NCBI RefSeq assembly: GCF_001672295.1
Contig: NZ_JXMS01000001.1
Span: forward strand, 186,001-250,000
Origin: Halodesulfovibrio spirochaetisodalis
GTDB taxonomy: Bacteria > Desulfobacterota > Desulfovibrionia > Desulfovibrionales > Desulfovibrionaceae
DNA: 64,000 nucleotides
Direction: 5' to 3'
This document shows, piece after piece, positions 1-64,000 of the stretch. A program made the translations under genes and the position numbers. The notes beneath the pieces were generated by a model. The model searched no databases. It was not told the origin of the DNA and saw only the letters and a list, made by a program, of their open reading frames with translations. The stretch's first letter is position 1; each line of letters opens with the position of its first letter.

Positions 1-435
1 GATAACCGGAAGATAACGAACCGCTGCTTTAATGAGCAGTTTTCTGTCCATGCCAAGGATAGAGCCGCATATAAGCGCCGCAATATAGAAGCTGAGGAAG
101 CCTTCTTTTTTCATGAAGCTGGTAATAATCGCCGCAGATTTTTCGGGAAGGATGCCGTACCCTACGAGGGCTGCGGAGCCGAAAATAATCAGAATAGGGC
201 CGCCGCCGAGGTAATCCTTGAGAATTGGCGTATGATCGCCGATCTCATTCAGGATTGCACCAATAATCATCATAATCGGAAATGCCCCGACCATGCCCCC
301 CGGCAGTGCTCCTAAATATGTTGCACTCATGATAATGACAGTTAAAACAGTAAATAGACCTACAGGAATCCCCATAATTTTATAGTCTAAAAAAGAAGGG
401 GAAGCGGTTTCTTGCAGAGTGGTGGCAGTACTCAT
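1..435 (-). CDS. 2-hydroxycarboxylate transporter (CitS/MaeN type), N-terminal part
   Basis: This gene runs off the left edge; 145 codons from the ATG at 433-435 are visible. It encodes an inner-membrane secondary symporter of the 2HCT family (citrate/malate/lactate with Na+ or H+). The visible part has family sequences such as LGALPGGMVGAFPIMMIIG, EIGDHTPILKDYLGGGPILI and FYIAALICGSILGMDRKLLI, with several hydrophobic segments. An AAGGAGA ribosome binding site lies at 441-447. Upstream are a leader hairpin (463-518) and a sigma-54-type promoter (542-556), and next along the same strand lies a sigma-54 two-component system, so the transporter is probably its target. The actual substrate cannot be read from this fragment. 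Confidence 0.9.
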   Translation of the reverse strand, partial: MSTATTLQETASPSFLDYKIMGIPVGLFTVLTVIIMSATYLGALPGGMVGAFPIMMIIGAILNEIGDHTPILKDYLGGGPILIIFGSAALVGYGILPEKSAAIITSFMKKEGFLSFYIAALICGSILGMDRKLLIKAAVRYLPVI

Positions 436-462
436 TATTCTCTCCTTGAAATAGTGTTGCAG

Positions 463-518
463 AAAAAAGGGCAGAATGAACAAGCAAGTACGCTGCAGTT
501 GCTATTCTGCCCCTTTTT
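463..518 (-). promoter_or_regulatory. Terminator-like hairpin in the symporter leader (possible attenuator)
   Basis: Arms at 504-518 and 463-477 are complementary (GGGCAGAAT/ATTCTGCCC core). On the minus-strand transcript the 3' arm runs straight into TTTTTT. The structure lies between the predicted start near 530 and the ribosome binding site at 441-447, so it could terminate transcription before the symporter. The loop is long (26 nt). An attenuation role is inference. Confidence 0.5.
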
Positions 519-541
519 ACTCTTGCTGCACTGTTACATGA

Positions 542-556
542 GCAGAATACGTGCCA
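542..556 (-). promoter_or_regulatory. Sigma-54 (-24/-12) promoter for the 2HCT symporter
   Basis: Read on the minus strand, 556 to 542 is TGGCACGTATTCTGC. This matches the consensus TGGCACGNNNNTTGC at every fixed position except one T (C here), with correct GG-to-GC spacing. Transcription would start near 530. The nearest regulator upstream is an NtrC-type activator, which fits. An 8-bp perfect inverted repeat, TATTGATT/AATCAATA, at 574-592 lies about 45-60 bp upstream of the predicted start and could be an operator. Confidence 0.75.
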
Positions 557-759
557 CCGTTGTCTTTAGGAGATATTGATTGTAAATCAATAGGTTATGT
601 GATTGTTTGCTCCGTCGTAACTGGAATGGGGTAGGGATGTGTCCTATCGTGCAGGAGGCTGGGGGGAGAAAATGGATGATGAGTGGTTGACCAATCTATT
701 GATATGCATGGCAAAAGGGGGAATACTTCCCTGTTTTTTATGGTCAAAGTGTACATAAG

Positions 760-792
760 AAAAAAGTGTCCTGAAAAACAGGACACTTTTTT
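760..792. terminator. Bidirectional terminator after the response regulator
   Basis: Perfect stem AAAAAAGTGTCCTG (760-773) and CAGGACACTTTTTT (779-792) with loop AAAAA, giving a U-tract in either direction. It closes the sensor-regulator operon before the symporter promoter. Confidence 0.85.
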
Positions 793-824
793 ATCTTATA
801 AAATAGATTGTTATGTGTATTGTC

Positions 825-2249
825 TTATTGATCTGGAGGTGTTGTCTTGTTCTGCTGGACACCATGCTCTTTTAAGAGGGCATACAGACGTGAACGGGAA
901 AGGCCGGAGATTGCACAGGCTTCTTTTATGGAGCGGTCCGTAAGAAGCAGCAAGTCACTCAGATATTGTTTTTCCAGTTTGCGGTAGGCTTCGGCACGAA
1001 AATCATGCAGTGTTGGCAAATCTTCTTTGCGTTCGGGAAGCGGTGCGATTCGTTCCGGTGATTGGTCAATACGCTGCTTGGCCACAGAAATTCTGATGAC
1101 CTGCGGAATATGTTGTGAAAAAAGTAGCGGCTCGTGTCGGGCTGCGGACACAGCATGATCAACTGCATGGCGTAGTTCACGTACGTTTCCAGGCCAGTCA
1201 TATGCTTCCAGAACCTCCAGTAATTCAGGATCAACCTTTTTGGGCGGAATGCTGTATTGGTTGGAGAAGTCGGTAATAAATTTGTCCACAAGCAGTCGAA
1301 TGTCTTCTTTTCTTTCTGTAAGGGACGGAAGCGAAAGGTGCAGCGCCTTGATGCGGAACAGCAAGTCGCTTCTGAATGTTCCGTTATCTACCATTGCTTC
1401 AAGGTTGCAGTTGGTTGCGGCGAGCAGACGAAAGTCACTGTGCTGCTCCTGTGCGCTGCCGATGGGGCGGACTGTATGCTCTTGAAGAATACGTAGAAAC
1501 TTTTTTTGTACATCCAGCGACAGCTCGCCAATTTCATCCAGAAAAAGTGTGCCCCCGTCCGCCTGCATGATGAGGCCGGTGCTTTCTCGTGAGGCACCAG
1601 TGTATGCGCCTTTGGTATAGCCGTATAAAATCCCCTCTGCCAACGAGTCCGGCAGGGCGGCACAGTCCACCACCACAAACGGTTTATCCGAACGTTTGCT
1701 GTTTTCATGTATAGCTCGGGCAAACATTTCTTTTCCGACACCTGTTTCACCCGTGATGAGCACATTCACATCGCTTGCAGCATACTGTTCGACCGTGCTG
1801 AGCACTTTGCGGATGGCAGGGCTTTCCCCCACAATATTTTCACGCTGCAGCGGCAGTGAGGATGGCTGCGAAGTTGTAAGGCGTTTTTCCCTGTAGCGAA
1901 TAGCGCGTTCCAGCGTTACCGCGATCTGGTGAATGGAATCACTTTTCTGGATATATTCCCATGCACCGTCAGCAATAGCCTGTGCTGCACCTTCGGGCTC
2001 ACCGGCACCGGTAATAATGATGACCTCCGGTGAAGGCTCCTGCGCTTTCAGCTGCGGCAGCAGTGTCAGGCCGTCGCCGTCCGGCAGGCAGACATCAAGG
2101 AACACTGCCGCGAAGTCTTCTTCAGTTGCGCGCTGTGCGCCTTCTTGAAGAGTTCGGGCAAACGTCACTGTGTGTCCTTGACGCTGTGACGCTCTGGAAA
2201 GTGTATAGCTGATTGAAGGATCATCATCGATTATGAGAACTAAAGCCAT
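825..2249 (-). CDS. NtrC-family sigma-54-dependent response regulator
   Basis: This 474-residue protein has the three classic NtrC domains. The receiver (about 1-120) has acidic pocket DDD at 8-10 and phospho-acceptor D52 (FLDVCLPDGDG). The AAA+ domain has Walker A GETGVGKE (about 167-174), Walker B GGTLFLDEIGEL, and a sigma-54-contacting loop that reads GAYTGA instead of GAFTGA. A Fis-type helix-turn-helix sits at the C-terminus (ACAISGLSRSRLYALLKEHG). It should drive sigma-54 transcription when phosphorylated. Its start overlaps the end of the sensor kinase gene by 10 bp, so the two are translationally coupled. The likely target is the downstream symporter, which has a sigma-54 promoter. 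Confidence 0.95.
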   Translation of the reverse strand: MALVLIIDDDPSISYTLSRASQRQGHTVTFARTLQEGAQRATEEDFAAVFLDVCLPDGDGLTLLPQLKAQEPSPEVIIITGAGEPEGAAQAIADGAWEYIQKSDSIHQIAVTLERAIRYREKRLTTSQPSSLPLQRENIVGESPAIRKVLSTVEQYAASDVNVLITGETGVGKEMFARAIHENSKRSDKPFVVVDCAALPDSLAEGILYGYTKGAYTGASRESTGLIMQADGGTLFLDEIGELSLDVQKKFLRILQEHTVRPIGSAQEQHSDFRLLAATNCNLEAMVDNGTFRSDLLFRIKALHLSLPSLTERKEDIRLLVDKFITDFSNQYSIPPKKVDPELLEVLEAYDWPGNVRELRHAVDHAVSAARHEPLLFSQHIPQVIRISVAKQRIDQSPERIAPLPERKEDLPTLHDFRAEAYRKLEKQYLSDLLLLTDRSIKEACAISGLSRSRLYALLKEHGVQQNKTTPPDQ

Positions 2250-5068
2250 GCTACGCTATCCTCTTTGCAATCTAATACATTACGGACAATGGTGCCGAGT
2301 TCTGCGTTTCTGAACGGCTTTGCAAGAAATGCTGCAATACCGAGTTCCGCAGACTGGCGCATAAATAACTCTGCGTCGCTGCCTTCAAATCCGCTGTAGA
2401 TGATGACTGGCAGCGCAGGTGCAATGCCGGAAATTGCGTTGGCAAGTTCCAGTCCGGTCAACTCTGGCATGATTTGATCTGCCACGAGCAAGTCGAAAAT
2501 TTCGGGATTGTCCTGAACATGTTTGAGGGCATCTGCACTGCTTTCCAGAGCGGTGACAGTATACCCTTGCCGCATAAGAAATTTATGCACGGAGTACAGG
2601 ATTTCTTTGTCATCATCCACAACCAGAATGTGTTCCGTACCCTGAGTGGAGGGGAGTTCAGGCTCTGGATTCCATGCGCAGGAGTTTGTCACGGCTTCTG
2701 GCAGATATACGGTAAACGTGGTTCCTTTATTAACCTCACTGTCAACAGTAACTGTGCCGCCGTGTTTTTTACTGATGCTGTGCACAGTGGAAAGTCCAAG
2801 GCCGGAGCCGCCCCGCTCTTTTTTTGTGGTGAAAAAAGGATCAAAGATACGAGGAAGCAGGTCAGGAGCGATGCCTGTACCTGTATCGGAAACAGAAAGG
2901 CTAAGATACTGCCCGTATGGAAGCTCGTGCGGCAGGTCAAAGGTATCCTGCGTAATTTCTACTTCACTGATGGTAATGGACAGCGTGCCCTGCATGCCGA
3001 ACATGGCGTGATCTGCGTTGAGGCCTAGGTTCATAATTATCTGATGAAGTTCTCCAGAGTCGCCCATCAGCATGCCGCCGTGTGTCGTCTGTGAGGAAAA
3101 TTGAATGTCGAGTGTGGTCGGCAACAGTGTTTTAAGAAGTTGCACGCACTCATCTGCAAGGGCGGGCAGGGAAATAAGCTCGGTACCCATTTCTGTACGG
3201 TTACTGAACTCTCTAATCTGCCCGATAATTTGTTTGCCGCGGTACGCCGCCTTCAATGCCTGTTTTAAGTCTTCGTGCGCCGGATTAGCCTGTGGAACAT
3301 CATCCAGTGCCAGTTCGCAGCATGAACTGATGGCACCGAGTATATTGTTAAAGTCGTGGGCAATGCCTCCGGCCACTGTGCCGAGCGATTCCATTTTTTG
3401 GGAATGCCGCAACTCTGCGGCAAGCTGGACTGCCCGTTGATGCGCCCGTTGCTTTTGTACGAGGTTGGCAACACCCTGCATCATTAATGTCAGCTGGCGT
3501 TCATCTGAATTCGTAAAGCTGACGTCATTATCCCCAAGTACGATTAAGGCTCGTAAACTATCCTGTTCCCATATGGGCAGGGAAATACAGTTTGTAAACG
3601 TGTTCATTCCCAGCGGCCATACAATAGGTCGCTTGATGTTGTCTGCCTTTAAGCGTGCGGCCTTTCTTTGCTGGATAAGTTGTTCCCACGGTGACACAAG
3701 TTCCCGAATATGTCGGGGCTCCGGCAAGCTGCACCACGAGGTGCTTTGTTCATTACTTATGCAGTAGCGGGTAACTGTCTTGTTGGATGTAATGGGCAGA
3801 TACACAGCACTGTCGGCGTTCAGCAGGTTGCGGACTTTCTGCACACAGAACTGGATAAGTTCATCTGATGAGCCCTTCTCTTTGTCGTTGAGTTCCAGAA
3901 GCGATTCCAGACGTTCTTCTTCACGCTTCAGCTGGCTTGTCGTCTTGTTCTTTTCACGGAGCATATGCAGGAGAACAATAATGGTGATTGCTAGCCAGAA
4001 AAAGCAGACAATGGCAAAGAGGATGATGCTTTTATATTTGTAGAAAATGGTCTGTGGTTCAAAGAGCACCAGCGCCTGTGGCGGCAGTGATGAATGGGCA
4101 ATGGTAAATTTCTTCAGCTGTCTGTAGTCGAAAATGAATTCGTTTTGCGGTGCTGTGATAACTGGAAGTTTTGCAACGGGAACTCCGTTGAGAAGTTGTA
4201 AAGCCAGATTTGCAGCATCTTCCCCCTGTTGGACTCCGCTAAGCATTTTACCGCCCAAAACGCCATTTCCTATTGTGTAGCGCCACGGTGAAAATACAGG
4301 GAGCCTGCTGGATTCTGCCACTAATGCAGTACTTTCTGAAACGCTGAGAAGGGTGCCGTCGGGTGTTCGATAGTATGAAAGATACAGAATGATGGTGTGC
4401 TTCGGAAGAGCTGCCAGCCGTTGCTGAAGCTCCTGCGTAGGGAGTTTGGTCAGCTCGATGAACGAAACCCTGTCAGCAAACAATGATGTAAGTTCTCTGG
4501 CCTGTGCAAGGTTGTTTTTGCTTGATGTCGTAACGCCATCGCTTAACAGCACAATGTTTTTTGTACGGGGGAACAGGGTAAGGGCAAGGTCGATTGTTTC
4601 TTTGATATCGACTTCCTCCGCAATGCCTGTGAACCCTTTTTTTCCTTGGAGCAGGCTTGGAGAAAAACGGGTAACACCACAAAAGGTTACGGGTGTTCCC
4701 GGAAATAAAAGGTCGCGGTAGCGGAGTAAAAATTCAAGCGCGTTGTTGTCCGACGCAATGATGGTATCGAACGATGTATCTGCATATTTGGTGGAATACA
4801 GCTTGAAGAGAATAGGAAAAATTGCTTCAGGACTATGTCGCTTGGTATCCATGAATTCATAATGAATTTTTAAGGGCAGGCCGCTTTTTTCAAGCGTGCT
4901 GCGGATACCAGTAAGCACAGATTCGCCCCACAGATACCCCATGTGATACGAGTTAAGTACCAGAATATTTGAGGCAGGCTGTTTAACAGCAGCATGAGAA
5001 GGTGCAGAAGAGAAGGCTGCAACTATGCAAAGCATTGTCAGCAAAACAACAATTCTCCTCAGTAACAT
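2240..5068 (-). CDS. Hybrid sensor histidine kinase with periplasmic ABC-type binding domain
   Basis: This is a 942-residue membrane kinase. It has a signal peptide (about 1-26), a large periplasmic part resembling ABC-type substrate-binding sensors (SNILVLNSYHMGYLWGESVL), and a membrane helix at about 346-368. A GAF-like region (about 395-545) follows, then the HisKA H-box GGIAHDFNNILGAI (near 570), an ATPase domain (GSGLGLSTV near 756), and a C-terminal receiver (ILVVDDD, acceptor in LLVADQIMP near 862). The ribosome binding site AAGGAGA precedes the ATG. It overlaps the response regulator gene, so they form one system. The periplasmic domain probably senses the substrate of the neighbouring 2HCT symporter. 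The attached receiver suggests a feedback or extra phosphorelay step. Confidence 0.93.
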   Translation of the reverse strand: MLLRRIVVLLTMLCIVAAFSSAPSHAAVKQPASNILVLNSYHMGYLWGESVLTGIRSTLEKSGLPLKIHYEFMDTKRHSPEAIFPILFKLYSTKYADTSFDTIIASDNNALEFLLRYRDLLFPGTPVTFCGVTRFSPSLLQGKKGFTGIAEEVDIKETIDLALTLFPRTKNIVLLSDGVTTSSKNNLAQARELTSLFADRVSFIELTKLPTQELQQRLAALPKHTIILYLSYYRTPDGTLLSVSESTALVAESSRLPVFSPWRYTIGNGVLGGKMLSGVQQGEDAANLALQLLNGVPVAKLPVITAPQNEFIFDYRQLKKFTIAHSSLPPQALVLFEPQTIFYKYKSIILFAIVCFFWLAITIIVLLHMLREKNKTTSQLKREEERLESLLELNDKEKGSSDELIQFCVQKVRNLLNADSAVYLPITSNKTVTRYCISNEQSTSWCSLPEPRHIRELVSPWEQLIQQRKAARLKADNIKRPIVWPLGMNTFTNCISLPIWEQDSLRALIVLGDNDVSFTNSDERQLTLMMQGVANLVQKQRAHQRAVQLAAELRHSQKMESLGTVAGGIAHDFNNILGAISSCCELALDDVPQANPAHEDLKQALKAAYRGKQIIGQIREFSNRTEMGTELISLPALADECVQLLKTLLPTTLDIQFSSQTTHGGMLMGDSGELHQIIMNLGLNADHAMFGMQGTLSITISEVEITQDTFDLPHELPYGQYLSLSVSDTGTGIAPDLLPRIFDPFFTTKKERGGSGLGLSTVHSISKKHGGTVTVDSEVNKGTTFTVYLPEAVTNSCAWNPEPELPSTQGTEHILVVDDDKEILYSVHKFLMRQGYTVTALESSADALKHVQDNPEIFDLLVADQIMPELTGLELANAISGIAPALPVIIYSGFEGSDAELFMRQSAELGIAAFLAKPFRNAELGTIVRNVLDCKEDSVAWL

Positions 5069-5681
5069 CCCTATCTCTCCTTGGTGTGAAAGCCAGCAGT
5101 AATGGCGCTGTCTGAAATGTCCGTTCGTTATTTCGAAACGGTCTTCTTTGTATTTCTAACAGCCGTAGCGCTATTCAAGGGATTATGCAACGGAGGAGAA
5201 TTTGTGTGGAAAGTTGATGGCTTTGGGAAACGTCATTGTGAGTATGCCCATGAACACAAGAGTGTATACGCTAATTATTGATAGCAGCGGCAGAGTGGAT
5301 GAGGTTACGCGCTGCTTGCGAGGATCTTCGTGAGCAAAGCGTTGGCGAACGCATTGCTGTTGTTGAGTCGGGAATTTTTTTATGGGCTACAGGCAAAAAA
5401 ACGAAAATAATTTTGTCTTCTGAGTATCCATTAGTGGTGCAGAGCAAAAATGCTTTCAAGAAATATACTGAGAGCCAACATTTTTTAACTATTAGCAGTT
5501 CAGTAACTGAGGGATGATGAAGTGATTGCTGTACGGTGTTCACGGGGCGTAAAGAGTCATGAATAACTCCTGCTCGGTCTCAATAAAAATGATGGTGTCC
5601 ACTCACAATGAGTGGTGTACCACTGCGACCCGACAATGTGCTCCATAACGAGCATATGTAATACCCCGATTGAGAATGTGT
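5069..5681. other. Intergenic stretch without a convincing gene
   Basis: About 610 bp lie between the divergent sensor kinase and lipoprotein genes. A 79-codon frame at 5278-5517 has no good ribosome binding site or recognisable motif. A small inverted repeat, CCACTCA/TGAGTGG, lies at 5599-5615, about 70 bp before the lipoprotein start. The stretch presumably holds the two divergent promoters, but I see no strong -10/-35 pair. Confidence 0.5.
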
Positions 5682-6359
5682 ATGAGAAAATTACTAGTTT
5701 TTGTTTTGTTGCTTGGCCTTGTGACCGGTTGTGCTGCCCGAAAACCATCCGGTTTTTTAGGAGATAACAGCCAGTACGAGCAGCTTCAGGAAGACCCAGA
5801 AGTGAGCAACGCTAAGCTGTGGCGTAAGCCGGGCATGGGTGCCTTGGCAGACAACTATACCGCAGTAATGATTGCGCCGGTGAAACTTTTGATTTCCAAG
5901 GAAGTTCAGGAGGATAACGATCTTACTCCTGAAGAGTTGGAAATGCTCAAAACCTTTTTCCACGATGCCTTGGTGAGAGAGTTAGGCAAAGTGGTTACTG
6001 TGGTAGATAACGCAGGGCCAGAGGTGCTCACTCTGGAGCTTGCGATTACCAATGTTAAGGAAACACCAAAAGTGATGAACGCCGTAAGCTCTGTCCTGCC
6101 TGTGGGTGTAGCAATTACGTTTGTGTCCAAAGCAGTAACAGGTGAACACAGAAATGTGGGCGAAACTGTCATCGAGGCAAAAGCTCGGGATTCAGTAAGC
6201 GGGGAAGTGGTTGCCACATTCTCCGAAGTGAACACCGGAAATAAATATTCGCTGTACAACTACGAACGCCTTGGACAAGTAAAAAATGCCATTGATGAAT
6301 GGGCAGAAAACATGCGTGACAGGCTGGAAAGTAAGCGAAACATTGCAGCAGCAGAATAG
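5682..6359 (+). CDS. DUF3313-like outer-membrane lipoprotein
   Basis: This secreted lipoprotein has about 225 residues. It starts MRKLLVFVLLLGLVTGC, a signal peptide ending in an LVTGC lipobox, so it should be lipidated on the Cys. The mature part (KLWRKPGMGALADNYTAVMIAPVK, then a domain rich in strands, and a C-terminal DEWAENMRDRL helix) resembles DUF3313 proteins, whose function is unknown. Starts at TTG 5670, ATG 5676 and ATG 5682 are all in frame. I chose 5682 because the signal peptide then begins naturally and GAGA lies 6 nt before it. The gene stands alone and ends about 120 bp before a strong bidirectional terminator. Confidence 0.8.
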   Translation: MRKLLVFVLLLGLVTGCAARKPSGFLGDNSQYEQLQEDPEVSNAKLWRKPGMGALADNYTAVMIAPVKLLISKEVQEDNDLTPEELEMLKTFFHDALVRELGKVVTVVDNAGPEVLTLELAITNVKETPKVMNAVSSVLPVGVAITFVSKAVTGEHRNVGETVIEAKARDSVSGEVVATFSEVNTGNKYSLYNYERLGQVKNAIDEWAENMRDRLESKRNIAAAE

Positions 6360-6478
6360 ATACGCACTATAGCGAGCAATACAACTAAGCTTATGCGTTG
6401 CAACCTTATTCGAGAAGCACAAAGCTCTGGTATCGAATGGGGTGGGTAACGTGAAATTTGTTTGTTGGATTATGAACG

Positions 6479-6509
6479 AAAAAGCCCTCCATTTTGGGAG
6501 GGCTTTTTT
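6479..6509. terminator. Bidirectional terminator
   Basis: AAAAAGCCCTCC (6479-6490), loop ATTTT, GGGAGGGCTTTTTT (6496-6509). It serves the lipoprotein gene on plus and the antitoxin gene on minus, whose stop codon (6508-6510) overlaps the T-run. Confidence 0.9.
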
Positions 6510-6738
6510 AGCATGATGTCTGTTTATCAATTTTATCTGCAACCCAAACTTTGATCACCGCCTGACGGGTAACACCAAGCCGAGTCGCTTCTTGGGCGAG
6601 CGCATCAACCATCCAGCTTGGGAAATCAACGTTTACGCGCTTTGTCTTTTTGTTGGGACGGCGAGCATTTTTGATATCCAGATGTTTTGTAAGGTCTTTG
6701 CCTTTTTCAAATGCTTTATCAAACTCAGAGGCTTTCAT
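6508..6738 (-). CDS. BrnA-like ribbon-helix-helix antitoxin, without a BrnT toxin
   Basis: The 76-residue protein resembles BrnA/CopG antitoxins: an N-terminal MKASEFDKAFEKGKDLTKHL, a basic linker (RRPNKKTKR), then VNVDFPSWMVDALAQEATRL and GVTRQAVIKVWVADKI, the strand and two helices of a ribbon-helix-helix DNA-binding fold. It has an AGGAGGT ribosome binding site. In known brnTA pairs the toxin gene lies directly upstream. Here only 39 bp separate it from an HNH endonuclease gene, so BrnT is absent and the two probably form one transcript. It may repress that operon or be an orphan antitoxin. Confidence 0.8.
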   Translation of the reverse strand: MKASEFDKAFEKGKDLTKHLDIKNARRPNKKTKRVNVDFPSWMVDALAQEATRLGVTRQAVIKVWVADKIDKQTSC

Positions 6739-6777
6739 AGTAACCTACCTCCTATTCTCTGCTGGTAGATGTTATGA

Positions 6778-7830
6778 TCATTTTCTTTTCAAAATATTTC
6801 TAAGCTCTTCGACCGTGTACCCGCTTTTGTGAATGACTCTATGGCAGTTTGCGCAGACAGGAATTAAATCCTTTTTGGGGTTAACTGGCTGTGGGATTCG
6901 AGACTCATGGAGCGGCGTTACGTGATGTACTTCAATAAAGCCTTTGCCTGCTTCGCCGTAAACATTTTCAAAGTTAAATCCACAAACCTTACAAGTAAGT
7001 CCGTGGTGTTTGATTGCGGCTTTTCTGTTAGCCTGACTACGCTTGCTTGCAGTGGAAAGGTGGATGAAAGTTTCGCCTTCAAATCGAATGATTGATTCTT
7101 CTGGGAAGTCGTCTTGAATACTTTCAGTCGCGTTGGCAACAGGTTCGGATGAAGAGAAAGCAACAGTGTATACATCAAGCTCTTCGGTTTGAGTGAAGTG
7201 TAGCAACGGCTTGTGTTCAGGTGCCCGACCGGTTTCATAAAGTTCAGCAATGAGAGGAAACGTATTGCTTATAAGTTGTGAGAAGTCGGCAAACCACAGT
7301 AAGCGTACACGATCTTCTCTGACGTCTGGCTGGAGAACTGCTTTATATACATCATCGTTGTGTCGTAGGGTTATTTCACGTTTCGGTGTGGTAGCATTTG
7401 TTCCAAAGAAAAAAGTTAGTTGCTTAGGAATTCCTGTTCCATTGTGAACAAAGCTTGATTTGTCCATCTGTTTGAAACAGGTTTGATGCGAAGATATTTT
7501 CCAAGAGTCTTGGCTAAATGGAAAGCCATTTGTGAGTTTGGGTAAGTTGTGTTTGTGAGCTTTAGTTACCACAATTTCTCGAAGTAATTTTTGGTAATTA
7601 AATAGGGGCTTGTATCCCGCAATATGTGGATAGTCATGACTGGTAAGTATGGCGCTAATGTTTTGATGTTTAAACTCAATTGAGCCTTTATTTCGGTTGT
7701 TGAGTTTTGGAGAAAGTGCTGTGCGAAATTCAGTTTTATTGTAGGTGACGCCATTAAGCTCATTTCGCAGCATAGCTATGTAGGATTCTACAGCTTCTTC
7801 AATTTCTAATTTGTCCCAATCTCTTGCCAT
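6778..7830 (-). CDS. HNH endonuclease with large N-terminal domain
   Basis: The 350-residue protein has a C-terminal HNH nuclease: a zinc-binding CKVC pair (about 280-283), EVHHVTPL (about 300-307, catalytic His pair) and VCANCHRVIH (about 325-334). The N-terminal 90 residues (VESYIAMLRNELNGVTYNKT, IEFKHQNISAIL, GYKPLFNYQKLL) match a domain I recall before HNH modules in uncharacterised, restriction-like nucleases. The middle region is not recognised. The start has a good AGGAGG site. It is probably cotranscribed with the BrnA-like gene. No methyltransferase lies nearby, so a modification-dependent (McrA-like) or defence role is possible but unproven. Confidence 0.85.
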   Translation of the reverse strand: MARDWDKLEIEEAVESYIAMLRNELNGVTYNKTEFRTALSPKLNNRNKGSIEFKHQNISAILTSHDYPHIAGYKPLFNYQKLLREIVVTKAHKHNLPKLTNGFPFSQDSWKISSHQTCFKQMDKSSFVHNGTGIPKQLTFFFGTNATTPKREITLRHNDDVYKAVLQPDVREDRVRLLWFADFSQLISNTFPLIAELYETGRAPEHKPLLHFTQTEELDVYTVAFSSSEPVANATESIQDDFPEESIIRFEGETFIHLSTASKRSQANRKAAIKHHGLTCKVCGFNFENVYGEAGKGFIEVHHVTPLHESRIPQPVNPKKDLIPVCANCHRVIHKSGYTVEELRNILKRK

Positions 7831-8227
7831 AACTTGCTATCCTCCTGAAACTGCAAGGAAGATAGATTTCTACGTTGAATTGTTTTTCATTGCAATGTTG
7901 CTCAGTTTACCAATCTTGACCCAACTCCCAAAAAAGACTAATTTTTCCTTAGGTGCTCACAACACCTTTAGTACTCAGCGGCCATTCCGCTCCCGTAAGA
8001 AGTGGGTTTTTTGCGTCCTATGACCAAGATGCACTGTCCTTAGGATTAGTGCATCTTGCGACAGGAAGTTACTTGACTTACATATGCCAATCTTTTGGTC
8101 GGGAGTACGGAGGCGATACAATACCCGCAAGGGGAAAACCTTCTGCCGTTCTGAGTACGGTTGTGAGCTCCCGACCTTTTTATTTAGAAAAAAGGTCAAC
8201 TTCACAAAATAACTCAGGAGTTGCCTC
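7831..8227 (+). promoter_or_regulatory. Structured leader region before two tiny genes
   Basis: The gap holds several hairpins read on plus. CAAGATGCACT/AGTGCATCTTG (8025-8035/8048-8058) is a perfect 11-bp stem. GGTCGGGAG (8097-8105) pairs with CTCCCGACC (8168-8176), followed by TTTTT, a terminator-like shape. GACCTTTTT (8173-8181) can instead pair with AAAAAGGTC (8189-8197), so the last two are mutually exclusive. A ribosome binding site AGGAG lies before the ATG at 8228. A frame at 7953-8291 runs through the whole structure and reminds me of phage Ash-family leader frames. A switch or small RNA is inference. Confidence 0.45.
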
Positions 8228-8425
8228 ATGGCACAATCAATTCACATTCCTACCGGAATCTCTCCAAGTATGGACGAGCTACACGGCGTAGCTGTATCGC
8301 TCTATCAAATCCGTAAAGGTATTTCACTACTTCAAGACAGTATTGCTCTGGATGACATTGCAAGCCAACCCATTCTGCCCACTACTTACGTAGATAGCAG
8401 GGACAGCAGAAGGGGCGCAGCATGA
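8228..8425 (+). CDS. Small hypothetical protein of accessory type
   Basis: This is a 65-codon gene (MAQSIHIPTGISPSMDELHG...) with AGGAG 7-8 nt upstream. I do not recognise a domain. The pattern ISPSMDELHGVAVSLYQIRKGISLL suggests one amphipathic helix, and the tail is Arg-rich. Its stop overlaps the next start (ATGA, 8422-8425), so the two small genes are coupled. Such pairs of tiny proteins behind a structured leader are common in phage satellites and integrated elements. Confidence 0.65.
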   Translation: MAQSIHIPTGISPSMDELHGVAVSLYQIRKGISLLQDSIALDDIASQPILPTTYVDSRDSRRGAA

Positions 8426-8619
8426 ACCAGCCAGTAGAGCAGATTGAACCAACAGATTACGTAATGAATCTGTACGAGATCGCACGATCTCTCAGGTACT
8501 TGCACGAAGATTGTAGCGAAAGATACCCAGAACTTATTTTCATTTTAAAAAGTATGGAAAAGTTCGTAGGTGCTGCCGCCGCACACTTTGATGGAATGGA
8601 AGAACGGATGAAGGAATAG
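8422..8619 (+). CDS. Small hypothetical protein, coupled to the previous gene
   Basis: This is a 65-codon gene starting inside the stop of the upstream gene (ATGA overlap). It is predicted to be mainly helical (DYVMNLYEIARSLRYLHEDC, then LIFILKSMEKFVGAAAAHFD). No known motif is seen. It resembles its neighbour in design (a helix of similar length around Y-I/L-R-x-L), so the two may be distant duplicates. A strong terminator follows at 8642-8670. Confidence 0.65.
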   Translation: MNQPVEQIEPTDYVMNLYEIARSLRYLHEDCSERYPELIFILKSMEKFVGAAAAHFDGMEERMKE

Positions 8620-8641
8620 CATTCAATTAAATGGAAAGATG

Positions 8642-8670
8642 AAGCCCCCTACGTTGGTAGGGGGCTTTTT
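8642..8670. terminator. Terminator after the small-gene pair
   Basis: AAGCCCCCTAC, loop GTTG, GTAGGGGGCTTTTT: an 11-bp GC-rich stem with a U-tract. It can also serve the minus-strand gene that ends at 8677. Confidence 0.9.
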
Positions 8671-8676
8671 GAATAA

Positions 8677-8892
8677 TCAAGCGTGCTCTGCTTTGTATTG
8701 ATCCCAAGCAGTTGAGAGTGCATTCAGGGCACCGTTACAAGCATTACATCTGGTTAAATGCTTATATAAACGGGGATAGCCGGAATTTTTGTTTGGTAGA
8801 TTAGTGTCTTTGGCCATATCTCGTGCAAGATCGCCGACAGCTGAGTTTTCATTTGTTCTGGTTAAGAGCCAGTCTATAAAGTTTGGTTTCAT
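8677..8892 (-). CDS. YozE/SAM-like small protein
   Basis: This is about 71 residues from ATG 8890-8892; AAGGAG lies 9 nt upstream, which favours it over the TTG at 8901. The start KPNFIDWLLTRTNENSAVGD followed by LARDMAKDTNLP is the signature of YozE-type sterile-alpha-motif-like proteins (compare F-x-x-W-L...D-x-x-GDLA-D). The second half has a Cys pair (RCNACNGAL), unusual for that family and possibly metal-binding. The role of YozE proteins is not known. Confidence 0.75.
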   Translation of the reverse strand: MKPNFIDWLLTRTNENSAVGDLARDMAKDTNLPNKNSGYPRLYKHLTRCNACNGALNALSTAWDQYKAEHA

Positions 8893-8992
8893 TCCGTACA
8901 ACTCCTTAATTGCTTTGTTTCTTTTAACATACTACAATGTTATGTTTTTCCAAGATTTTTTTTAGAATTAAGGAGTAAAAAAATATAACTAG

Positions 8993-9358
8993 TTATAAGA
9001 AGTTTCGATAGTCAGTGTTAAGCGCTTCAGCTAGACGATGCGCCATATTTTTTCCAATAGAGCGTTTGTTGTTCTCCATTTCAGAAATATGGTGCTTTTT
9101 GCAACCCACAGCGTTCGCAAGCTGTTCTTGTGTCATTCCTTCCCGAGTTCGTGCGCCACGTAATAAACGTGCAGGAGTGGGTGCTCCTAGTACTTCTTCA
9201 GCAGAGTACGTTGGCTCTTCCCGTGTCGTAACGTCGTAGCCTTCAGTCTGTAGCGAAGTCAGAATCTTTTGTATGATGGCATCAGAATTGTCCTCAGATA
9301 CTCGGATGCAGATTTCTGTCATGCCGCTAGTATGGGGCTTTTTCGTGAGTTCCAACAT
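8993..9358 (-). CDS. HigA-like XRE antitoxin
   Basis: The 121-residue protein has a C-terminal XRE helix-turn-helix (LLRGARTREGMTQEQLANAV, GCKKHHISEMENNKRSIGKN) and an N-terminal part that would bind and neutralise the toxin. The ATG at 9356-9358 has a GAGGTA site 6 nt upstream. It overlaps the upstream toxin gene by 32 bp, the toxin-first order typical of higBA-type pairs. It should also repress its own operon. Confidence 0.9.
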   Translation of the reverse strand: MLELTKKPHTSGMTEICIRVSEDNSDAIIQKILTSLQTEGYDVTTREEPTYSAEEVLGAPTPARLLRGARTREGMTQEQLANAVGCKKHHISEMENNKRSIGKNMAHRLAEALNTDYRNFL

Positions 9359-9611
9359 ATCGTACCTCTATTAATTGTATTGTCCCTTTAATTTCTTTCC
9401 AGACAGCAACATAGCGGGGCTTGCCCTTGTTCAAATGGCAATGATGTTCCCCAGCACGTCCTTTAAGTTTCCCATAATGTGGCCAACTATGGCAGGCCGC
9501 ACCGTCACGCCGGATGTCGTTTACTAACAGGAGTAGAGCGTCTTGCATGTCAGGTGGTAACTTTGTGGCTTGCTTTCGTGCTTTCGATGTAAATTCTACT
9601 GTCCAGCTCAT
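9327..9611 (-). CDS. RelE/HigB-type toxin
   Basis: The 94-residue protein matches small RelE/ParE-superfamily toxins: an N-terminal helical hairpin (VEFTSKARKQATKLPPDMQD), then strands with HHCHLNKGKPRYVAVWK and the C-terminal IEVRYVGTHEKAPY typical of RelE-like mRNA interferases. It would cleave mRNA at the ribosome when freed from the antitoxin encoded just downstream. There is no clear Shine-Dalgarno before the ATG at 9609-9611. The mRNA-cleaving function is inferred from family. Confidence 0.9.
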   Translation of the reverse strand: MSWTVEFTSKARKQATKLPPDMQDALLLLVNDIRRDGAACHSWPHYGKLKGRAGEHHCHLNKGKPRYVAVWKEIKGTIQLIEVRYVGTHEKAPY

Positions 9612-9823
9612 GAGATGAGGTTACCATTTTTAGGTATCTAGTCAAGTGAGCAGCAGGCTGGGGAAGAGCTTTTTGTAGTTGTAATGCCTTATTTCGTATC
9701 CCCCGTATTCGACAGGATAAAATAATTCCACACCTACTACTTGTTGTTCTGCTGTACCATACGTGCTAGGTGGTTCAGCGGTATGACAAAGCAGATTTAA
9801 AACGAATTTTAAAGGATGAAATA

Positions 9824-10276
9824 ATGTACGATTATGCTCCTGCGTATGGGGTGTGGGTCGAAAGAATAGATGGTTTTATGCAGGCTGGAAAAGCATTTGA
9901 AGGAACAGTTGAGGAGCATCAGCTTTCTATTGTTCCAGATACGAATGCAGCCGTATATAACGTGAAAGTAGACGGATGGCTTGTTGGCACCAGCAGTGAG
10001 CCGGAGGCTATTTTATCTTGTATAATCCAAGCATATGAAGAAACGATTATTGAAGAAGAAGTAGAAGTAGAAAAAGAAGACGCAGTAGAAATCGCCAAAG
10101 CTGTTGCAAAAGAAAAGGCTGTTGACGCTGGCAAAGACCCGAAGAAGGTTGGCGAAGCCATTTTAAAAGCAGCTATGGAAGCAGAAAGTGCAGACTACGA
10201 AGTCGATCCGGATGATATTGCTGCCGTAGTTGCAGAGCGTATAGAAGAATTTCTTTCTGCCTGCGAAGCTGTCTAG
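9824..10276 (+). CDS. Hypothetical acidic protein
   Basis: This is 150 residues from ATG 9824, which has AAAGGA 8 nt upstream. A longer frame opens at GTG 9770 but with no ribosome binding site. The first 70 residues look like a small globular domain (APAYGVWVERIDGFMQAGKA, NVKVDGWLVGTSSEPEAI). The rest is a charged helical stretch (EEEVEVEKEDAVEIAKAVAK and onward) ending in an acidic helix. I recognise no family. The gene stands alone in the accessory region and is followed by a clear terminator. Confidence 0.7.
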   Translation: MYDYAPAYGVWVERIDGFMQAGKAFEGTVEEHQLSIVPDTNAAVYNVKVDGWLVGTSSEPEAILSCIIQAYEETIIEEEVEVEKEDAVEIAKAVAKEKAVDAGKDPKKVGEAILKAAMEAESADYEVDPDDIAAVVAERIEEFLSACEAV

Positions 10277-10310
10277 TTACGAACTGTCTTCTCATATTTT
10301 AGGCTGAGCA

Positions 10311-10346
10311 AAAGCCGCTATGCATAGCAATGCATGGCGGCTTTTT
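10311..10346 (+). terminator. Terminator after the acidic protein gene
   Basis: AAAGCCGCTATGCAT pairs with ATGCATGGCGGCTTTTT, giving a 14-15 bp stem and a U-tract. Confidence 0.85.
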
Positions 10347-10484
10347 CTTTGTGATGAATATGAAGCGTGCGGGGGCTGTGCTGATAACTAACTCTTCACT
10401 CGCAGGAAGGGACGAGGTGCCAGCTCGATTGTGTGATTCGAACCATGTTTGAACTGTCGCAAAACAGACTACAAAAAGTCATGC

Positions 10485-10523
10485 TAAAAAAAACGCCCTG
10501 ACTCTTCGAAAGAATCAGGGCGT
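10485..10523 (-). terminator. Terminator of the polysaccharide deacetylase gene
   Basis: On minus: ACGCCCTGA...TCAGGGCGT followed by TTTTTTTT (10485-10492). It lies 35 bp after the deacetylase stop codon. Confidence 0.85.
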
Positions 10524-10557
10524 GAAATGCATGGTGAAGGCTTAACGCCTTCCATTC

Positions 10558-11625
10558 TTATTGCAGCTTGGAGCACGGAATCCATGAGAAACCGGCATTG
10601 GATACGAGGTCGTCCAATGTGGGCAGAGCTTTTTGTGCTTTGGGGTGGATGTCATGAAAAAGGATAATGCCTTTGCGCCACAGCAGCATGAGTGTTGTCA
10701 CTCTATCTGTTACTTCTTGAGCGCTGAGCTTTCTGTTCCAGTCCTGACTGTCGATATTCCAGAGTAGTATTGAAAAGTCATTTTTCTGCGCCCACTCCGC
10801 CATTTCTTTTGTTCTCATTCCATACGGCGGGCGGAACTGTATTCGTTTATCTGTGTAGTTTGCTAATACGTTTGCAGTCTTTTTATAGGAATCGATAAAG
10901 TATGGAAGCTTTTTGTGCGGGGAATGCTCCCACCCGTGAGCGGCAAGGCATTGGTTTGCATACAATCCAGCATCTGGTGTCTGTTTTTGCATTTTTTTTC
11001 CTAAAATAAAGAAAAAAGCAGAGACATCCATCTTGTTTAACTGCGCAATGGTGGACTTTGTATATGCCTTGCTGGGGCCATCATCAAAGGTCAGGAGAAA
11101 TTCGCCGTCTTTAAAGGAAAATCCGGTTGTTTCATTCTGACCATGTGTGGCGATTTCGCTTGGTATTCTTGGAAACAGAGAAGCAAGGCGTACTTGTTCA
11201 TACAGGTACCGTGTGTAAAAGTTGCCGCTGGCTGCATACCAGTCCTTATATTTGCGCCAAGGTGAAGATTTGGCGGCGATGACGAGTTGTTTCCAGGTAG
11301 GAAGAACGTTGCTGCTGGATGCGTTTTTATAGTTGTGGCGTAGAATAGTTTTGGTTTTCTTCAGCCAGTTCTGTACAGACGCATCATTGCTTTTCTTAAT
11401 TTTGGTCAGACTGATAATATCAGCTTTGGTCGCAAGGGGCGTGTTTGCAATAACTTCTACAAAACGCAGAATTTCTGCTTCTGATGCCTCATTGAATGTT
11501 TTTGTATCGACGATTGCTACCGGCCATGTTGTTCTGTCAATAAACGCAACTTTGGTAGAGCCGGCTGCAAAGCACGTAGAGCTTATGGTGCAAAAAATCA
11601 CCATGAGAATAAGTTTTTTCAGCAT
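10558..11625 (-). CDS. Secreted polysaccharide deacetylase (NodB family)
   Basis: This 355-residue exported protein has a signal peptide (MLKKLILMVIFCTISSTCFA). The C-terminal half carries the NodB-fold motifs of carbohydrate esterase family 4: FLLTFDDGPS (catalytic and metal Asp), AAHGWEHSPHKKL (metal His pair), RPPYGMRT, NIDSQDW and ILFHDIH. All key residues are present, so it should remove N-acetyl groups from a cell-envelope or extracellular sugar polymer. The N-terminal 170 residues are not recognised. The TPR protein gene lies immediately upstream on the same strand, but a terminator (11638-11678) separates them. Confidence 0.92.
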   Translation of the reverse strand: MLKKLILMVIFCTISSTCFAAGSTKVAFIDRTTWPVAIVDTKTFNEASEAEILRFVEVIANTPLATKADIISLTKIKKSNDASVQNWLKKTKTILRHNYKNASSSNVLPTWKQLVIAAKSSPWRKYKDWYAASGNFYTRYLYEQVRLASLFPRIPSEIATHGQNETTGFSFKDGEFLLTFDDGPSKAYTKSTIAQLNKMDVSAFFFILGKKMQKQTPDAGLYANQCLAAHGWEHSPHKKLPYFIDSYKKTANVLANYTDKRIQFRPPYGMRTKEMAEWAQKNDFSILLWNIDSQDWNRKLSAQEVTDRVTTLMLLWRKGIILFHDIHPKAQKALPTLDDLVSNAGFSWIPCSKLQ

Positions 11626-11637
11626 AGAATACCTGTT

Positions 11638-11678
11638 AAAAAAGCACGCTGCGCAGAGTAACCAGTGCAGCGTGCTTT
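11638..11678 (-). terminator. Terminator of the YfaP/TPR protein gene
   Basis: AAAGCACGCTGC (11641-11652) pairs with GCAGCGTGCTTT (11667-11678). Read on minus it ends in TTTTTT. It separates the TPR gene from the deacetylase gene. Confidence 0.85.
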
Positions 11679-11684
11679 CATAGC

Positions 11685-12863
11685 TTATTGGTTAAGTTTG
11701 TTTTCCATGCGGCGTATGCCTTTATGGTATGCGTTATGCTCTCTGTTTTCTAAAGCATAGCGGTAGTTTGTCAGTGCAGCATTCCATTCGCCTTTTTTCT
11801 CATAGATACGGGCAATGTTGTAGTATGAGCTGGCGCGGATGATATTGGCGCGAGAGCCGGAAGCAAGATCAATGGCTTTTCTGTTTGCCCACAATGCTTC
11901 AGCGTATAAGTTCAGTTTCGGGAACGTGACACCAAGGTTGCTGTATGCCTGACTTAATTCCGGATCAAGGTTGATAGCGCTGGCAAACAGACGAGCTGCG
12001 TTTTCATAGTCTTTCGCCTGATACGCAGCCTCACCTTTTTTGTTGAGCTGCTGTGCTCTCACCGTAGCGGTGTTTGTACGCTGAATATTGCTTTCAAAAG
12101 ATTCCGCATCGATGATCTGGTTCAAATAAGATGTTAATGTATCTGTTCCGGAGCAGGTGGTGTACTTGTTGATATCGTGGAATGCGCCGCGCTCGTCTAT
12201 ACCAAATACAACCCAGTCTGTACCTTTGGTGGTAGGGTCAACTTCAAATGTACGCAGGAGAGATTTACCTACGTATACATCAACGCGTGCATGGCTGCGT
12301 GCCAGTTTTGTAGAGGAGCTTCGCCCACCGTTAGAGTAGTCGCGCACAGCGTACACATATTTTTTTCCGCGTTGCTGCTTGGTAATGGTGATGGTTTCCG
12401 GCCCATAGCTGGTGGTGTCATCCACATCCAGATTAGAGCCAGTTCCACGTTTCTTTTTGAAATAAACATGGTTGTTTTCATACACTAAGTGGGAATCCAA
12501 GTCTGACGGCTTGTAACCCCATGTAAGAACAACACGCAGGCCGTCCAGATTCTTCATTTCAGGAGACAGCGCGTAGGTGTATCCGTCACATGGACATGTG
12601 GCGATGAGAGTAGAGTACCCGTCTTTTTCAATGAGCATCATAGTGTCATTGTCATCAGGTAGCCCCTTACTGGTGGCGTCACCATTTGCATTTGTCATGG
12701 CATGTACAGATTTTTGGCCAGAACGCTGCCACGTAACTTTTGCGCCTTTAATAGTCTTATCTTTTACAACAGCACTAAGAACATGAACCTTACCCGCATG
12801 AGCTGTAGTATTCCCCAACAGGAGCAGTGCACAAGCGAATGTGAAAACGAATTTTTTTACCAT
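11685..12863 (-). CDS. Exported YfaP/DUF2135-like protein with TPR repeats
   Basis: This 392-residue protein has a signal peptide (MVKKFVFTFACALLLLGNTTAHA). The first part (about 25-105) is a carboxypeptidase-regulatory-like fold (IKGAKVTWQRSG...TNANGDATSKGLPD). The middle (about 107-235) has LRVVLTWGYKPSDLDSHLVY and VYAVRDYSNGG, the hallmark of YfaP/DUF2135 domains. The last 120 residues are TPR repeats (GEAAYQAKDYENAARLFASA, AYSNLGVTFPKLNLYAEALW, YYNIARIYEKKGEWNAALTN). It is likely periplasmic and binds other proteins. Its function is unknown. Confidence 0.8.
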   Translation of the reverse strand: MVKKFVFTFACALLLLGNTTAHAGKVHVLSAVVKDKTIKGAKVTWQRSGQKSVHAMTNANGDATSKGLPDDNDTMMLIEKDGYSTLIATCPCDGYTYALSPEMKNLDGLRVVLTWGYKPSDLDSHLVYENNHVYFKKKRGTGSNLDVDDTTSYGPETITITKQQRGKKYVYAVRDYSNGGRSSSTKLARSHARVDVYVGKSLLRTFEVDPTTKGTDWVVFGIDERGAFHDINKYTTCSGTDTLTSYLNQIIDAESFESNIQRTNTATVRAQQLNKKGEAAYQAKDYENAARLFASAINLDPELSQAYSNLGVTFPKLNLYAEALWANRKAIDLASGSRANIIRASSYYNIARIYEKKGEWNAALTNYRYALENREHNAYHKGIRRMENKLNQ

Positions 12864-13310
12864 GAAGAACTCGCTGGTTAATTTGTTGGTATGTATACAC
12901 GTACAGAGTACGATAACTTAAAACATGAGCAGCCAGTTGAATTGGTATTCATGGCTGTATAGCAGTATGTGCTTATCGGCATGTAAAATGTTTATTAGAC
13001 TGATGCAGAAAGAATAAACACCGTTAAGCAGTAAGGTCATTGAATTATTTTTTATGCGAAGTCAATGCAGGTGTATGTAACACTCTCCATCTTGTCAGTG
13101 ATATTAACTGTTGCATCAGAAAAAGCATAAGTCATTTCTATATATCGGCTGTGTTTGATGTAATAAAAATTTTTCTTTTATGAGTAAAATGAGCACTGCT
13201 GTGTTTGTAGTGTGGTGATGCTGTTATTATGTGCTATGGTTGCATCAGTGCTTGGTTAGTTTGTGATGTAGCAGGGGAGAAGTGGGAAGCGAATGAAAAT
13301 ATTTTGGCAC
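12864..13310. other. AT-rich intergenic stretch
   Basis: About 450 bp lie between the TPR gene and the first tmRNA-end repeat. I find no frame with a ribosome binding site and no strong hairpin. It probably contains the TPR gene promoter (minus strand) and decayed element DNA. Confidence 0.5.
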
Positions 13311-13372
13311 AAAAAAAGCTCTAATCCCTTTCAGGATTAGAGCTTTAAAACCTCATGGTGGAGGCGGCGAGA
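13311..13372 (-). repeat. Copy R1 of the ssrA 3' end plus terminator
   Basis: These 62 bp are identical to 17429-17490: the terminator hairpin (AAAAAAAGCTCTAATCC... with arms GCTCTAATCC/GGATTAGAGC) and the tmRNA acceptor/CCA end (TGGTGGAGGCGGCGAGA). Identity stops where the T-loop would continue; the next 45 bases still look loosely like ssrA. This fits an attachment site duplicated by site-specific integration. Confidence 0.85.
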
Positions 13373-13613
13373 GTATGTAAGCCGCTTCCGAATGCTCATG
13401 ACTCCAAGCTTTCTCGGAATCAGGTTCAATTACGGTGTGCAGGTTTATGTTGCCCGAAAGTGTGTAGGTTTTTAAGGGGGAAAATTTGCTTGTTGTTTTG
13501 ATGTTTAACGTAGTGATGTTGCGATAGAAATGCTCTTATGCTAGCCCTTATCCTCTGTTGGCTCTGGCGAGCTGTTGTTGAGTTATAAGTTAGACTTTTT
13601 CCTTGGAGGAATA

Positions 13614-13925
13614 GTGTCAGAATATGCACCTTTTGAATCTTATGCTGTTAATTGTTTACGTTCGTTAATGAGATTGAGGGAAGTAGCGGACGTGGATATT
13701 GATGGAGTTACTTTAAGCTTGGAGCTAGTTCCTCAGAGGTCATATAAAGCATATATAAATGGTTGTTCTATCGGTGAGTTCGGTAGTCCCCAGCATGGAT
13801 TTAATCTTATGACTGATGCTCTGGAGGGAGTCGTGGTAGCTGATTCACCTGAAGAAGTACCTGCTGTGGTTGGGAATATAATCGATAAGCTGCTGCATAG
13901 ATATGAACCTGAAGATGGGGAGTGA
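13614..13925 (+). CDS. Hypothetical protein in the tmRNA-end array
   Basis: This is 103 residues from GTG 13614, with GGAGG just upstream; an in-frame TTG at 13575 lacks such a site. It begins MSEYAPFESYAVNCLRSLMR and has a helix, a strand pair (VTLSLELVPQRSYKAYINGC) and an acidic tail. No family is recognised. It lies in the segment between tmRNA-end repeats R1 and R2, so it is cargo of an inserted element. That it is a real gene is moderately likely. Confidence 0.5.
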   Translation: MSEYAPFESYAVNCLRSLMRLREVADVDIDGVTLSLELVPQRSYKAYINGCSIGEFGSPQHGFNLMTDALEGVVVADSPEEVPAVVGNIIDKLLHRYEPEDGE

Positions 13926-14012
13926 TGAGCCTCGTGTAAAAGCGTGGTTGCTGATAATATAAACAGATACCAGCAGCCACGAGTTCGATTCTCAAACCGG
14001 ATATCGAATTGA

Positions 14013-14144
14013 CTACCTCCCATCTTTCTTTACCCTCTGCACGGTCTTGGTAGAGCTTCCAAGCTCCTTGGCGATAGTTGAATGGCTGATGCCCTCAGTA
14101 AGCATCTCTTTGATTTTATCTTTATAGTCATCTGAAAGGATTCG
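14013..14144 (-). pseudogene. Remnant of a recombinase/transposase-type helix-turn-helix
   Basis: On minus, a 43-codon frame begins right after a stop codon (no start codon) and ends at 14013: RILSDDYKDKIKEMLTEGIS followed by HSTIAKELGSSTKTVQRVKK. This is a Hin/resolvase-like helix-turn-helix as found at the C-terminus of serine recombinases and some transposases. The rest of the protein is missing; the GNAT gene starts in its place on the other strand. It is probably a relic of the mobile element that built this region. Confidence 0.55.
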
Positions 14145-14146
14145 TT

Positions 14147-14611
14147 ATGGTTTGTAACATTAAGCAGGTAACAAAGAATAAGAAGCAATACTTAAGCTTA
14201 TTGCTACTTGGAGATGAGCAGGAGTCCATGATTGAGAAATATCTTAAATCCGGACAACTGTTTGTGCTCGAAGACAATGGTGTGAAAGCCGTCTGTGTGG
14301 TTACGGATGAAGGTAACGGGATTTGCGAACTGAAAAATATCGCTGTAGAACCAAATGCTCAACGACGAGGGTATGGTAAGAGGCTGATAAATTTTCTGAT
14401 TGCTCATTATTCAGGAAGATTTCAGCTAATGCTAGTAGGGACAGGAGATGTTCCAAGCGCAATCAAGTTCTATAAAAGTTGTGGGTTTGAATGTTCTCAT
14501 CGTCTTGAAAACTTTTTTACCGATAATTATGACCATCCTATTGTTGATAGCGGTGTATTGTTGAAAGATATGATTTACCTGAAGCAAAAAATACCAAATA
14601 CCGCAGCGTAA
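14147..14611 (+). CDS. GNAT-family N-acetyltransferase
   Basis: The 154-residue protein has the acetyl-CoA-binding core: ELKNIAVEPNAQRRGYGKRL (motif A, with the Q-R-R-G-x-G-K signature) and AIKFYKSCGFECSHR (motif B). It should acetylate a small molecule or protein; the substrate is unknown. It has an AAAGGA site 7 nt before the ATG. It is the main cargo of the R1-R2 segment of the tmRNA-end array. Confidence 0.88.
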   Translation: MVCNIKQVTKNKKQYLSLLLLGDEQESMIEKYLKSGQLFVLEDNGVKAVCVVTDEGNGICELKNIAVEPNAQRRGYGKRLINFLIAHYSGRFQLMLVGTGDVPSAIKFYKSCGFECSHRLENFFTDNYDHPIVDSGVLLKDMIYLKQKIPNTAA

Positions 14612-14710
14612 TTCTCTAGTGCCGAAGGCAGGACGTAGGCTGAGTGGATTAGTTCTTCTGAAGTAGTGTGCAGAGGCTGTTTGAAAGAGGTAATTAGCCC
14701 TTGATGTGCT

Positions 14711-14750
14711 CCCAAAATGTACTAGAAATGTACTAAAAACACATTTTGGG
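14711..14750. repeat. Tandem ATGTACTA repeats inside an inverted repeat, next to R2
   Basis: ATGTACTAGAA (14717-14727) is followed directly by ATGTACTAAAA (14728-14738). Both are framed by CCCAAAATGT (14711-14720) and ACATTTTGGG (14741-14750). Tandem TGTACTAAA-type repeats close to an attachment core recall the arm sites of tyrosine integrases at tRNA/tmRNA insertion points. This is inference from pattern. Confidence 0.5.
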
Positions 14751-14766
14751 GTTACCTATAGATACG

Positions 14767-14809
14767 CAAAAAGCTCTAATCCCTTTCAGGATTAGAGCCT
14801 TACAATCTG
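14767..14809 (-). repeat. Copy R2 of the ssrA terminator (partial)
   Basis: AAAAAGCTCTAATCC... to GGATTAGAGC (14768-14798) is identical to the ssrA terminator hairpin. The next 11 bp match with three changes, then similarity ends; the CCA/acceptor part is lost. It still should work as a terminator. Confidence 0.8.
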
Positions 14810-14889
14810 TATTTTTCAGATGACGCTTGGATGTATCTCAAATGCGAATCAAAGCCTAGACGTCCTCACACGCGTCAATAATATTCTGA

Positions 14890-15972
14890 TTACTTTTGCC
14901 TATCAACTGGGATGACGTAAGGAAAAGACTCAGTGTAATGTTTTGGGTTTGGAATACCGTCTGACATTGGAATTCCAAGATACGTGGAAAAAACGACATC
15001 AGATGGATCATCATCAAGAGGGCGTCCGCCACTGCTGCCGATGCCGTATTTGGCTTTAGTACCGATCTTATACATAAGTACATCCGGAGTTAATTGCTCC
15101 GCTACGGTATTTGCATATTCGGTAACATTTTTTTGCCCGCCTGAAACACTAGCTGCCCGATAGACGTTATTTGATATCGTATTCTTATGTCGATCATCCC
15201 CATCTGGTCTGTGTTGGTCGTGCTCCAGCCTTGTCGCAGGGGAGTCCCAGAGGAAAATGTACGGCATTAAAACATTACCCATGCGATTGACCTGAACCCA
15301 TTCATTACCATGATGGTGATCCATAACTGCTGTTGTGCCGTAATAGTATACTTCGGGGCTCAGCATTGTATTTGGAATCTCCATCACAATCGCACTGATC
15401 CTTGCGTTGGTGAATATGTCCTTGGCAGTTTTTTTGAAAGCGTTTTTGTCTAGTGTTCCCATTGTGATACTGTTCTGGAGAACGCCAAAGTCAAACGCAT
15501 CAACAAAGTACGGCTCTAAGATTCTTCCTGTCCAAACTTTTATCTCACCGTTCAGTTCAAACTTTTGCCCAACCTGAGCATCTGCAAGCGTTTTGCCTTT
15601 ATCACCAATTTTCGCATTAGGGTTATCGATTTTTCCAACCCGTATTTTATCGCCATCAAATATGAAGGTGTAGGTAACACCTGTTTTAATGTCCTTGTCA
15701 CTAGCTATATGAATATTGTAGAGCCCGCCTGAACCAAAATCTGTTTTTGCGGTCAGGTTAGCAGATGGCCCGCCCTTGCCCGGTTTTGATGGGTTGGCGG
15801 TTAGAATGAATACCGTCGATTTCATATCCGGCGTATTAAAAACAAAAACATCACCAATATTATATTCAGGATAGTGAGATACTAAATCAGTTTGAAAATG
15901 ATGCGCAGAATGGGCAGGAAAACTCATGAGCAAAAATATAATGGTTAGAATTGGAATTTTGTATTTCATCAT
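14890..15972 (-). CDS. Exported DUF4331-like protein
   Basis: This is about 360 residues from ATG 15972 (GAGGAA site), with a signal peptide (MMKYKIPILTIIFLLMSFPAHS). Sequence such as HFQTDLVSHYPEYNIGDVFVF, TVFILTANPSK and the later DAFDFGVLQNSITMG, ARISAIVMEIPNTML and VNRMGNVLMP resembles DUF4331 proteins, which are secreted beta-rich proteins of unknown function. It also has a His-rich spot (VMDHHHGNEW). A longer frame goes to 16032 but without a ribosome binding site. It is the sole cargo of the R2-R3 segment. Confidence 0.75.
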   Translation of the reverse strand: MMKYKIPILTIIFLLMSFPAHSAHHFQTDLVSHYPEYNIGDVFVFNTPDMKSTVFILTANPSKPGKGGPSANLTAKTDFGSGGLYNIHIASDKDIKTGVTYTFIFDGDKIRVGKIDNPNAKIGDKGKTLADAQVGQKFELNGEIKVWTGRILEPYFVDAFDFGVLQNSITMGTLDKNAFKKTAKDIFTNARISAIVMEIPNTMLSPEVYYYGTTAVMDHHHGNEWVQVNRMGNVLMPYIFLWDSPATRLEHDQHRPDGDDRHKNTISNNVYRAASVSGGQKNVTEYANTVAEQLTPDVLMYKIGTKAKYGIGSSGGRPLDDDPSDVVFSTYLGIPMSDGIPNPKHYTESFPYVIPVDRQK

Positions 15973-16363
15973 GGTTCCTCGATGATTTAAAAAAAAATGA
16001 GAAAATTCGGTGCTTATTCCAGTATGCTTCATTTTCTCAGCAACTTTTTTTTATAAAAGTATAAGTTTGAAAACGACTACCAGTGTATGTTTGAACTGCC
16101 CGTTTGAGTTTCACTAGTGATGTTTGTGAGCGTGTTCGATTCTATCAAACAGAAGTTGCGATGCGATGGCAGTGTTTTTAATAATAAGTTGGGAGAGGGG
16201 CGCGTTTTGAGGTTGCTAGAAACGTAGCTAAGTTGTTCGTATGTCGAATAGTGTGCCGTTTGGTGAGGGCAGCTTGAAGAAAAATGTCTGTAAGTATAGG
16301 TTGTTGCGAATTAATAGTGTTTACACGGTCTGCAGAAGATTGCATCTAACTAATTTTAGAAAC
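15973..16363. other. Intergenic stretch before repeat R3
   Basis: About 390 bp with no supported gene. It holds the upstream region of the DUF4331-like gene and ends at the R3 copy of the ssrA terminator. Confidence 0.5.
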
Positions 16364-16416
16364 AAAAAAAGCTCTACTCCCTTTCAGGATTAGAGCTTTA
16401 AAATCTCATGGTGGAG
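16364..16416 (-). repeat. Copy R3 of the ssrA 3' end plus terminator
   Basis: 53 bp match 17429-17481 with two changes (CTACTCC for CTAATCC; AAAATCTC for AAAACCTC). The match includes the tmRNA CCA end and the first bases of the acceptor stem (TGGTGGAG) before it diverges. One change lies in the terminator stem, so this copy has drifted. Confidence 0.85.
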
Positions 16417-16515
16417 CTGACTTCTTATGCACATCACTCTATGACGGCTTGGAACCTAAAATCAGTGCGGTGTGTAGAAAAGTGAAGTCGGAAAGTGAAT
16501 AGTTTTACGTTGTCG

Positions 16516-17157
16516 TTATAATCCATAGTCTCCTTTTACTAAAACTATAGATATTCGTTTTGCAGGCCAGCTTTTTTCTGTAATAGTCCAAGTGTTACAG
16601 ATGCGCTCTGGACTTTTACAGTTCATGCATTTTCCTGTCTTAGTACATGGTGTTTTAGAACCATGACGCTTTGCATTAAGTGGAGCTGCAACTTCGCGTA
16701 AGCGAGTCATTGCATCTTCTAGCGTGTCTACAATCTTGTTTGTGCCTATGGTAAGAACAACTTTATTTGGGCCCCATACAATGCCACCAACCCTGTTGCC
16801 AACCATGTCTAAATTCACGATCTGTCCGCCTGATGTTAGGGCATTGCTGCCTGTGAAAAAAACTTCAGACAGAAGAGCTTCTCGGCGACGTTCTAAAATT
16901 TCTTTTCGTTCTACTCCTGACTCAAACGTGTCTAGAAAACGCCAGCCATCTCGCTGCGGTAACGATTTGAGGTCGTCCAGTACACCTGTTTCGATAAAGG
17001 TTACGGAGTCTCCGTATGAAACGAGCCCAGGGGTAATGCATGGCAAAATATCATCTGTAATAATTTTTCGTGCATGTTCAAGGTCTTCAGCAACAAAGAC
17101 TTCAAAATTATTTGTAGTTAATGCGCCGATTGTTTTTTCAAAAAGCTGAGGATTCAT
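16516..17157 (-). CDS. LUD-domain (LutC/YkgG-like) protein
   Basis: The 213-residue protein matches the LUD domain (DUF162) of lactate-utilisation proteins: GLVSYGDSVTFIETGVLDDL, FFTGSNALTSGGQIVNLDMV, GNRVGGIVWGPNKVVLTIGT. A C-terminal Cys group (PCTKTGKCMNCKSPERIC) is typical of the stand-alone clostridial/deltaproteobacterial form and may bind a metal. The start has a GGAGAG site. It is cargo of the R3-R4 segment of the array; no lutA/lutB partners are nearby. Substrate unknown. Confidence 0.88.
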   Translation of the reverse strand: MNPQLFEKTIGALTTNNFEVFVAEDLEHARKIITDDILPCITPGLVSYGDSVTFIETGVLDDLKSLPQRDGWRFLDTFESGVERKEILERRREALLSEVFFTGSNALTSGGQIVNLDMVGNRVGGIVWGPNKVVLTIGTNKIVDTLEDAMTRLREVAAPLNAKRHGSKTPCTKTGKCMNCKSPERICNTWTITEKSWPAKRISIVLVKGDYGL

Positions 17158-17253
17158 GAACTCTCCAGTTTAAATGACAGTTGTCTATAGAATAGTTGCG
17201 GCGGGTGGCCATTTATTGCTGTTAAGAAATTGTTATCAGCGGCAACTGAGAAC

Positions 17254-17430
17254 ATGATTTCACGTTTATCTATTGTAGAACTCAGGTCAACCAGAACATT
17301 AAGCTCCATAGCTGAGGGCGGTATTGATGAAAATGGTGCAGGGTATATCGCTGAAGATACTGTGGGTTATTGGGAAATGGCAAAAGCCGTGGGCTTAACA
17401 TTGCTTCCGTTTAAGAGGTCGTTACAATAA
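17254..17430 (+). CDS. Possible small protein next to ssrA
   Basis: This is 58 codons from ATG 17254 (TTG 17230 is also in frame): MISRLSIVELRSTRTLSSIA and onward. It has no clear ribosome binding site and no known motif. It ends on the edge of the ssrA terminator repeat. It may be a gene fragment left by insertion. Weakly supported. Confidence 0.25.
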   Translation: MISRLSIVELRSTRTLSSIAEGGIDENGAGYIAEDTVGYWEMAKAVGLTLLPFKRSLQ

Positions 17431-17473
17431 AAAAAGCTCTAATCCCTTTCAGGATTAGAGCTTTAAAACCTCA
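17429..17473 (-). terminator. ssrA terminator (repeat R4, native copy)
   Basis: On minus, GCTCTAATCC/GGATTAGAGC arms with loop TGAAAG and a run of seven T. It directly follows the tmRNA CCA end. It is the master copy of the repeats at 13311, 14767 and 16364. Confidence 0.92.
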
Positions 17474-17834
17474 TGGTGGAGGCGGCGAGAATCGAACTCG
17501 CGTCCGAGAATGGTCCACTCGAAGCTTCTACAGGTTTAGTTCTGGATTAATTTTTCTTACTGTACGCTTTGCCCCAGAACAGGCGACGTAAAGCCAGTTC
17601 GCTGTATAAGTTTCGCTCCAGCTGCAGCAAACGCCTACTGAAACTAGTCGGATAAGTGTTTTGTCATTCTCTAAGCCTATCTGACGTCAACAAAGAGAAC
17701 GTGGCGGTCAATTAAGCTGCCATTGCGTATTCGTAATCGTTTGCAATTACTTTAATGCCGCTTTTTACGAGGCCAGCGGCGCCTCGACCTGCAACTCCGG
17801 CTTCTTCTATCCCCGTCGAAACCAGTGCGCCCCC
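17474..17834 (-). ncRNA. ssrA: Transfer-messenger RNA (tmRNA)
   Basis: This 361-nt RNA rescues stalled ribosomes. The 3' end on minus gives a T-arm GCGAG-TTCGATT-CTCGC, acceptor strand CGCCTCC, discriminator A and encoded CCA; the 5' end GGGGGCG (17828-17834) pairs with it. The tag frame (17712-17744) reads ANDYEYAMAA then TAA. The 5' and 3' halves together give the usual one-piece tmRNA. It is followed by its own terminator, and the 3' end is a well-known integration target, used here several times over. Confidence 0.96.
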
Positions 17835-18066
17835 ATAAATTTGGGAGTATCTGTTGTCAGCATAAACGGGACTGACAGCAGATAGTTTAGTGTGCGTGGT
17901 AATGGCATATTCTGCAAGCAGAATCCATCAACGCAGGCGAAAGTTACTACGCCTTTTTAGTTGCCCCTGCAAGCATAAAATGCAGTATTCAGGGACGGTA
18001 CAGCCTTGTTTCAGGCGCACAGAAAATATAATGCGTATTTCCTGCTTGTCCAGAACAGGGCTGAAA

Positions 18067-19182
18067 TTATTTTGATAAATCGTCAATAATCAGCTGTGCC
18101 GCACGGTTAGCAGCACCGGGGTCACCCACTTTGGAGCGCAGTGTTGCTAAATCGTTACGGATAGCTTCAAGTTTACCCGGTGTGTTGAGCCATGCAAGGG
18201 CACGCTGGGCAACCACATCGCCGTTGGCGTCTTCCTGCAAAAGTTCCGGAAAGACCTCGCGGCCCATGATGAGGTTAGGAAGCCCGATGTATGGAACCTC
18301 AATAAACTTGGTTGCCAGATAAAACGTTAACTTTGAAAGCTGGTATGTGATGAGGGTTGGTGTTCCCACAAGGGCAGATTCCAGTGTTACGGTACCGGAT
18401 GCAGCAATAAGCATGTTGCAGCTGCGCATGAATGCGTAGCGGTCTTCAGGGGAGTGAATGGTGAGCGGAACTGATGATGTCCACAGCTCCTGCAAACGCT
18501 CGCGGGAAATCCCCGGTGCCTGAATGCAGTGGAATTCCAGCTCTGGTCTAGCCTGCGCCATAATGGTTGCCGCACGGGAAAATTGAGGCATGAGCGCTTC
18601 AATTTCTTTTTTACGGCTGCCGGGAAGGATGCCGATGCGGTTTCGTTCTGGGCGAATGTGATCAAGAGAATCCCAGTCGATAACATCAACAAGCGGGTTG
18701 CCGATGTAGTCGATCTCCATGTTGAACTGTTTGTAGAATTCAACTTCAAACGGGAGAATGGAAAAGAGTCGGGTTACATGCTTGGCAATAAATTTGGCTC
18801 TGCCTGTTCGCCACGCCCACAGTTTCGGGGAAATGTAGTAGTAGACAGGAATGCCCAGCTTGGAGGCATACTTGGCAACGCGGAAGTTGAACTCCGGCGC
18901 GTCAATCAGGATGACGGCGTCGGGTCTGCGTTCTGCCAGTTCGCGCTTGATTTGGTTCAGCATCTTGATGATGTCGAAAATCTTGGCGAAAACTTCCGTA
19001 AATCCCATCACAGAAAGGTCTTCAACACGTAGAACTGCTTCCAGTCCTCTGGAACGCATTTCCGGCCCGCCCATGCCGCAGAATTCAGTCTCCGGTGCAA
19101 TTGCTGAAATGGCCTCTATGAGCTTTCCGCCATGCAGATCGCCGGAAGTTTCTCCGGCATTGATCCATATTTTTTTACCCAT
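18067..19182 (-). CDS. lpxB: Lipid-A-disaccharide synthase
   Basis: This peripheral membrane glycosyltransferase joins UDP-diacylglucosamine and lipid X to make lipid A disaccharide. The 371-residue protein has INAGETSGDLHGG at the start, VILIDAPEFNFRVAKYA, GIPVYYYISPKLWAWR, IGNPLVD, GILPGSRKKEIEALMPQ and a C-terminal SGTVTLESALVGTPT, all conserved in LpxB. I use ATG 19182 (AAGGG upstream) rather than TTG 19185. It follows the nucleoside-recognition protein gene with a 13-bp gap, so the two form an operon. Confidence 0.97.
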   Translation of the reverse strand: MGKKIWINAGETSGDLHGGKLIEAISAIAPETEFCGMGGPEMRSRGLEAVLRVEDLSVMGFTEVFAKIFDIIKMLNQIKRELAERRPDAVILIDAPEFNFRVAKYASKLGIPVYYYISPKLWAWRTGRAKFIAKHVTRLFSILPFEVEFYKQFNMEIDYIGNPLVDVIDWDSLDHIRPERNRIGILPGSRKKEIEALMPQFSRAATIMAQARPELEFHCIQAPGISRERLQELWTSSVPLTIHSPEDRYAFMRSCNMLIAASGTVTLESALVGTPTLITYQLSKLTFYLATKFIEVPYIGLPNLIMGREVFPELLQEDANGDVVAQRALAWLNTPGKLEAIRNDLATLRSKVGDPGAANRAAQLIIDDLSK

Positions 19183-19195
19183 CAAAAATCCCTTG

Positions 19196-20143
19196 TTAGT
19201 CCGCTTTGGTGACAGCAGTCGCTGGTTCGTTAGAGTAAAAACGCATCATAATTCCTACAAACAGGAGAGCAAACACAAGTCGTCCCCAGAATGTCCCGCT
19301 TGTATGTGCGCCGAGAAGCATCATCAGCAGCGTGTCTTCGATAAGTGCGTGAGCCAGTCCCATAAGGGTGAGTGATGCAAACACATCACGTTTGGACAAC
19401 GCACCGGATTTAACCTCATGGATAATAAGGCCGCCGCCGTAGGTAATTCCCAGTGAAAGCCCCAGTACTGTAATAGTGGCAGCGTCTTTGCCAATACCGA
19501 TTGCCTGCAGAACCGGTTTGAGTATGGTGTTGAGCTTTTCTGTTATGCCATAATATGTGAGCAAGCGCATTATGGTAAACAGGGCAAGAATAATGAAGAA
19601 CAGATACAATAGATTACCTGCTTCATTAAGCGCCCACGGGAGTATTCCTGCTTCCGGCATTTGCGGTTCCCACAGGATTTTACTCGGGCCGGAAAGCAAA
19701 CCTGTTTTGGCAAAAATAAGATGCATTATGAAGCCCAGAAGAAACGCAGAAAGCATGCGGACTGCAATTTGTCCTATCATGGATACACCACATTTTTGGG
19801 CAACCTTACATTCAACCGGAAGCGAATGCGCAATGAGCATCATGGTGGCGAGTGTTGTAATTTGTGCAACACTCAGTGGCTCCATTGTAGGCACCATGGA
19901 GATATACACAATCAGGCCGCTGTACAGGTTCACTATGATTGATGTGGCCCATACAAGCCCCATCTCTGCGGGAAGACCGGCAAGGTTCATAACCGGTTTA
20001 AGAGGTACTGCTAGGTATTGTACGAGTTCGAACTCTTGAAGGATTTTAACAATGATGATGACAGGGATCATAACCTTATAGAGATCAAGACTGGCTGAAA
20101 TAGCATCTTTCACCAGACTCTTGCATGCATTAACGAGGTTCAC
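19196..20143 (-). CDS. Nucleoside-recognition (Gate) domain membrane protein
   Basis: The 315-residue integral membrane protein has about 8 hydrophobic segments. Two Gate-type halves are visible (IPVIIIVKILQEFELVQYLA... and ILALFTIMRLLTYYGITEKL... with LSLGITYGGGLIIHEVKSGA). Proteins of this group resemble pieces of nucleoside transporters and spore-maturation proteins; their cargo is unknown. The start is GTG with AAAGGA 8 nt upstream. It lies directly upstream of lpxB, so an envelope-related role is possible. Confidence 0.85.
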   Translation of the reverse strand: MNLVNACKSLVKDAISASLDLYKVMIPVIIIVKILQEFELVQYLAVPLKPVMNLAGLPAEMGLVWATSIIVNLYSGLIVYISMVPTMEPLSVAQITTLATMMLIAHSLPVECKVAQKCGVSMIGQIAVRMLSAFLLGFIMHLIFAKTGLLSGPSKILWEPQMPEAGILPWALNEAGNLLYLFFIILALFTIMRLLTYYGITEKLNTILKPVLQAIGIGKDAATITVLGLSLGITYGGGLIIHEVKSGALSKRDVFASLTLMGLAHALIEDTLLMMLLGAHTSGTFWGRLVFALLFVGIMMRFYSNEPATAVTKAD

Positions 20144-20431
20144 AGCAGTATCCTTTCAACTGTTCAAATAGGCAGGTGGTTACAAAGGTTCATGTCCAAG
20201 CAGGACAGAGCAGGCTCAACACGATTATTGCCGGAGAGAAATGAAGGTGGTGAGCAGGTCGTATGAAAGATTTTTCTCACAACTAAGAGTAAGTATCTCA
20301 GTTGTTATGAGCGCATTTGCTCCGACAATGAGTAAATACTCGCGTTGTGCTGCGTCAAGCAAGAATCACACAAAATGTATCTGCTTACTAAGCAGACAGG
20401 TTCTGCAATGCACTTGGACGCTGTAACAAAT

Positions 20432-20459
20432 ACGCCACTGGAATGAAATCCAGTGGCGT
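20432..20459 (-). terminator. Terminator-like hairpin after rmlB
   Basis: ACGCCACTGGA/TCCAGTGGCGT, an 11-bp stem with 6-nt loop, 27 bp past the rmlB stop on minus. The U-tract is weak (ATTTGTT). The rest of the gap (20144-20431) shows no gene. Confidence 0.65.
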
Positions 20460-20485
20460 TAGAAATTGTATGAATACAAAGGCGG

Positions 20486-21508
20486 TTACTTGTCGCCGTA
20501 CCATTTTTTTATGAAGTCAAGGTACGCACCGGACTGAACATTCTGCAACCACTCGGTGTTGTCTCTGTACCAGTCGAGAGTTTCCTGTATGCCGCGTTCA
20601 AAAGAGTATTCAGGTTCGTACCCGAGTTCTTTTTGCGCAAGGGAGTAGTTCATGGCGTATCGGCGGTCATGCCCCGGACGGTCTTTAACAAAGGTGATCA
20701 GGTCTTCGGATTTACCGAGATCTGCCAGAATGGTGCGGATAACGTCAAGGTTGGTGCGTTCAGCATTGCCCCCGAAGTTATATGCCTTGCCTGCTTTACC
20801 CTTCATAAGGGTAAGATGCACGCCTTTGCAGTGATCGGAAACGTGAATCCAGTCACGGATGTTCATTCCGGTTCCGTAAACAGGCAGGGGCTTGTCTTCG
20901 GATGCAAGGGTGAACATCAGCGGGATAAGCTTTTCAGGGAACTGGTACGGGCCGTAGTTGTTGGAACAACGGGTAATGGACACGTTGTATCCGTACGTAC
21001 GGTAAAACGCATAGGCAAGCATGTCCGCAGATGCTTTCGAGGCAGAGTACGGGCTGCTTGGATGAAGCGGTGTTTCTTCGGTAAATGCAGGGTCATCAAG
21101 GGAGAGGTCTCCGTATACTTCGTCCGTGGAAACATGAACAAAGCGCTCGATGTTCGCATTACGCGCAGCCGTCAACAGAACCTGTGTGCCCATGACATTG
21201 GTTGTGATGAACGGAGACGGATCATTAATAGATCTGTCCACATGGGATTCAGCTGCAAAGTTGACAACAGCGTCGATGTCATACTTTTCAAAAATTGTGG
21301 CAACTGCATCGGCGTTTGCAATATCTGCATGTTCAAAGAAGTAGCGGCTGCCGCCGTATTCTTTTTCTATAGACTGTAAGTTTAACAGGTTACCCGCGTA
21401 GGTGAGCTTATCAATGTTGATGACGGTGATGTCATTAAATGTATTGAAGATATAGTGAATGTAGTTGGAACCGATAAAGCCGCAACCGCCCGTAACGAGT
21501 AAGTTCAT
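20486..21508 (-). CDS. rmlB: dTDP-glucose 4,6-dehydratase
   Basis: This is the second step of dTDP-rhamnose synthesis (dTDP-glucose to 4-keto-6-deoxyglucose), for LPS or glycan. The 340-residue protein has the Rossmann motif GGCGFIGSNYI, NFAAESHVDRSI, STDEVYGDL, the catalytic YSASKAS (Tyr/Lys) and CSNNYGPYQFPEKLIPL, all diagnostic. An AGAGG site precedes the ATG. The other rml genes are not adjacent, so a scattered pathway is likely; an alternative role in another nucleotide sugar cannot be excluded. Confidence 0.95.
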   Translation of the reverse strand: MNLLVTGGCGFIGSNYIHYIFNTFNDITVINIDKLTYAGNLLNLQSIEKEYGGSRYFFEHADIANADAVATIFEKYDIDAVVNFAAESHVDRSINDPSPFITTNVMGTQVLLTAARNANIERFVHVSTDEVYGDLSLDDPAFTEETPLHPSSPYSASKASADMLAYAFYRTYGYNVSITRCSNNYGPYQFPEKLIPLMFTLASEDKPLPVYGTGMNIRDWIHVSDHCKGVHLTLMKGKAGKAYNFGGNAERTNLDVIRTILADLGKSEDLITFVKDRPGHDRRYAMNYSLAQKELGYEPEYSFERGIQETLDWYRDNTEWLQNVQSGAYLDFIKKWYGDK

Positions 21509-21996
21509 ATAAAGACCTCTTAAAGAGTGATAAAATTTGTGCTGTTGTAACGACAGATACAGTCAAGGTCAAACCGGAAGATTCTCAAGTAAAAATATAA
21601 CTTTTTTGGATAGATATGTGGTATTGTTTGCGCGTGTATAGCAGGTAGGCACGATAGAGGTGGCTTGTCTACGCAGGTTGCTTCAACGCAGTGGTAAACG
21701 CGAAATTGCAGTCATGGGAAATTTGGAAAGAATGCTTGTTCAGGCTTTTCTATATACTATCAGGTGGATAGAAGAATGTCGTTTCATCAACTGATACTAT
21801 TGCGTAGCTGCAGTTGTGTTAACAACAATTACCAGTGTTGAACCTGACAAGAGACGGACAACCTTGCTAATTATGCGTAGATTAGATATTTTATTTTGTT
21901 CAAATTTGCTGGGTTGCTTTTGATCAGCCAGCTTCTGGCAACGTCTTTCGGCTTTCGTGCTTCCATTCACCACCAGACTTATTCCAGCGTGTGTAT
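21509..21996. other. Divergent intergenic region between rmlB and cbiK
   Basis: About 490 bp. I looked for a cobalamin riboswitch because cbiK is a B12 gene, but found no B12 box (GCCACTG) or typical paired elements. Promoters for both genes must lie here; none is clear. Confidence 0.5.
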
Positions 21997-22779
21997 ATGA
22001 AGAAAGGTATTCTACTTGTGGCTTTTGGCGCTAATAATTTGCAGGCGCATCAGACTCTCAGACTTCTGGATGAACGGGTTCGAGCCCGTTTTGCAGGAGT
22101 AAATGTCCGGCTTGCGTTCACCTCTGAACTTATTCGCGACCGTCTTGCTGCTCAGCGTGTAAAACGGGATTCCGTTGTAAAGGCGCTGGAAAAAATGGCC
22201 TTTGAAAACTACACACACATTGCAGTTCAGTCGCTGCATATTATTCCCGGTGTGGAATACGAAGATCTCTGTACGCACGCCCACACTTTGGTTACCTCTG
22301 GTCGGTTGCAGAGTGTACAGGTGGGGGCGCCGTTACTGAATTCACAGGAAGACATTGCACAGGTTGTCACTGCGATTATGCAGCACTTGCCTCCGGCCAG
22401 AAAGGCAGAGGAAGGAGTTGTCTTTATGGGGCACGGGTCATCCCATGAAGGGGACAGCTGTTACGATGCTGTGTATCAGCAATTGCAGAAAATTGATCAG
22501 AATATTTTTCTCGGAACAATGGACGGTAATCATACTCTGGAGCACATTTTACCGGAGTTGAAGCGCAAGGAGATATCCCGCGTGTGGTTGATGCCGTTTT
22601 TGTCCGTAGTGGGACGCCATGCCCGAAATGACATGGCCGGCAGCGATGCTGATTCCTGGAAATCTCAGCTGGAGGCCGCAGGTATCCGTTGTACGCCTAT
22701 GGTACTTGGGCTTGCTGAGTATTCTGGATTTGTTGATATTTGGTTGAATCATTTGGAAAGAACATTGAAGCTGTTGTAA
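21997..22779 (+). CDS. cbiK: Sirohydrochlorin cobaltochelatase, cytosolic type
   Basis: It inserts Co2+ into sirohydrochlorin in anaerobic B12 synthesis (and may insert Fe2+ for siroheme in this group). The 260-residue protein has ILLVAFGANN, VQSLHIIPGVEYEDL (metal-binding His), GVVFMGHGSSHEGD (second His), GTMDGNHTLEHILPEL and PFLSVVGRHARNDMAG. There is no signal peptide, so it matches the cytosolic rather than the periplasmic form known from Desulfovibrio. The start is ATG 21997 rather than GTG 21991. It is followed after 24 bp by an exported protein gene, probably in the same operon. Confidence 0.94.
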   Translation: MKKGILLVAFGANNLQAHQTLRLLDERVRARFAGVNVRLAFTSELIRDRLAAQRVKRDSVVKALEKMAFENYTHIAVQSLHIIPGVEYEDLCTHAHTLVTSGRLQSVQVGAPLLNSQEDIAQVVTAIMQHLPPARKAEEGVVFMGHGSSHEGDSCYDAVYQQLQKIDQNIFLGTMDGNHTLEHILPELKRKEISRVWLMPFLSVVGRHARNDMAGSDADSWKSQLEAAGIRCTPMVLGLAEYSGFVDIWLNHLERTLKLL

Positions 22780-22803
22780 TGCGGTAGGAATTGAGAGGGT
22801 GAC

Positions 22804-24069
22804 ATGGTGAGTAAAAAAGTACTGGCTAGCGTCTGTTTAGCGACGTTGCTGGTGGGAACTCAGGCTGCGGCAGAGAATACGGGGGTAGAATCTGTTGCAG
22901 GTAACGCTTCTGACGCCACGGCAGTATCAGCTGCCGGAGAAGCAGGTTCCGAACTGTCCCAGATTCAACTATTAGAACAGGCTATTCGCGAGGTGGAGGC
23001 ACAGGTAGCTCGCGAAGGCCAAAGTGAAACAATGCCGAGCGAAGCTGCTCCGCAAAGCACAACACAACAAATTTCTCCACAGTCTGCTCCAGTATTGAGC
23101 AAGGTAACTCCGGTCATGAAGTATCAGGGTCAGCAGCCTGTGCAGCATGCACAAGGAAGCACATCTCCTGCTCAAGCTCCTCGTACCGTATATCGCGGGG
23201 GGACTGGATTGAGTGCGGAAACGCCGTCTGCACCGCTGGTCAATGACGAAGGGTTCAAAATGGATGCGGCTGATGCATATGAGCCTGGGTTTATTCAGGA
23301 GTTTGATAATGGTGCCATCAACTGGCTGACAGGCGTTGTGACAGCTACAGGTGAAAGCTATGCCTCTGGCCTTGAGGTAAGCAGCCGTCAAGCGCGCTTG
23401 AGAACAGTTCGTGCGGCTACTATTGAGGCACGTAAAAATTTGTTCAAAATTCTGGGTAAAATCCCTGTGACAGAAAGGTTGCATGTCCGCAATATTCTTC
23501 ATTCTGATGAAGATGTTATGCAGTATGTCCGGGGTGATATGCAAAATTCACGAATCATGTCTACCGCCTTTAATGAGGATGGCGTGGCTACGGTAACGGT
23601 CAGCGTAACGCTTCGGGGAGTGTTTCTTGAAAAGTTGATCGGTAAACGTGTCAGCTTCCATCGACTGAATAAGAATCCGTATTCTGGTAGCACGAACAAT
23701 GCTGCTGGTGCACAAAATTCTTTGCCGATAACCTACACAGGGTTGCTTGTGGACGCTCGCGATGTGGGCGTTAATCCGGCAATCACCATGAACATTGTGG
23801 ATGAAGCAGGGCAGGTATTGTACAGCCCGCGGATTGTAACCCGCAACGTGGCGTTGAAGAAAGGAATGGTTGAATACGCAGGCTCTTGGGAAGAAGGCGT
23901 TGCTTCAGAACGTAGTGCAAGTAACCCGCTCATTCTGAAGGCTGTGACTGTTCAAGGAAAGGCTCGAAACAACATTGTTATTTCAGATGAGCAGGCTCAG
24001 TTGCTGAAGCAGATTAATAATGCAAACAAGTTCCTTGAAGAAGGGCGCGTTGTAGTTGTCTGTAGATAG
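22804..24069 (+). CDS. Exported protein with LPP20-like domain
   Basis: This 421-residue protein has a signal peptide (MVSKKVLASVCLATLLVGTQAAA) followed by a long low-complexity Ala/Gln/Ser/Pro segment (about 25-150). The folded part (about 170-275) has SSRQARLRTVRAATIEARKN and VATVTVSVTLRGVFLEKLIG, similar to LPP20/FlgP-type domains where a helix is followed by strands. A second domain with ITYTGLLVDARDVG and a strand-rich C-terminus follows, as in such outer-membrane-associated proteins. The start has a GAGAGGGTG site. No lipobox is seen. Function unknown; cotranscription with cbiK may be incidental. Confidence 0.7.
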   Translation: MVSKKVLASVCLATLLVGTQAAAENTGVESVAGNASDATAVSAAGEAGSELSQIQLLEQAIREVEAQVAREGQSETMPSEAAPQSTTQQISPQSAPVLSKVTPVMKYQGQQPVQHAQGSTSPAQAPRTVYRGGTGLSAETPSAPLVNDEGFKMDAADAYEPGFIQEFDNGAINWLTGVVTATGESYASGLEVSSRQARLRTVRAATIEARKNLFKILGKIPVTERLHVRNILHSDEDVMQYVRGDMQNSRIMSTAFNEDGVATVTVSVTLRGVFLEKLIGKRVSFHRLNKNPYSGSTNNAAGAQNSLPITYTGLLVDARDVGVNPAITMNIVDEAGQVLYSPRIVTRNVALKKGMVEYAGSWEEGVASERSASNPLILKAVTVQGKARNNIVISDEQAQLLKQINNANKFLEEGRVVVVCR

Positions 24070-24128
24070 GGTTTCCCATTGATTCAGACGGTGATTAAGC
24101 ACATGAGCCGTAGTAGGTAATAAAGAAA

Positions 24129-24159
24129 AAAGGGATGTCTCACCATGAGGCATCCCTTT
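24129..24159. terminator. Terminator after the LPP20-like gene
   Basis: AAAGGGATGTCTCA, loop CCA, TGAGGCATCCCTTT. It is nearly identical to the hairpin at 24314-24346. Confidence 0.8.
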
Positions 24160-24313
24160 ATGTTTTATAAGAAAAATCTATGCTGCTTCAAACACCCTTT
24201 GATGAGCCGAAGCTGAGAGTAAAAAACTTTTTTTTTCGTCTGACAGGGGGTGCAGGGAGAATTATTCCCCCTGCCCGTCGGAGACAAAAAGAAAATGACG
24301 TTGTCAGCAAATA

Positions 24314-24346
24314 AAAAGGGATGCCTCAATATGAGGCATCCCTTTT
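24314..24346. terminator. Terminator after the M16 peptidase gene
   Basis: AAAAGGGATGCCTCA, loop ATA, TGAGGCATCCCTTTT: a 15-bp perfect stem with T-runs both ways. It closes the minus-strand peptidase. The 150 bp between the two hairpins hold no gene. Confidence 0.88.
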
Positions 24347-24369
24347 GGTGTATGTATCGTCACGCTCAA

Positions 24370-26982
24370 TTACGGTGCTACACGAAGAATGTAAGCGTTG
24401 TCCGGATTGAGGTATTTCTTTGCGATATCCTGAATGTCTTGCGGAGTAAGCTTCTGCGCTTGTTCTACAATATCTTTGTTGTAGGTCAATGGCAGTTGTG
24501 CAGTCGCCAGTCCGGCTGCTTCTGCACTGCGGCTTCCAAGGCTCTGGTGGCCTCGGTAGTACTGTCCGCGCATCAGGTTCTGGCCGCGTTTAATCTGCTC
24601 TTGGGAAAGAGGTTTTGTTTGAATCTCTTTAATGATTCTGCGGAAACCATCCATAGCAGCCTTTTCTTTTTCCGGTTCAGTACCGATGTAGAAGTAGGTG
24701 AAGCCGGTGATGGTGGACTGCCAGCTGGACGCGGTAACTGTGTACCCGAGTCCATGTTTGTCGCGCAGGTCGTTAAAGATAAGTCCGCTCTGACCGGCAA
24801 GGATGGTCTGCATCAGCTCAAGCCCTGCTGTGTCTTTATTGGTAAGCGGTACAGTTTCAAAGATCATGAACAGGTGTGCCTGATTACGGTCTTTGAGCGC
24901 AATGTCCTTAGTGTGTTCAGTATTCCATTCTGGAACAAACTTTTCAGGACGTTTTTCAGTTGGTGTCGGTAATTGCTTAGCAAATTCAATGATCGCATCG
25001 CGGTCAAATTCACCAGCAACAGCCATTACCCACGGCATTGCTTTTTGCTTTTTCCAGAATCCGTTTACGTCTTTTTGTGTAAATGCTTCTACCTGTGCAG
25101 GGATACCCGCATGGTAGTAACTGTAAATGGAGTCAGTAAACAGGAACGGGAAGAGGTTACGTGTTGCAAGACCCAGAGGCTGGTCTTCACGTAATTTAAT
25201 TCCGGCAATCTGGTCGGTTTTCTCACGGTCAACTTCTTCTGCAGCCATGGTTGGATTTTGAACCATCTGCGAGAAGAGTTTCAGAATATCATCGGAGAAA
25301 CGGGCCGGATAACGTGCGCTGACGGAGAATGTTCGTCTGCTTGCTGAAGCGGCAATGGAAGAAGCACGGTCAGCAAGGAACTCTTCAACTGCTGGTGCAT
25401 CCAGAGAGCCTGTGCCTTTTGTAAGTACTCGCGCTGCGAGGACAGACAGACCGGACTGTTTTTTAGTGATGAGGGTGTCACCACCCATAAAGTCCATGTC
25501 GATTGCAACATACGGCAGGGTGTTGTCTGGAATCAGAATAAGCTGACGGCCGTTACCGAGATCGATAACCTCTTTTTCACCGGCAAGATCTTTTTCGACG
25601 ATGGCTTTGTCAGCAGTCTGCTTTGGCTCCCAGTTTTTTACAACCTGTGCAGTCAGTGCCGTTTCGCTGATAGTGCTTTCCTGTGGTGCCAGAACAGTCG
25701 CCTGAAGGCGTTCTGGTTTGAGGTAGGTGTCTATCAGCATTTGCAGCTGTTCACGGTTTACGTTCTGGATTTCTTCAAGGTAATTTTGCTCACCTTGTTC
25801 GCCGTCGAAGAAGAATTCGAACATGCCTATTTTAGAAGTAAGACCGGAGAGGGTCTCTTTTGCGCGGAAAAGAGAATCTTCCAGATTCAGACGCACACGG
25901 GCGATGTCTTCGTCTTTGAACTCAGATGCTTTGAGGTTTTGTAAATCTTTCATGAGTTCAGGCCAGAATTCATCAAGTTTATCTGCATCCAGAACCGCTG
26001 TGATGTAGATAAGACCTGCACGCTCAAAAGAATATGCAGAAGCGGAAATGGAATCTACCAACTGTTTCTCATACTGGTACTTACGGTAGAAAGGCGAAGT
26101 TTTATCGCCGCCCATAAGCTGCGCCAGCATATCAATACCAGTGGTATTTACGTCTTCAAAGCCGGGGATAGGGAATGAAATACCAAGATATACTTTGTTC
26201 CATTTGCCCTCAACGATTTGAACGTTAGGGCCTTTAATGTCCAGCTTGTTAATATCAACAACGGATGGAGGCGTTACGTTGGCAGTATTTTCAAAGTTAC
26301 CGTAAAGATTTTCAGCTTCGGCAAGCACTGCTTTGGAATCAATATCACCACACACAACCAGCAGCATCTGCTGTGGCTGGTAATGCTTTTTAATATAGTT
26401 GGTAATATCTTCACGGGTGAAGGAGTTGATGGTCTCGCGGTAGCCGATGATAGGCCATGCGTAGGTTGTTCCTTTCATAGTCTGCTGTTGCAGCTTCTTG
26501 AAGAGCAGGCCGAAAGGACTGTCCTCACCACGTTCCAGCTCGGAAATAATAACTTTTTTTTCAGACTCAAGTTCTTCAGCGTCAATAGTGGCAAAGAATG
26601 CCTGATCACGTAAGACCTTGAGTCCAGTTTTCCATGCATCAGCAGGCAAGTCAGCAATGTATACAGTGTAGTCAAAACTGGTGGCTGCGTTGAGGTAGCC
26701 CCCGAGTTCTTCAATGCTTGCTGCTATCTCGCCTTTTGCATAGTTCTTTGTGCCTTTAAAAACCATATGTTCAAGCACATGGCTGATGCCGGCTTCACGT
26801 GGTTCTTCGTAGCCGGAACCTGCATGCACATATAGTCGGGTTGAGACAAGCGGGAAGCGTTTGTCTTCTTGAATTAAAACGGTAAGGCCGTTTTTAAGTT
26901 TAGTCACCGTTGCCGCAGACGCTGCGGTTGCAGTGCACGTCATAAGTACTCCACAAATAAGAATAATAAGTCGTTTGAACAT
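24370..26982 (-). CDS. Periplasmic M16 (pitrilysin-type) zinc peptidase
   Basis: This 870-residue peptidase is formed of two M16 halves. A signal peptide (about 1-23) directs export. The active half has the inverted zinc motif HVLEH (H68, E71, H72) in GISHVLEHMVFKGTKNY, and the third ligand in the ESEKKVIISELERGED helix (near 141-148). The second half (from about 450) lacks this motif, as usual for the regulatory half. It should degrade peptides in the periplasm. It has an AGGAGG site before the ATG. Confidence 0.95.
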   Translation of the reverse strand: MFKRLIILICGVLMTCTATAASAATVTKLKNGLTVLIQEDKRFPLVSTRLYVHAGSGYEEPREAGISHVLEHMVFKGTKNYAKGEIAASIEELGGYLNAATSFDYTVYIADLPADAWKTGLKVLRDQAFFATIDAEELESEKKVIISELERGEDSPFGLLFKKLQQQTMKGTTYAWPIIGYRETINSFTREDITNYIKKHYQPQQMLLVVCGDIDSKAVLAEAENLYGNFENTANVTPPSVVDINKLDIKGPNVQIVEGKWNKVYLGISFPIPGFEDVNTTGIDMLAQLMGGDKTSPFYRKYQYEKQLVDSISASAYSFERAGLIYITAVLDADKLDEFWPELMKDLQNLKASEFKDEDIARVRLNLEDSLFRAKETLSGLTSKIGMFEFFFDGEQGEQNYLEEIQNVNREQLQMLIDTYLKPERLQATVLAPQESTISETALTAQVVKNWEPKQTADKAIVEKDLAGEKEVIDLGNGRQLILIPDNTLPYVAIDMDFMGGDTLITKKQSGLSVLAARVLTKGTGSLDAPAVEEFLADRASSIAASASRRTFSVSARYPARFSDDILKLFSQMVQNPTMAAEEVDREKTDQIAGIKLREDQPLGLATRNLFPFLFTDSIYSYYHAGIPAQVEAFTQKDVNGFWKKQKAMPWVMAVAGEFDRDAIIEFAKQLPTPTEKRPEKFVPEWNTEHTKDIALKDRNQAHLFMIFETVPLTNKDTAGLELMQTILAGQSGLIFNDLRDKHGLGYTVTASSWQSTITGFTYFYIGTEPEKEKAAMDGFRRIIKEIQTKPLSQEQIKRGQNLMRGQYYRGHQSLGSRSAEAAGLATAQLPLTYNKDIVEQAQKLTPQDIQDIAKKYLNPDNAYILRVAP

Positions 26983-27187
26983 TCAATGCCTCCTGTTGCC
27001 TAAGCAAAAAACATGTTCATGGGATAGTGTACGCAAAGCTTGCAATTTGGCAAGGAGAACCATCGGTTGTGACATACAGGTTATAGGGGGGCTGTGCAAG
27101 TTATGTGTACATTGAGTCCGTATCAGGGTATAGTGCCGTGGCGTATTGCATGCCAAGGGAATTTTCCCATACGGGAGTGATGGTTGA

Positions 27188-28660
27188 ATGCTGGATTCGC
27201 TTGTTGGAACAATTCTGACAGACGCACGAACTGTTCTGGAAGATTTGGATCCGTTTCTTCTGGAATTGGAAGTGTCTGCCGAGCGGGCAGACGCCTCGTT
27301 ACTGTCTACAATATATAATACAACACCAATACTTTCTAACTGTTTTAGCTTGCCCGGACTGGCAGATGCTGCTGTTCTGGTTGATTTGTTGCAACTTGTG
27401 ACCGGGGCGTTCCGTAAGAAACAGTTAGCCCTTTCTTCTATACATATACGAGAAGTTATCAGAGCGTTTAGTGCCTTGGTGGCTTTTTTGGATGATGCAG
27501 ATACAGAAAAAATTTCCAATGCCATAGATGCGTTGCGGTCGCTGGTGCAAAGAGCATGGCCTGACGATGCGAAAAGTTTGCTTGCTCAAAACACGTTACG
27601 CAGTCCGGATAATGATATCGCGTTTTCTGTTACAGGGTATGCTCTGCAAGATGACTTTATGCAGGAGAGCATGTGTTATGTGCTCGAACTGGATGACACA
27701 GGCATGCTGGCAGGAACGCAATTTACTCCGTTTTCTTTACTGCAATTTCTTTACAAAAGCGGGCAGATACTGGGCGTACGTTTTGCTCCGCCGGAGTCTG
27801 GCACATATTTAGAAATTTTGTTTGCAACGGTGCTTACTGAGGAACAGTTGCAGATGGTGCTGGATATTCCTGCTCAAGCTATTCATCAGGTTGGTATGGA
27901 GTCGTTTAACTCCCCAAAGCCTGCGTGGACAGCACGGTATGGTTATGCAAGTGAGGCACAAAACAGCGAAGAGACAGCTTCAGAAGCGGGTGATGTTCCT
28001 TCAGTACAACGACAAGTACGGGGGACAGAAGAGCAATTTCTGGGTAAAGAAAATTCCGGCTCGCAGTCTGTTACTGCAGTTCCTGATCCTGCTTTGATTC
28101 CAACAGAGAGCAGCGCTTCTCAATTGAATGTACAGAGAGTAGCAACTCAGGAGCCAGCAAGTAGTGATGCTTTTGCTTTGCTTGAGGCAGAGCTGGAAGG
28201 AGAGCTTTTCGAAGAAGCGCTTTCTGCAGGCATTACTGCACATTCTCTGAATAAAGCTCAGCAGGAATTACCTGAACAGATTACGTCAAGTCCTTCAGCG
28301 GCAGATGTGAGTAGTGCGCCTGCTGAAAAAATGTATGGATTTGATGTTTCAAGGGATGGTAATTTTGTAACGCTGGAAGTTGCAGGAATTCAAAACTCAA
28401 TTGAAGCAGAAGAACTGCGCGCAGCATTGCTTGAATTACTTTCATCGCATGCTGATATCGAGCTGGTGTTGCAGAAGCCTGTTGGTGGGAATCTTGAATT
28501 ATTGCAGTTGCTACTTTCAGCTGCCATGACTGCCGGTTTGCGTCGTCAGCAATTTAGCGTGACGGGAGTCGGGAAAAAAAGTGTCGGAACGCTGTTGGCA
28601 GGTTGCGGTATTACAACAGATATTTTGAAAGCACAGGGCATTGCTGATTTTCTGGGATAG
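27188..28660 (+). CDS. Degenerate Hpt-like plus STAS-like protein (CheA-related?)
   Basis: The 490-residue protein has three parts. Residues 1-110 look like a CheA P1/Hpt helical bundle (LVDLLQLVTGAFRKKQLALS), but where Hpt has the phospho-His (AHxxKG) it reads NTTPILSNCFSLPG, so the histidine is missing. Residues about 150-240 (DDFMQESMCYVLELDDTG, LQFLYKSGQILGVRF) resemble the middle domain found in CheA-like proteins. A long acidic/Ser linker follows. The C-terminal 95 residues (NFVTLEVAGIQNSIEAEELR, VTGVGKKSVGTLLAGCGI) look like a STAS domain. There is no kinase domain. Function unknown; a chemotaxis-related scaffold is inference. Confidence 0.55.
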   Translation: MLDSLVGTILTDARTVLEDLDPFLLELEVSAERADASLLSTIYNTTPILSNCFSLPGLADAAVLVDLLQLVTGAFRKKQLALSSIHIREVIRAFSALVAFLDDADTEKISNAIDALRSLVQRAWPDDAKSLLAQNTLRSPDNDIAFSVTGYALQDDFMQESMCYVLELDDTGMLAGTQFTPFSLLQFLYKSGQILGVRFAPPESGTYLEILFATVLTEEQLQMVLDIPAQAIHQVGMESFNSPKPAWTARYGYASEAQNSEETASEAGDVPSVQRQVRGTEEQFLGKENSGSQSVTAVPDPALIPTESSASQLNVQRVATQEPASSDAFALLEAELEGELFEEALSAGITAHSLNKAQQELPEQITSSPSAADVSSAPAEKMYGFDVSRDGNFVTLEVAGIQNSIEAEELRAALLELLSSHADIELVLQKPVGGNLELLQLLLSAAMTAGLRRQQFSVTGVGKKSVGTLLAGCGITTDILKAQGIADFLG

Positions 28661-28745
28661 GTTAGGCACAAAAAAGGACTGCCTGTATACGACTGCGTCC
28701 CCCGCCGAGTACGTAAATGGCAGCCCTCAGGAGTGGTGTAATTTA

Positions 28746-29015
28746 TTAGGTTTTACACTCAGTTCCTTCGCTACAATAATTAAAAATAAACTGTCCAATC
28801 TGCGTTCCTAGATGAACACATTCTATGTCATCCAGACATTCCATAGCATCTTGTGGATCAATATACGTAATGAGCTCATGCTGGTGTTTAGCAAGCTGAG
28901 CCACCCACGCACCTTTATCCTGATCAAAATGAACGGTTAAGTCGATTCCGAGCTTAGTTATCTCAGGATAAAATGTTAATATTTTAGATCGTAATGTATC
29001 TGGCGTAATCGTCAT
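28746..29015 (-). CDS. Conserved-type small protein
   Basis: 89 residues (MTITPDTLRSKILTFYPEIT and onward) with AAAGGAG before the ATG. It has an N-terminal helix, a beta hairpin (IDLTVHFDQDKGAWVAQLAK) and a Cys-containing C-terminal helix. I recognise no named family. The strand pattern with ECLDDIECVHLGTQIGQF suggests a small alpha/beta fold. A strong ribosome binding site and coding-like composition support a real gene. Function unknown. Confidence 0.65.
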   Translation of the reverse strand: MTITPDTLRSKILTFYPEITKLGIDLTVHFDQDKGAWVAQLAKHQHELITYIDPQDAMECLDDIECVHLGTQIGQFIFNYCSEGTECKT

Positions 29016-29170
29016 GTGTCAGCTCCTTTGCTTATCCTTAAGCATAGAGGACAGGGCGGTACTGCACAATATTATGGTCGTAGAATATCAAGTCTTGCGG
29101 GGTGTTTCTGTAGGGTATAGCCCCGAATTGTATGTATATTTGATGTGACGGGAGTTGGAGAAAATAACGG

Positions 29171-29203
29171 AAAAAAGCCGTGACCTGATGGTCACGGCTT
29201 TTT
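29171..29203. terminator. Terminator after the nitronate monooxygenase gene
   Basis: AAAAAAGCCGTGACC, loop TGAT, GGTCACGGCTTTTT. It is bidirectional in form and lies 22 bp past the minus-strand stop. Confidence 0.9.
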
Positions 29204-29224
29204 CTGTTAACAGAAAGGGATGTT

Positions 29225-30322
29225 CTACTTGGTAGTAGATACGAATTCGTTTCGTAAAGAATCAATAAGCTTCTTCACAGGAACAATTTCTTTAATACGG
29301 TGAACGTTGGTGCCGGAGAATGCAAATCCTCGAGACAAGTTACCTTTTTTAGCATTAAGCAGTGCTGCAGCAATGCAGTACGGGCTTTGTTCATGTGCGC
29401 AGTTATGAATGCATTCAAATGGGCACTTGAACGGCTTTTTAAGGCCTTTTCTAGAGTCTTCAACAAACTTGTTTTTGAGAGCGCGACCCGGGAGTCCCAC
29501 AGGGCTCTTGATAACGGTTACGTCCTCTTTTTTTGCATCAACGTACGCTTGTTTAAAACGGTCGTCAGCGTCACACTCGTCTGTTGCAACAAATCTGGTT
29601 CCCATCTGTACGCCTGCAGCACCCATGTCGATGAATTTTTTAATATCTTCACCGGAGTAGATGCCCCCCGCAGCGATAACAGGAATGGATTTTCCTGATT
29701 TAGCTTCAAACTCTTTAACAGTATCGATTACTTCACTTACAACTTTTTCAAGTGCAAAGTCAGGATCTTCTAACTGGTCAGCTTTAAAACCAAGGTGTCC
29801 ACCGGCTTTGGGTCCCTCAACCACAAAGGCGTCCGGCAGGTAATCATACTTGGCAGCCCATTTTTTACAAAGAATCTTAGCAGCGCGAGCTGATGAGACG
29901 ATAGGCACAAGCTTAGTGTGAGCCTTTTCCTTGTGTTCTTCATAGTACTCTTTCAAGTATGCAGGTAAATCCATAGGAAGCCCTGCACCTGAGAAGATTA
30001 CGTCGATCTTTTCATCAAGAGAGGTTTTTACGAGGTCGGCAAAGTTTGTCAGAGCAACCATAATGTTTACTCCGAGTACCCCTTTGGTCATCTCTTTTGC
30101 TTTACGAATTTCTTTACGCATAGCACGGATGTTTGCTTCCATAGGGTTTTTGCCTACGTCAGGCTCTGCCATTCCGATCATCGCGCCAGCAATAACTCCG
30201 ATGCCTCCCTCATTGGCAACGGCACTAGCAAGATTGGAAAGAGAAATCCCAACGCCCATACCTCCCTGAATAATAGGAGTATTGGCAACAACGTCGCCAA
30301 TCTTCAAGGTAGGAAATGACAT
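29225..30322 (-). CDS. Nitronate monooxygenase-type flavoprotein
   Basis: The 365-residue FMN TIM-barrel protein resembles nitronate monooxygenase/FabK: TPIIQGGMGVGISLSNLASA, IDVIFSGAGLP, VEGPKAGGHLG (catalytic His), PVIAAGGIYSGEDIKKFIDM, GAAGVQMGTRFVATDEC. A C-terminal Cys cluster (FKCPFECIHNC...SPYCIAAAL) is typical of the anaerobe subgroup and may bind a metal or FeS. It could oxidise nitronates or act as an enoyl-ACP reductase; fabK needs fatty-acid gene neighbours, which are absent. It has a GGAGG site and stands alone. Confidence 0.88.
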   Translation of the reverse strand: MSFPTLKIGDVVANTPIIQGGMGVGISLSNLASAVANEGGIGVIAGAMIGMAEPDVGKNPMEANIRAMRKEIRKAKEMTKGVLGVNIMVALTNFADLVKTSLDEKIDVIFSGAGLPMDLPAYLKEYYEEHKEKAHTKLVPIVSSARAAKILCKKWAAKYDYLPDAFVVEGPKAGGHLGFKADQLEDPDFALEKVVSEVIDTVKEFEAKSGKSIPVIAAGGIYSGEDIKKFIDMGAAGVQMGTRFVATDECDADDRFKQAYVDAKKEDVTVIKSPVGLPGRALKNKFVEDSRKGLKKPFKCPFECIHNCAHEQSPYCIAAALLNAKKGNLSRGFAFSGTNVHRIKEIVPVKKLIDSLRNEFVSTTK

Positions 30323-30449
30323 GATTCAGTCCTCCAAATGCGGCGCTTCAATTCCGCATTGTGATTATATGTACTGCGCGGTGTCTCGCAGTCAGAGTGT
30401 TGTAGTTAGATTGACATACAGCACCCAATTATTTGCTTCGAGCTATTCT

Positions 30450-33347
30450 TTACACAGAACAGCCCGCAGTGCAAGTGCACCATTGGCAGTGTCGACCTTT
30501 TCTTGGTCTAACCACCGGTGATTTTTCGATGTGTCGCAACATGAACTGCAGAATGAGCGGGATTTGTTCCTTGATAATATTATCATGCAGCTCTTCCTCA
30601 ATTTTTTCGAAGAAAAGATGCTCCTTACCGTCTTTTTTCAGTTCAACCCATCCTGCGTCGCAAGTAGATGTCAGTCTCGGATCATGCATCATGTATAGAT
30701 AGGACGGCAATTGCAGGTTGACAATTTTGTCTGCAAGCTGCTCCAGCGGGTCTTCAATCCCGCCATTCCATGTGCGAATCTGCGCCATCAGGAATTCATC
30801 TTGCCACAGCCCTGTGTCAGGTTTGTGAATACTGCCTGTTTTGTAGTCAAGAATCACTCGTGTGTTTTCTCGGATGTCGATGCGGTCCGCAATTCCGGCA
30901 ATGGAGCGCTCTTTGTTGTCGACACCAATAGTTTGGATAAGTCTTTTTTCCAGAGAGTCAATTTTGGCTATAGGCTGATTTTTCAGGAAGCGTTTAAGTC
31001 GCTCCTTACCCGCAGTTTCAAGCATGATGAAGGAGTCGTATGGAACTTCTTCCTTTAAGCTGGAATCATGAAGCATTTGCACAAAAAGCAGTTGCAGCGG
31101 TTCCGGATCAAGCTTGCTGAAGTCGGTTTCTTTATGCAGATAGCCTGTAAAAAATTTTTCTAATACTTTGTGGAAAAGGTCACCAATGGCTGCAAAATCT
31201 TCTGCTTCGTTTACTTCATCTACAGGACGCAGGTTTCCGATGCGTTCCAGATAAAACTGCATTGGGCAGTGAAGGTACGTATTAAGTGCGGAAGGGGAGA
31301 CCGGCTTTGCCAGAAATTCTTCAATCCTGTCGTGAATGGCAGGGGTGCGCTCAATGCAATGGTCATCTTTCTTAATGGTAGTGACAGGATAGCTTATGCC
31401 ATGTAGCGGAGCATTTCCTGCTTTAAGCAGCTTGCCTTGTTTGCATTCCTCTTTCCACAACAGCTCTTCTACAAAGCGGGAACGTATGTGTTTTTCTTCA
31501 AAAATTCCGCTTCGTTCTGAACCTGTCTGATACAAGACGTGTACATTCTCCGCACCATGAATCAGGCGGTAGAAGTTGTATGCAGCAACACTTTCGCGGT
31601 GGCGTGCGTCCGGCAATCCGACCATGGAGCGAAGAGTATCTGGTAGCAGCGGGTCATTACCGGGCAGACCGGGGAGTTTGTTCTCTGTTGCATCAAGTAC
31701 ATACACATTTTTAAAATGCAGCAGGCGTGATTCCAGCATGCCGAGAACTTGCAATCCCGTAAGTGGGTCTGCTTCGAATGGAACGCGCTCTCCACGGATA
31801 ATTTCTCGCAGAATGGTAAACAAAACTCCCTGTGAAAATTCTTCATGAGCAAGGGTACATTCGCGCAAGGAAGGAATAACTTTGCGCATAATGCGGTACA
31901 TGGATTCCGCATCAATCGGGAATCGTTCCCATAGATTGCCGCCGTGCTCCAGTAAAACCGTACATAAGTCTGCTAGGGTATCTGCTAATTGAGCAGGAGT
32001 TGAAATTTCTTCCCATGCGGTTATGGAGCAGGAAAGCACTCTGTGCAGCAACTCCTGCATTTCTTCTTCAGAAGCAGCCGCGTTTTCATCCCGTGTGAAA
32101 GGAATGGTGAACGGGGTAGTGTAGCTTTTCCCTCTTCGTAGCTCTTTTTCCATGTTGTGCAGTGTGACGCCGAAAGGGCGTTCCTCACCGATGGAGAGCA
32201 TTTTAATATACGGGTGACGGATAAGGGCAATAATGTCTTTCCAATAGTACCCGTCTGCGCGTTTTTTTTCCTGAAGGTGCAGCACAACTTCCAGCAGCTG
32301 GAACAGGTTTGAGCGCCAGAGCGGATAGCCCATGGAGATGTTCACATCCTTGCGTGGCAAGTGGTGCAGTACCGGCATCATCAGCCCTGTGTCAGGCAGA
32401 ACAACAGCAGTATCCCCTATGGTGTCCTGCTGCAGTAGCTTTTGCTCCATGGCATCAAGCTGGGAGTGCAGGTCGAACCCTTCATAGAGTTGCAGATCCT
32501 GTTCTCGAAGCTGTGGTTCTTCGCTTAATTCCGTGTTTACAGACCATTCAGTAATCCACTTTTTGTGTTCACGGCATGCCCAGTGAGTATTGCCCCCCGT
32601 AGTGAGTGCTGCGTCCGAGTGGAGCACGATGGTTGCACCGTATTCGGTACGCAGAATACGGAACAGTTCTTTTTCTACCCCTGTAAGACCATAGAAGCCC
32701 GCTACATATATTTTTTTATGCATGAGGCTCATGACGGGATTGCTGCTTTCTTTCAGCAATTGCAGTACGCGAAAAGCGTCATACCCGGGTGTTGTCCAGC
32801 CTCGCGTTTCCAGTTTTTCAGTGTACGCATCATGTATGCGTCCCAGCTGTCCAAGCAAAATCGCAGCAAACGGAACAACCTGTCCTTCCATGTGGTAGTA
32901 GTCTTCAGGTGTTTTGTTCTGGTTGAAAAAATCTTCCAAAAGCGAGTTGAGGCGCATTCCCCACGGAAAAAATCGTTGTGGGTCATTAAGTGGTAATGAC
33001 TGCAATGGGCCTGATGTGAACGTATCTTTTTTGTTAATACCCTGAATACACTCCATCAACAGTGCAATCCGGTCGAGAACCTCGATAACGTGCGGAGGGG
33101 TTGCTTCCAGTTCGCTGCGTAGCATCTGGAAAACGTCACTGACCTGAAATATCTGCGGCATAAGAAACGGCTTTGGCAGTGCTTCATTAAATCGCAGGCT
33201 GTCGGATAAATATTTACGCGGACGTGAATGCGGGAAGATGATGAGTGCATCACCCGGATTATTGTCTGTGTCAGCCAGTACCCGTTCCATGAGGCCGGAG
33301 ATAAAGTCGTTCTGCCAAGGGATAATGACAAATGGTTCAGCATGCAT
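30450..33347 (-). CDS. addB: AddB-type nuclease of the recombination/repair complex
   Basis: The 965-residue protein is the helicase-like partner in the AddAB double-strand break-processing complex. The C-terminal nuclease has SPSALNTYLHCPMQFYLERI and VILDYKTGSIHK (PD-(D/E)XK motif). The FeS staple is complete: Cys in YLHCPMQFY and the final CQWCTCTAGC (C-x2-C-x5-C). The N-terminal part has no Walker A motif, as in some AddB proteins where it is a Chi-recognition scaffold. It lies 2 bp after addA, so they are coupled. Confidence 0.9.
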   Translation of the reverse strand: MHAEPFVIIPWQNDFISGLMERVLADTDNNPGDALIIFPHSRPRKYLSDSLRFNEALPKPFLMPQIFQVSDVFQMLRSELEATPPHVIEVLDRIALLMECIQGINKKDTFTSGPLQSLPLNDPQRFFPWGMRLNSLLEDFFNQNKTPEDYYHMEGQVVPFAAILLGQLGRIHDAYTEKLETRGWTTPGYDAFRVLQLLKESSNPVMSLMHKKIYVAGFYGLTGVEKELFRILRTEYGATIVLHSDAALTTGGNTHWACREHKKWITEWSVNTELSEEPQLREQDLQLYEGFDLHSQLDAMEQKLLQQDTIGDTAVVLPDTGLMMPVLHHLPRKDVNISMGYPLWRSNLFQLLEVVLHLQEKKRADGYYWKDIIALIRHPYIKMLSIGEERPFGVTLHNMEKELRRGKSYTTPFTIPFTRDENAAASEEEMQELLHRVLSCSITAWEEISTPAQLADTLADLCTVLLEHGGNLWERFPIDAESMYRIMRKVIPSLRECTLAHEEFSQGVLFTILREIIRGERVPFEADPLTGLQVLGMLESRLLHFKNVYVLDATENKLPGLPGNDPLLPDTLRSMVGLPDARHRESVAAYNFYRLIHGAENVHVLYQTGSERSGIFEEKHIRSRFVEELLWKEECKQGKLLKAGNAPLHGISYPVTTIKKDDHCIERTPAIHDRIEEFLAKPVSPSALNTYLHCPMQFYLERIGNLRPVDEVNEAEDFAAIGDLFHKVLEKFFTGYLHKETDFSKLDPEPLQLLFVQMLHDSSLKEEVPYDSFIMLETAGKERLKRFLKNQPIAKIDSLEKRLIQTIGVDNKERSIAGIADRIDIRENTRVILDYKTGSIHKPDTGLWQDEFLMAQIRTWNGGIEDPLEQLADKIVNLQLPSYLYMMHDPRLTSTCDAGWVELKKDGKEHLFFEKIEEELHDNIIKEQIPLILQFMLRHIEKSPVVRPRKGRHCQWCTCTAGCSV

Positions 33348-33349
33348 GG

Positions 33350-36300
33350 TTAGGCTCCGGTGGAAAGGGTAACGTCAACAGTTTCGCGTGAATCAAGGTA
33401 GATAATAGTGCCTGTCAGAGCGCAGTTGTCATAGGCAGGCATGGCATTAAGCAAGTTGAGGTAACGGCGTACCTGCTGTTTATGTGCAGGGTCGTGACCG
33501 CCGGTTTTATACTCAACAATGGTTATGGCGTCCGGCTCGCGTACTAGCAGGTCGGCTCTATGCTGGTTGCCGTGTTCGTCCATAATGCCTTGCTCCGGTC
33601 TGCCATAGTGCTGCCATGTTGTGAATTGCGGCAGTGATGTCAGCCACAGCAGCATGTCTGCCAGCTCTTCTTCCACTTCAACTCTGTTCTCCATTGGCAG
33701 AGGGTATTCACGCATACCATGCTGGATGGCACGATGCACATCTTCACGCGGATTATCCAGCACACGCAGATGCTCAAGGCACGTATGTACAAGAATGCCG
33801 CGCCTGCGTTCATCGTAAATGATCTCTTCCAGCGGGTTACGGAAAATCTTCAAGCGTGGAAGCCAGTGCATAGGTTTCCATGCGAGTACTTCTTCATGTT
33901 CAGGAAGAAGCTTTTCAGTCTGGTCGTCTTCGGTTTGCTCTTCTGCCCGCGTGTTTTCAGGAACTTCACCAAGGGTGATGCACCCTTTTTCATCCATTTT
34001 ATCCTGAAGGTCTGCCAACAGAACCCGCAAGCTTTTGAGCAGGGGAGACGTGCGTTCGTGTGTTGGTGTGGCGCTGATAACGGCGTGGAGTTCCTCAACA
34101 GGACGAGTCCATGCAACATAGAGAAGGTGTAGTTGTTCACGGGCATCTTTACCAACAGCACGGTAGTAGTCGTCCCCAAGTTCTTTGCATTGCGGTACAA
34201 GAATGTCCTGCCCGTTAAAGGTAAAAGCCTCCTGTCCTGAGGGGCGTTGCTGCATTTGATGATGGAACGGGATAATTACCACAGGAAATTCCAGTCCTTT
34301 GGATTTGTGCATGGTGATGATGCGGATAGCATCCAGATTTTCCGGCATAGGCACTTTTTCTTCTACGCCGCCTTCCTGCCAGAATGTGAGAAATGCGGAA
34401 AGAGAGCGCAAACCATTGGTTTCTGCGCTGTGTACAATCTCAAGGAAGCGTCGAAGGAAAATTTCATCCTGCGGGAATCGCCTGAAGACGTCAAAGTGTT
34501 CAAAGGCTTCGCGTACCGTGTCATAGGCACTCATTAACCCTGCCTGAGAATAGAATGGTGCAATCCACTGTTCCCATACCTGCGGGTAATCTGCCTTGAA
34601 TGCGTTAAACAATGTGCCGGTACGTGGTGTTGCCAGCCAGTCATCCAAGGCTGTTCTATCAAGTCCGGCAATATCACCCACAAGCTCTGTGCCGCTGATA
34701 ACAGACCAGAACGCTACATCATTCAGCGGGTAATCAAGGAATGTGAGAAGGTTGACGATTTGTTGAATAACTGGATGGTCGGCAATGCACAGGCTGTTTT
34801 CAGTAATAATAGGGAAGCCCCATTCCACAAGCCAGTTGGCAAGCATGTTTGCTTCACCATTGGTGCGTACAAGCACAGCAATGTCGCGTAGTTTACGGCG
34901 GTGCTGTAAGTCGTCCACAAACAGTTTTTTCAACTCGCCATGTACGGACTCAAAAAGAGCTTCAGTGTTTTCGGCTTCAATATCGTACAGCTTTACAAGG
35001 CCGCCGCTTCCTTCCTTATGTGGCGGGACTTTTTGCGCAGCGCCGGAAAAACCAGCCACAATTTCAGCAGCAAGTTCATCAACAACCTCTGGGGAGGCTT
35101 TTCCTACAAGATCATTGGCGATACGCTTGGCAGTATCTTCATCTTCGAGGCGTGAGAAAATTTCGTTGTTGAACAGCACCACGTTTTCGCTGCTGCGCCA
35201 GTTGTTATCAAGGGTGGTGCGTTCAGGATCGTGGGCGACAGCCTGAATGGCATCTTCGTTCAGGATTCCGTCAAATAAGTCAGAGTCACCGCCACGCCAG
35301 CCGTAGATCGCCTGTTTTACATCGCCCACATAGACAACCGAGCCGTCTTTTGCCAGACACTCCACAGCTAATGGCTCAATCGCTTTCCACTGTGTTTTGG
35401 ATGTGTCCTGAAATTCATCAATGAGCAGGTGCGTGAGGCGGGTGCCCATGCGGCAGAACGCTTCTGAGGCAGCATGCTCGCCGCTGAGCACCTTCTGAGC
35501 ATAGATTGGCCACTGTGATGCAGGAATAATCCCTTTTTCCCGCTGCAGTGTTTCGACTTCCGCAGCAAGCGGTTCGGCAATATTGATGAAAGGAACCAGT
35601 TCCAATGCTTTGCGCAGAATTGCTCCTTGGACTTCCAGCATAGCAAATGCATTGCACATGTCCGCATAGGCCTTATGCAACTCTGAGGATGCTTTCCCCT
35701 TGGAAGCTTTCAGGACGCAGTCGTCAATGGACGGTTTTTTCGCATAGGTTGCTGATGGAAGCTTTGAGGAGAAAATTGAGAGCGCAAGGCATTTATCCAA
35801 AAACTTGGTAAAGTTTGCAGCTGGTTTGATTCCCTCTTCCGCAATGAATTTCTGTATAGAAGTAGCGCAGTGATTCAGTTCTTCATGGAGCATGCCCAGC
35901 CATCCGCGCAGGGCATCACCGTCAACATCCGGCAGTGCTCCATGCTCCAGACGGTACTGCATTAAGGTATGAACTTTTTCACGCAGTCTGTCTCCCGGTA
36001 CAAAGCCGTTCATATCTGTATGGAACAGGAGTGACTTACATGCTTCTTTGACCAGAGCACGCTCGTTGCCGCCTTGTGACGCGCGGGTAAGCATCTGGTC
36101 ATACAGCGGGTCAAACAGTACGGCATCATCAAAAATCGGTTCGAAATCTGGCGGCAAAGAAAGATCAAGTGCTCCAAGACGCACAAGCATGTTCAGCAGA
36201 CTGTCGATAGTGCGGATATTCAGAGAGGAGTAACGTTGCAAAAGTCTGTTGACCCAGCGGTGCGCGTCTTTTGGGTTCCATCCCTGCGCAGGGTTTGTCG

Positions 36301-36550
36301 GGTCAGTCTGCAACGCACATTCTTTTAATGAATGAATGACACGTTCGCGCATTTCTGTTGCCGCTTTGTTGGTGAACGTAACTGCAAGGATTTCATACCA
36401 GTTAAATGAACCATCCGGATTGGCAATGGCGCATGCTGTGTTTTTTTCTTGGGCTTCATCCTGTGCTGCACTGGCAAGAAGTTCAAGAAACTGGCGTGTG
36501 AGAGTGTATGTTTTGCCGGAACCGGCAGCGGCTTTAATCTGTTGAAGCAT
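33350..36550 (-). CDS. addA: AddA-type UvrD helicase-nuclease
   Basis: The 1066-residue protein is the motor subunit that unwinds broken DNA ends and loads RecA. Walker A KAAAGSGKTYTL (start), YEILAVTFTNKAATEMRERV, LLIDEFQDTSKTQW (Walker B with Q), VGDVKQAIYGWRGGD, RIITMHKSKGLEFPVVII and LLYVAWTRPVEEL are UvrD/AddA motifs. The C-terminal nuclease has ITIVEYKTGGHDPAHKQQVR. There is no clear ribosome binding site before the ATG at 36548-36550. It forms an operon with addB. Confidence 0.95.
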   Translation of the reverse strand: MLQQIKAAAGSGKTYTLTRQFLELLASAAQDEAQEKNTACAIANPDGSFNWYEILAVTFTNKAATEMRERVIHSLKECALQTDPTNPAQGWNPKDAHRWVNRLLQRYSSLNIRTIDSLLNMLVRLGALDLSLPPDFEPIFDDAVLFDPLYDQMLTRASQGGNERALVKEACKSLLFHTDMNGFVPGDRLREKVHTLMQYRLEHGALPDVDGDALRGWLGMLHEELNHCATSIQKFIAEEGIKPAANFTKFLDKCLALSIFSSKLPSATYAKKPSIDDCVLKASKGKASSELHKAYADMCNAFAMLEVQGAILRKALELVPFINIAEPLAAEVETLQREKGIIPASQWPIYAQKVLSGEHAASEAFCRMGTRLTHLLIDEFQDTSKTQWKAIEPLAVECLAKDGSVVYVGDVKQAIYGWRGGDSDLFDGILNEDAIQAVAHDPERTTLDNNWRSSENVVLFNNEIFSRLEDEDTAKRIANDLVGKASPEVVDELAAEIVAGFSGAAQKVPPHKEGSGGLVKLYDIEAENTEALFESVHGELKKLFVDDLQHRRKLRDIAVLVRTNGEANMLANWLVEWGFPIITENSLCIADHPVIQQIVNLLTFLDYPLNDVAFWSVISGTELVGDIAGLDRTALDDWLATPRTGTLFNAFKADYPQVWEQWIAPFYSQAGLMSAYDTVREAFEHFDVFRRFPQDEIFLRRFLEIVHSAETNGLRSLSAFLTFWQEGGVEEKVPMPENLDAIRIITMHKSKGLEFPVVIIPFHHQMQQRPSGQEAFTFNGQDILVPQCKELGDDYYRAVGKDAREQLHLLYVAWTRPVEELHAVISATPTHERTSPLLKSLRVLLADLQDKMDEKGCITLGEVPENTRAEEQTEDDQTEKLLPEHEEVLAWKPMHWLPRLKIFRNPLEEIIYDERRRGILVHTCLEHLRVLDNPREDVHRAIQHGMREYPLPMENRVEVEEELADMLLWLTSLPQFTTWQHYGRPEQGIMDEHGNQHRADLLVREPDAITIVEYKTGGHDPAHKQQVRRYLNLLNAMPAYDNCALTGTIIYLDSRETVDVTLSTGA

Positions 36551-36695
36551 GTGGAACGTCCGGATTGGTTGTGGTGCAGAAGTCTGTATACACGGGAGGG
36601 AACCCGATCAGGCTGATATGTGTTGTGCGCAGTATATCGTTGATTTCCACAGTGCGCACTGATTTCGTGCACACGTCGCTGGCAAGAGGATTTGT

Positions 36696-36731
36696 CCTTA
36701 TGTAAGGAGGGGGCACCCTCCTTACATAAGG
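36696..36731. repeat. Perfect 16-bp inverted repeat between pfk and addA
   Basis: CCTTATGTAAGGAGGG (36696-36711), loop GGCA, CCCTCCTTACATAAGG (36716-36731). It lies 46 bp past the pfk stop codon. There is no T-run on either side, so it may be a terminator without U-tract, an mRNA stabiliser, or a protein site. Confidence 0.8.
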
Positions 36732-36776
36732 TGATACATCGATAGTTGTCTAAACTGGAACAACAGACAAGACGCA

Positions 36777-38138
<1,362 letters not shown>

Positions 38139-38519
38139 GTGGATGCTCCTTGCATAAATGGCGGATTGGTCTTGAACAGTATGTCTTATTGAAGACCATA
38201 ATGTACAGTGTGTTTTTTGTTAGGGCAAATTCCAAAGGGGAACATATTGGTGACAAACCTGTGTATTGGTGCATCATGGTTATACACATAGGTAGGCATT
38301 AGCGGAGTAGCTTTGGGTATCCTGTTGTGATTTGAGTGTGTTGAATGAGTTGTAGGCTGAACTTACTGAATAATTTATAAAAACAGGATGGTTCTGGACA
38401 GCCGGAAGGAAAGCGCCTAATTTTATCCCGCATTTCAGAATGTGGCCGTTATGTACTGCCCTGTTCTGACTTGGTAAGACATTGTCATATAATGACTACA
38501 TACGTAATTCGAGTTTGTT
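38139..38519. other. Divergent intergenic region between pfk and pdxA
   Basis: About 380 bp without a gene. A perfect -10 box TATAAT lies at 38488-38493, about 26 bp before the pdxA ATG, with a weak -35-like TCTGAC 17 bp upstream. If used, the pdxA mRNA leader would be short (about 20 nt). Confidence 0.45.
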
Positions 38520-39527
38520 ATGCCAAAGAAAACGCTTCTCATTACACTTGGTGATGCAAATGGACTGGGGCCGGAACTGGCCTGCCGTCTGTTTGGTGAA
38601 GATATCTTCATTGCCGCGAAGCGCCCGATTATTATGATTGGTTCAGCTGCTTCGTTACTGGCACATACCGAGCGACTTAATATGGACCCGTTCTGGGAGA
38701 CTATTGAGTCTCCGCGCGACATTAAGACAAAGGCATACGGTGTGTACTTGTATGAACCCGCGTCTATTCGCGATACTCCTGTTACTGTTGGTAAAGTTAC
38801 AAAAGAAGGCGGTTTTATAGCGGGCGAATCACTCAAAGCTGCGTGTCAGTGCATTACCGACGGTATTGCCACAGGCATGGTAACATTGCCGTTGCACAAG
38901 GCAATGTTGCAGGAAGCTGGTTTTGATTTTCCTGGACATACTGAATTTTTAGCCCGTTATGCTGGGTTGAAATCTGATGAAGTCTGCATGCATTTGTGCG
39001 GTGAAATACTCCGTGTAAGTCTGGTGACGACGCACCCTCCGCTTCGTGATGTGGCAGATATGATTACAGAGGAACGTCTGCTGCGTACTTTCAGGCTTAC
39101 AGATGAATTTATGAAGCAGATAGGGCACGGGGAGAGACCTGTTGCAGTGTGTGGATTGAATCCTCACGCCGGAGAGTCCGGTAAAATCGGAACTGAAGAT
39201 AGAGATATTATCGCTCCCGCAGTGCTCAAGGCACAGGAAGCGGGCATGAATATAGAAGGGCCGTTCCCTGCTGACACGTTGTTTCACAAAGCTGCGCGTG
39301 GAGTATATTCCTCTGTTGTAGCTATGTACCATGATCAGGGGCTTGCTCCGCTTAAGTTGCTTCACTTTTCAGAAGCGGTTAACGTAACGCTCGGGTTGCC
39401 GTTCGTGCGTACTTCCGTAGACCACGGAACCGGATTTGATATTGTGGGTAAGGATATTGCTCACACAAACAGCTTCAGAGAAGCTATCCGGCTTGCCATT
39501 TTGATGCTGGAAGGCGACGAGCTTTAA
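38520..39527 (+). CDS. pdxA: 4-hydroxythreonine-4-phosphate dehydrogenase
   Basis: This enzyme of the DXP-dependent pyridoxal phosphate pathway oxidises 4-phosphohydroxy-L-threonine. The 335-residue protein has the family start (LLITLGDANGLGPELACRL), ITDGIATGMVTLPLHKAMLQ, FPGHTEFLA (metal His), AVCGLNPHAGESGKIGTED, AMYHDQGLAPLK and RTSVDHGTGFDI (the other metal His residues). All active-site residues are present. No pdxJ is nearby. A terminator follows at 39556-39596. Confidence 0.95.
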   Translation: MPKKTLLITLGDANGLGPELACRLFGEDIFIAAKRPIIMIGSAASLLAHTERLNMDPFWETIESPRDIKTKAYGVYLYEPASIRDTPVTVGKVTKEGGFIAGESLKAACQCITDGIATGMVTLPLHKAMLQEAGFDFPGHTEFLARYAGLKSDEVCMHLCGEILRVSLVTTHPPLRDVADMITEERLLRTFRLTDEFMKQIGHGERPVAVCGLNPHAGESGKIGTEDRDIIAPAVLKAQEAGMNIEGPFPADTLFHKAARGVYSSVVAMYHDQGLAPLKLLHFSEAVNVTLGLPFVRTSVDHGTGFDIVGKDIAHTNSFREAIRLAILMLEGDEL

Positions 39528-39555
39528 TATTTGTTTTTATCAACAAGTATAACAG

Positions 39556-39596
39556 GGCAGACAATGACAGTTTACTTGGCATTGTCTGCCTTTTTT
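39556..39596 (+). terminator. pdxA terminator
   Basis: GGCAGACAATG (39556-39566) and CATTGTCTGCC (39580-39590), followed by TTTTTT. Confidence 0.9.
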
Positions 39597-39637
39597 GCAT
39601 ACACTGAACACTGTATAAAACATAACAGGAGGAAACC

Positions 39638-41326
39638 ATGCTTATTGGTATTGATGTCGGTGGTACGCACACCGACGCAGTGGCCGTTGAGAGTGGGAAT
39701 GTGGTTGCCTCCGGAAAAGTGCCTACAGTGCATGATGATCTGTTATCGTCGGTACTGGGCGCACTGGAGATAGTACTTGAGGCTGTTTCACCCGAAGATG
39801 TGACTCGCCTTAATCTGTCCACGACTCTTTCTACCAATGCCATTGTTGAAGGACGCACTGATGAAGTCGGTGTGATTGTTTCCTCAGGGCCGGGCATTGA
39901 TCCATATAATTTTCAAACCGGTAAATTTTATTTTCCTGTATCCGGTTCAATTGACCACAGGGGGGAAGAAGTCGCTCCTGTTTCAGATGCTGAAGTTTCA
40001 GATGCTGTTGATACTTGCGTTGCGGCGGGTGTTACTGCGTATGCGGCAGTGAGCAAATTTTCTACACGTAACCCTGCACATGAAGAGCGTATTGCAGACG
40101 CACTTGCAGGAAAAAGTGACGTAATTTCTCTTGGGCATCGTTTTTCCGGTCAGCTGGATTTTCCCCGCCGTATTGCAACGGCGTATTATAACTCGGCTGT
40201 ATGGCGCCTCTATAATACTTTTGCCGATGCGGTAGAGGCTGGAGTTCGTGCAAAAGGCATTGCTGCCCCTGTTTCTATTTTAAAAGCAGATGGTGGCACC
40301 ATGCCGTTGGAGCGCTCCCGTGAATTGCCTGTTGAGTCCATTTTATCTGGCCCTGCGGCAAGCGTTATGGGGGTACTTGCCCAGCGGGAAGCTGCGGCTC
40401 TTGAAGAAGACAAGGAAGGCGATACGCTTATTCTGGATATCGGCGGTACTACAACAGATATCGCGTTGCTGGTTGCCGGTACTCCGCTTGTGGAAAAGGA
40501 TGGCATTGCCGTCGGGAGCTTCCCAACTCTTGTGCGGGCACTGAAAACCCGCTCCATTGGTGTTGGTGGAGATTCTGCCCTGCAGTATTCAGCAGGAGCA
40601 GTGCGTGTCGGGCCGGAGCGAAAGGGCGTGTGTATGGCTGAAGGTGGAAGTTCTCCAGCACTTATGGACGCGCTTATTTACTGTGGTCATGCCTCGTTCG
40701 GTAATGTGGAAGCAAGCAGGCAGGGGATTGAAGCTCTTGCTGCAGAGTGTGGTCAGGAACCGCATGCATTTGCTTCGGCTGCCATTAACCTTGCTGTGAC
40801 AACAATATCACAAGCTGTGCACGATTTTATCGCAGAAGTGAACAGTACTCCCGTGTATACTATTCGGGAAATGTTGCATGGAAACGATGTGTTACCGGAT
40901 CAGGTGAGCATTATGGGCGGGCCTGCTGAAGCGTTCAGAACGTTACTGGCAGATGCGCTGGAAATGTCTGTACAGACAGTGCCGCAATTTGCCGTAGCAA
41001 ATGCTATTGGTGCGGCAGTAACCAGACCCACATTTGAGCTGGAGCTTTTTGCAGATACAGAAGCACAGATTCTTTTTATCCCTGTCATGGGTGAACGGCG
41101 CAGCGTTCCTTCAAGTTATTCATTACTTGATGCCGTATTGGACGCAAAAGAAGCGTTGGTTACCTATTTTGCTCGACGAGACATTGTTGTTGAGGTTGAC
41201 GACATACAAGTTACTGAGAAGCAATCATTCAATATGGTCGGGGATTATGGAACTGTGGGCAAAAATATTCGTGTGAAATGTCAGATAACACCAGGAGTTG
41301 AAATAGAAGTATGCGAAAAATTCTAG
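39638..41326 (+). CDS. Hydantoinase/oxoprolinase family protein
   Basis: The 562-residue ASKHA-fold protein resembles HyuA/oxoprolinase A subunits: LIGIDVGGTHTDAVAVESG (ATP-binding phosphate-1), LNLSTTLSTNAIVEGRTDEV, DGGTMPLERSRELPVESILS, GPAASVMG, LILDIGGTTTDIALL (phosphate-2). No B subunit is present. Substrate is not determined; a cyclic amide or N-methyl compound is typical. It has a strong AGGAGG site and overlaps the next gene by 16 bp. Confidence 0.88.
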   Translation: MLIGIDVGGTHTDAVAVESGNVVASGKVPTVHDDLLSSVLGALEIVLEAVSPEDVTRLNLSTTLSTNAIVEGRTDEVGVIVSSGPGIDPYNFQTGKFYFPVSGSIDHRGEEVAPVSDAEVSDAVDTCVAAGVTAYAAVSKFSTRNPAHEERIADALAGKSDVISLGHRFSGQLDFPRRIATAYYNSAVWRLYNTFADAVEAGVRAKGIAAPVSILKADGGTMPLERSRELPVESILSGPAASVMGVLAQREAAALEEDKEGDTLILDIGGTTTDIALLVAGTPLVEKDGIAVGSFPTLVRALKTRSIGVGGDSALQYSAGAVRVGPERKGVCMAEGGSSPALMDALIYCGHASFGNVEASRQGIEALAAECGQEPHAFASAAINLAVTTISQAVHDFIAEVNSTPVYTIREMLHGNDVLPDQVSIMGGPAEAFRTLLADALEMSVQTVPQFAVANAIGAAVTRPTFELELFADTEAQILFIPVMGERRSVPSSYSLLDAVLDAKEALVTYFARRDIVVEVDDIQVTEKQSFNMVGDYGTVGKNIRVKCQITPGVEIEVCEKF

Positions 41327-42441
41327 CGTACTGTGTCTTGTTTCTGATGATTGCAACGCACTGCGTTGCTGAAGATACAGCTCAGGAAGTTTCCCTGAAA
41401 ACAATGGTCGGCCAGATGGTTATGGTCGGATTCAGAGGAGAAGGGGCAACAACTGCGCAAGCTGTGCTGCGTGATATTAAACAGCACGGAATTGGTGGTG
41501 TTATTTTATTTGAGAAAGATTACCTGCGCCCGCAGGCCGTCCGTAATATTTTAAGCAAGGAACAGGTTCGCGAACTTGTTGCTGCGTTACAGGAGCATTC
41601 AGAAATTCCTCTGTTTGTTGCTGTTGATCAGGAAGGCGGGTATGTGGCTCGCTTTAAGCCTGCCCACGGGTTTAACGGAACTCCCTCGGCTCAGCTTCTG
41701 GGGAAAAAGCCTGTGAACGAAACGTTTGCAGCAGGGGAAAAGACCGGATCATACTTGAAGGACGTCGGGGTAAATATGAATTTTGCTCCGGTGCTGGATG
41801 TAAATGTGAATCCAGAGTGTCCTGTAATCGGTGCCATAGAGCGCAGTTTTAGTGATGACCCTTCCAAGGTGGCAACCTACGCACACGCCTTTGCCCAAGG
41901 AATGGGGCGGTATGGCGTGATTGCCGGATATAAGCATTTTCCCGGACACGGCAGTTCCTTGGAAGATTCTCATAACGGACTGCCTGACATCTCGCAGACA
42001 TGGTCCAGTTCAGAGCTCCTCCCATATTCAGAGTTGATTGGCACCGAGCCTGCGCATGTTGTTATGGTAGGGCATTTGTATAATAAAAAAATTGACGAGA
42101 ATTGCCCCGCTTCACTGTCCTATGCAGTTGTTACAGATATTCTTCGTAAGCAGCTCAAGTTTTCTGGAGTTGTGGTGACTGATGATTTGCAGATGGAAGC
42201 CATTACTAATGAATATTCTATTGAAGATGCTGCGATAAAAGCTGTAAAGGCAGGAAGCGATATTGTGCTTGTGGGCAATAATATTGAGTATGACCCTGAC
42301 GTGGTATGCAAGATTGTGACGGCGCTGACGTGGGCTGTACACAATGGTGAGATCTCACTGGAGCGCGTTCAGGAGTCATACAACCGTATTATCCGGCTCA
42401 AACGTAATGCAGGGTTACTGGTTCCCGACGTTATACAGTAA
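41311..42441 (+). CDS. Exported NagZ-like beta-N-acetylhexosaminidase (GH3)
   Basis: The 376-residue protein starts with a signal peptide (MRKILAYCVLFLMIATHCVA), unlike cytosolic NagZ. Glycoside hydrolase 3 motifs: GIGGVILFEKD, FVAVDQEGGYVARFKP, MNFAPVLDVN, GYKHFPGHGSSLEDSHNGLP (KHFPGHG with the catalytic His), VVTDDLQMEAI (Asp nucleophile). It should release GlcNAc from muropeptides or exported glycans. It overlaps the preceding gene by 16 bp, so they are coupled, although a functional link is unclear. Confidence 0.92.
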   Translation: MRKILAYCVLFLMIATHCVAEDTAQEVSLKTMVGQMVMVGFRGEGATTAQAVLRDIKQHGIGGVILFEKDYLRPQAVRNILSKEQVRELVAALQEHSEIPLFVAVDQEGGYVARFKPAHGFNGTPSAQLLGKKPVNETFAAGEKTGSYLKDVGVNMNFAPVLDVNVNPECPVIGAIERSFSDDPSKVATYAHAFAQGMGRYGVIAGYKHFPGHGSSLEDSHNGLPDISQTWSSSELLPYSELIGTEPAHVVMVGHLYNKKIDENCPASLSYAVVTDILRKQLKFSGVVVTDDLQMEAITNEYSIEDAAIKAVKAGSDIVLVGNNIEYDPDVVCKIVTALTWAVHNGEISLERVQESYNRIIRLKRNAGLLVPDVIQ

Positions 42442-42533
42442 TATCTACATGTAAGTGTAGAAGCCGTTATACATCTGCTTTTGACTGGCGGCTTGTACCT
42501 GCTGGGAAGCGGGCTACTTTTTATAAGTAAAAG

Positions 42534-42566
42534 AAAGGGTGGAGTTACGTAACTCCACCCTTTTTT
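42534..42566 (+). terminator. Terminator after the GH3 gene
   Basis: AAAGGGTGGAGTTACGTAACTCCACCC followed by TTTTTT: a 14-bp nearly perfect palindrome. Confidence 0.9.
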
Positions 42567-42726
42567 ATGCTTTATAGCGAGGTGTTGCGTTTTGTGGTCG
42601 GCCTGTATGCTGCAACTAGCATTGATTCGTGAAAGACATGACAGTCAGGCTAAAAGCCGTTGTGCAGGTCTGTTACCGTAAGATGAAAAAGATCAACAGG
42701 CCGATATTTATTAGGTTTTGCAGGTG

Positions 42727-43401
42727 CTATGCGTCCTGCTCAAATTGTGCTGAGAGTGTGCGGTATTTCTTATATAACCGTACACCCAGAGCGGAAGAAA
42801 GAATAAACAATACGGCACTTACACTTGTGCGGAGTACTGGCTCTACTGTTACGCCGCTCCCCAACAGGGAAAATATGAGCGTTTGCGGCATGTAGCCCAA
42901 TGAAGAACCGGCTACAAACGGTAGTGGGCGAATGCTGCTTACTCCCGCAACAACATTGGTAGCGAGGTTACTGCCTACCGGAAGCAGGCGGACAATAATA
43001 GCTGTCTGGAACGGGGCGTTTTGTAAAAAGCTGTTGATACCGTTCAGATGGTGTGGAAATCTTCGGTTAATTGTCTCCCGCCCGAGAAATCGTGCAATCC
43101 AGAAGCAACAGATGCAGCCGAGTGTAACAGCAGTAATGGCGGCTAAAAAGCCGTGTACGGCACCAAAGGCGTAGCCTGCACAAAACGCAGAAAGTTGCCT
43201 TGGGATTCCCATTCCTGTGAGCATAGCTGCAAGCCCGATGAATAACAGTACGCCCTGAATTCCGGTATTTCGGATATGTGTATCGACCCACTCAGGTTCA
43301 AGAACCTCAGCAATGCCGAGCTTACGCAGTGTAAGTACAATAGCAACCAGCAGCCCGATGAGCGCAAGGTTGATAAAAAGTTTTTTTTGATTTGAAGGCA
43401 T
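42727..43401 (-). CDS. TVP38/DedA-type (VTT) membrane protein
   Basis: About 224 residues from ATG 43401 (AGGG 7 nt upstream). It has five or six hydrophobic segments and the VTT signature region: MGIPRQLSAFCAGYAFGAVH, CFWIARFLGRETINRRFP, TAIIVRLLPVGSNLATNVVA, GSSLGYMPQTLIFSLLGSG. Members act in membrane lipid or undecaprenyl-phosphate handling in related families; the role here is not known. An upstream extension to 43434 is possible. Confidence 0.88.
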   Translation of the reverse strand: MPSNQKKLFINLALIGLLVAIVLTLRKLGIAEVLEPEWVDTHIRNTGIQGVLLFIGLAAMLTGMGIPRQLSAFCAGYAFGAVHGFLAAITAVTLGCICCFWIARFLGRETINRRFPHHLNGINSFLQNAPFQTAIIVRLLPVGSNLATNVVAGVSSIRPLPFVAGSSLGYMPQTLIFSLLGSGVTVEPVLRTSVSAVLFILSSALGVRLYKKYRTLSAQFEQDA

Positions 43402-43497
43402 AGTTTTCCCTGCATTGATGAAGCCAATCATCAAGCAGTTGGTCTTGGAATATATCGTTTAAGCGCAACCTTAAGTGACTGCGCGTGAATACATACG

Positions 43498-44229
43498 TTA
43501 TACGTTACGGTCTTTAATAGAGTAGCGGAAATGACGGCTCTGCATCCAGCGGATTGCAAGCAGGTCGAGGATAGTCGCTTTAGCTCTGTCGAGAATGCCG
43601 TACTTGGACTCACCATGCTGGCGATGTCTGTGGTTTACCGGTACTTCAGATACAGTAGCGCCCTGCATTTTCATGAGAGTAGGGAGAAAGCGGTGCATAC
43701 CGGTGAGCATTGGGATTTGCTGAACCATTTCTGTATTCATGACTTTCAGCGAGCAACCAGTATCTTTTACGGTTTCGCGGCTCAATTTGTTACGAATTGC
43801 GTTTCCGATTTTGGATGCAACTTTTTTCTGCAATGTGTCCTGACGCTTATGACGCCAGCCGATAACCATTGTGTATCCCTGCTCGTACTCACGAAGAAGT
43901 GCCGGAATGTCGGCCGGATCATTTTGCAGGTCAGCATCAATGGTGATGACTACGTCTGTTTCAGCAGCATCAAAGCCTGCTTTGAAGGCTGCGGACTGTC
44001 CGCAGTTGTGTTCAAAAGCAAGGTATTTTGCTTCAGGGTGTTCTTCGCATAATGTGTGAATTACCTTAAGGCTGTTGTCAGAACTTCCGTCATCAACAAA
44101 AATTACTTGCCATTCTTTGTCGATCGGAGAGAGCGCTTTTTTTATTTCACCGAAGAGTAACGGGATGTTATCTTCTTCGTTGAACACTGGTACAACTATA
44201 GATAAGGAATTAATATTTGTCATGGGCAT
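43498..44229 (-). CDS. DPM1-like family 2 glycosyltransferase
   Basis: About 243 residues. The GT-A core is complete: LSIVVPVFNEEDNIPLLFGE, IFVDDGSSDNSLKVI, VVITIDADLQNDPADIPALL (DxD), and HRHRQHGESKYGILDRA (acceptor-loop signature of dolichol/undecaprenyl-phosphate sugar transferases). There is no membrane helix at the end, so it is the soluble form. I place the start at 44229 or 44223; the longer frame would run into tRNA DNA and is unlikely. It probably loads a sugar onto undecaprenyl phosphate. The neighbouring VTT protein may share that lipid. Confidence 0.9.
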   Translation of the reverse strand: MPMTNINSLSIVVPVFNEEDNIPLLFGEIKKALSPIDKEWQVIFVDDGSSDNSLKVIHTLCEEHPEAKYLAFEHNCGQSAAFKAGFDAAETDVVITIDADLQNDPADIPALLREYEQGYTMVIGWRHKRQDTLQKKVASKIGNAIRNKLSRETVKDTGCSLKVMNTEMVQQIPMLTGMHRFLPTLMKMQGATVSEVPVNHRHRQHGESKYGILDRAKATILDLLAIRWMQSRHFRYSIKDRNV

Positions 44230-44338
44230 GGTATAAGGCCATTGGTGCTGCTTGTAAATACGCAGATAACATATTCCGCATGGCAGTTTGATGGTATTGT
44301 TTAATTGCGTAAAAAATAAAATTAATTGCAAACGCAGG

Positions 44339-44367
44339 TTGACAGTGGGAGCGAATAGGCATAGAAG
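44339..44367 (+). promoter_or_regulatory. Promoter of the tRNA cluster
   Basis: TTGACA (44339-44344), 17 bp, TAGAAG (44362-44367), 14 bp before the first tRNA-fMet. A similar promoter precedes the fourth copy at 45158. Confidence 0.6.
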
Positions 44368-44381
44368 CTCTCTCACGATGA

Positions 44382-44458
44382 CGCGGGGTGGAGCAGCTCG
44401 GTAGCTCGTCGGGCTCATAACCCGAAGGCCGCAGGTTCAAATCCTGTCCCCGCTACCA
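44382..44458 (+). tRNA. tRNA-fMet (CAT), copy 1
   Basis: 77 nt with anticodon CAT. It is an initiator: position 1 is C facing a non-pairing T, and the anticodon stem carries the three G-C pairs GGG/CCC (TCGGGCTCATAACCCGA). CCA is encoded. Confidence 0.96.
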
Positions 44459-44471
44459 ATAAAATCGATAC

Positions 44472-44548
44472 AGGGGTATAGTTCCAACGGCTAGAACGCC
44501 GGTCTCCAAAACCGGATGTTGGGAGTTCGAATCTCTCTACCCCTGCCA
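44472..44548 (+). tRNA. tRNA-Trp (CCA), copy 1
   Basis: 77 nt with acceptor AGGGGTA/TACCCCT, anticodon loop CTCCAAA giving CCA, T-arm GGGAG-TTCGAAT-CTCTC (G-T wobble) and encoded CCA. It lies 13 nt after tRNA-fMet. Confidence 0.95.
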
Positions 44549-44623
44549 TTTCTTTTTTCAGTATAGACTCTTTATTTTGTACCATACTGAGGCTGGTGTA
44601 AATGGCACACTGAAATATATAGA

Positions 44624-44655
44624 TTCAGGTAGGTTCTGAATCTTTTTTTATGGCT
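44624..44655 (+). terminator. Terminator after first tRNA pair
   Basis: AGATTCAG...CTGAATCT followed by TTTTTTT. Similar sequences follow copies 3 and 4 (45087 and 45287). Confidence 0.75.
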
Positions 44656-44708
44656 TCAAAATATGACTGCTCGCCAGAACAGACATATCAGAAGAACATA
44701 AACGATGA

Positions 44709-44785
<77 letters not shown>

Positions 44786-44798
44786 ATATTATCGATGC

Positions 44799-44875
44799 AG
44801 GGGTATAGTTCCAACGGCTAGAACGCCGGTCTCCAAAACCGGATGTTGGGAGTTCGAATCTCTCTACCCCTGCCA
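44799..44875 (+). tRNA. tRNA-Trp (CCA), copy 2
   Basis: Identical to the gene at 44472-44548. Together with copy 2 of tRNA-fMet it forms a duplicated fMet-Trp unit. Confidence 0.95.
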
Positions 44876-45001
44876 TTATCCTACCGTGCAACATTGTTTG
44901 CTGATGGTGGATAACCAGAACATATACGATACGTCTTTAGTGTATTCTGGAGAGTATCTTGGTATAGACCAGTCCCCGAGACTGGCAGATATCTACGATG
45001 G

Positions 45002-45078
45002 CGCGGGGTGGAGCAGCTCGGTAGCTCGTCGGGCTCATAACCCGAAGGCCGCAGGTTCAAATCCTGTCCCCGCTACCA
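45002..45078 (+). tRNA. tRNA-fMet (CAT), copy 3
   Basis: Identical to copy 1 over 77 nt. No Trp gene follows; a terminator (GAGGTTCAG...CTGAGCCTC plus T-run, about 45087-45119) does. Confidence 0.95.
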
Positions 45079-45157
45079 AGAAAGTTCGAGGTTCAGTAGT
45101 AATTCTGAGCCTCTTTTTTTGTATCGTATGAAAAGGTAAAAATAATTTTTATTCTTG

Positions 45158-45186
45158 TTGACGGATGTCCAAGAAGGGCATAGATA
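45158..45186 (+). promoter_or_regulatory. Promoter before tRNA-fMet copy 4
   Basis: TTGACG (45158-45163), 17 bp, TAGATA (45181-45186), 14 bp before the tRNA. It matches the arrangement at 44339. Confidence 0.65.
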
Positions 45187-45200
45187 CTTTCTCACGATGA

Positions 45201-45277
45201 CGCGGGGTGGAGCAGCTCGGTAGCTCGTCGGGCTCATAACCCGAAGGCCGCAGGTTCAAATCCTGTCCCCGCTACCA
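45201..45277 (+). tRNA. tRNA-fMet (CAT), copy 4
   Basis: Identical to copy 1 and sharing its flank (CTCACGATGACGCGGGG). Followed by a terminator, AAAGGTTCAG...CTGAACCTTTTTTT, at about 45287-45319. Confidence 0.95.
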
Positions 45278-45391
45278 AGACGATTAAAAGGTTCAGAAGT
45301 AATTCTGAACCTTTTTTTGTGTCTAATGAAAATGACTAGGTATTGTTTGACTGCTCAACATCCTTAATTTGCTGAATAAAATCTATACGTG

Positions 45392-45420
45392 TTGACAGTA
45401 GAAAAGGATGGGCGTATCAC
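45392..45420 (+). promoter_or_regulatory. Promoter of the ilv leader operon
   Basis: TTGACA (45392-45397), 17 bp, TATCAC (45415-45420). The transcript would start near 45427, about 30 nt before the leader peptide. Confidence 0.7.
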
Positions 45421-45456
45421 CACTATTAACAAGTTTGTAAAACTATAGAGAGCAAT

Positions 45457-45564
45457 ATGTACAACGCAACTTCGACAATTTCTGTAATCGTGGCTGGCAG
45501 CGCACTGCTAGTCTCTATTATTATTGTCGTCGTCAACGTCGTGAGAAACGTCGTAGCGTTGTAA
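45457..45564 (+). CDS. ilv leader peptide
   Basis: This 35-codon peptide begins ATG TAC AAC with GAGAG nearby. It has 10 Val, 5 Ile and 3 Leu, clustered as ILE x3 then VAL x3 (codons 21-26) and V-V-R-N-V-V-A-L at the end. This is the design of attenuation peptides for branched-chain amino acid genes: ribosome stalling at Val/Ile codons under shortage would disrupt the terminator that follows (45592-45623). It lies between a good promoter and ilvB. Confidence 0.93.
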   Translation: MYNATSTISVIVAGSALLVSIIIVVVNVVRNVVAL

Positions 45565-45591
45565 CGGGTTTTACATACTTACTGAAAAGAC

Positions 45592-45623
45592 TCCGCTAGC
45601 GCTTCGGCCCGGCGGATTTTTTT
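45592..45623 (+). terminator. ilvB attenuator terminator
   Basis: TCCGC (45592-45596) pairs with GCGGA (45612-45616), with an inner GC/TTCG/GC hairpin and TTTTTTT after. It lies 27 bp past the leader peptide stop and 55 bp before ilvB. Confidence 0.88.
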
Positions 45624-45677
45624 ATGATCCAGAACTATCCGCCGGTAATGTAACTATGGATCAGAGCAGGCAAAAAA

Positions 45678-47354
45678 ATGCAAAAAATGACCGGCGCTGA
45701 ATGTACCGTTCGTCTTTTGGAACGGCAGGGGATTACCACAATAGCAGGTATTCCGGGTGGAACAAACCTGCCGTTGTATGATGCGTTATCTCGTAGTGAA
45801 ACCATAACGCATATCCTTGCACGGCATGAGCAAGGGGCAGGCTTTATTGCGCAAGGTATGGCGCGAACTACCGGAAAGCCTGCCGTGTGTCTGGCGACAT
45901 CAGGCCCCGGTGCTACCAATCTGGTAACAGCAATTGCAGATGCAAAGCTGGACTCTGTACCACTGGTATGTATTACAGGGCAGGTGCCGACTCCACTTAT
46001 CGGTACAGACGCTTTTCAGGAAGTAGACACCTACGGTATGTCTATCCCCATTACAAAGCATAACTTTCTTGTCCGCTCCGCACAGGATTTACTTACGGTA
46101 ATTCCTGAAGCGTTCAGGATTGCCATGTCTTGCAGACCGGGGCCGGTGCTCGTAGACATTCCACGGGATGTACAGGTTGAAGAAATTGCAGTTGACGCGT
46201 TTCCGTTACCTGCAAGTGCTGATGCACCTCCGGTTGTGGCGCAAAGTGACATAGAAAAAGCTGCACAGATGATCAACAGCGCATCCCGCCCTGTTCTGTG
46301 GGTCGGTGGCGGTGTTGTAGCTGCACAGGCAGATGCACTTTGTAAAGAAATGGCAGAAACTGCTTCTATGCCTGTAACCATGACGTTAATGGGATTGAGT
46401 GTTATTCCCCGTGATCATGAGTTGAATATCGGTATGCTGGGTATGCATGCTGAGCGCTACACAAACATGGCAATGGAAGGTTGTGATTTGATTGTTGCTG
46501 CCGGAGTTCGGTTCGATGATCGGGCAACCGGAAAAGTGAATGAGTTTTGTCCTAATGCAAAAGTCATCCATATCGATATTGATCATTGCGAATTGGACAA
46601 GTTGCGTTCTGCAAGTCTTGGTATTCTGGGAGATATTAAGGACGTTTTTTCAAAATTGCTTCCAAAAATTGATTCTAAGCCACGAAAAGAGTGGAATGAA
46701 TATCTTGGCGCGCTTAAAGCGGCTTTTCCTCAACATGCCCCTATGGAGAGCGGTTTTGAGTCTCCGCAAAAATTCATCCGTCTTGTGGGTGAGATTGCAG
46801 ATGACTCAGCAATCGTAACAACTGATGTTGGAAAGCATCAGATGTGGACAGCGCAGAGCTACCCGTTTACAGGCGGCCGCCAGTGGCTGACTTCAGGCGG
46901 ATTAGGCACAATGGGGTTTGGTTTACCTGTTGCCATCGGGGCAGCACTTGCTGCACCGGATAAAAAGGTGCTGTGTTTTAGCGGTGACGGTAGTTTGCTT
47001 ATGAATATTCAAGAGCTTGCAACAGCCGTTGAGCATAATGTGAACATTACTGTTATCCTGTTCAATAACCAGTGCCTTGGGCTTGTGCACCAGCAGCAGG
47101 AACTGTTCTTCGAAGGTAATATCTTCTCCTGTGAATATCCAGTTGCATTGGATTACGTTACAATACTTCGCGGGTTCGGCTGGCACGTGTGTGACCTTGC
47201 TGAAGACTGCAGCGAAGAGATTGTACGGCAGGCGCTGGCAACAGAAGGCCCTTGTCTTATCCATATGCCGGTAAGCAGAGACGAAAAGGTTTTGCCTATG
47301 GTTCCTCCGGGAGCAGCAAACCGCGTAATGATTGGAGGAGACAGCAATGGCTAA
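45678..47354 (+). CDS. ilvB: Acetolactate synthase, large subunit
   Basis: The 558-residue TPP enzyme joins two pyruvates (or pyruvate and 2-oxobutyrate), the first common step to Val/Leu/Ile. It has the E-containing [16 protein letters not shown] and [19 protein letters not shown] start, [15 protein letters not shown], and the TPP motif [20 protein letters not shown] (GDG...N). All three TPP-enzyme domains are present. Control is by the leader peptide and attenuator upstream. The small subunit overlaps its 3' end by 8 bp. Confidence 0.96.
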
Positions 47355-47646
47355 GCGTACTGTGCTGGATATTCTGGTAAAAAACCATGCAGGCGTGATG
47401 GCTCATATTACAGGGTTGTTTTCACGCCGTGCGTTTAACGTTGAAGCAATCTTATGTCTTCCTGTGGCAGACGGCGCTACAAGCCGTATTTGGCTGCTGG
47501 TAAACGAAGACGGACGATTGGAGCAAATGATGCGTCAGATGCGTAAGCTTCAGGATGTGTACGAAGTGGCTGCATGCTCTGAATACACGAGTGTCTTTTC
47601 AGATTTGACTTCTGTTATGAATACAGAAATGGAAACCGTAGAATAA
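47347..47646 (+). CDS. ilvN: Acetolactate synthase, small (regulatory) subunit
   Basis: The 99-residue ACT-domain protein ([31 protein letters not shown]) gives feedback control by valine and stimulates the large subunit. This short form matches E. coli IlvN (96) rather than IlvH. Start: ATG 47347 with GGAGGAG just upstream, inside the end of ilvB, so it is translationally coupled. A hairpin (AAAATCCCG...CGGGATTTT, about 47706-47743) follows and is a likely terminator. Confidence 0.95.
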
Positions 47647-47840
47647 ATGTAACAAGATAATAGTCTTATTGTTCGAATGCTGCACCCAAAAGCATGCGAG
47701 CATTAAAATCCCGTGTATGAGAACCATCATATGCGGGATTTTGTGTTGAGAAGCCTGAAATCCTCTGGAACCTTCTATTTGCCGAAGTTAGAGAACTTGG
47801 GTACAAATCTCTCGATGCATTTTTATCTTCGGAGTTTTTT

Positions 47841-49919
47841 ATGCGAATAGGTTTTAAGCTTGTTACCGGCTATGTATTTTTATTAGGCTTCATGGGAGCC
47901 CTTGTTTTTTTTGCCATAGACGGTGAACAGCGACTATCCAGACACTATGATGCGCTTGTCCGGCTCTCACGACTGGAAAGCAGCATTGCAATGATACATA
48001 AAACTGCACTCTCCGGTGCAGATCATAATGTTCTGCTTTCTCTGAGCACAGAACTTTCCAAAGAGCTTGGAAAGATCAGACCTGCAAAGGGAACAAACGA
48101 AGCAGCCGTAATTCGTCGCGCCCAGCTTGCCACCGTGGCATATAAAGAAAAAATGGAAGCAATGAATACGTTGCAATCTGGAATTGATCGTTATCTTGAA
48201 CTCTCAAAAGAGAACGTGGATAATATTGCATCGGATATTGAGCGGATAGCTGCAATTTTGTCAGACCAACCATCAGCGCTGCTGAGTGCATCGGCACAGA
48301 CTGCTCATGAAAAACGTGCTGAACGTCTTAAGGCTATGCAGCAAAACGTGCAGAATTTACAGGTGGCGTTGCGCTTGATGGAGGCCACCAGTCATAAAGA
48401 TGATTACGACACTGCAAAGGAAAATGCCGGGCGTCTTCTGAGGAATGGAGGCGCATTGCGCAAAGGTCTGAGCACTGCGGATAAACCTGTGTTGGATCGG
48501 GTTATTGTTGCTGCAAAGAATTTGAATGCCGACTTTATCCAGTTGGGGCAGCTGTATAACAGGGGACGCGAACTTACTGCTGATACTTCATCTGGGCTCA
48601 GTAATGTAAACGTTGCGATCAGGCAGCTTTCAGAGGCACAGAGTGAGTCGCTGGCATTTGTTCGTGAATCGTCCATTCTTCCCGGAGTGGTCATCATTGC
48701 GGGTGCTGTGATTGTGGCATTGTTATTTTACGTGCTCATTCTGCGTTCAGCAGGTGGTTTTGTTTCTCGAATTAGTCAGATTGTTTCAGGCTTAGCAGCC
48801 GGTGAGGAACCACCGTCGTCAGATAATTTGCGGGGTGCATCTCAAATAGAGCTTACGTTGCACGAAGTCTGGAGCAGAGAATTTGAGCAGCGAAAAGCGC
48901 TTAAGCAAATTGCCGAAGGCAAAATGGTCGATGACTCTCAAAACCGTCTTGGGCTGGCGGCTTTGAGTCGCGCAGTTAATGAAGCTGAAATTACTCGCAG
49001 CAAGATGGAACAAACTCTCAGGGAGAGTCTGCAGGCAGTTAATCTTCCTGCCACAGGAACTGCCTCGGATATGCTGCAGGCATTAAAGACTGGCGTGTAT
49101 GATGCGTCAACCTCTCTTGCGTCTGTTGCAGAGAAAGTGATGTTGCTTTCGCAATCTGGCAGCAAACTGGAAAACGGATTGTCACAGGCTGCATCACAAA
49201 GTGAACAGGCTTTTGCAGGGCTTCATGGCAGTAATACTTTTAACGAAATGGCAACAGCTGTATCTTCCATGCTGAACGGCAACGCACGATCCGGCAGTTC
49301 TTTTGAAGAGATACGAGCAAGTTTTGCTGAAATAGAACGTGCCTCCAAGATCATGGGCTGGCAGGTACGCAGCTATGAAGATGTAGCCCGCCATCTCGAG
49401 ACGCTGGCCATTAATGTCAATGTGGAAGCCGCAAGAGTTGGGGCAGACACAACTGCCATGGGAACCATCGTAGAGGAAATACGGAGTCTTTCTGCTAAGT
49501 GTCGCACAGCTGCGGAAGCGAGTGATAACGGGAAGACTCTCAGCTCCAGAGCATTGGATAAGGTTTTCAATGCACTTAATATTCTTGAAACCCAGAGTGA
49601 TTCTTCTGTTGCCACAGCGGACAAAGATACTGTAAAGCGTGCAGCACAGGTATTGAGCCAGTTGGAAAATATTGAATTGGCGCTTACTTCCATTTTTACC
49701 AAAGCAGGCACAGCGTGTTCTGAGTTTGTTACAGAGGTAGAAACTCTCGTCGCAGCTGTGGAGAATGCCTCTGCAACCTCTGCAAAGCTGTCTGAAGAGT
49801 TTTCAGAAGAGAGTATGCCTGAAGATACAACTGACGTAACTCAGGCACCGATTGATTTGACTGATCAAGTTATTGAGTTTGATGAAGACGTGGTAACGTT
49901 ACCTAAACTTGATTTATAA
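47841..49919 (+). CDS. Divergent methyl-accepting chemotaxis-like membrane protein
   Basis: The 692-residue protein has the MCP layout: N-terminal membrane helix (about 8-28), a periplasmic helical domain, a second membrane helix (about 282-301, PGVVIIAGAVIVALLFYVLI), a HAMP-like stretch and a long cytoplasmic coiled coil. The tip where MCPs have the CheA/CheW-binding hairpin (LLALNAAIEAARAGE...) instead reads LETLAINVNVEAARVGADTT, AMGTIVEEIRSLSAKCRTAA: recognisable but altered. It may not bind CheA normally. GGAG site before the ATG. Confidence 0.7.
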   Translation: MRIGFKLVTGYVFLLGFMGALVFFAIDGEQRLSRHYDALVRLSRLESSIAMIHKTALSGADHNVLLSLSTELSKELGKIRPAKGTNEAAVIRRAQLATVAYKEKMEAMNTLQSGIDRYLELSKENVDNIASDIERIAAILSDQPSALLSASAQTAHEKRAERLKAMQQNVQNLQVALRLMEATSHKDDYDTAKENAGRLLRNGGALRKGLSTADKPVLDRVIVAAKNLNADFIQLGQLYNRGRELTADTSSGLSNVNVAIRQLSEAQSESLAFVRESSILPGVVIIAGAVIVALLFYVLILRSAGGFVSRISQIVSGLAAGEEPPSSDNLRGASQIELTLHEVWSREFEQRKALKQIAEGKMVDDSQNRLGLAALSRAVNEAEITRSKMEQTLRESLQAVNLPATGTASDMLQALKTGVYDASTSLASVAEKVMLLSQSGSKLENGLSQAASQSEQAFAGLHGSNTFNEMATAVSSMLNGNARSGSSFEEIRASFAEIERASKIMGWQVRSYEDVARHLETLAINVNVEAARVGADTTAMGTIVEEIRSLSAKCRTAAEASDNGKTLSSRALDKVFNALNILETQSDSSVATADKDTVKRAAQVLSQLENIELALTSIFTKAGTACSEFVTEVETLVAAVENASATSAKLSEEFSEESMPEDTTDVTQAPIDLTDQVIEFDEDVVTLPKLDL

Positions 49920-49972
49920 TATAGCGTTATCGGAACGCGTTCCGGTAAAGATATTTTATCCAGAGTATATAT

Positions 49973-50977
49973 ATGATTGTACCGAATAATTGGTTGGTCA
50001 TGAGGTTGAGTGCACTTGGCGATGTAGTGCTCACAACCGGAGTGTTGAGCTATCTGCATAAAAAGTATGGATGGCGATTCACGTTTCTTACCTTGGAGCC
50101 GTGGGCACCTGTACTGGAGGGACATCCAGCCATTGACCGTATCATATCCATACGGAAAGAAGCGTTGCGTTCCAGTAATGAATATACTTTTTTCAAGCAA
50201 CTTGCTGAAGAGCATGAAGGAATGGGTCTGCTGGATTTGCATGGTACCATGCGTTCAAGATTTCTTGCATTGTGCTGGAAAGGGGCAGTTCGCAGGTACC
50301 CTAAGTTTTCGTTGCAGCGAAGACTGTTCCTTCAGACAGAGGGTAAACTCGGAGGCGAAAAGCTTCTTCGATACAATGTGCCGCAGCGTTATGCGCTTGC
50401 AGTAGAAGAAGAGGCACCTTCACGGCTTGAATTGTTGCCGCAAATATTCCTGACTCAGGAAGAGCTTCAGCAGGGGAGATCTGTTTGTGAACGGGTTGCA
50501 GCAGACAAACCAGTCGTTGCACTGCATCCGTTTTCAACACACCCTAATAAGGCGTGGGTCAATGACTATTGGCAAGTGCTTGCAGACAAGCTGGTTGAAG
50601 CTGGATTACATGTTGCCATTATCGGTGTTGGGGATTCCCCAGTCCCTGAAGGGGACGGGGTAACTGATTTGACCGGAAAAACAACTATCCGCGAAACCTG
50701 TGCAGTGCTTCATGCCTCGCGTGCGCTTGTAACAGGTGACTCTGGGCCTATGCACCTTGCAGGTGGCGTGCAGACACCAGTTGTTGCGTTATTCGGACCT
50801 ACCCACAGGGCTTGGGGGTTTTATCCTGAAGGGTTGTCCGATATTGTGCTTGAAGCAGATGAAGAATGCAGACCTTGCTCTCTTCACGGTAAAAAAGTAT
50901 GTGATAAAGAACAGATATGCATGCGTTCCATTGATCCTGACAGAGTGCTGCAAAGCGTGCTGTCGCTGTTTTCTTGA
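49973..50977 (+). CDS. Family 9 glycosyltransferase (heptosyltransferase type)
   Basis: The 334-residue GT-B enzyme of LPS core synthesis has WLVMRLSALGDVVLTTGVLS, LLDLHGTMRSR, VVALHPFSTHPNKAWVNDYW (nucleotide-sugar site), and ALVTGDSGPMHLAGGVQTPV, VALFGPTHRAWGFYP, features of ADP-heptose transferases such as WaaC/WaaF. A Cys cluster near the end (CRPCSLHGKKVC) is also seen in family members of this group. Which position of the core it builds is unknown. A terminator follows at 51062. Confidence 0.92.
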   Translation: MIVPNNWLVMRLSALGDVVLTTGVLSYLHKKYGWRFTFLTLEPWAPVLEGHPAIDRIISIRKEALRSSNEYTFFKQLAEEHEGMGLLDLHGTMRSRFLALCWKGAVRRYPKFSLQRRLFLQTEGKLGGEKLLRYNVPQRYALAVEEEAPSRLELLPQIFLTQEELQQGRSVCERVAADKPVVALHPFSTHPNKAWVNDYWQVLADKLVEAGLHVAIIGVGDSPVPEGDGVTDLTGKTTIRETCAVLHASRALVTGDSGPMHLAGGVQTPVVALFGPTHRAWGFYPEGLSDIVLEADEECRPCSLHGKKVCDKEQICMRSIDPDRVLQSVLSLFS

Positions 50978-51061
50978 TTTTGTAAAAAGCTTATTGAGCA
51001 ATGTATGCGATGTGCATTGCAAAATAGTAATGCTATGCATAGTTAGGCCGATGAGGTCTGT

Positions 51062-51088
51062 ACAGCTCATAACTGAGCTGTTTTTTTC
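51062..51088 (+). terminator. Terminator after the heptosyltransferase gene
   Basis: ACAGCTCA, loop TAAC, TGAGCTGT followed by TTTTTT. Confidence 0.85.
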
Positions 51089-51156
51089 GTAGTCGTTTCA
51101 ATCGGCTGCTGGGTGGGGGTGCTTTTGTGAGAGTAATGAATAATGGGGAATGTTTC

Positions 51157-52779
51157 ATGGCAGTCACAGGCAGTACAAAAAAAAGTCTTTTGATTCTTGA
51201 GCATGATACAGAGGCTGTGCTGGGCAGCATGCAGTATCTCGCCAAAGAAGAATATCAAATTGTTTCGTGTGGGGCATCAGAAGAAGAGTTGCGGTTGGCG
51301 TGTAAGGAAAATCCGCACTCTGTTTTTGTTGTAAATGCAGATAATGCCGACACGGTTACCTTTTTATCCAAAATTTTGCATGGGACAGTGCCATTAACTG
51401 TTCCAGTCATTTGTTGTGCAGCTAAGCTTGATGATATCGTCTGTGCTCACTTTGAGTCTGCAAAAATTTTTGCATGGATTTCTTTTTCTAGTTCTTCAAA
51501 GGTGTTTGAGTGCTCAGTGAATTCTGCACTGGAGTTTAGTTCCGTGCAGGCAAAGCACACCTGTGCCATTGAGAAGTATAAGCTCATTGCTCAGAATATT
51601 CCTGAGAGCGTTGTTATGCTTAATGAGGAATGGTGTATTGACTTTGCGAATGAGCACTTGGGTCAGTTGGCAGGAGCTGCGGATCCCTTAGAGGGCAGGC
51701 ATATTAAGACGTTGCTTGATTCCGAGACATTGATGCGCCTGCAAGCAGTAAGTAGTAGACTGGACGTCAGTGAAAAGCAGAATTTTCAAGGATATGTCGT
51801 TACAGTTCATGAAGAGATGGTCCCTGTCTGGTTTTCTGTGAGCAGGATTGCCGAAGGGAATAATCTGCTGTGTGTAATGACGAATCTGGAGGAAAATTTG
51901 CAGGCTGAGGCAGCATTGCGTGAAGCTGAAGCAAAATATCGTGCGCTGTATCTCAATGCTGCAGAAGGCATGTTCCGCATTGAAGAGTCCGGACGGATTA
52001 TTGAGGCAAATCCAGCGTTTAATAGAATTTTCGGATTTGAGGTGCTGGATTGGTCGGCATCGTCACTTTCAAATAATTTTTTAGACCGTTTTGTAAGCGT
52101 TGCCGATTTTAGAAACCTCATGGGTGAGGTTCAGACTGTGGGGCGTCAATCCAAGTTTACAGCGCAGTTGTTGCGCAGAGATGGAACACCTATCTGGGGT
52201 GAAATTTCTGCCCATTGGAGCGTTGATCCTAAGAATCAGGTTCCGTACGTGGAGGGGATTCTGTCTGATGTGACAGAACGCAGAAGGGCTGAATTAGATT
52301 TACAGCACAAGGCTACCCGGGATTGTTTAACCGGTGTGTACAGCCGTGGCTATTTTTATGAAAAGCTGAATTCTATTCTTGCTTGTGCCCGTTATGAAGG
52401 AACTAACTTTGCGGTGTTGTATCTGGACTTTAATGACTTTAAGAATGTGAACGATACACATGGACACCATTGCGGTGATATTGTCATTAAAGAGCTCGTT
52501 AAGCGGATAGGCACCCATATTCGGGAGCGGGATGTGTTCGGCCGTATTGGCGGTGATGAATTTTGTATTGTTCTCGAGAACGTTCGATCAGTCTCAGATG
52601 TGGGAGTGGTTGTAGAGAAGATACATGCCGCAGCAGATGCTCCGATTCAAATTAGTCCGCAGCACGCTGTTAGTGTGGGCTTGAGTGTTGGAGTGGCGTT
52701 GTATCCGGAAGACGGGGATACTCCGGATGTTTTATTGCAACGTGCAGATCAGGCAATGTATCTGGAAAAACGCAGCTAA
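51157..52779 (+). CDS. Receiver-like, PAS and GGDEF diguanylate cyclase
   Basis: 540 residues from ATG 51157 (GGGGA upstream); GTG 51127 and ATG 51136 are also in frame. The N-terminal part (SLLILEHDTEAVLGSMQYLA) looks like a degenerate receiver. Two PAS domains follow (YKLIAQNIPESVVMLNEEWC and YRALYLNAAEGMFRIEESGR). The C-terminal GGDEF domain is intact (FGRIGGDEFCIVL) with the RERD inhibition site five residues before it. It should make cyclic di-GMP under product feedback. No EAL domain is seen. Confidence 0.9.
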   Translation: MAVTGSTKKSLLILEHDTEAVLGSMQYLAKEEYQIVSCGASEEELRLACKENPHSVFVVNADNADTVTFLSKILHGTVPLTVPVICCAAKLDDIVCAHFESAKIFAWISFSSSSKVFECSVNSALEFSSVQAKHTCAIEKYKLIAQNIPESVVMLNEEWCIDFANEHLGQLAGAADPLEGRHIKTLLDSETLMRLQAVSSRLDVSEKQNFQGYVVTVHEEMVPVWFSVSRIAEGNNLLCVMTNLEENLQAEAALREAEAKYRALYLNAAEGMFRIEESGRIIEANPAFNRIFGFEVLDWSASSLSNNFLDRFVSVADFRNLMGEVQTVGRQSKFTAQLLRRDGTPIWGEISAHWSVDPKNQVPYVEGILSDVTERRRAELDLQHKATRDCLTGVYSRGYFYEKLNSILACARYEGTNFAVLYLDFNDFKNVNDTHGHHCGDIVIKELVKRIGTHIRERDVFGRIGGDEFCIVLENVRSVSDVGVVVEKIHAAADAPIQISPQHAVSVGLSVGVALYPEDGDTPDVLLQRADQAMYLEKRS

Positions 52780-52804
52780 TTGCCTGATCCGTTTACTGCC
52801 TCTG

Positions 52805-53488
52805 TTATGAACAGATTCTCTTTTCTCCCCAGCATTCAGTAATGATATCTGCATAGTCGTGCATGATCTTATGGACACTGTCCGGCACAAGATAGGAAAT
52901 GTCCCGATCTTGCATCCAGCGTTCCCGTATCAGTGTTGCTGATACGTCAATGCGTGGTTGCGGCAGGAAGTATATAGAATTGCTTCCCATAGAGTAGGCT
53001 GCTGTAACATTTTCAGCTGGCGGCAACAGTTCCAGTTCCGGCCAGTACTGTGGGCATAATGTATTAAATTCCTCTACATCTGCATCTGAACGGGCAAGGA
53101 CAATAATATTTGTGTGCTCGATAAGCTCCAGACCTTTGTGCCAGTCTGGAAGGGTCGGCAGATCAATCGAACCCATAATAAAGAAGAGCTCACACTCTCC
53201 CTCGTTTTTTTTGTAATGCTGCAGGGTATCGTATGTGTATGACGGCCCTGAGCGTTCTGCTTCAAGCTCATTTACCGAAAAATTCGGGTATCGATTGATT
53301 GCTGCGCGAATCATACGGTTGCGCAATTCAAAAGACAAAAGACCCGCTTCCGTTTTGTGCGGTGGTGTCGCACACGGAACAAAATCTACACGATCAAGAT
53401 TGAAGGTTTCTTCTACCTCAACCGCAGGCCGAATATGCATGATGTGGGTGGGGTTAAACGTACCACCGAGAATTCCAATGCGTTTCAT
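52805..53488 (-). CDS. nadD: Nicotinate-nucleotide adenylyltransferase
   Basis: It joins ATP and nicotinate mononucleotide in NAD synthesis. The 227-residue protein has IGILGGTFNPTHIMHIRPAV (GxFxPxHxxH nucleotidyltransferase motif), VPCATPPHKT, SYTYDTLQHYKK and VSATLIRERW (SxTxxR). proA lies upstream on the same strand with a 450-bp gap and a terminator between, so it has its own promoter. Confidence 0.94.
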   Translation of the reverse strand: MKRIGILGGTFNPTHIMHIRPAVEVEETFNLDRVDFVPCATPPHKTEAGLLSFELRNRMIRAAINRYPNFSVNELEAERSGPSYTYDTLQHYKKNEGECELFFIMGSIDLPTLPDWHKGLELIEHTNIIVLARSDADVEEFNTLCPQYWPELELLPPAENVTAAYSMGSNSIYFLPQPRIDVSATLIRERWMQDRDISYLVPDSVHKIMHDYADIITECWGEKRICS

Positions 53489-53852
53489 AATCAGCTTGTT
53501 TTGTTAGAAGTTGTTTGGAATGTGTTACCAGTTGTCTGCTGTATACCACGCTATAACATAGCGCGCCAAAGAAAAAAAATGCAAATTCACAGTAGTTGCA
53601 AATAGTTGGTGAGTATTTGCATGACAGTGTGGTAGTGGATGTTGCTGGTCGATTATACATCATATAACGTATTGTTTCGGAATATCAAAAAAAATATTTC
53701 TAAAACTGTTCAGTATGAGTCTGTAGTGCGTCAGGGCGACTCGACAGTACATTGCTACAAGGAGTTGTAGGCACACTGATATTGTAAACACGGTGAGATG
53801 TACTGTTTTGTTTGCAACATGATGCTACCTAAGCATTTCATTATGAAATAGT
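53489..53852. other. AT-rich intergenic stretch between nadD and proA
   Basis: About 360 bp with no supported gene. It must hold the nadD promoter on minus. I see no clear motif. Confidence 0.5.
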
Positions 53853-53903
53853 AAAAAAGCCAAACTCGCGCATATTGATAACCATGCTCCGAGTTTGGCT
53901 TTT
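53853..53903 (-). terminator. proA terminator
   Basis: AAAAGCCAAACTCG pairs with CGAGTTTGGCTTTT, a 14-bp stem with T-runs on both sides, 32 bp past the proA stop. Confidence 0.85.
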
Positions 53904-53935
53904 GTGTTTTGTATACTGAGTTTGTCTCAGGTTGC

Positions 53936-55198
53936 CTACTGGCGAACTTGTCCCTGACCAAAGATAACAAATTTGGTGGTGGTCAGTTCTTTTACGCCCA
54001 TAGGGCCATAGGAATGCAGTTTAGAAGTACTGATACCGATTTCTGCGCCCAGTCCAAGTTGCCCACCGTCATTGAAGCGGGTGGATGCATTAACTGCGAC
54101 GCAAGACGCATCAACTTCACGCATAAATGCAAGTGCACGGTTGTAGTCCTGAGTACAAATGATTTCAGTATGGTTGGAACCATATGCGGCAATGTAGTCT
54201 TGTGCTTCCTGCATGGAATCAACAATCTTAACCAGCAGGATCAAGTCGTGGTACTCGGTACCAGGATCTGAGTCGGTCATTGCAACAGCATGTTTTCCCA
54301 GTAAAGGGAAAGAGGTTGGGCATGCCCGAAACTCAACCTGACGCTTTTCTCCGAGTTCTGCTGTGACCATCGGTAAAAATTCTTCTGCGACGTCTTTATG
54401 GACAAGCAAGCCTTCCAGCGCATTACACACACCTGGACGCTGTGTTTTTGCGTTAGCAACGATATCCAACGCTTCAGCAAGATTTGCACTTTTGTCGATA
54501 AATGCATGACAGACACCTTCATAGTGCTTGAGCACTGGCATTGTTGCCATTTCAACAACTTTACGGATGAGAGTTTCACCACCGCGCGGAATAATTACAT
54601 CAATATGTTGTTCAAGTTTGCACATGGCGGCAATTGCTTCGCGGTCTGTTGTTGGTACAACCTGTACACTTTCTTTTGGCAGACCAGCATGCACAAGTGC
54701 TTCATGAAGTAATTTCGCAAGCGCAAGGTTGGAATTAATTGCCTCTGAGCCACCGCGCAGGATAATTGCGTTACCGGCTTTCAGGCAAAGAATGCCGGAA
54801 TCAATGGTAACGTTAGGGCGGGATTCGTAGATCATGGCAATCACGCCAAGAGGAATGCGCATTTTTCCTACAAGCAATCCATTTGGACGCTGCCACTGTG
54901 TTTCGATGGCACCAACGGGGTCATCCATCTGGGCAATAAATTTACAAGCTTCAGCCATCTCGGCAATGGTTTGCGGAGTGAGGCGTAACCGGTTGAGACG
55001 GGGGGCATCAAGGCCTTTTTCTTCTGCCTTTGCAATATCGATAGCATTGGCAGCCTCAATGTCGGCCTGCTTTTCGAGAATAAGTTCAGAAAGACGCATG
55101 AGTGCGTTTGCTTTCATTTCCGGACTTGCTGCTGTGAGCTTTCTGGCAGCTGCAGAAGCTTTTTGTCCCATGTCTTCCAACAGTTGATACGTATCCAT
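53936..55198 (-). CDS. proA: Gamma-glutamyl phosphate reductase
   Basis: The second step of proline synthesis from glutamate. The 420-residue protein has PLGVIAMIYESRPNVTIDSG, ILRGGSEAINSN, DVIIPRGGETLIRKV, the catalytic Cys in TQRPGVCNALEGLLVH, SCVAVNASTRFNDGGQLGLG and AEIGISTSKLHSYGPMG, all typical. Ribosome binding site GGAGG. proB is not in this window. Confidence 0.97.
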   Translation of the reverse strand: MDTYQLLEDMGQKASAAARKLTAASPEMKANALMRLSELILEKQADIEAANAIDIAKAEEKGLDAPRLNRLRLTPQTIAEMAEACKFIAQMDDPVGAIETQWQRPNGLLVGKMRIPLGVIAMIYESRPNVTIDSGILCLKAGNAIILRGGSEAINSNLALAKLLHEALVHAGLPKESVQVVPTTDREAIAAMCKLEQHIDVIIPRGGETLIRKVVEMATMPVLKHYEGVCHAFIDKSANLAEALDIVANAKTQRPGVCNALEGLLVHKDVAEEFLPMVTAELGEKRQVEFRACPTSFPLLGKHAVAMTDSDPGTEYHDLILLVKIVDSMQEAQDYIAAYGSNHTEIICTQDYNRALAFMREVDASCVAVNASTRFNDGGQLGLGAEIGISTSKLHSYGPMGVKELTTTKFVIFGQGQVRQ

Positions 55199-55456
55199 AT
55201 GTCCTCCGGCTGAATATCGGGAAAAGCCTGTTTAACGGGGCCTACCGAGTGGTATGTGATTTCTGTACTGCGGGAGTACAGGGATTGTCAGAATCTGGTC
55301 ATCCTATGCTTATGTAAGCATACTATATTGTACAATTGCTACAAATACCTCTTTGATACGCAAACTGCAAGGTACTCAACGCTGACAGGCAAAGCGCATA
55401 ATATCGCAGAAAATAATGAACAACATACATTGAGAAGTTATAGCATAGAATTGGTT

Positions 55457-55485
55457 TTGACAATTTCGTCATATGGGATTACAAA
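55457..55485 (+). promoter_or_regulatory. Promoter of the YfgM-like gene
   Basis: TTGACA (55457-55462), 17 bp, TACAAA (55480-55485), 47 bp before the start codon. The rest of the 330-bp gap from proA shows no gene. Confidence 0.6.
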
Positions 55486-55531
55486 ATAGGCGTTTTTTCA
55501 AATAGATACTGAGAACAGTTCAGGAGTGAAT

Positions 55532-56200
55532 ATGGTTAAGCAAAATGACTCGCATTCCCCGTTACTGGTAGACTCTCTGCAGCAGAATATTTCAAAGGAA
55601 GCTGCACCGTTACTTAATTTTGTTCTTAGGCATAGCAAAGCTATTGCCCTTGGACTGGTTGTTTTGGTTGGAGCCATGGCAGGTTTCGGTATCTATAATT
55701 ATATGCATGAACAGAAAATTGCTCATGCGCAGGAACGGTTGGGTGAGCTGGCAGTAAGTGCATCTACAGAGTCCCAGTTGAAGGCATTGAAGACGTTTGT
55801 TGCAACTGTACCTGCACAGGTTCAACCTGCAGGTTTGCTGGCATTGGCCAAAGCCTCTTTGCGTGTCAAAGACTATGCTTCAGCTGTTGATGCATGGGGT
55901 AAGCTGCAGTCTTTGAATGTGGAAGGAATGCATGATCTGGCAGGACTGGGTAAGGCTGACGCGTATGCCCGCATGGGCGATTACAAGAAGGCACAAGAAG
56001 TGCTCACGGCAATGCTTCCAGATGCCTCAGAAGCCTATGTGCTTCCTGCCAAACATCAACTAGCACTTATGGCAGAGCAAAGCGGAGATATGAAAACGTC
56101 TTTAATGTTATACAAGGAGCTTGAGGAAGCTGTTCCTGAAGCTAATAAAGCCTTTTATACTCGAAAAGTTGCTTTGTTGACTGGCAAGTTGAAAGATTAG
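55532..56200 (+). CDS. Membrane-anchored TPR protein (YfgM-like)
   Basis: About 222 residues from ATG 55532 (AGGAG 5 nt upstream). One membrane helix at about 37-58 (AIALGLVVLVGAMAGFGIYN) is followed by a periplasmic TPR-like region (LLALAKASLRVKDYASAVDA, LAGLGKADAYARMGDYKKAQ, KHQLALMAEQSGDMKTSLML). This is the layout of YfgM, an ancillary SecYEG chaperone, though sequence identity cannot be judged here. Confidence 0.8.
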   Translation: MVKQNDSHSPLLVDSLQQNISKEAAPLLNFVLRHSKAIALGLVVLVGAMAGFGIYNYMHEQKIAHAQERLGELAVSASTESQLKALKTFVATVPAQVQPAGLLALAKASLRVKDYASAVDAWGKLQSLNVEGMHDLAGLGKADAYARMGDYKKAQEVLTAMLPDASEAYVLPAKHQLALMAEQSGDMKTSLMLYKELEEAVPEANKAFYTRKVALLTGKLKD

Positions 56201-56806
56201 CAATAATTGCCAGTGGTAAGTGAACTAAAAGAGTATTACTAGCATACGTTAGTGTTTTGAACTGGTTGCTATAATAGCAGATGGTGTTCACAAATATATT
56301 TTTGTTTTTACGGAAACATTGGTGTTGTTGGTGTCAGCCATCGAAGCGGGGTTGACCTTGTGTTGGCTGCTGAGTAAGAGATGCAAACGCTTATGATGTA
56401 GTTGCCTGCTTTGGGCGTGAGTAAATGTTTATTACAGGCTTGCGGTTAAAGTGTGGCATGTCAGCCAAGCGATACATGATACAAAATTTTCGGCAGCATT
56501 CCTTGGGGCTGACATAACTATGAGTACATCATTTTTACGTGTAAAAAATACCGTGTCTTCTTTCTTTCAATTGATATGATAGACTTGCGGTGTAGCGAAT
56601 ATGTAAAACTGACATACAGTAGTTAGGTCTTGTCCCGGGAGTGTACCGGTAACTATATGCGCGAACGAAGCATGCCACCATGCATGTTTTGTATGAAGCA
56701 GATATAACCTTTGTCTGCCTAGCTATATGATAATTGTTGAACCCGTTCCGGAGTGCTGTTCTACACACGACAGCTGGGCATAACCGGAACTTAGGAATCA
56801 AATTAC
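56201..56806. other. Intergenic stretch before the NifA-like regulator
   Basis: About 600 bp without a gene. A long-loop inverted repeat ATGTCAGCC (56458-56466)/GGCTGACAT (56507-56515) is the only clear structure. I find no sigma-54 promoter. Confidence 0.5.
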
Positions 56807-58387
56807 ATGAGTGTTACTACGTTACAGGACGACAAACTGCAGCCTTATATGGGAACCCTACAGAGCATTGTTTCTGAGCTTGGTTCTCAAAAGCCATTTC
56901 AGTCAACGCTGAAATCTCTATTGCAGACTTTGTCTGAAAACCACAATTTCAGAAGACCACATATCGTGATCTTCGATCCGGAAACCCGCACCCTTAAGCT
57001 GACTCTTGCACATGGTCTTGAGTCCGAAGATTCTATTGAATACGAGCCGGGGGTAGGTGTAACCGGACAGGTATTTACTACCGGTACTCCGGTGATTGTT
57101 CCTCGCATGAAGGAACATCCTGCATTCTTGAACAAAGCATTCGGGCGTACTGATGAAGAGCTGGCTGAGCTGGCATTTATTTGTGTACCTATCGCCATTC
57201 CGGGCAGGGAAGGTGATGCTGGCGAAGTTATCGGTACATTAAGTGTTGATTTGCCAAGTGACACCGCTGAAAGCCTTGAAGGGCAGACTCGTTTTCTTGA
57301 AGTTGTTGCAGGTATGGTTGCAAACCATGCCACATACTTGCAGGAAGAAATTGCACGTCAAAACCACATGATGGCTCAAGGCATCAATGGTGGGGAACTT
57401 TCAGATGCGGATGCAGCATCTGCCAATATTATTGTAGCGTCCAAGTCTATGAAGCTTGTGCTGAATCAGGTTTCACAGGTCGGACCAAGCCGTGCTACTG
57501 CATTGCTCCGTGGTGAATCAGGTACCGGTAAGGAACTCCTTGCAGAGGCTATTCATCAGGCAAGTCCTCGTCGTGATAATCCGCTTATTAAACTGAATTG
57601 TGCTGCGTTGCCGTCTGAACTCGTTGAAAGCGAATTGTTTGGTTACCAGAAAGGCGCATTTACAGGCGCTGTTCAGGATAAGAAAGGTCTGTTTGAGCTT
57701 GCAAATAACGGAACACTTTTCCTTGATGAAGTAGGCGAGTTAAGCCCAACTGCGCAGGCAAAAGTTCTGCGCGCTATTCAGGAACAGGAAATTCAGCGGT
57801 TGGGCAGTGAAAAAACACTGTCTGTAGACGTACGACTTATCTGCGCAACGCATCGTCCGCTAGAAGAGCTTGTAGAAAAAGGCGAGTTTCGCGAAGACCT
57901 TTACTACCGTATTAATGTTTTCCCTGTATTTATTCCGCCGCTTCGCGAGCGCCGTGAAGATATTCTGCCGTTGTCTGAACATTTCTTGTCAACATATGCA
58001 GAAGAGTATGAACGAAACATTAAGCGTATTTCTACTCCGGCTATCGATCTGTTGATGCAGTACCACTGGCCGGGAAACATCCGTGAATTGAAAAACTGCA
58101 TTGAACGTGCAGTTCTGGTGTGTGATGAGCAGGTTATCCGTACCTATCATCTCCCACCTTCTTTGCAGACTGCTGAAAGTACTGCCACTGACTCTAACCT
58201 TTCTTTTTGTGAAGCTGTGGCAAAGTTTGAACAGGAACTTCTGGTTGATGCTCTTAAGAAAGCCAGAGGTAATATGCTGCAGGCCGCACGAGACCTACGT
58301 GTTAGTTACCGTATTGTTAACTATAAAGTTAAGAAGTATGGGATTGATGCAAAGAAATTTGCTGTAGCACGTGGTCGTACACGTTAG
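56807..58387 (+). CDS. NifA-like GAF sigma-54-dependent transcriptional activator
   Basis: The 526-residue protein has an N-terminal GAF domain (about 30-190; VGVTGQVFTTGTPVIVPRMK), an AAA+ domain with Walker A GESGTGKE (236-243), GAFTGA (283-288), Walker B NGTLFLDEVGEL, and a C-terminal Fis-type HTH (MLQAARDLRVSYRIVNYKVK). There is no receiver, so a ligand in the GAF domain (or a partner) sets its activity. It sits just before the hook operon, but a terminator separates them and I find no -24/-12 promoter there, so the target is open. Confidence 0.93.
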   Translation: MSVTTLQDDKLQPYMGTLQSIVSELGSQKPFQSTLKSLLQTLSENHNFRRPHIVIFDPETRTLKLTLAHGLESEDSIEYEPGVGVTGQVFTTGTPVIVPRMKEHPAFLNKAFGRTDEELAELAFICVPIAIPGREGDAGEVIGTLSVDLPSDTAESLEGQTRFLEVVAGMVANHATYLQEEIARQNHMMAQGINGGELSDADAASANIIVASKSMKLVLNQVSQVGPSRATALLRGESGTGKELLAEAIHQASPRRDNPLIKLNCAALPSELVESELFGYQKGAFTGAVQDKKGLFELANNGTLFLDEVGELSPTAQAKVLRAIQEQEIQRLGSEKTLSVDVRLICATHRPLEELVEKGEFREDLYYRINVFPVFIPPLRERREDILPLSEHFLSTYAEEYERNIKRISTPAIDLLMQYHWPGNIRELKNCIERAVLVCDEQVIRTYHLPPSLQTAESTATDSNLSFCEAVAKFEQELLVDALKKARGNMLQAARDLRVSYRIVNYKVKKYGIDAKKFAVARGRTR

Positions 58388-58413
58388 TAGCTACACAAAA
58401 ATAGTAAGAAGAG

Positions 58414-58445
58414 AAAAAGAGCCGTAGGAATACGGCTCTTTTTTT
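58414..58445 (+). terminator. Terminator after the NifA-like gene
   Basis: AAAAAGAGCCGTA, loop GGAA, TACGGCTCTTTTTTT. Confidence 0.9.
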
Positions 58446-58596
58446 GTGCCTAACGTATTGTTTTTGAAATGTTTTAAGAAAAAGGGTTTCTTTGTAAAGC
58501 CTTCTTTAGATAACTTTAGATATCATTAATGGATAAAAGGTGACCCTCCCCCCGTACCAATAGGTGAACATGCCAAGAAGAAAGGAGTGTTTGGAA

Positions 58597-58824
58597 ATGA
58601 AACCGAAAAAATCTTCAACATGGCTTGAATTGGTCTACGGCGGGAACATTGAAGAAGGGTTATCCACAAGCAAGGAAGCTTGTCCCGGACACAATGATGT
58701 CGCCGCTTATCTCGACAAGAAGCTTCCCATAGCGCGAAGAAAGGAAGTGGAAGGACACATGGCATCATGCCGTGAATGTCGTTCCGAAGTTCTCGAGCTC
58801 AGAAGAATCCTGTCATCCTGTTAA
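58597..58824 (+). CDS. zf-HC2-type zinc-finger protein heading the hook operon
   Basis: The 75-residue protein (ATG 58597, AAGGAG 9 nt upstream) has an anti-sigma-type zinc finger: CPGHNDVAAYLDKKLPIARR then HMASCRECR (H-x3-C-x2-C). There is no membrane helix, so it is a free soluble finger domain, not a full anti-sigma factor. It is followed after 34 bp by flgD, so it is likely the first gene of the flagellar operon and may regulate it. Confidence 0.8.
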   Translation: MKPKKSSTWLELVYGGNIEEGLSTSKEACPGHNDVAAYLDKKLPIARRKEVEGHMASCRECRSEVLELRRILSSC

Positions 58825-58858
58825 CCGCACGTCACTAATCTCAAGGAGGAGAAAACAC

Positions 58859-59569
58859 ATGCCAGTATCTACTACACAATATCTTAACTCAACGTACTCT
58901 CGGGACATGGAAGCCAGAAAGCCTAAAAGTAATCTTGGTAAAGATGATTTTATGAAGCTGTTAACAACGCAGATGGCAAACCAGAACCCGTTGAAACCGA
59001 CAGATGATGCTCAGATGCTGGGACAGTTGGCTCAATTCTCCTCTCTTGAACAGCTTACTACATTGAATAGCACTGCCAAGACATCCAATACCGCTCTTGG
59101 CGCTATCAATGTAACAAGCTCTGTAAACTACATCGGAAAATCTGTGGTTGCCGGTGGTGACAAAATCCATAAAGGCAGCGCAGGTTGCAGCCCTGTGTAC
59201 TACAAACTCTCTGAAAATGTCGCCAGTGTTAAGGCGCATATTTACGACGCTTCTAAACGTATTGTTGATACCGCTGTTCTTTCTGGTACCGGCGAAGGTG
59301 AACATACTTTCACATGGGATGGCGTGAATGCAAAAGGCTCATTACCGGAAGGGCAGTACTCTGTCGGCTTCGAAGCTCGCGATAAAAATGGCAAACTGAT
59401 CAAAGTTGGCGCGAAAGTTGCTGGTAAGGTGACAGGTGTTACCTCCAAGGAAGGAAAGACCGTTCTGGAGCTTGAAGGTGGCCGATCTGTGAATCTCGTT
59501 GATATCCAGCGTGTAGAGGCCTCTAAAGAGGTTGATGAGCCGGAAGAAGGCGAAAGCGCAGAGAGTTAA
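58859..59569 (+). CDS. flgD: Flagellar hook capping protein FlgD
   Basis: FlgD forms the cap that guides hook assembly. The 236-residue protein has SNLGKDDFMKLLTTQMANQN, PLKPTDDAQMLGQLAQFSSL, EQLTTLNS at the start, and a C-terminal FlgD Ig-like/Tudor part (HTFTWDGVNAKGSLPEGQYS). ATG 58859 has AAGGAGGAG upstream. An in-frame start at 58772 would overlap the zinc-finger gene and is less likely. flgE follows after 126 bp. Confidence 0.95.
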   Translation: MPVSTTQYLNSTYSRDMEARKPKSNLGKDDFMKLLTTQMANQNPLKPTDDAQMLGQLAQFSSLEQLTTLNSTAKTSNTALGAINVTSSVNYIGKSVVAGGDKIHKGSAGCSPVYYKLSENVASVKAHIYDASKRIVDTAVLSGTGEGEHTFTWDGVNAKGSLPEGQYSVGFEARDKNGKLIKVGAKVAGKVTGVTSKEGKTVLELEGGRSVNLVDIQRVEASKEVDEPEEGESAES

Positions 59570-59695
59570 TACTCAATAATACTAGATGATAATGTTAAGG
59601 CGGCTGCATTTTTTTCCCCTGTCGCCTTAATAAAAAAAACAAAATTATAGGCAAAAATTACCTACAAAAAATTTACTGCTTCCAGGGAGGCAATC

Positions 59696-61306
59696 ATGAG
59701 CGTTATGGGATCTATGTACACAGGCATTTCCGGACTTGATACACACTCTCAGCGTATGTCTGTTCTCGGCAACAACATTGCAAACGTGAGCACCGTCGGC
59801 TTTAAGAGCGGTACAGTTCAGTTTGAAGACCTTTTTTACTCAAGTCGTTCTCTCGGTGCTTCCGTAGGTCAGGTTGGTCACGGTTCTCGTGTTTCTTCAA
59901 TTTATCAGGATTTCAAACAGGGTGCGTATGAAAGTTCAGGCTCTGTAACTGACGTCGCTGTAGGTGGCCGCGGTTTCTTGCTGGTGAACGATCCTGCAAA
60001 TGGCTCTAAGTATTTCACCCGTGCTGGTAACTTCAAATTTGATAAAGAGGGCTTTCTCGTTAACCCTCAGGGGCTTCGTGTGCAAGGTTGGGCTGCTGGA
60101 GACAGCGATGTTTCCCTTACAAAGGGCGCAATTGGCGATCTTAAATTAGACTCTTTTCAGTCTGAGCCTAAAGAAACGACTAAGATGTCCATGTCACTCA
60201 ACTTGTCAAAGAATGCTGTAAACAAAGCAACTCCAGCAACAGCAGGTACGCCTACAAACGGTACAGACTATTTCGCACTGTTTTCTTCATGGAATGGCCA
60301 AAATACAACGCCGTTGGGTGATGACAAGTATTCTTACCAGAAGACAATGAATGTTTTTGATAAAACAGGCTCTGCTCACGAAGTTACAGTATATTTCGAT
60401 AAAGCTAAGACTGTTAGCGGAAAAGATACTTGGGAATATATTGTAACTTGTGATCCAAGTGAAGATGGTCGTCCTGCTGTTGCAACAGGTAAAAAAGCAA
60501 AAGGGCTTTTAATGGCTGGCACCATTAGCTTTAGCTCCACTGGCGCAATGGAAAATATGTCGGCGTACACATACGATGATGGTGGTGCAGGGGCGACTGT
60601 TGGTACAGATGATCCAGACGCGAAGGCAAGCTGGAAGGCTGCTCCACTCAGTGCAGATGGCTTTCCTATGTTCACAGCTAACTTTGCCAAATTGACTGGT
60701 ATGAACGATACGAACGATACCAACGCAGCGGGTGAACTCCCTGAGCATATTGCTCTTGACTTTGGTTTTGGATCCAAAAAAGCCACTCGTGTATTTGAAA
60801 ATGCTACTCATACTATGGCAGCGGTTGAAACCACAGGTGCTAACCTCGCAAATATTGCTACAACCGATATTAACAAAACCAAAAAAGCTGCAACCTCATA
60901 CGATCTTGCATCTACAACTCACAGTATGGAGCAGGATGGTTACGCTGCAGGCTTCCTGCAGGATGTTAATATTGATAGAAATGGCGTACTTTCTGGCCGC
61001 TACTCAAATGGTCGTAAAGAAAAACTTTTTGTTCTCGGCATGGCAGACTTTGCTAACCAGCAGGGGTTAACCATGCAGGGTGGCAACTTGTTCACTCAAA
61101 GCTCCACATCCGGTCAGGCTATTATTGGTACAGCTAACTCAGGCCGTTTAGGCAAAATCTCTTCAAGCACTTTGGAACTGTCCAACGTAGATTTAGCTCG
61201 CCAGATGGTTCGATTGATTACAACTCAACGTGGTTATCAGTCTAACTCCAAGGTGATTACAACTTCTGACGAGATGCTTCAGGAAGCGATTAAGCTTAAG
61301 CGATAG
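59696..61306 (+). CDS. flgE: Flagellar hook protein FlgE
   Basis: The hook subunit. The 536-residue protein has the rod/hook N-terminus (MYTGISGLDTHSQRMSVLGN, NIANVSTVGFKSG) and C-terminus (SNVDLARQMVRLITTQRGYQ, SNSKVITTSDEMLQEAI). It is longer than E. coli FlgE (402), with an enlarged middle domain (about 170-400), as is common in this phylum. GGAGG site. The gap before it has an inverted repeat (TTAAGGCG/CGCCTTAA, 59595-59630). Confidence 0.96.
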   Translation: MSVMGSMYTGISGLDTHSQRMSVLGNNIANVSTVGFKSGTVQFEDLFYSSRSLGASVGQVGHGSRVSSIYQDFKQGAYESSGSVTDVAVGGRGFLLVNDPANGSKYFTRAGNFKFDKEGFLVNPQGLRVQGWAAGDSDVSLTKGAIGDLKLDSFQSEPKETTKMSMSLNLSKNAVNKATPATAGTPTNGTDYFALFSSWNGQNTTPLGDDKYSYQKTMNVFDKTGSAHEVTVYFDKAKTVSGKDTWEYIVTCDPSEDGRPAVATGKKAKGLLMAGTISFSSTGAMENMSAYTYDDGGAGATVGTDDPDAKASWKAAPLSADGFPMFTANFAKLTGMNDTNDTNAAGELPEHIALDFGFGSKKATRVFENATHTMAAVETTGANLANIATTDINKTKKAATSYDLASTTHSMEQDGYAAGFLQDVNIDRNGVLSGRYSNGRKEKLFVLGMADFANQQGLTMQGGNLFTQSSTSGQAIIGTANSGRLGKISSSTLELSNVDLARQMVRLITTQRGYQSNSKVITTSDEMLQEAIKLKR

Positions 61307-61321
61307 TTGGTGACTTGATGT

Positions 61322-61347
61322 GCCGCTGCTGAGACGCAGTAGCGGCT
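61322..61347 (+). terminator. Hairpin between flgE and flgK
   Basis: GCCGCTGCT...AGTAGCGGC followed by only TTT. It is a weak terminator or an mRNA-processing hairpin; transcription likely continues into flgK. Confidence 0.5.
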
Positions 61348-61393
61348 TTAGGAATGTAGCGGCACACCCGGCCTGTTAAGAGGAGCACACAGA

Positions 61394-63439
61394 ATGTCTA
61401 TTTATGATCTTATGTCTATCGGTAACAATGCAATGATGAATGCCAAGCTTGGCATCAATGTTACCAGTAACAATATCGCTAACGCTGACACCAAAGGATA
61501 CTCGCGTACACGAGTTAATTACGCAACGCAGTCCCCGATTATGCGTAACAACTTGCAGTTTGGAACTGGCGCAACCGCTGTAGATATTAAACGGTTTTAT
61601 AACTATTTTATTGAACAGCAATACTTGTCTTCAAACGGACAGCAGCAGTTCTGGAATGCGAAAGCAGAAACTTTGTATAGTGTTGAGTCTCTTTTTAAGC
61701 AAGGTGATAAGAATTATGGACTTTCTGCTGCGCTTGATAAGTACTTCACTAGCTGGAATGCGTTGACTCAGGATGCAGATAGTTCTGCATACCGCATGGA
61801 GTTAAAAGAGTATTCAAATACTCTGACGACTATGTTGCATAACATGGAAGCATCACTAGTTCAGGAGCAGCATGCGACAGACACCGCTATCGAACTTGGT
61901 GTTGCTGATGCGAATAAGTTGATGAAAGATGTTGCTGAGTTAAATAAAAGTATCATGGCTCAGCCGGAAAACTTGGTGCTCAAAGATCAGCGCGACCAGA
62001 AAGTACGTAAACTTGGTGAGCTTCTTCCTATTAAATCTTTGCATCAGACTGACGGCTCTTTTTCTATTGTGACTCAGGCTGGACAGACCTTGGTAGATGG
62101 GACAGAAGCCTTTGAGCTTGTCCAGAAAGGCCCGGAGGCAACTGCTGAACTTACTACTAGTTCAGGTTTTAAGGGAGGCATTGCATTTGAAGGCCAAGGC
62201 TCAAAAGAACTTAAGGTTGAAATGACAGCCGCTGGTGCTATTGGTACCGCAACCTTTAGAGTATCCACCGATGGTGGTAAGACATGGTTAGCCGATGAAA
62301 ACGGTGTTGAGCGTTCGTTTACAGCGGGTGATGTTGATAATAAAGTTAAGATAGACGGTGTTTCTATTTGGTTTACTGGTTCCGCTCCGGCTACAAACTT
62401 ATCAAATGGTGACGGCTTTAATATTGTTCCTAAGAATGGATTGTACTGGAAGAAAACTACAGCGCACCTTGTAAATATCACGCCTTTAGGTGGGTATGGT
62501 AACGAAGAAGGTCGCTTGAGTGGTGGACGTCTTGGTGGCTTGCTCGCAGCACGTGACAGCGGGATTGCAACCTATAGAGAGCGGATGAATGCTTTTACAA
62601 AAGAGCTTATCTGGCAGACAAACTACCAGCATTCACAAGGTGCCGGCCTTGAGCACTACGAAGAAACTACCAGCACAAATATAGTTACAGATCCTGCGGT
62701 AGCATTGAATAAAACAACATTACCATATGCTGACAAGATTAAAGCTGGAACGCTGCGTTTTCAGGCATATACCCCGCAGGGTGCACCGGATGGAGCTAAA
62801 TTTGAGGTCGCAGTAACCCCTGGCATGACGTTAACTCAGCTTGTTACAGCTATTAATGGTGCTCCTACAGGGCCAACAGCGAAGCTTACGGCATCAATTG
62901 AAGGTGGTCACCTAAAAATTAAATCAAAAGCAGCAGATACAAGTTTTGAATTTGCTGGAGATACATCAGGTGTTCTTGCAGCGCTCGGAGTCAATACTTT
63001 CTTTAGCGGCTCAAATAACGCAGACATTGCTCTTGATGCAAGAATAGCAAGTGACCCTAATCGTATTAACGGAGCTGTGGTTAACGGGCTCGGCCTTGTA
63101 AACCAAGGTGACAATACTAACGCTTTGGCAATGCATGCTATTATGAACAAATCTGTCCGGTTGGATACAATTCATACGAATACATCCAGAACGTTTTCCG
63201 GCCATCTCAGTTCAATGACTGCATTAGTTGGTGCAGACATGGACGGCGCTTCCCGCAATAAGGTTTATAACCAGACTGTCACAAAAGACCTTGAAAAACG
63301 TCAGCAGTCAGAAGCTGGTGTCAACATGGATGAAGAGCTTACCAACCTCTCAAAGTATAAAAGCAACTTTGATGCGGCTTCAAAATTAATTACCACTGCA
63401 AATCAGATGATGGATATTATTCTTAAGCTCAAAGCTTAG
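61394..63439 (+). CDS. flgK: Flagellar hook-filament junction protein FlgK
   Basis: HAP1, the first junction protein. The 681-residue protein has MSIYDLMSIGNNAMMNAKLG, INVTSNNIANADTKGYSRTR at the start and a C-terminus (GVNMDEELTNLSKYKSNFDA, ASKLITTANQMMDIILKLKA) typical of FlgK. It is larger than E. coli FlgK (547) through a variable middle (about 220-560). GAGGAG site. Only 19 bp lie between its stop and the flgL start. Confidence 0.96.
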   Translation: MSIYDLMSIGNNAMMNAKLGINVTSNNIANADTKGYSRTRVNYATQSPIMRNNLQFGTGATAVDIKRFYNYFIEQQYLSSNGQQQFWNAKAETLYSVESLFKQGDKNYGLSAALDKYFTSWNALTQDADSSAYRMELKEYSNTLTTMLHNMEASLVQEQHATDTAIELGVADANKLMKDVAELNKSIMAQPENLVLKDQRDQKVRKLGELLPIKSLHQTDGSFSIVTQAGQTLVDGTEAFELVQKGPEATAELTTSSGFKGGIAFEGQGSKELKVEMTAAGAIGTATFRVSTDGGKTWLADENGVERSFTAGDVDNKVKIDGVSIWFTGSAPATNLSNGDGFNIVPKNGLYWKKTTAHLVNITPLGGYGNEEGRLSGGRLGGLLAARDSGIATYRERMNAFTKELIWQTNYQHSQGAGLEHYEETTSTNIVTDPAVALNKTTLPYADKIKAGTLRFQAYTPQGAPDGAKFEVAVTPGMTLTQLVTAINGAPTGPTAKLTASIEGGHLKIKSKAADTSFEFAGDTSGVLAALGVNTFFSGSNNADIALDARIASDPNRINGAVVNGLGLVNQGDNTNALAMHAIMNKSVRLDTIHTNTSRTFSGHLSSMTALVGADMDGASRNKVYNQTVTKDLEKRQQSEAGVNMDEELTNLSKYKSNFDAASKLITTANQMMDIILKLKA

Positions 63440-63458
63440 TGAATGAAGGAGAATTACA

Positions 63459-64000
63459 ATGCGTATCGCACGTAGCATGATATACACACAGTCCCTGAAT
63501 GGTTCCAATAGCGCAATGAGCGATATCCTTCGCTTAAATGAGCAGGCAGGCAGCCAGAAGAAGATTAACCGTCCATCTGATGACCCAAGTGGTGCAGCAA
63601 TGGTTTTGAGTCTTCAATCTCATATTAACTCTCTGGCACAGTATGATGAAAACATTAACAGTGCTAAAGGCTGGCTTGATACTGCTAACGAACAGCTTGG
63701 AACAATCAGTAAGACTATTACGAAAATTCAAGAATTAGCAAACCAGGGTTCAACTGGTACTGTAACTGACAAGCAACGAGCTCTCATTGCAACAGAGCTT
63801 CGTGAACTTCAAGTTCAGCTGATTGGTCTTACTAACGGTGATTATGCAGGGAACTCTTTGTTTGCTGGTGCTTCAATTGATAAACCGGCGTACAAAGTAG
63901 GTTTAGGGGCGACGGTTAAGAACGCTGAGCAGTCTCTTATCCATAGCATCAATGGAGATGCAAAAAAGAGTATTGCGGTTAAATTTGATACTCTTACAGC
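63459..64000 (+). CDS. flgL: Flagellar hook-filament junction protein FlgL, N-terminal part
   Basis: HAP3, the second junction protein. About 180 codons are visible before the window ends. The start MRIARSMIYTQSLNGSNSAM, then INRPSDDPSGAAMVLSLQSH and GYLAT-like ELRELQVQLIGLTNGDYAGN match FlgL/flagellin N-terminal helices (D0-D1). AAGGAGA site. Flagellin genes or csrA often follow FlgL, but these lie outside the window. Confidence 0.95.
   Translation, partial: MRIARSMIYTQSLNGSNSAMSDILRLNEQAGSQKKINRPSDDPSGAAMVLSLQSHINSLAQYDENINSAKGWLDTANEQLGTISKTITKIQELANQGSTGTVTDKQRALIATELRELQVQLIGLTNGDYAGNSLFAGASIDKPAYKVGLGATVKNAEQSLIHSINGDAKKSIAVKFDTLT

Follow-up and report, generated by a model that had tools for sequence, protein, structure and literature searches.

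The 3' end of the tmRNA gene ssrA of Halodesulfovibrio spirochaetisodalis recurs several times beside the gene itself, together with its terminator, and the gaps between these copies hold only one to three small genes each, which raises the question of how such a row came about. A first-pass annotation of the window (the whole stretch of 64,000 nucleotides of this genome, G000, that was analysed) had proposed repeated site-specific insertion at the 3' end of ssrA, either by small elements moved in trans or by larger islands that later shrank. In our view, the row is best explained by ssrA islands that accumulated in tandem and then lost internal DNA, so that CIME-like relics remain (probability of roughly 0.85). 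The features concerned are the following, with positions given in the window.

7906-8670, strand not given: DNA with 74-76% identity to ssrA-proximal island DNA of the sister genomes G008 and G009
13311-13372, minus strand: outermost stray ssrA end and terminator, 62 of 62 nt identical to 17429-17490
13373-13476, minus strand: attR arm adjoining the 13311 copy on its inner side, 77% to two L068 sites and 71% to one L067 site
13611-13925, plus strand: cargo gene, hypothetical protein, no Pfam or PHROG match
13958-14016, plus strand: e52 repeat (52 bp), directly after the resolvase 3' end
14016-14123, minus strand: serine resolvase stub, last 36 codons, 80.6% to L068:205-759
14147-14611, plus strand: cargo gene, GNAT acetyltransferase (Pfam)
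14606-14716, minus strand: truncated DUF6538-type tyrosine integrase (stub of its first 37 codons), E 4e-12 (whole-genome search E 6.5e-11)
14717-14765, minus strand: attL-side arm, from terminator to integrase start, as after ssrA in G001 (DNA match of 14605-14779 to L036)
14766-14808, minus strand: copy of the terminator hairpin, acceptor part absent, hairpin 29 of 29 nt identical (match of 41 nt at 93%)
14890-16032, minus strand: cargo gene, DUF4331 protein (Pfam)
16364-16416, minus strand: stray ssrA end and terminator, 96% over 53 nt with two changes
16411-16504, minus strand: weak attR arm adjoining the 16364 copy on its inner side (nhmmer E 1.2e-5)
16516-17157, minus strand: cargo gene, LUD-domain protein (Pfam)
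17429-17473, minus strand: ssrA terminator, which with 17474-17490 forms the reference copy of the repeat
17474-17834, minus strand: ssrA (tmRNA), the integration target (ARAGORN and Rfam)

All four copies of the repeat (13311, 14766, 16364 and 17429) share the orientation of ssrA, and their recurrence is real and beyond chance. At up to three mismatches, the 29-nt hairpin pattern matches the window four times and the 21-nt acceptor core twice, numbers that none of 100 shuffles reached in either case, and the whole genome contains just one more match to the repeat (34 nt at 85%, contig C2). The core is kept at 13311 and 17429, partly kept at 16364 and lost at 14766. The last of these had been described as an identical hairpin with a decayed remainder; the hairpin is indeed identical, but the acceptor part stops abruptly beside it, a pattern more suggestive of a rearrangement junction than of gradual decay. 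A core search allowing up to 4 mismatches in 19 positions found no copy in window positions 1-13310; as it also missed the 16364 copy, partly decayed ends could escape detection. The LUD and DUF4331 genes are followed by the terminator copies at 16364 and 14766, respectively, which could serve as the predicted ends of their transcripts, a role that is probably a by-product.

According to the explanation that we favour, ssrA would be an integration hotspot of the genus, at which tyrosine-integrase islands would insert serially at the 3' end of the gene, every insertion displacing an acceptor/terminator to the far (attR) end of the island. The islands would later have lost internal DNA, integrase and resolvase among the losses, so that site ends, attachment arms, stubs of both recombinases and a few cargo genes would remain.

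Six integrases from sister genomes, encoded adjacent to ssrA or inside islands, were compared with the window. The DUF6538-type integrases of G001 and G002 matched positions 14606-14716 (73% over 37 codons, E 4e-12, and 62% over 29 codons, E 8e-6, respectively), while all matches of the other four had E > 0.4. Searched against the whole G000 genome, the G001 integrase found two places, namely the stub, with E 6.5e-11, and a 31% identical integrase encoded on contig C12. The stub alone matches positions 1-29 of Pfam DUF6538 with E 6e-4, under the curated cut-off. At the DNA level, the stretch that reaches from the stub to the terminator shares 88.6% identity over 176 bp with L036, the DNA that follows ssrA in G001, and the stub lies directly distal to the 14766 copy, the place that this integrase occupies after ssrA in G001 and G002. 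The statement of the first-pass annotation that no integrase remains is thus wrong, since a stub of 37 codons is present. On its other side, the stub directly abuts the end of the opposite-strand GNAT gene, a junction such as a deletion would leave. The nearby resolvase stub has a parent in G002 that matches Pfam Resolvase and HTH_7. No convincing integrase stub was detected with the six integrases beside the copies at 16364 or 17429, all matches outside 14606-14716 having E 0.068 or worse. Of the marks of a genomic island, the row shows a 3' fragment of the tmRNA gene that is displaced and oriented like ssrA, but the integrase gene between ssrA and the fragment is represented only by the 37-codon stub. 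Furthermore, the named ORFs between 13311 and 17429 include no transfer gene and the integrase is cut to a stub, the gene loss expected of a CIME.

Attachment arms adjoin the stray copies as well. The inner side of the 13311 copy is 77% identical to two sites in G002 (L068) and 71% identical over 114 nt to one site in G009 (L067). A profile built from these four arms, with the 16364 site left out, was searched against 49 sequences (1.73 Mb residues) and gave one further match, at window positions 16411-16504 (E 1.2e-5), just inside the 16364 copy. Two of the three stray copies therefore carry an attR arm, one of them weak, and the third has the attL side with the integrase stub. The repeats within the arms are of two types, TACACA at 13311 and GTACAT at 14766, a mixture likewise seen in G009. 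Because these types differ, 13311-14808 may be a fusion of two elements, or the arm may be a neighbour's.

The row was further compared with nine sister genomes of the genus, one genome per species. An integrase directly follows ssrA in five of the nine, of the DUF6538 type in G001 and G002 and of another type in G007, G008 and G009; in G003 the contig stops at ssrA, and nothing related to the six integrases was detected in the stretches searched in G004, G005 and G006. In G005, ssrA is followed by a GNAT gene, and a relative of this gene (58%) borders the G002 attR on its outer side. The interval between a conserved Fe-ADH gene (at about 182-183 kb of contig C1 in G000) and ssrA ranges from 4.9 kb (G005) through 20.5 kb (G000) to 51.9 kb (G009). 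Displaced ssrA ends are also present in G001, G002, G008 and G009. G009 contains a relative of 13311-14808 over 3.6 kb, with an attR arm, e52, a full-length resolvase (87%), an integrase of 142 aa, and the terminator with the core, a parallel segment that is half-eroded. Together with the integrase stub and the attR arms common to the sister genomes, these integrases and the spread of interval lengths give good support to a series of site-specific insertions at the 3' end of ssrA, and the sister genomes present fuller, half-eroded and nearly erased stages of one element type, so that the path of decay can be read. Strains with a clean empty site, for which the related genomes were to be checked, did not turn up: G005, the shortest version seen, was a candidate but contains the island-type e52 repeat. 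A possible ssrA end on contig C19 of G008 (L074) proved to be a tRNA-Asp end. That ssrA and a stray end have a terminator in common was at first taken as peculiar to G000 and hence as a sign of recent origin, but the same holds in G008 (96% over 83 nt) and partly in G009 (86% over 78 nt), and that argument was dropped; in G001 and G002 the ssrA terminator differs from that of the stray end.

How islands might shrink is suggested by the e52 repeat, which occurs nine times in five of the ten genus genomes. Eight occurrences lie in the stretches examined and the ninth on contig C13 of G002, just after a resolvase fragment; four copies lie within 5 kb in G002. Among 59 family genomes, five matched e52, the matches in three being weak (E 3e-5 to 5e-4). 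The repeat directly follows the 3' end of a resolvase gene in three of nine places, and its other flanks vary from copy to copy, as would be expected of a recombination site. It has inverted arms like those of a recombinase core site and shares GAGTTCGATTC with the tmRNA T-loop; its predicted hairpin shows two-sided change in none of 11 pairs. Tentatively, and with a good deal of doubt, e52 may be a candidate site of the resolvase or of a second integrase, at which recombination between direct copies would trim islands, making their shrinkage driven rather than random. If so, it would leave remnants with a single e52, as in G000, G005 and G009, which gives a testable idea of how islands shrink.

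The gene content between the repeats agrees with that first described, GNAT, DUF4331 and LUD being assigned by Pfam and the hypothetical protein matching no family. Among 119 family genomes, which include six of the ten genus genomes, DUF4331 occurs in one, G000 itself, and LUD matches occur in 82. G000 contains two LUD genes, the window copy and a copy on contig C22, 48% identical. Nine proteins of the window (8993-17157) had no match at E 1e-5 in 20 ssrA stretches (9 from the genus and 11 others, several of them short); when 16 stretches were added, the 9770 gene alone matched, in G002 (E 1e-8), among the matches listed, which leave aside those in two G000 stretches. The region 17158-17428 has no match in the nine sister genomes, and its small ORF has no PHROG match. 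Island DNA that lies close to ssrA in G008 and G009 also has a counterpart at positions 7906-8670, so that the accretion zone is wider than first delimited. An integron gene-cassette array was considered and rejected, as the ORFs and Pfam matches of the row include no integron integrase and the boundaries are ssrA ends.

Not all parts of the row support accretion and erosion equally. The shrinkage by deletion and the order of insertion are deduced, and the DUF4331 and LUD segments, which would share the origin of 13311-14808, have the thinner support of one attR arm. Furthermore, insertion at ssrA should make the outermost end the oldest, yet the 13311 copy is the best preserved. Insertion at a stray end, gene conversion or a composite unit could account for this. 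In the last case, 13311-17429 would be one unit recently gained from a conspecific strain, with inner copies that had decayed beforehand, in keeping with outer copies identical over 62 nt and changed inner ones; transfer of tandems of a CIME and an ICE is reported to have been observed (PMC5704250). However, no integrase is left in the unit, no arm resembling the known types was detected next to the terminator of ssrA, and the same picture would result from gene conversion or from an insertion at a stray end. We regard such a gain as unlikely; it is a variant of accretion and erosion and not an exclusive rival.

Improbable, in our estimate, is that the segments are mini-elements that lack an integrase, consist of one to three genes flanked by ssrA ends and were mobilized in trans by resident islands through their ssrA-specific integrases. 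Such an origin would suit the LUD and DUF4331 segments, in which the six integrases revealed no stub, and the intact sites at 13311 and 17429, as well as a distant parallel. A 17-mer of the acceptor matched 52 of the 119 family genomes, and two matches on one contig and strand within 25 kb were counted manually in five (G000, G001, G026, G066 and G129). The interval in G129 contains an integrase, and none was recognised by eye among the ORFs of G026, where the two 17-mers are 20 kb apart. In G066, from another genus, two ssrA ends enclose 983 bp with two small genes only, the closest approach to small elements moved in trans. The two genes encode an HTH protein (Pfam), 36% identical to its window partner, and a protein of 101 aa with no Pfam match, 62% identical to window positions 9327-9611; we take the pair to be a putative RelE-like toxin-antitoxin system. 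Against mobilization in trans, 13311-14808 contains stubs of both an integrase and a resolvase, the sole other relative of this integrase in G000 is the 31% one on C12, and no separate copy of any segment of the row was seen elsewhere, 17158-17428 matching only itself among the ten genus genomes. Of the two routes first proposed, the shrinkage of larger islands is supported for 13311-14808, and small elements moved in trans, for which the window offers no positive evidence, could still apply to the LUD and DUF4331 segments. That the copies are independently recruited and coincidentally similar terminators is scarcely credible: 14766 keeps the hairpin alone and all four copies have folding energies of -16.4 to -20.3 kcal/mol, but the acceptor sequence is kept at 13311 and in part at 16364, and arms and an integrase stub adjoin the copies.

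Among known systems, the closest precedent for tandem accretion with later erosion is found in Dehalococcoides, where several tandem islands lie downstream of ssrA, bounded by ssrA or its end repeat; 15 of 31 ssrA islands lack an integration module, and these have been proposed as cis-mobilizable elements (PMC3146451). Tandem ssrA-bounded islands and a resolvase-type companion, there a small PinR-like serine recombinase, are common to both, but the Dehalococcoides integrase is the serine recombinase DsiB with a 20-bp repeat, whereas the row described here has a DUF6538-type tyrosine integrase, a repeat that includes the terminator and segments of 1 to 1.6 kb (PMC3146451). The row also fits the three steps of the CIME accretion model as outlined in PMC5704250, namely integration, decay that keeps attL and attR, and new insertion at the same site. 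Unlike in that model, the core is lost at the middle site, 14766, so that not every segment keeps two usable sites. In the Islander survey, the tmRNA gene is the most enriched target, and tandems are counted as 125 with two or more islands and 4 with three or more (PMC4383910). The row resembles those islands in its intact tmRNA gene and displaced 3' fragments of the same orientation, but Islander requires an integrase gene per island, which these segments lack; they would fail that filter (PMC4383910), and island finders with this demand would miss such a row. The process itself is known, and the row is best read as a well-preserved example of it, recording the accumulation and erosion of islands at one hotspot down to scraps of cargo and sites.

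The displaced copies of the tmRNA gene (ssrA) end, read as relics of island attachment sites, were compared by their terminators in the stretches L037, L068, L036 and L063 versus L043 and L075. In two sister genomes (G001 and G002), the terminator at the displaced end is unlike that behind ssrA, whereas in G008 and the window the same terminator is found at both positions, and thus some islands appear, from these sequences, to swap the tmRNA terminator. The DNA that the window has in common with the G008 and G009 islands includes an sRNA-Xcc1 match (window 8097-8184; Rfam, 66.8 bits).

The e52 repeat, which adjoins the resolvase stub of the window, is approximately 52 bp long with inverted arms (AGTTCGATTC and GAATCGAATT), and its nine copies are spread over 5 of the 10 genomes of the genus. 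In three places it is directly preceded by the 3' end of a resolvase.

Copies of the e52 repeat
Window 13958-14016, one copy
L068 (G002) 756-814, 2231-2289, 3598-3655 and 5385-5444, four copies
L067 (G009) 13425-13482, one copy
L040 14865-14924, one copy
L063 18262-18322, one copy
G002, contig C13, 1035-1089, one copy

Contig C12 of H. spirochaetisodalis (G000), a different contig from that of the window, encodes a relative (31%) of the DUF6538-type integrase and a resolvase less than 5 kb apart (51098-55362). This resolvase shares 60% with that of G002, and the pair perhaps represents a related island at another target. In the window itself, four tRNA-Met (CAT) and two tRNA-Trp genes are clustered (44382-45277).

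A genome of another genus (G066) contains a 983-bp segment bounded by ssrA and a second ssrA end (L088 3408-4407), each end with its own terminator. Its gene content is limited to one HTH gene and one small gene, with a relationship to window 8993-9611.
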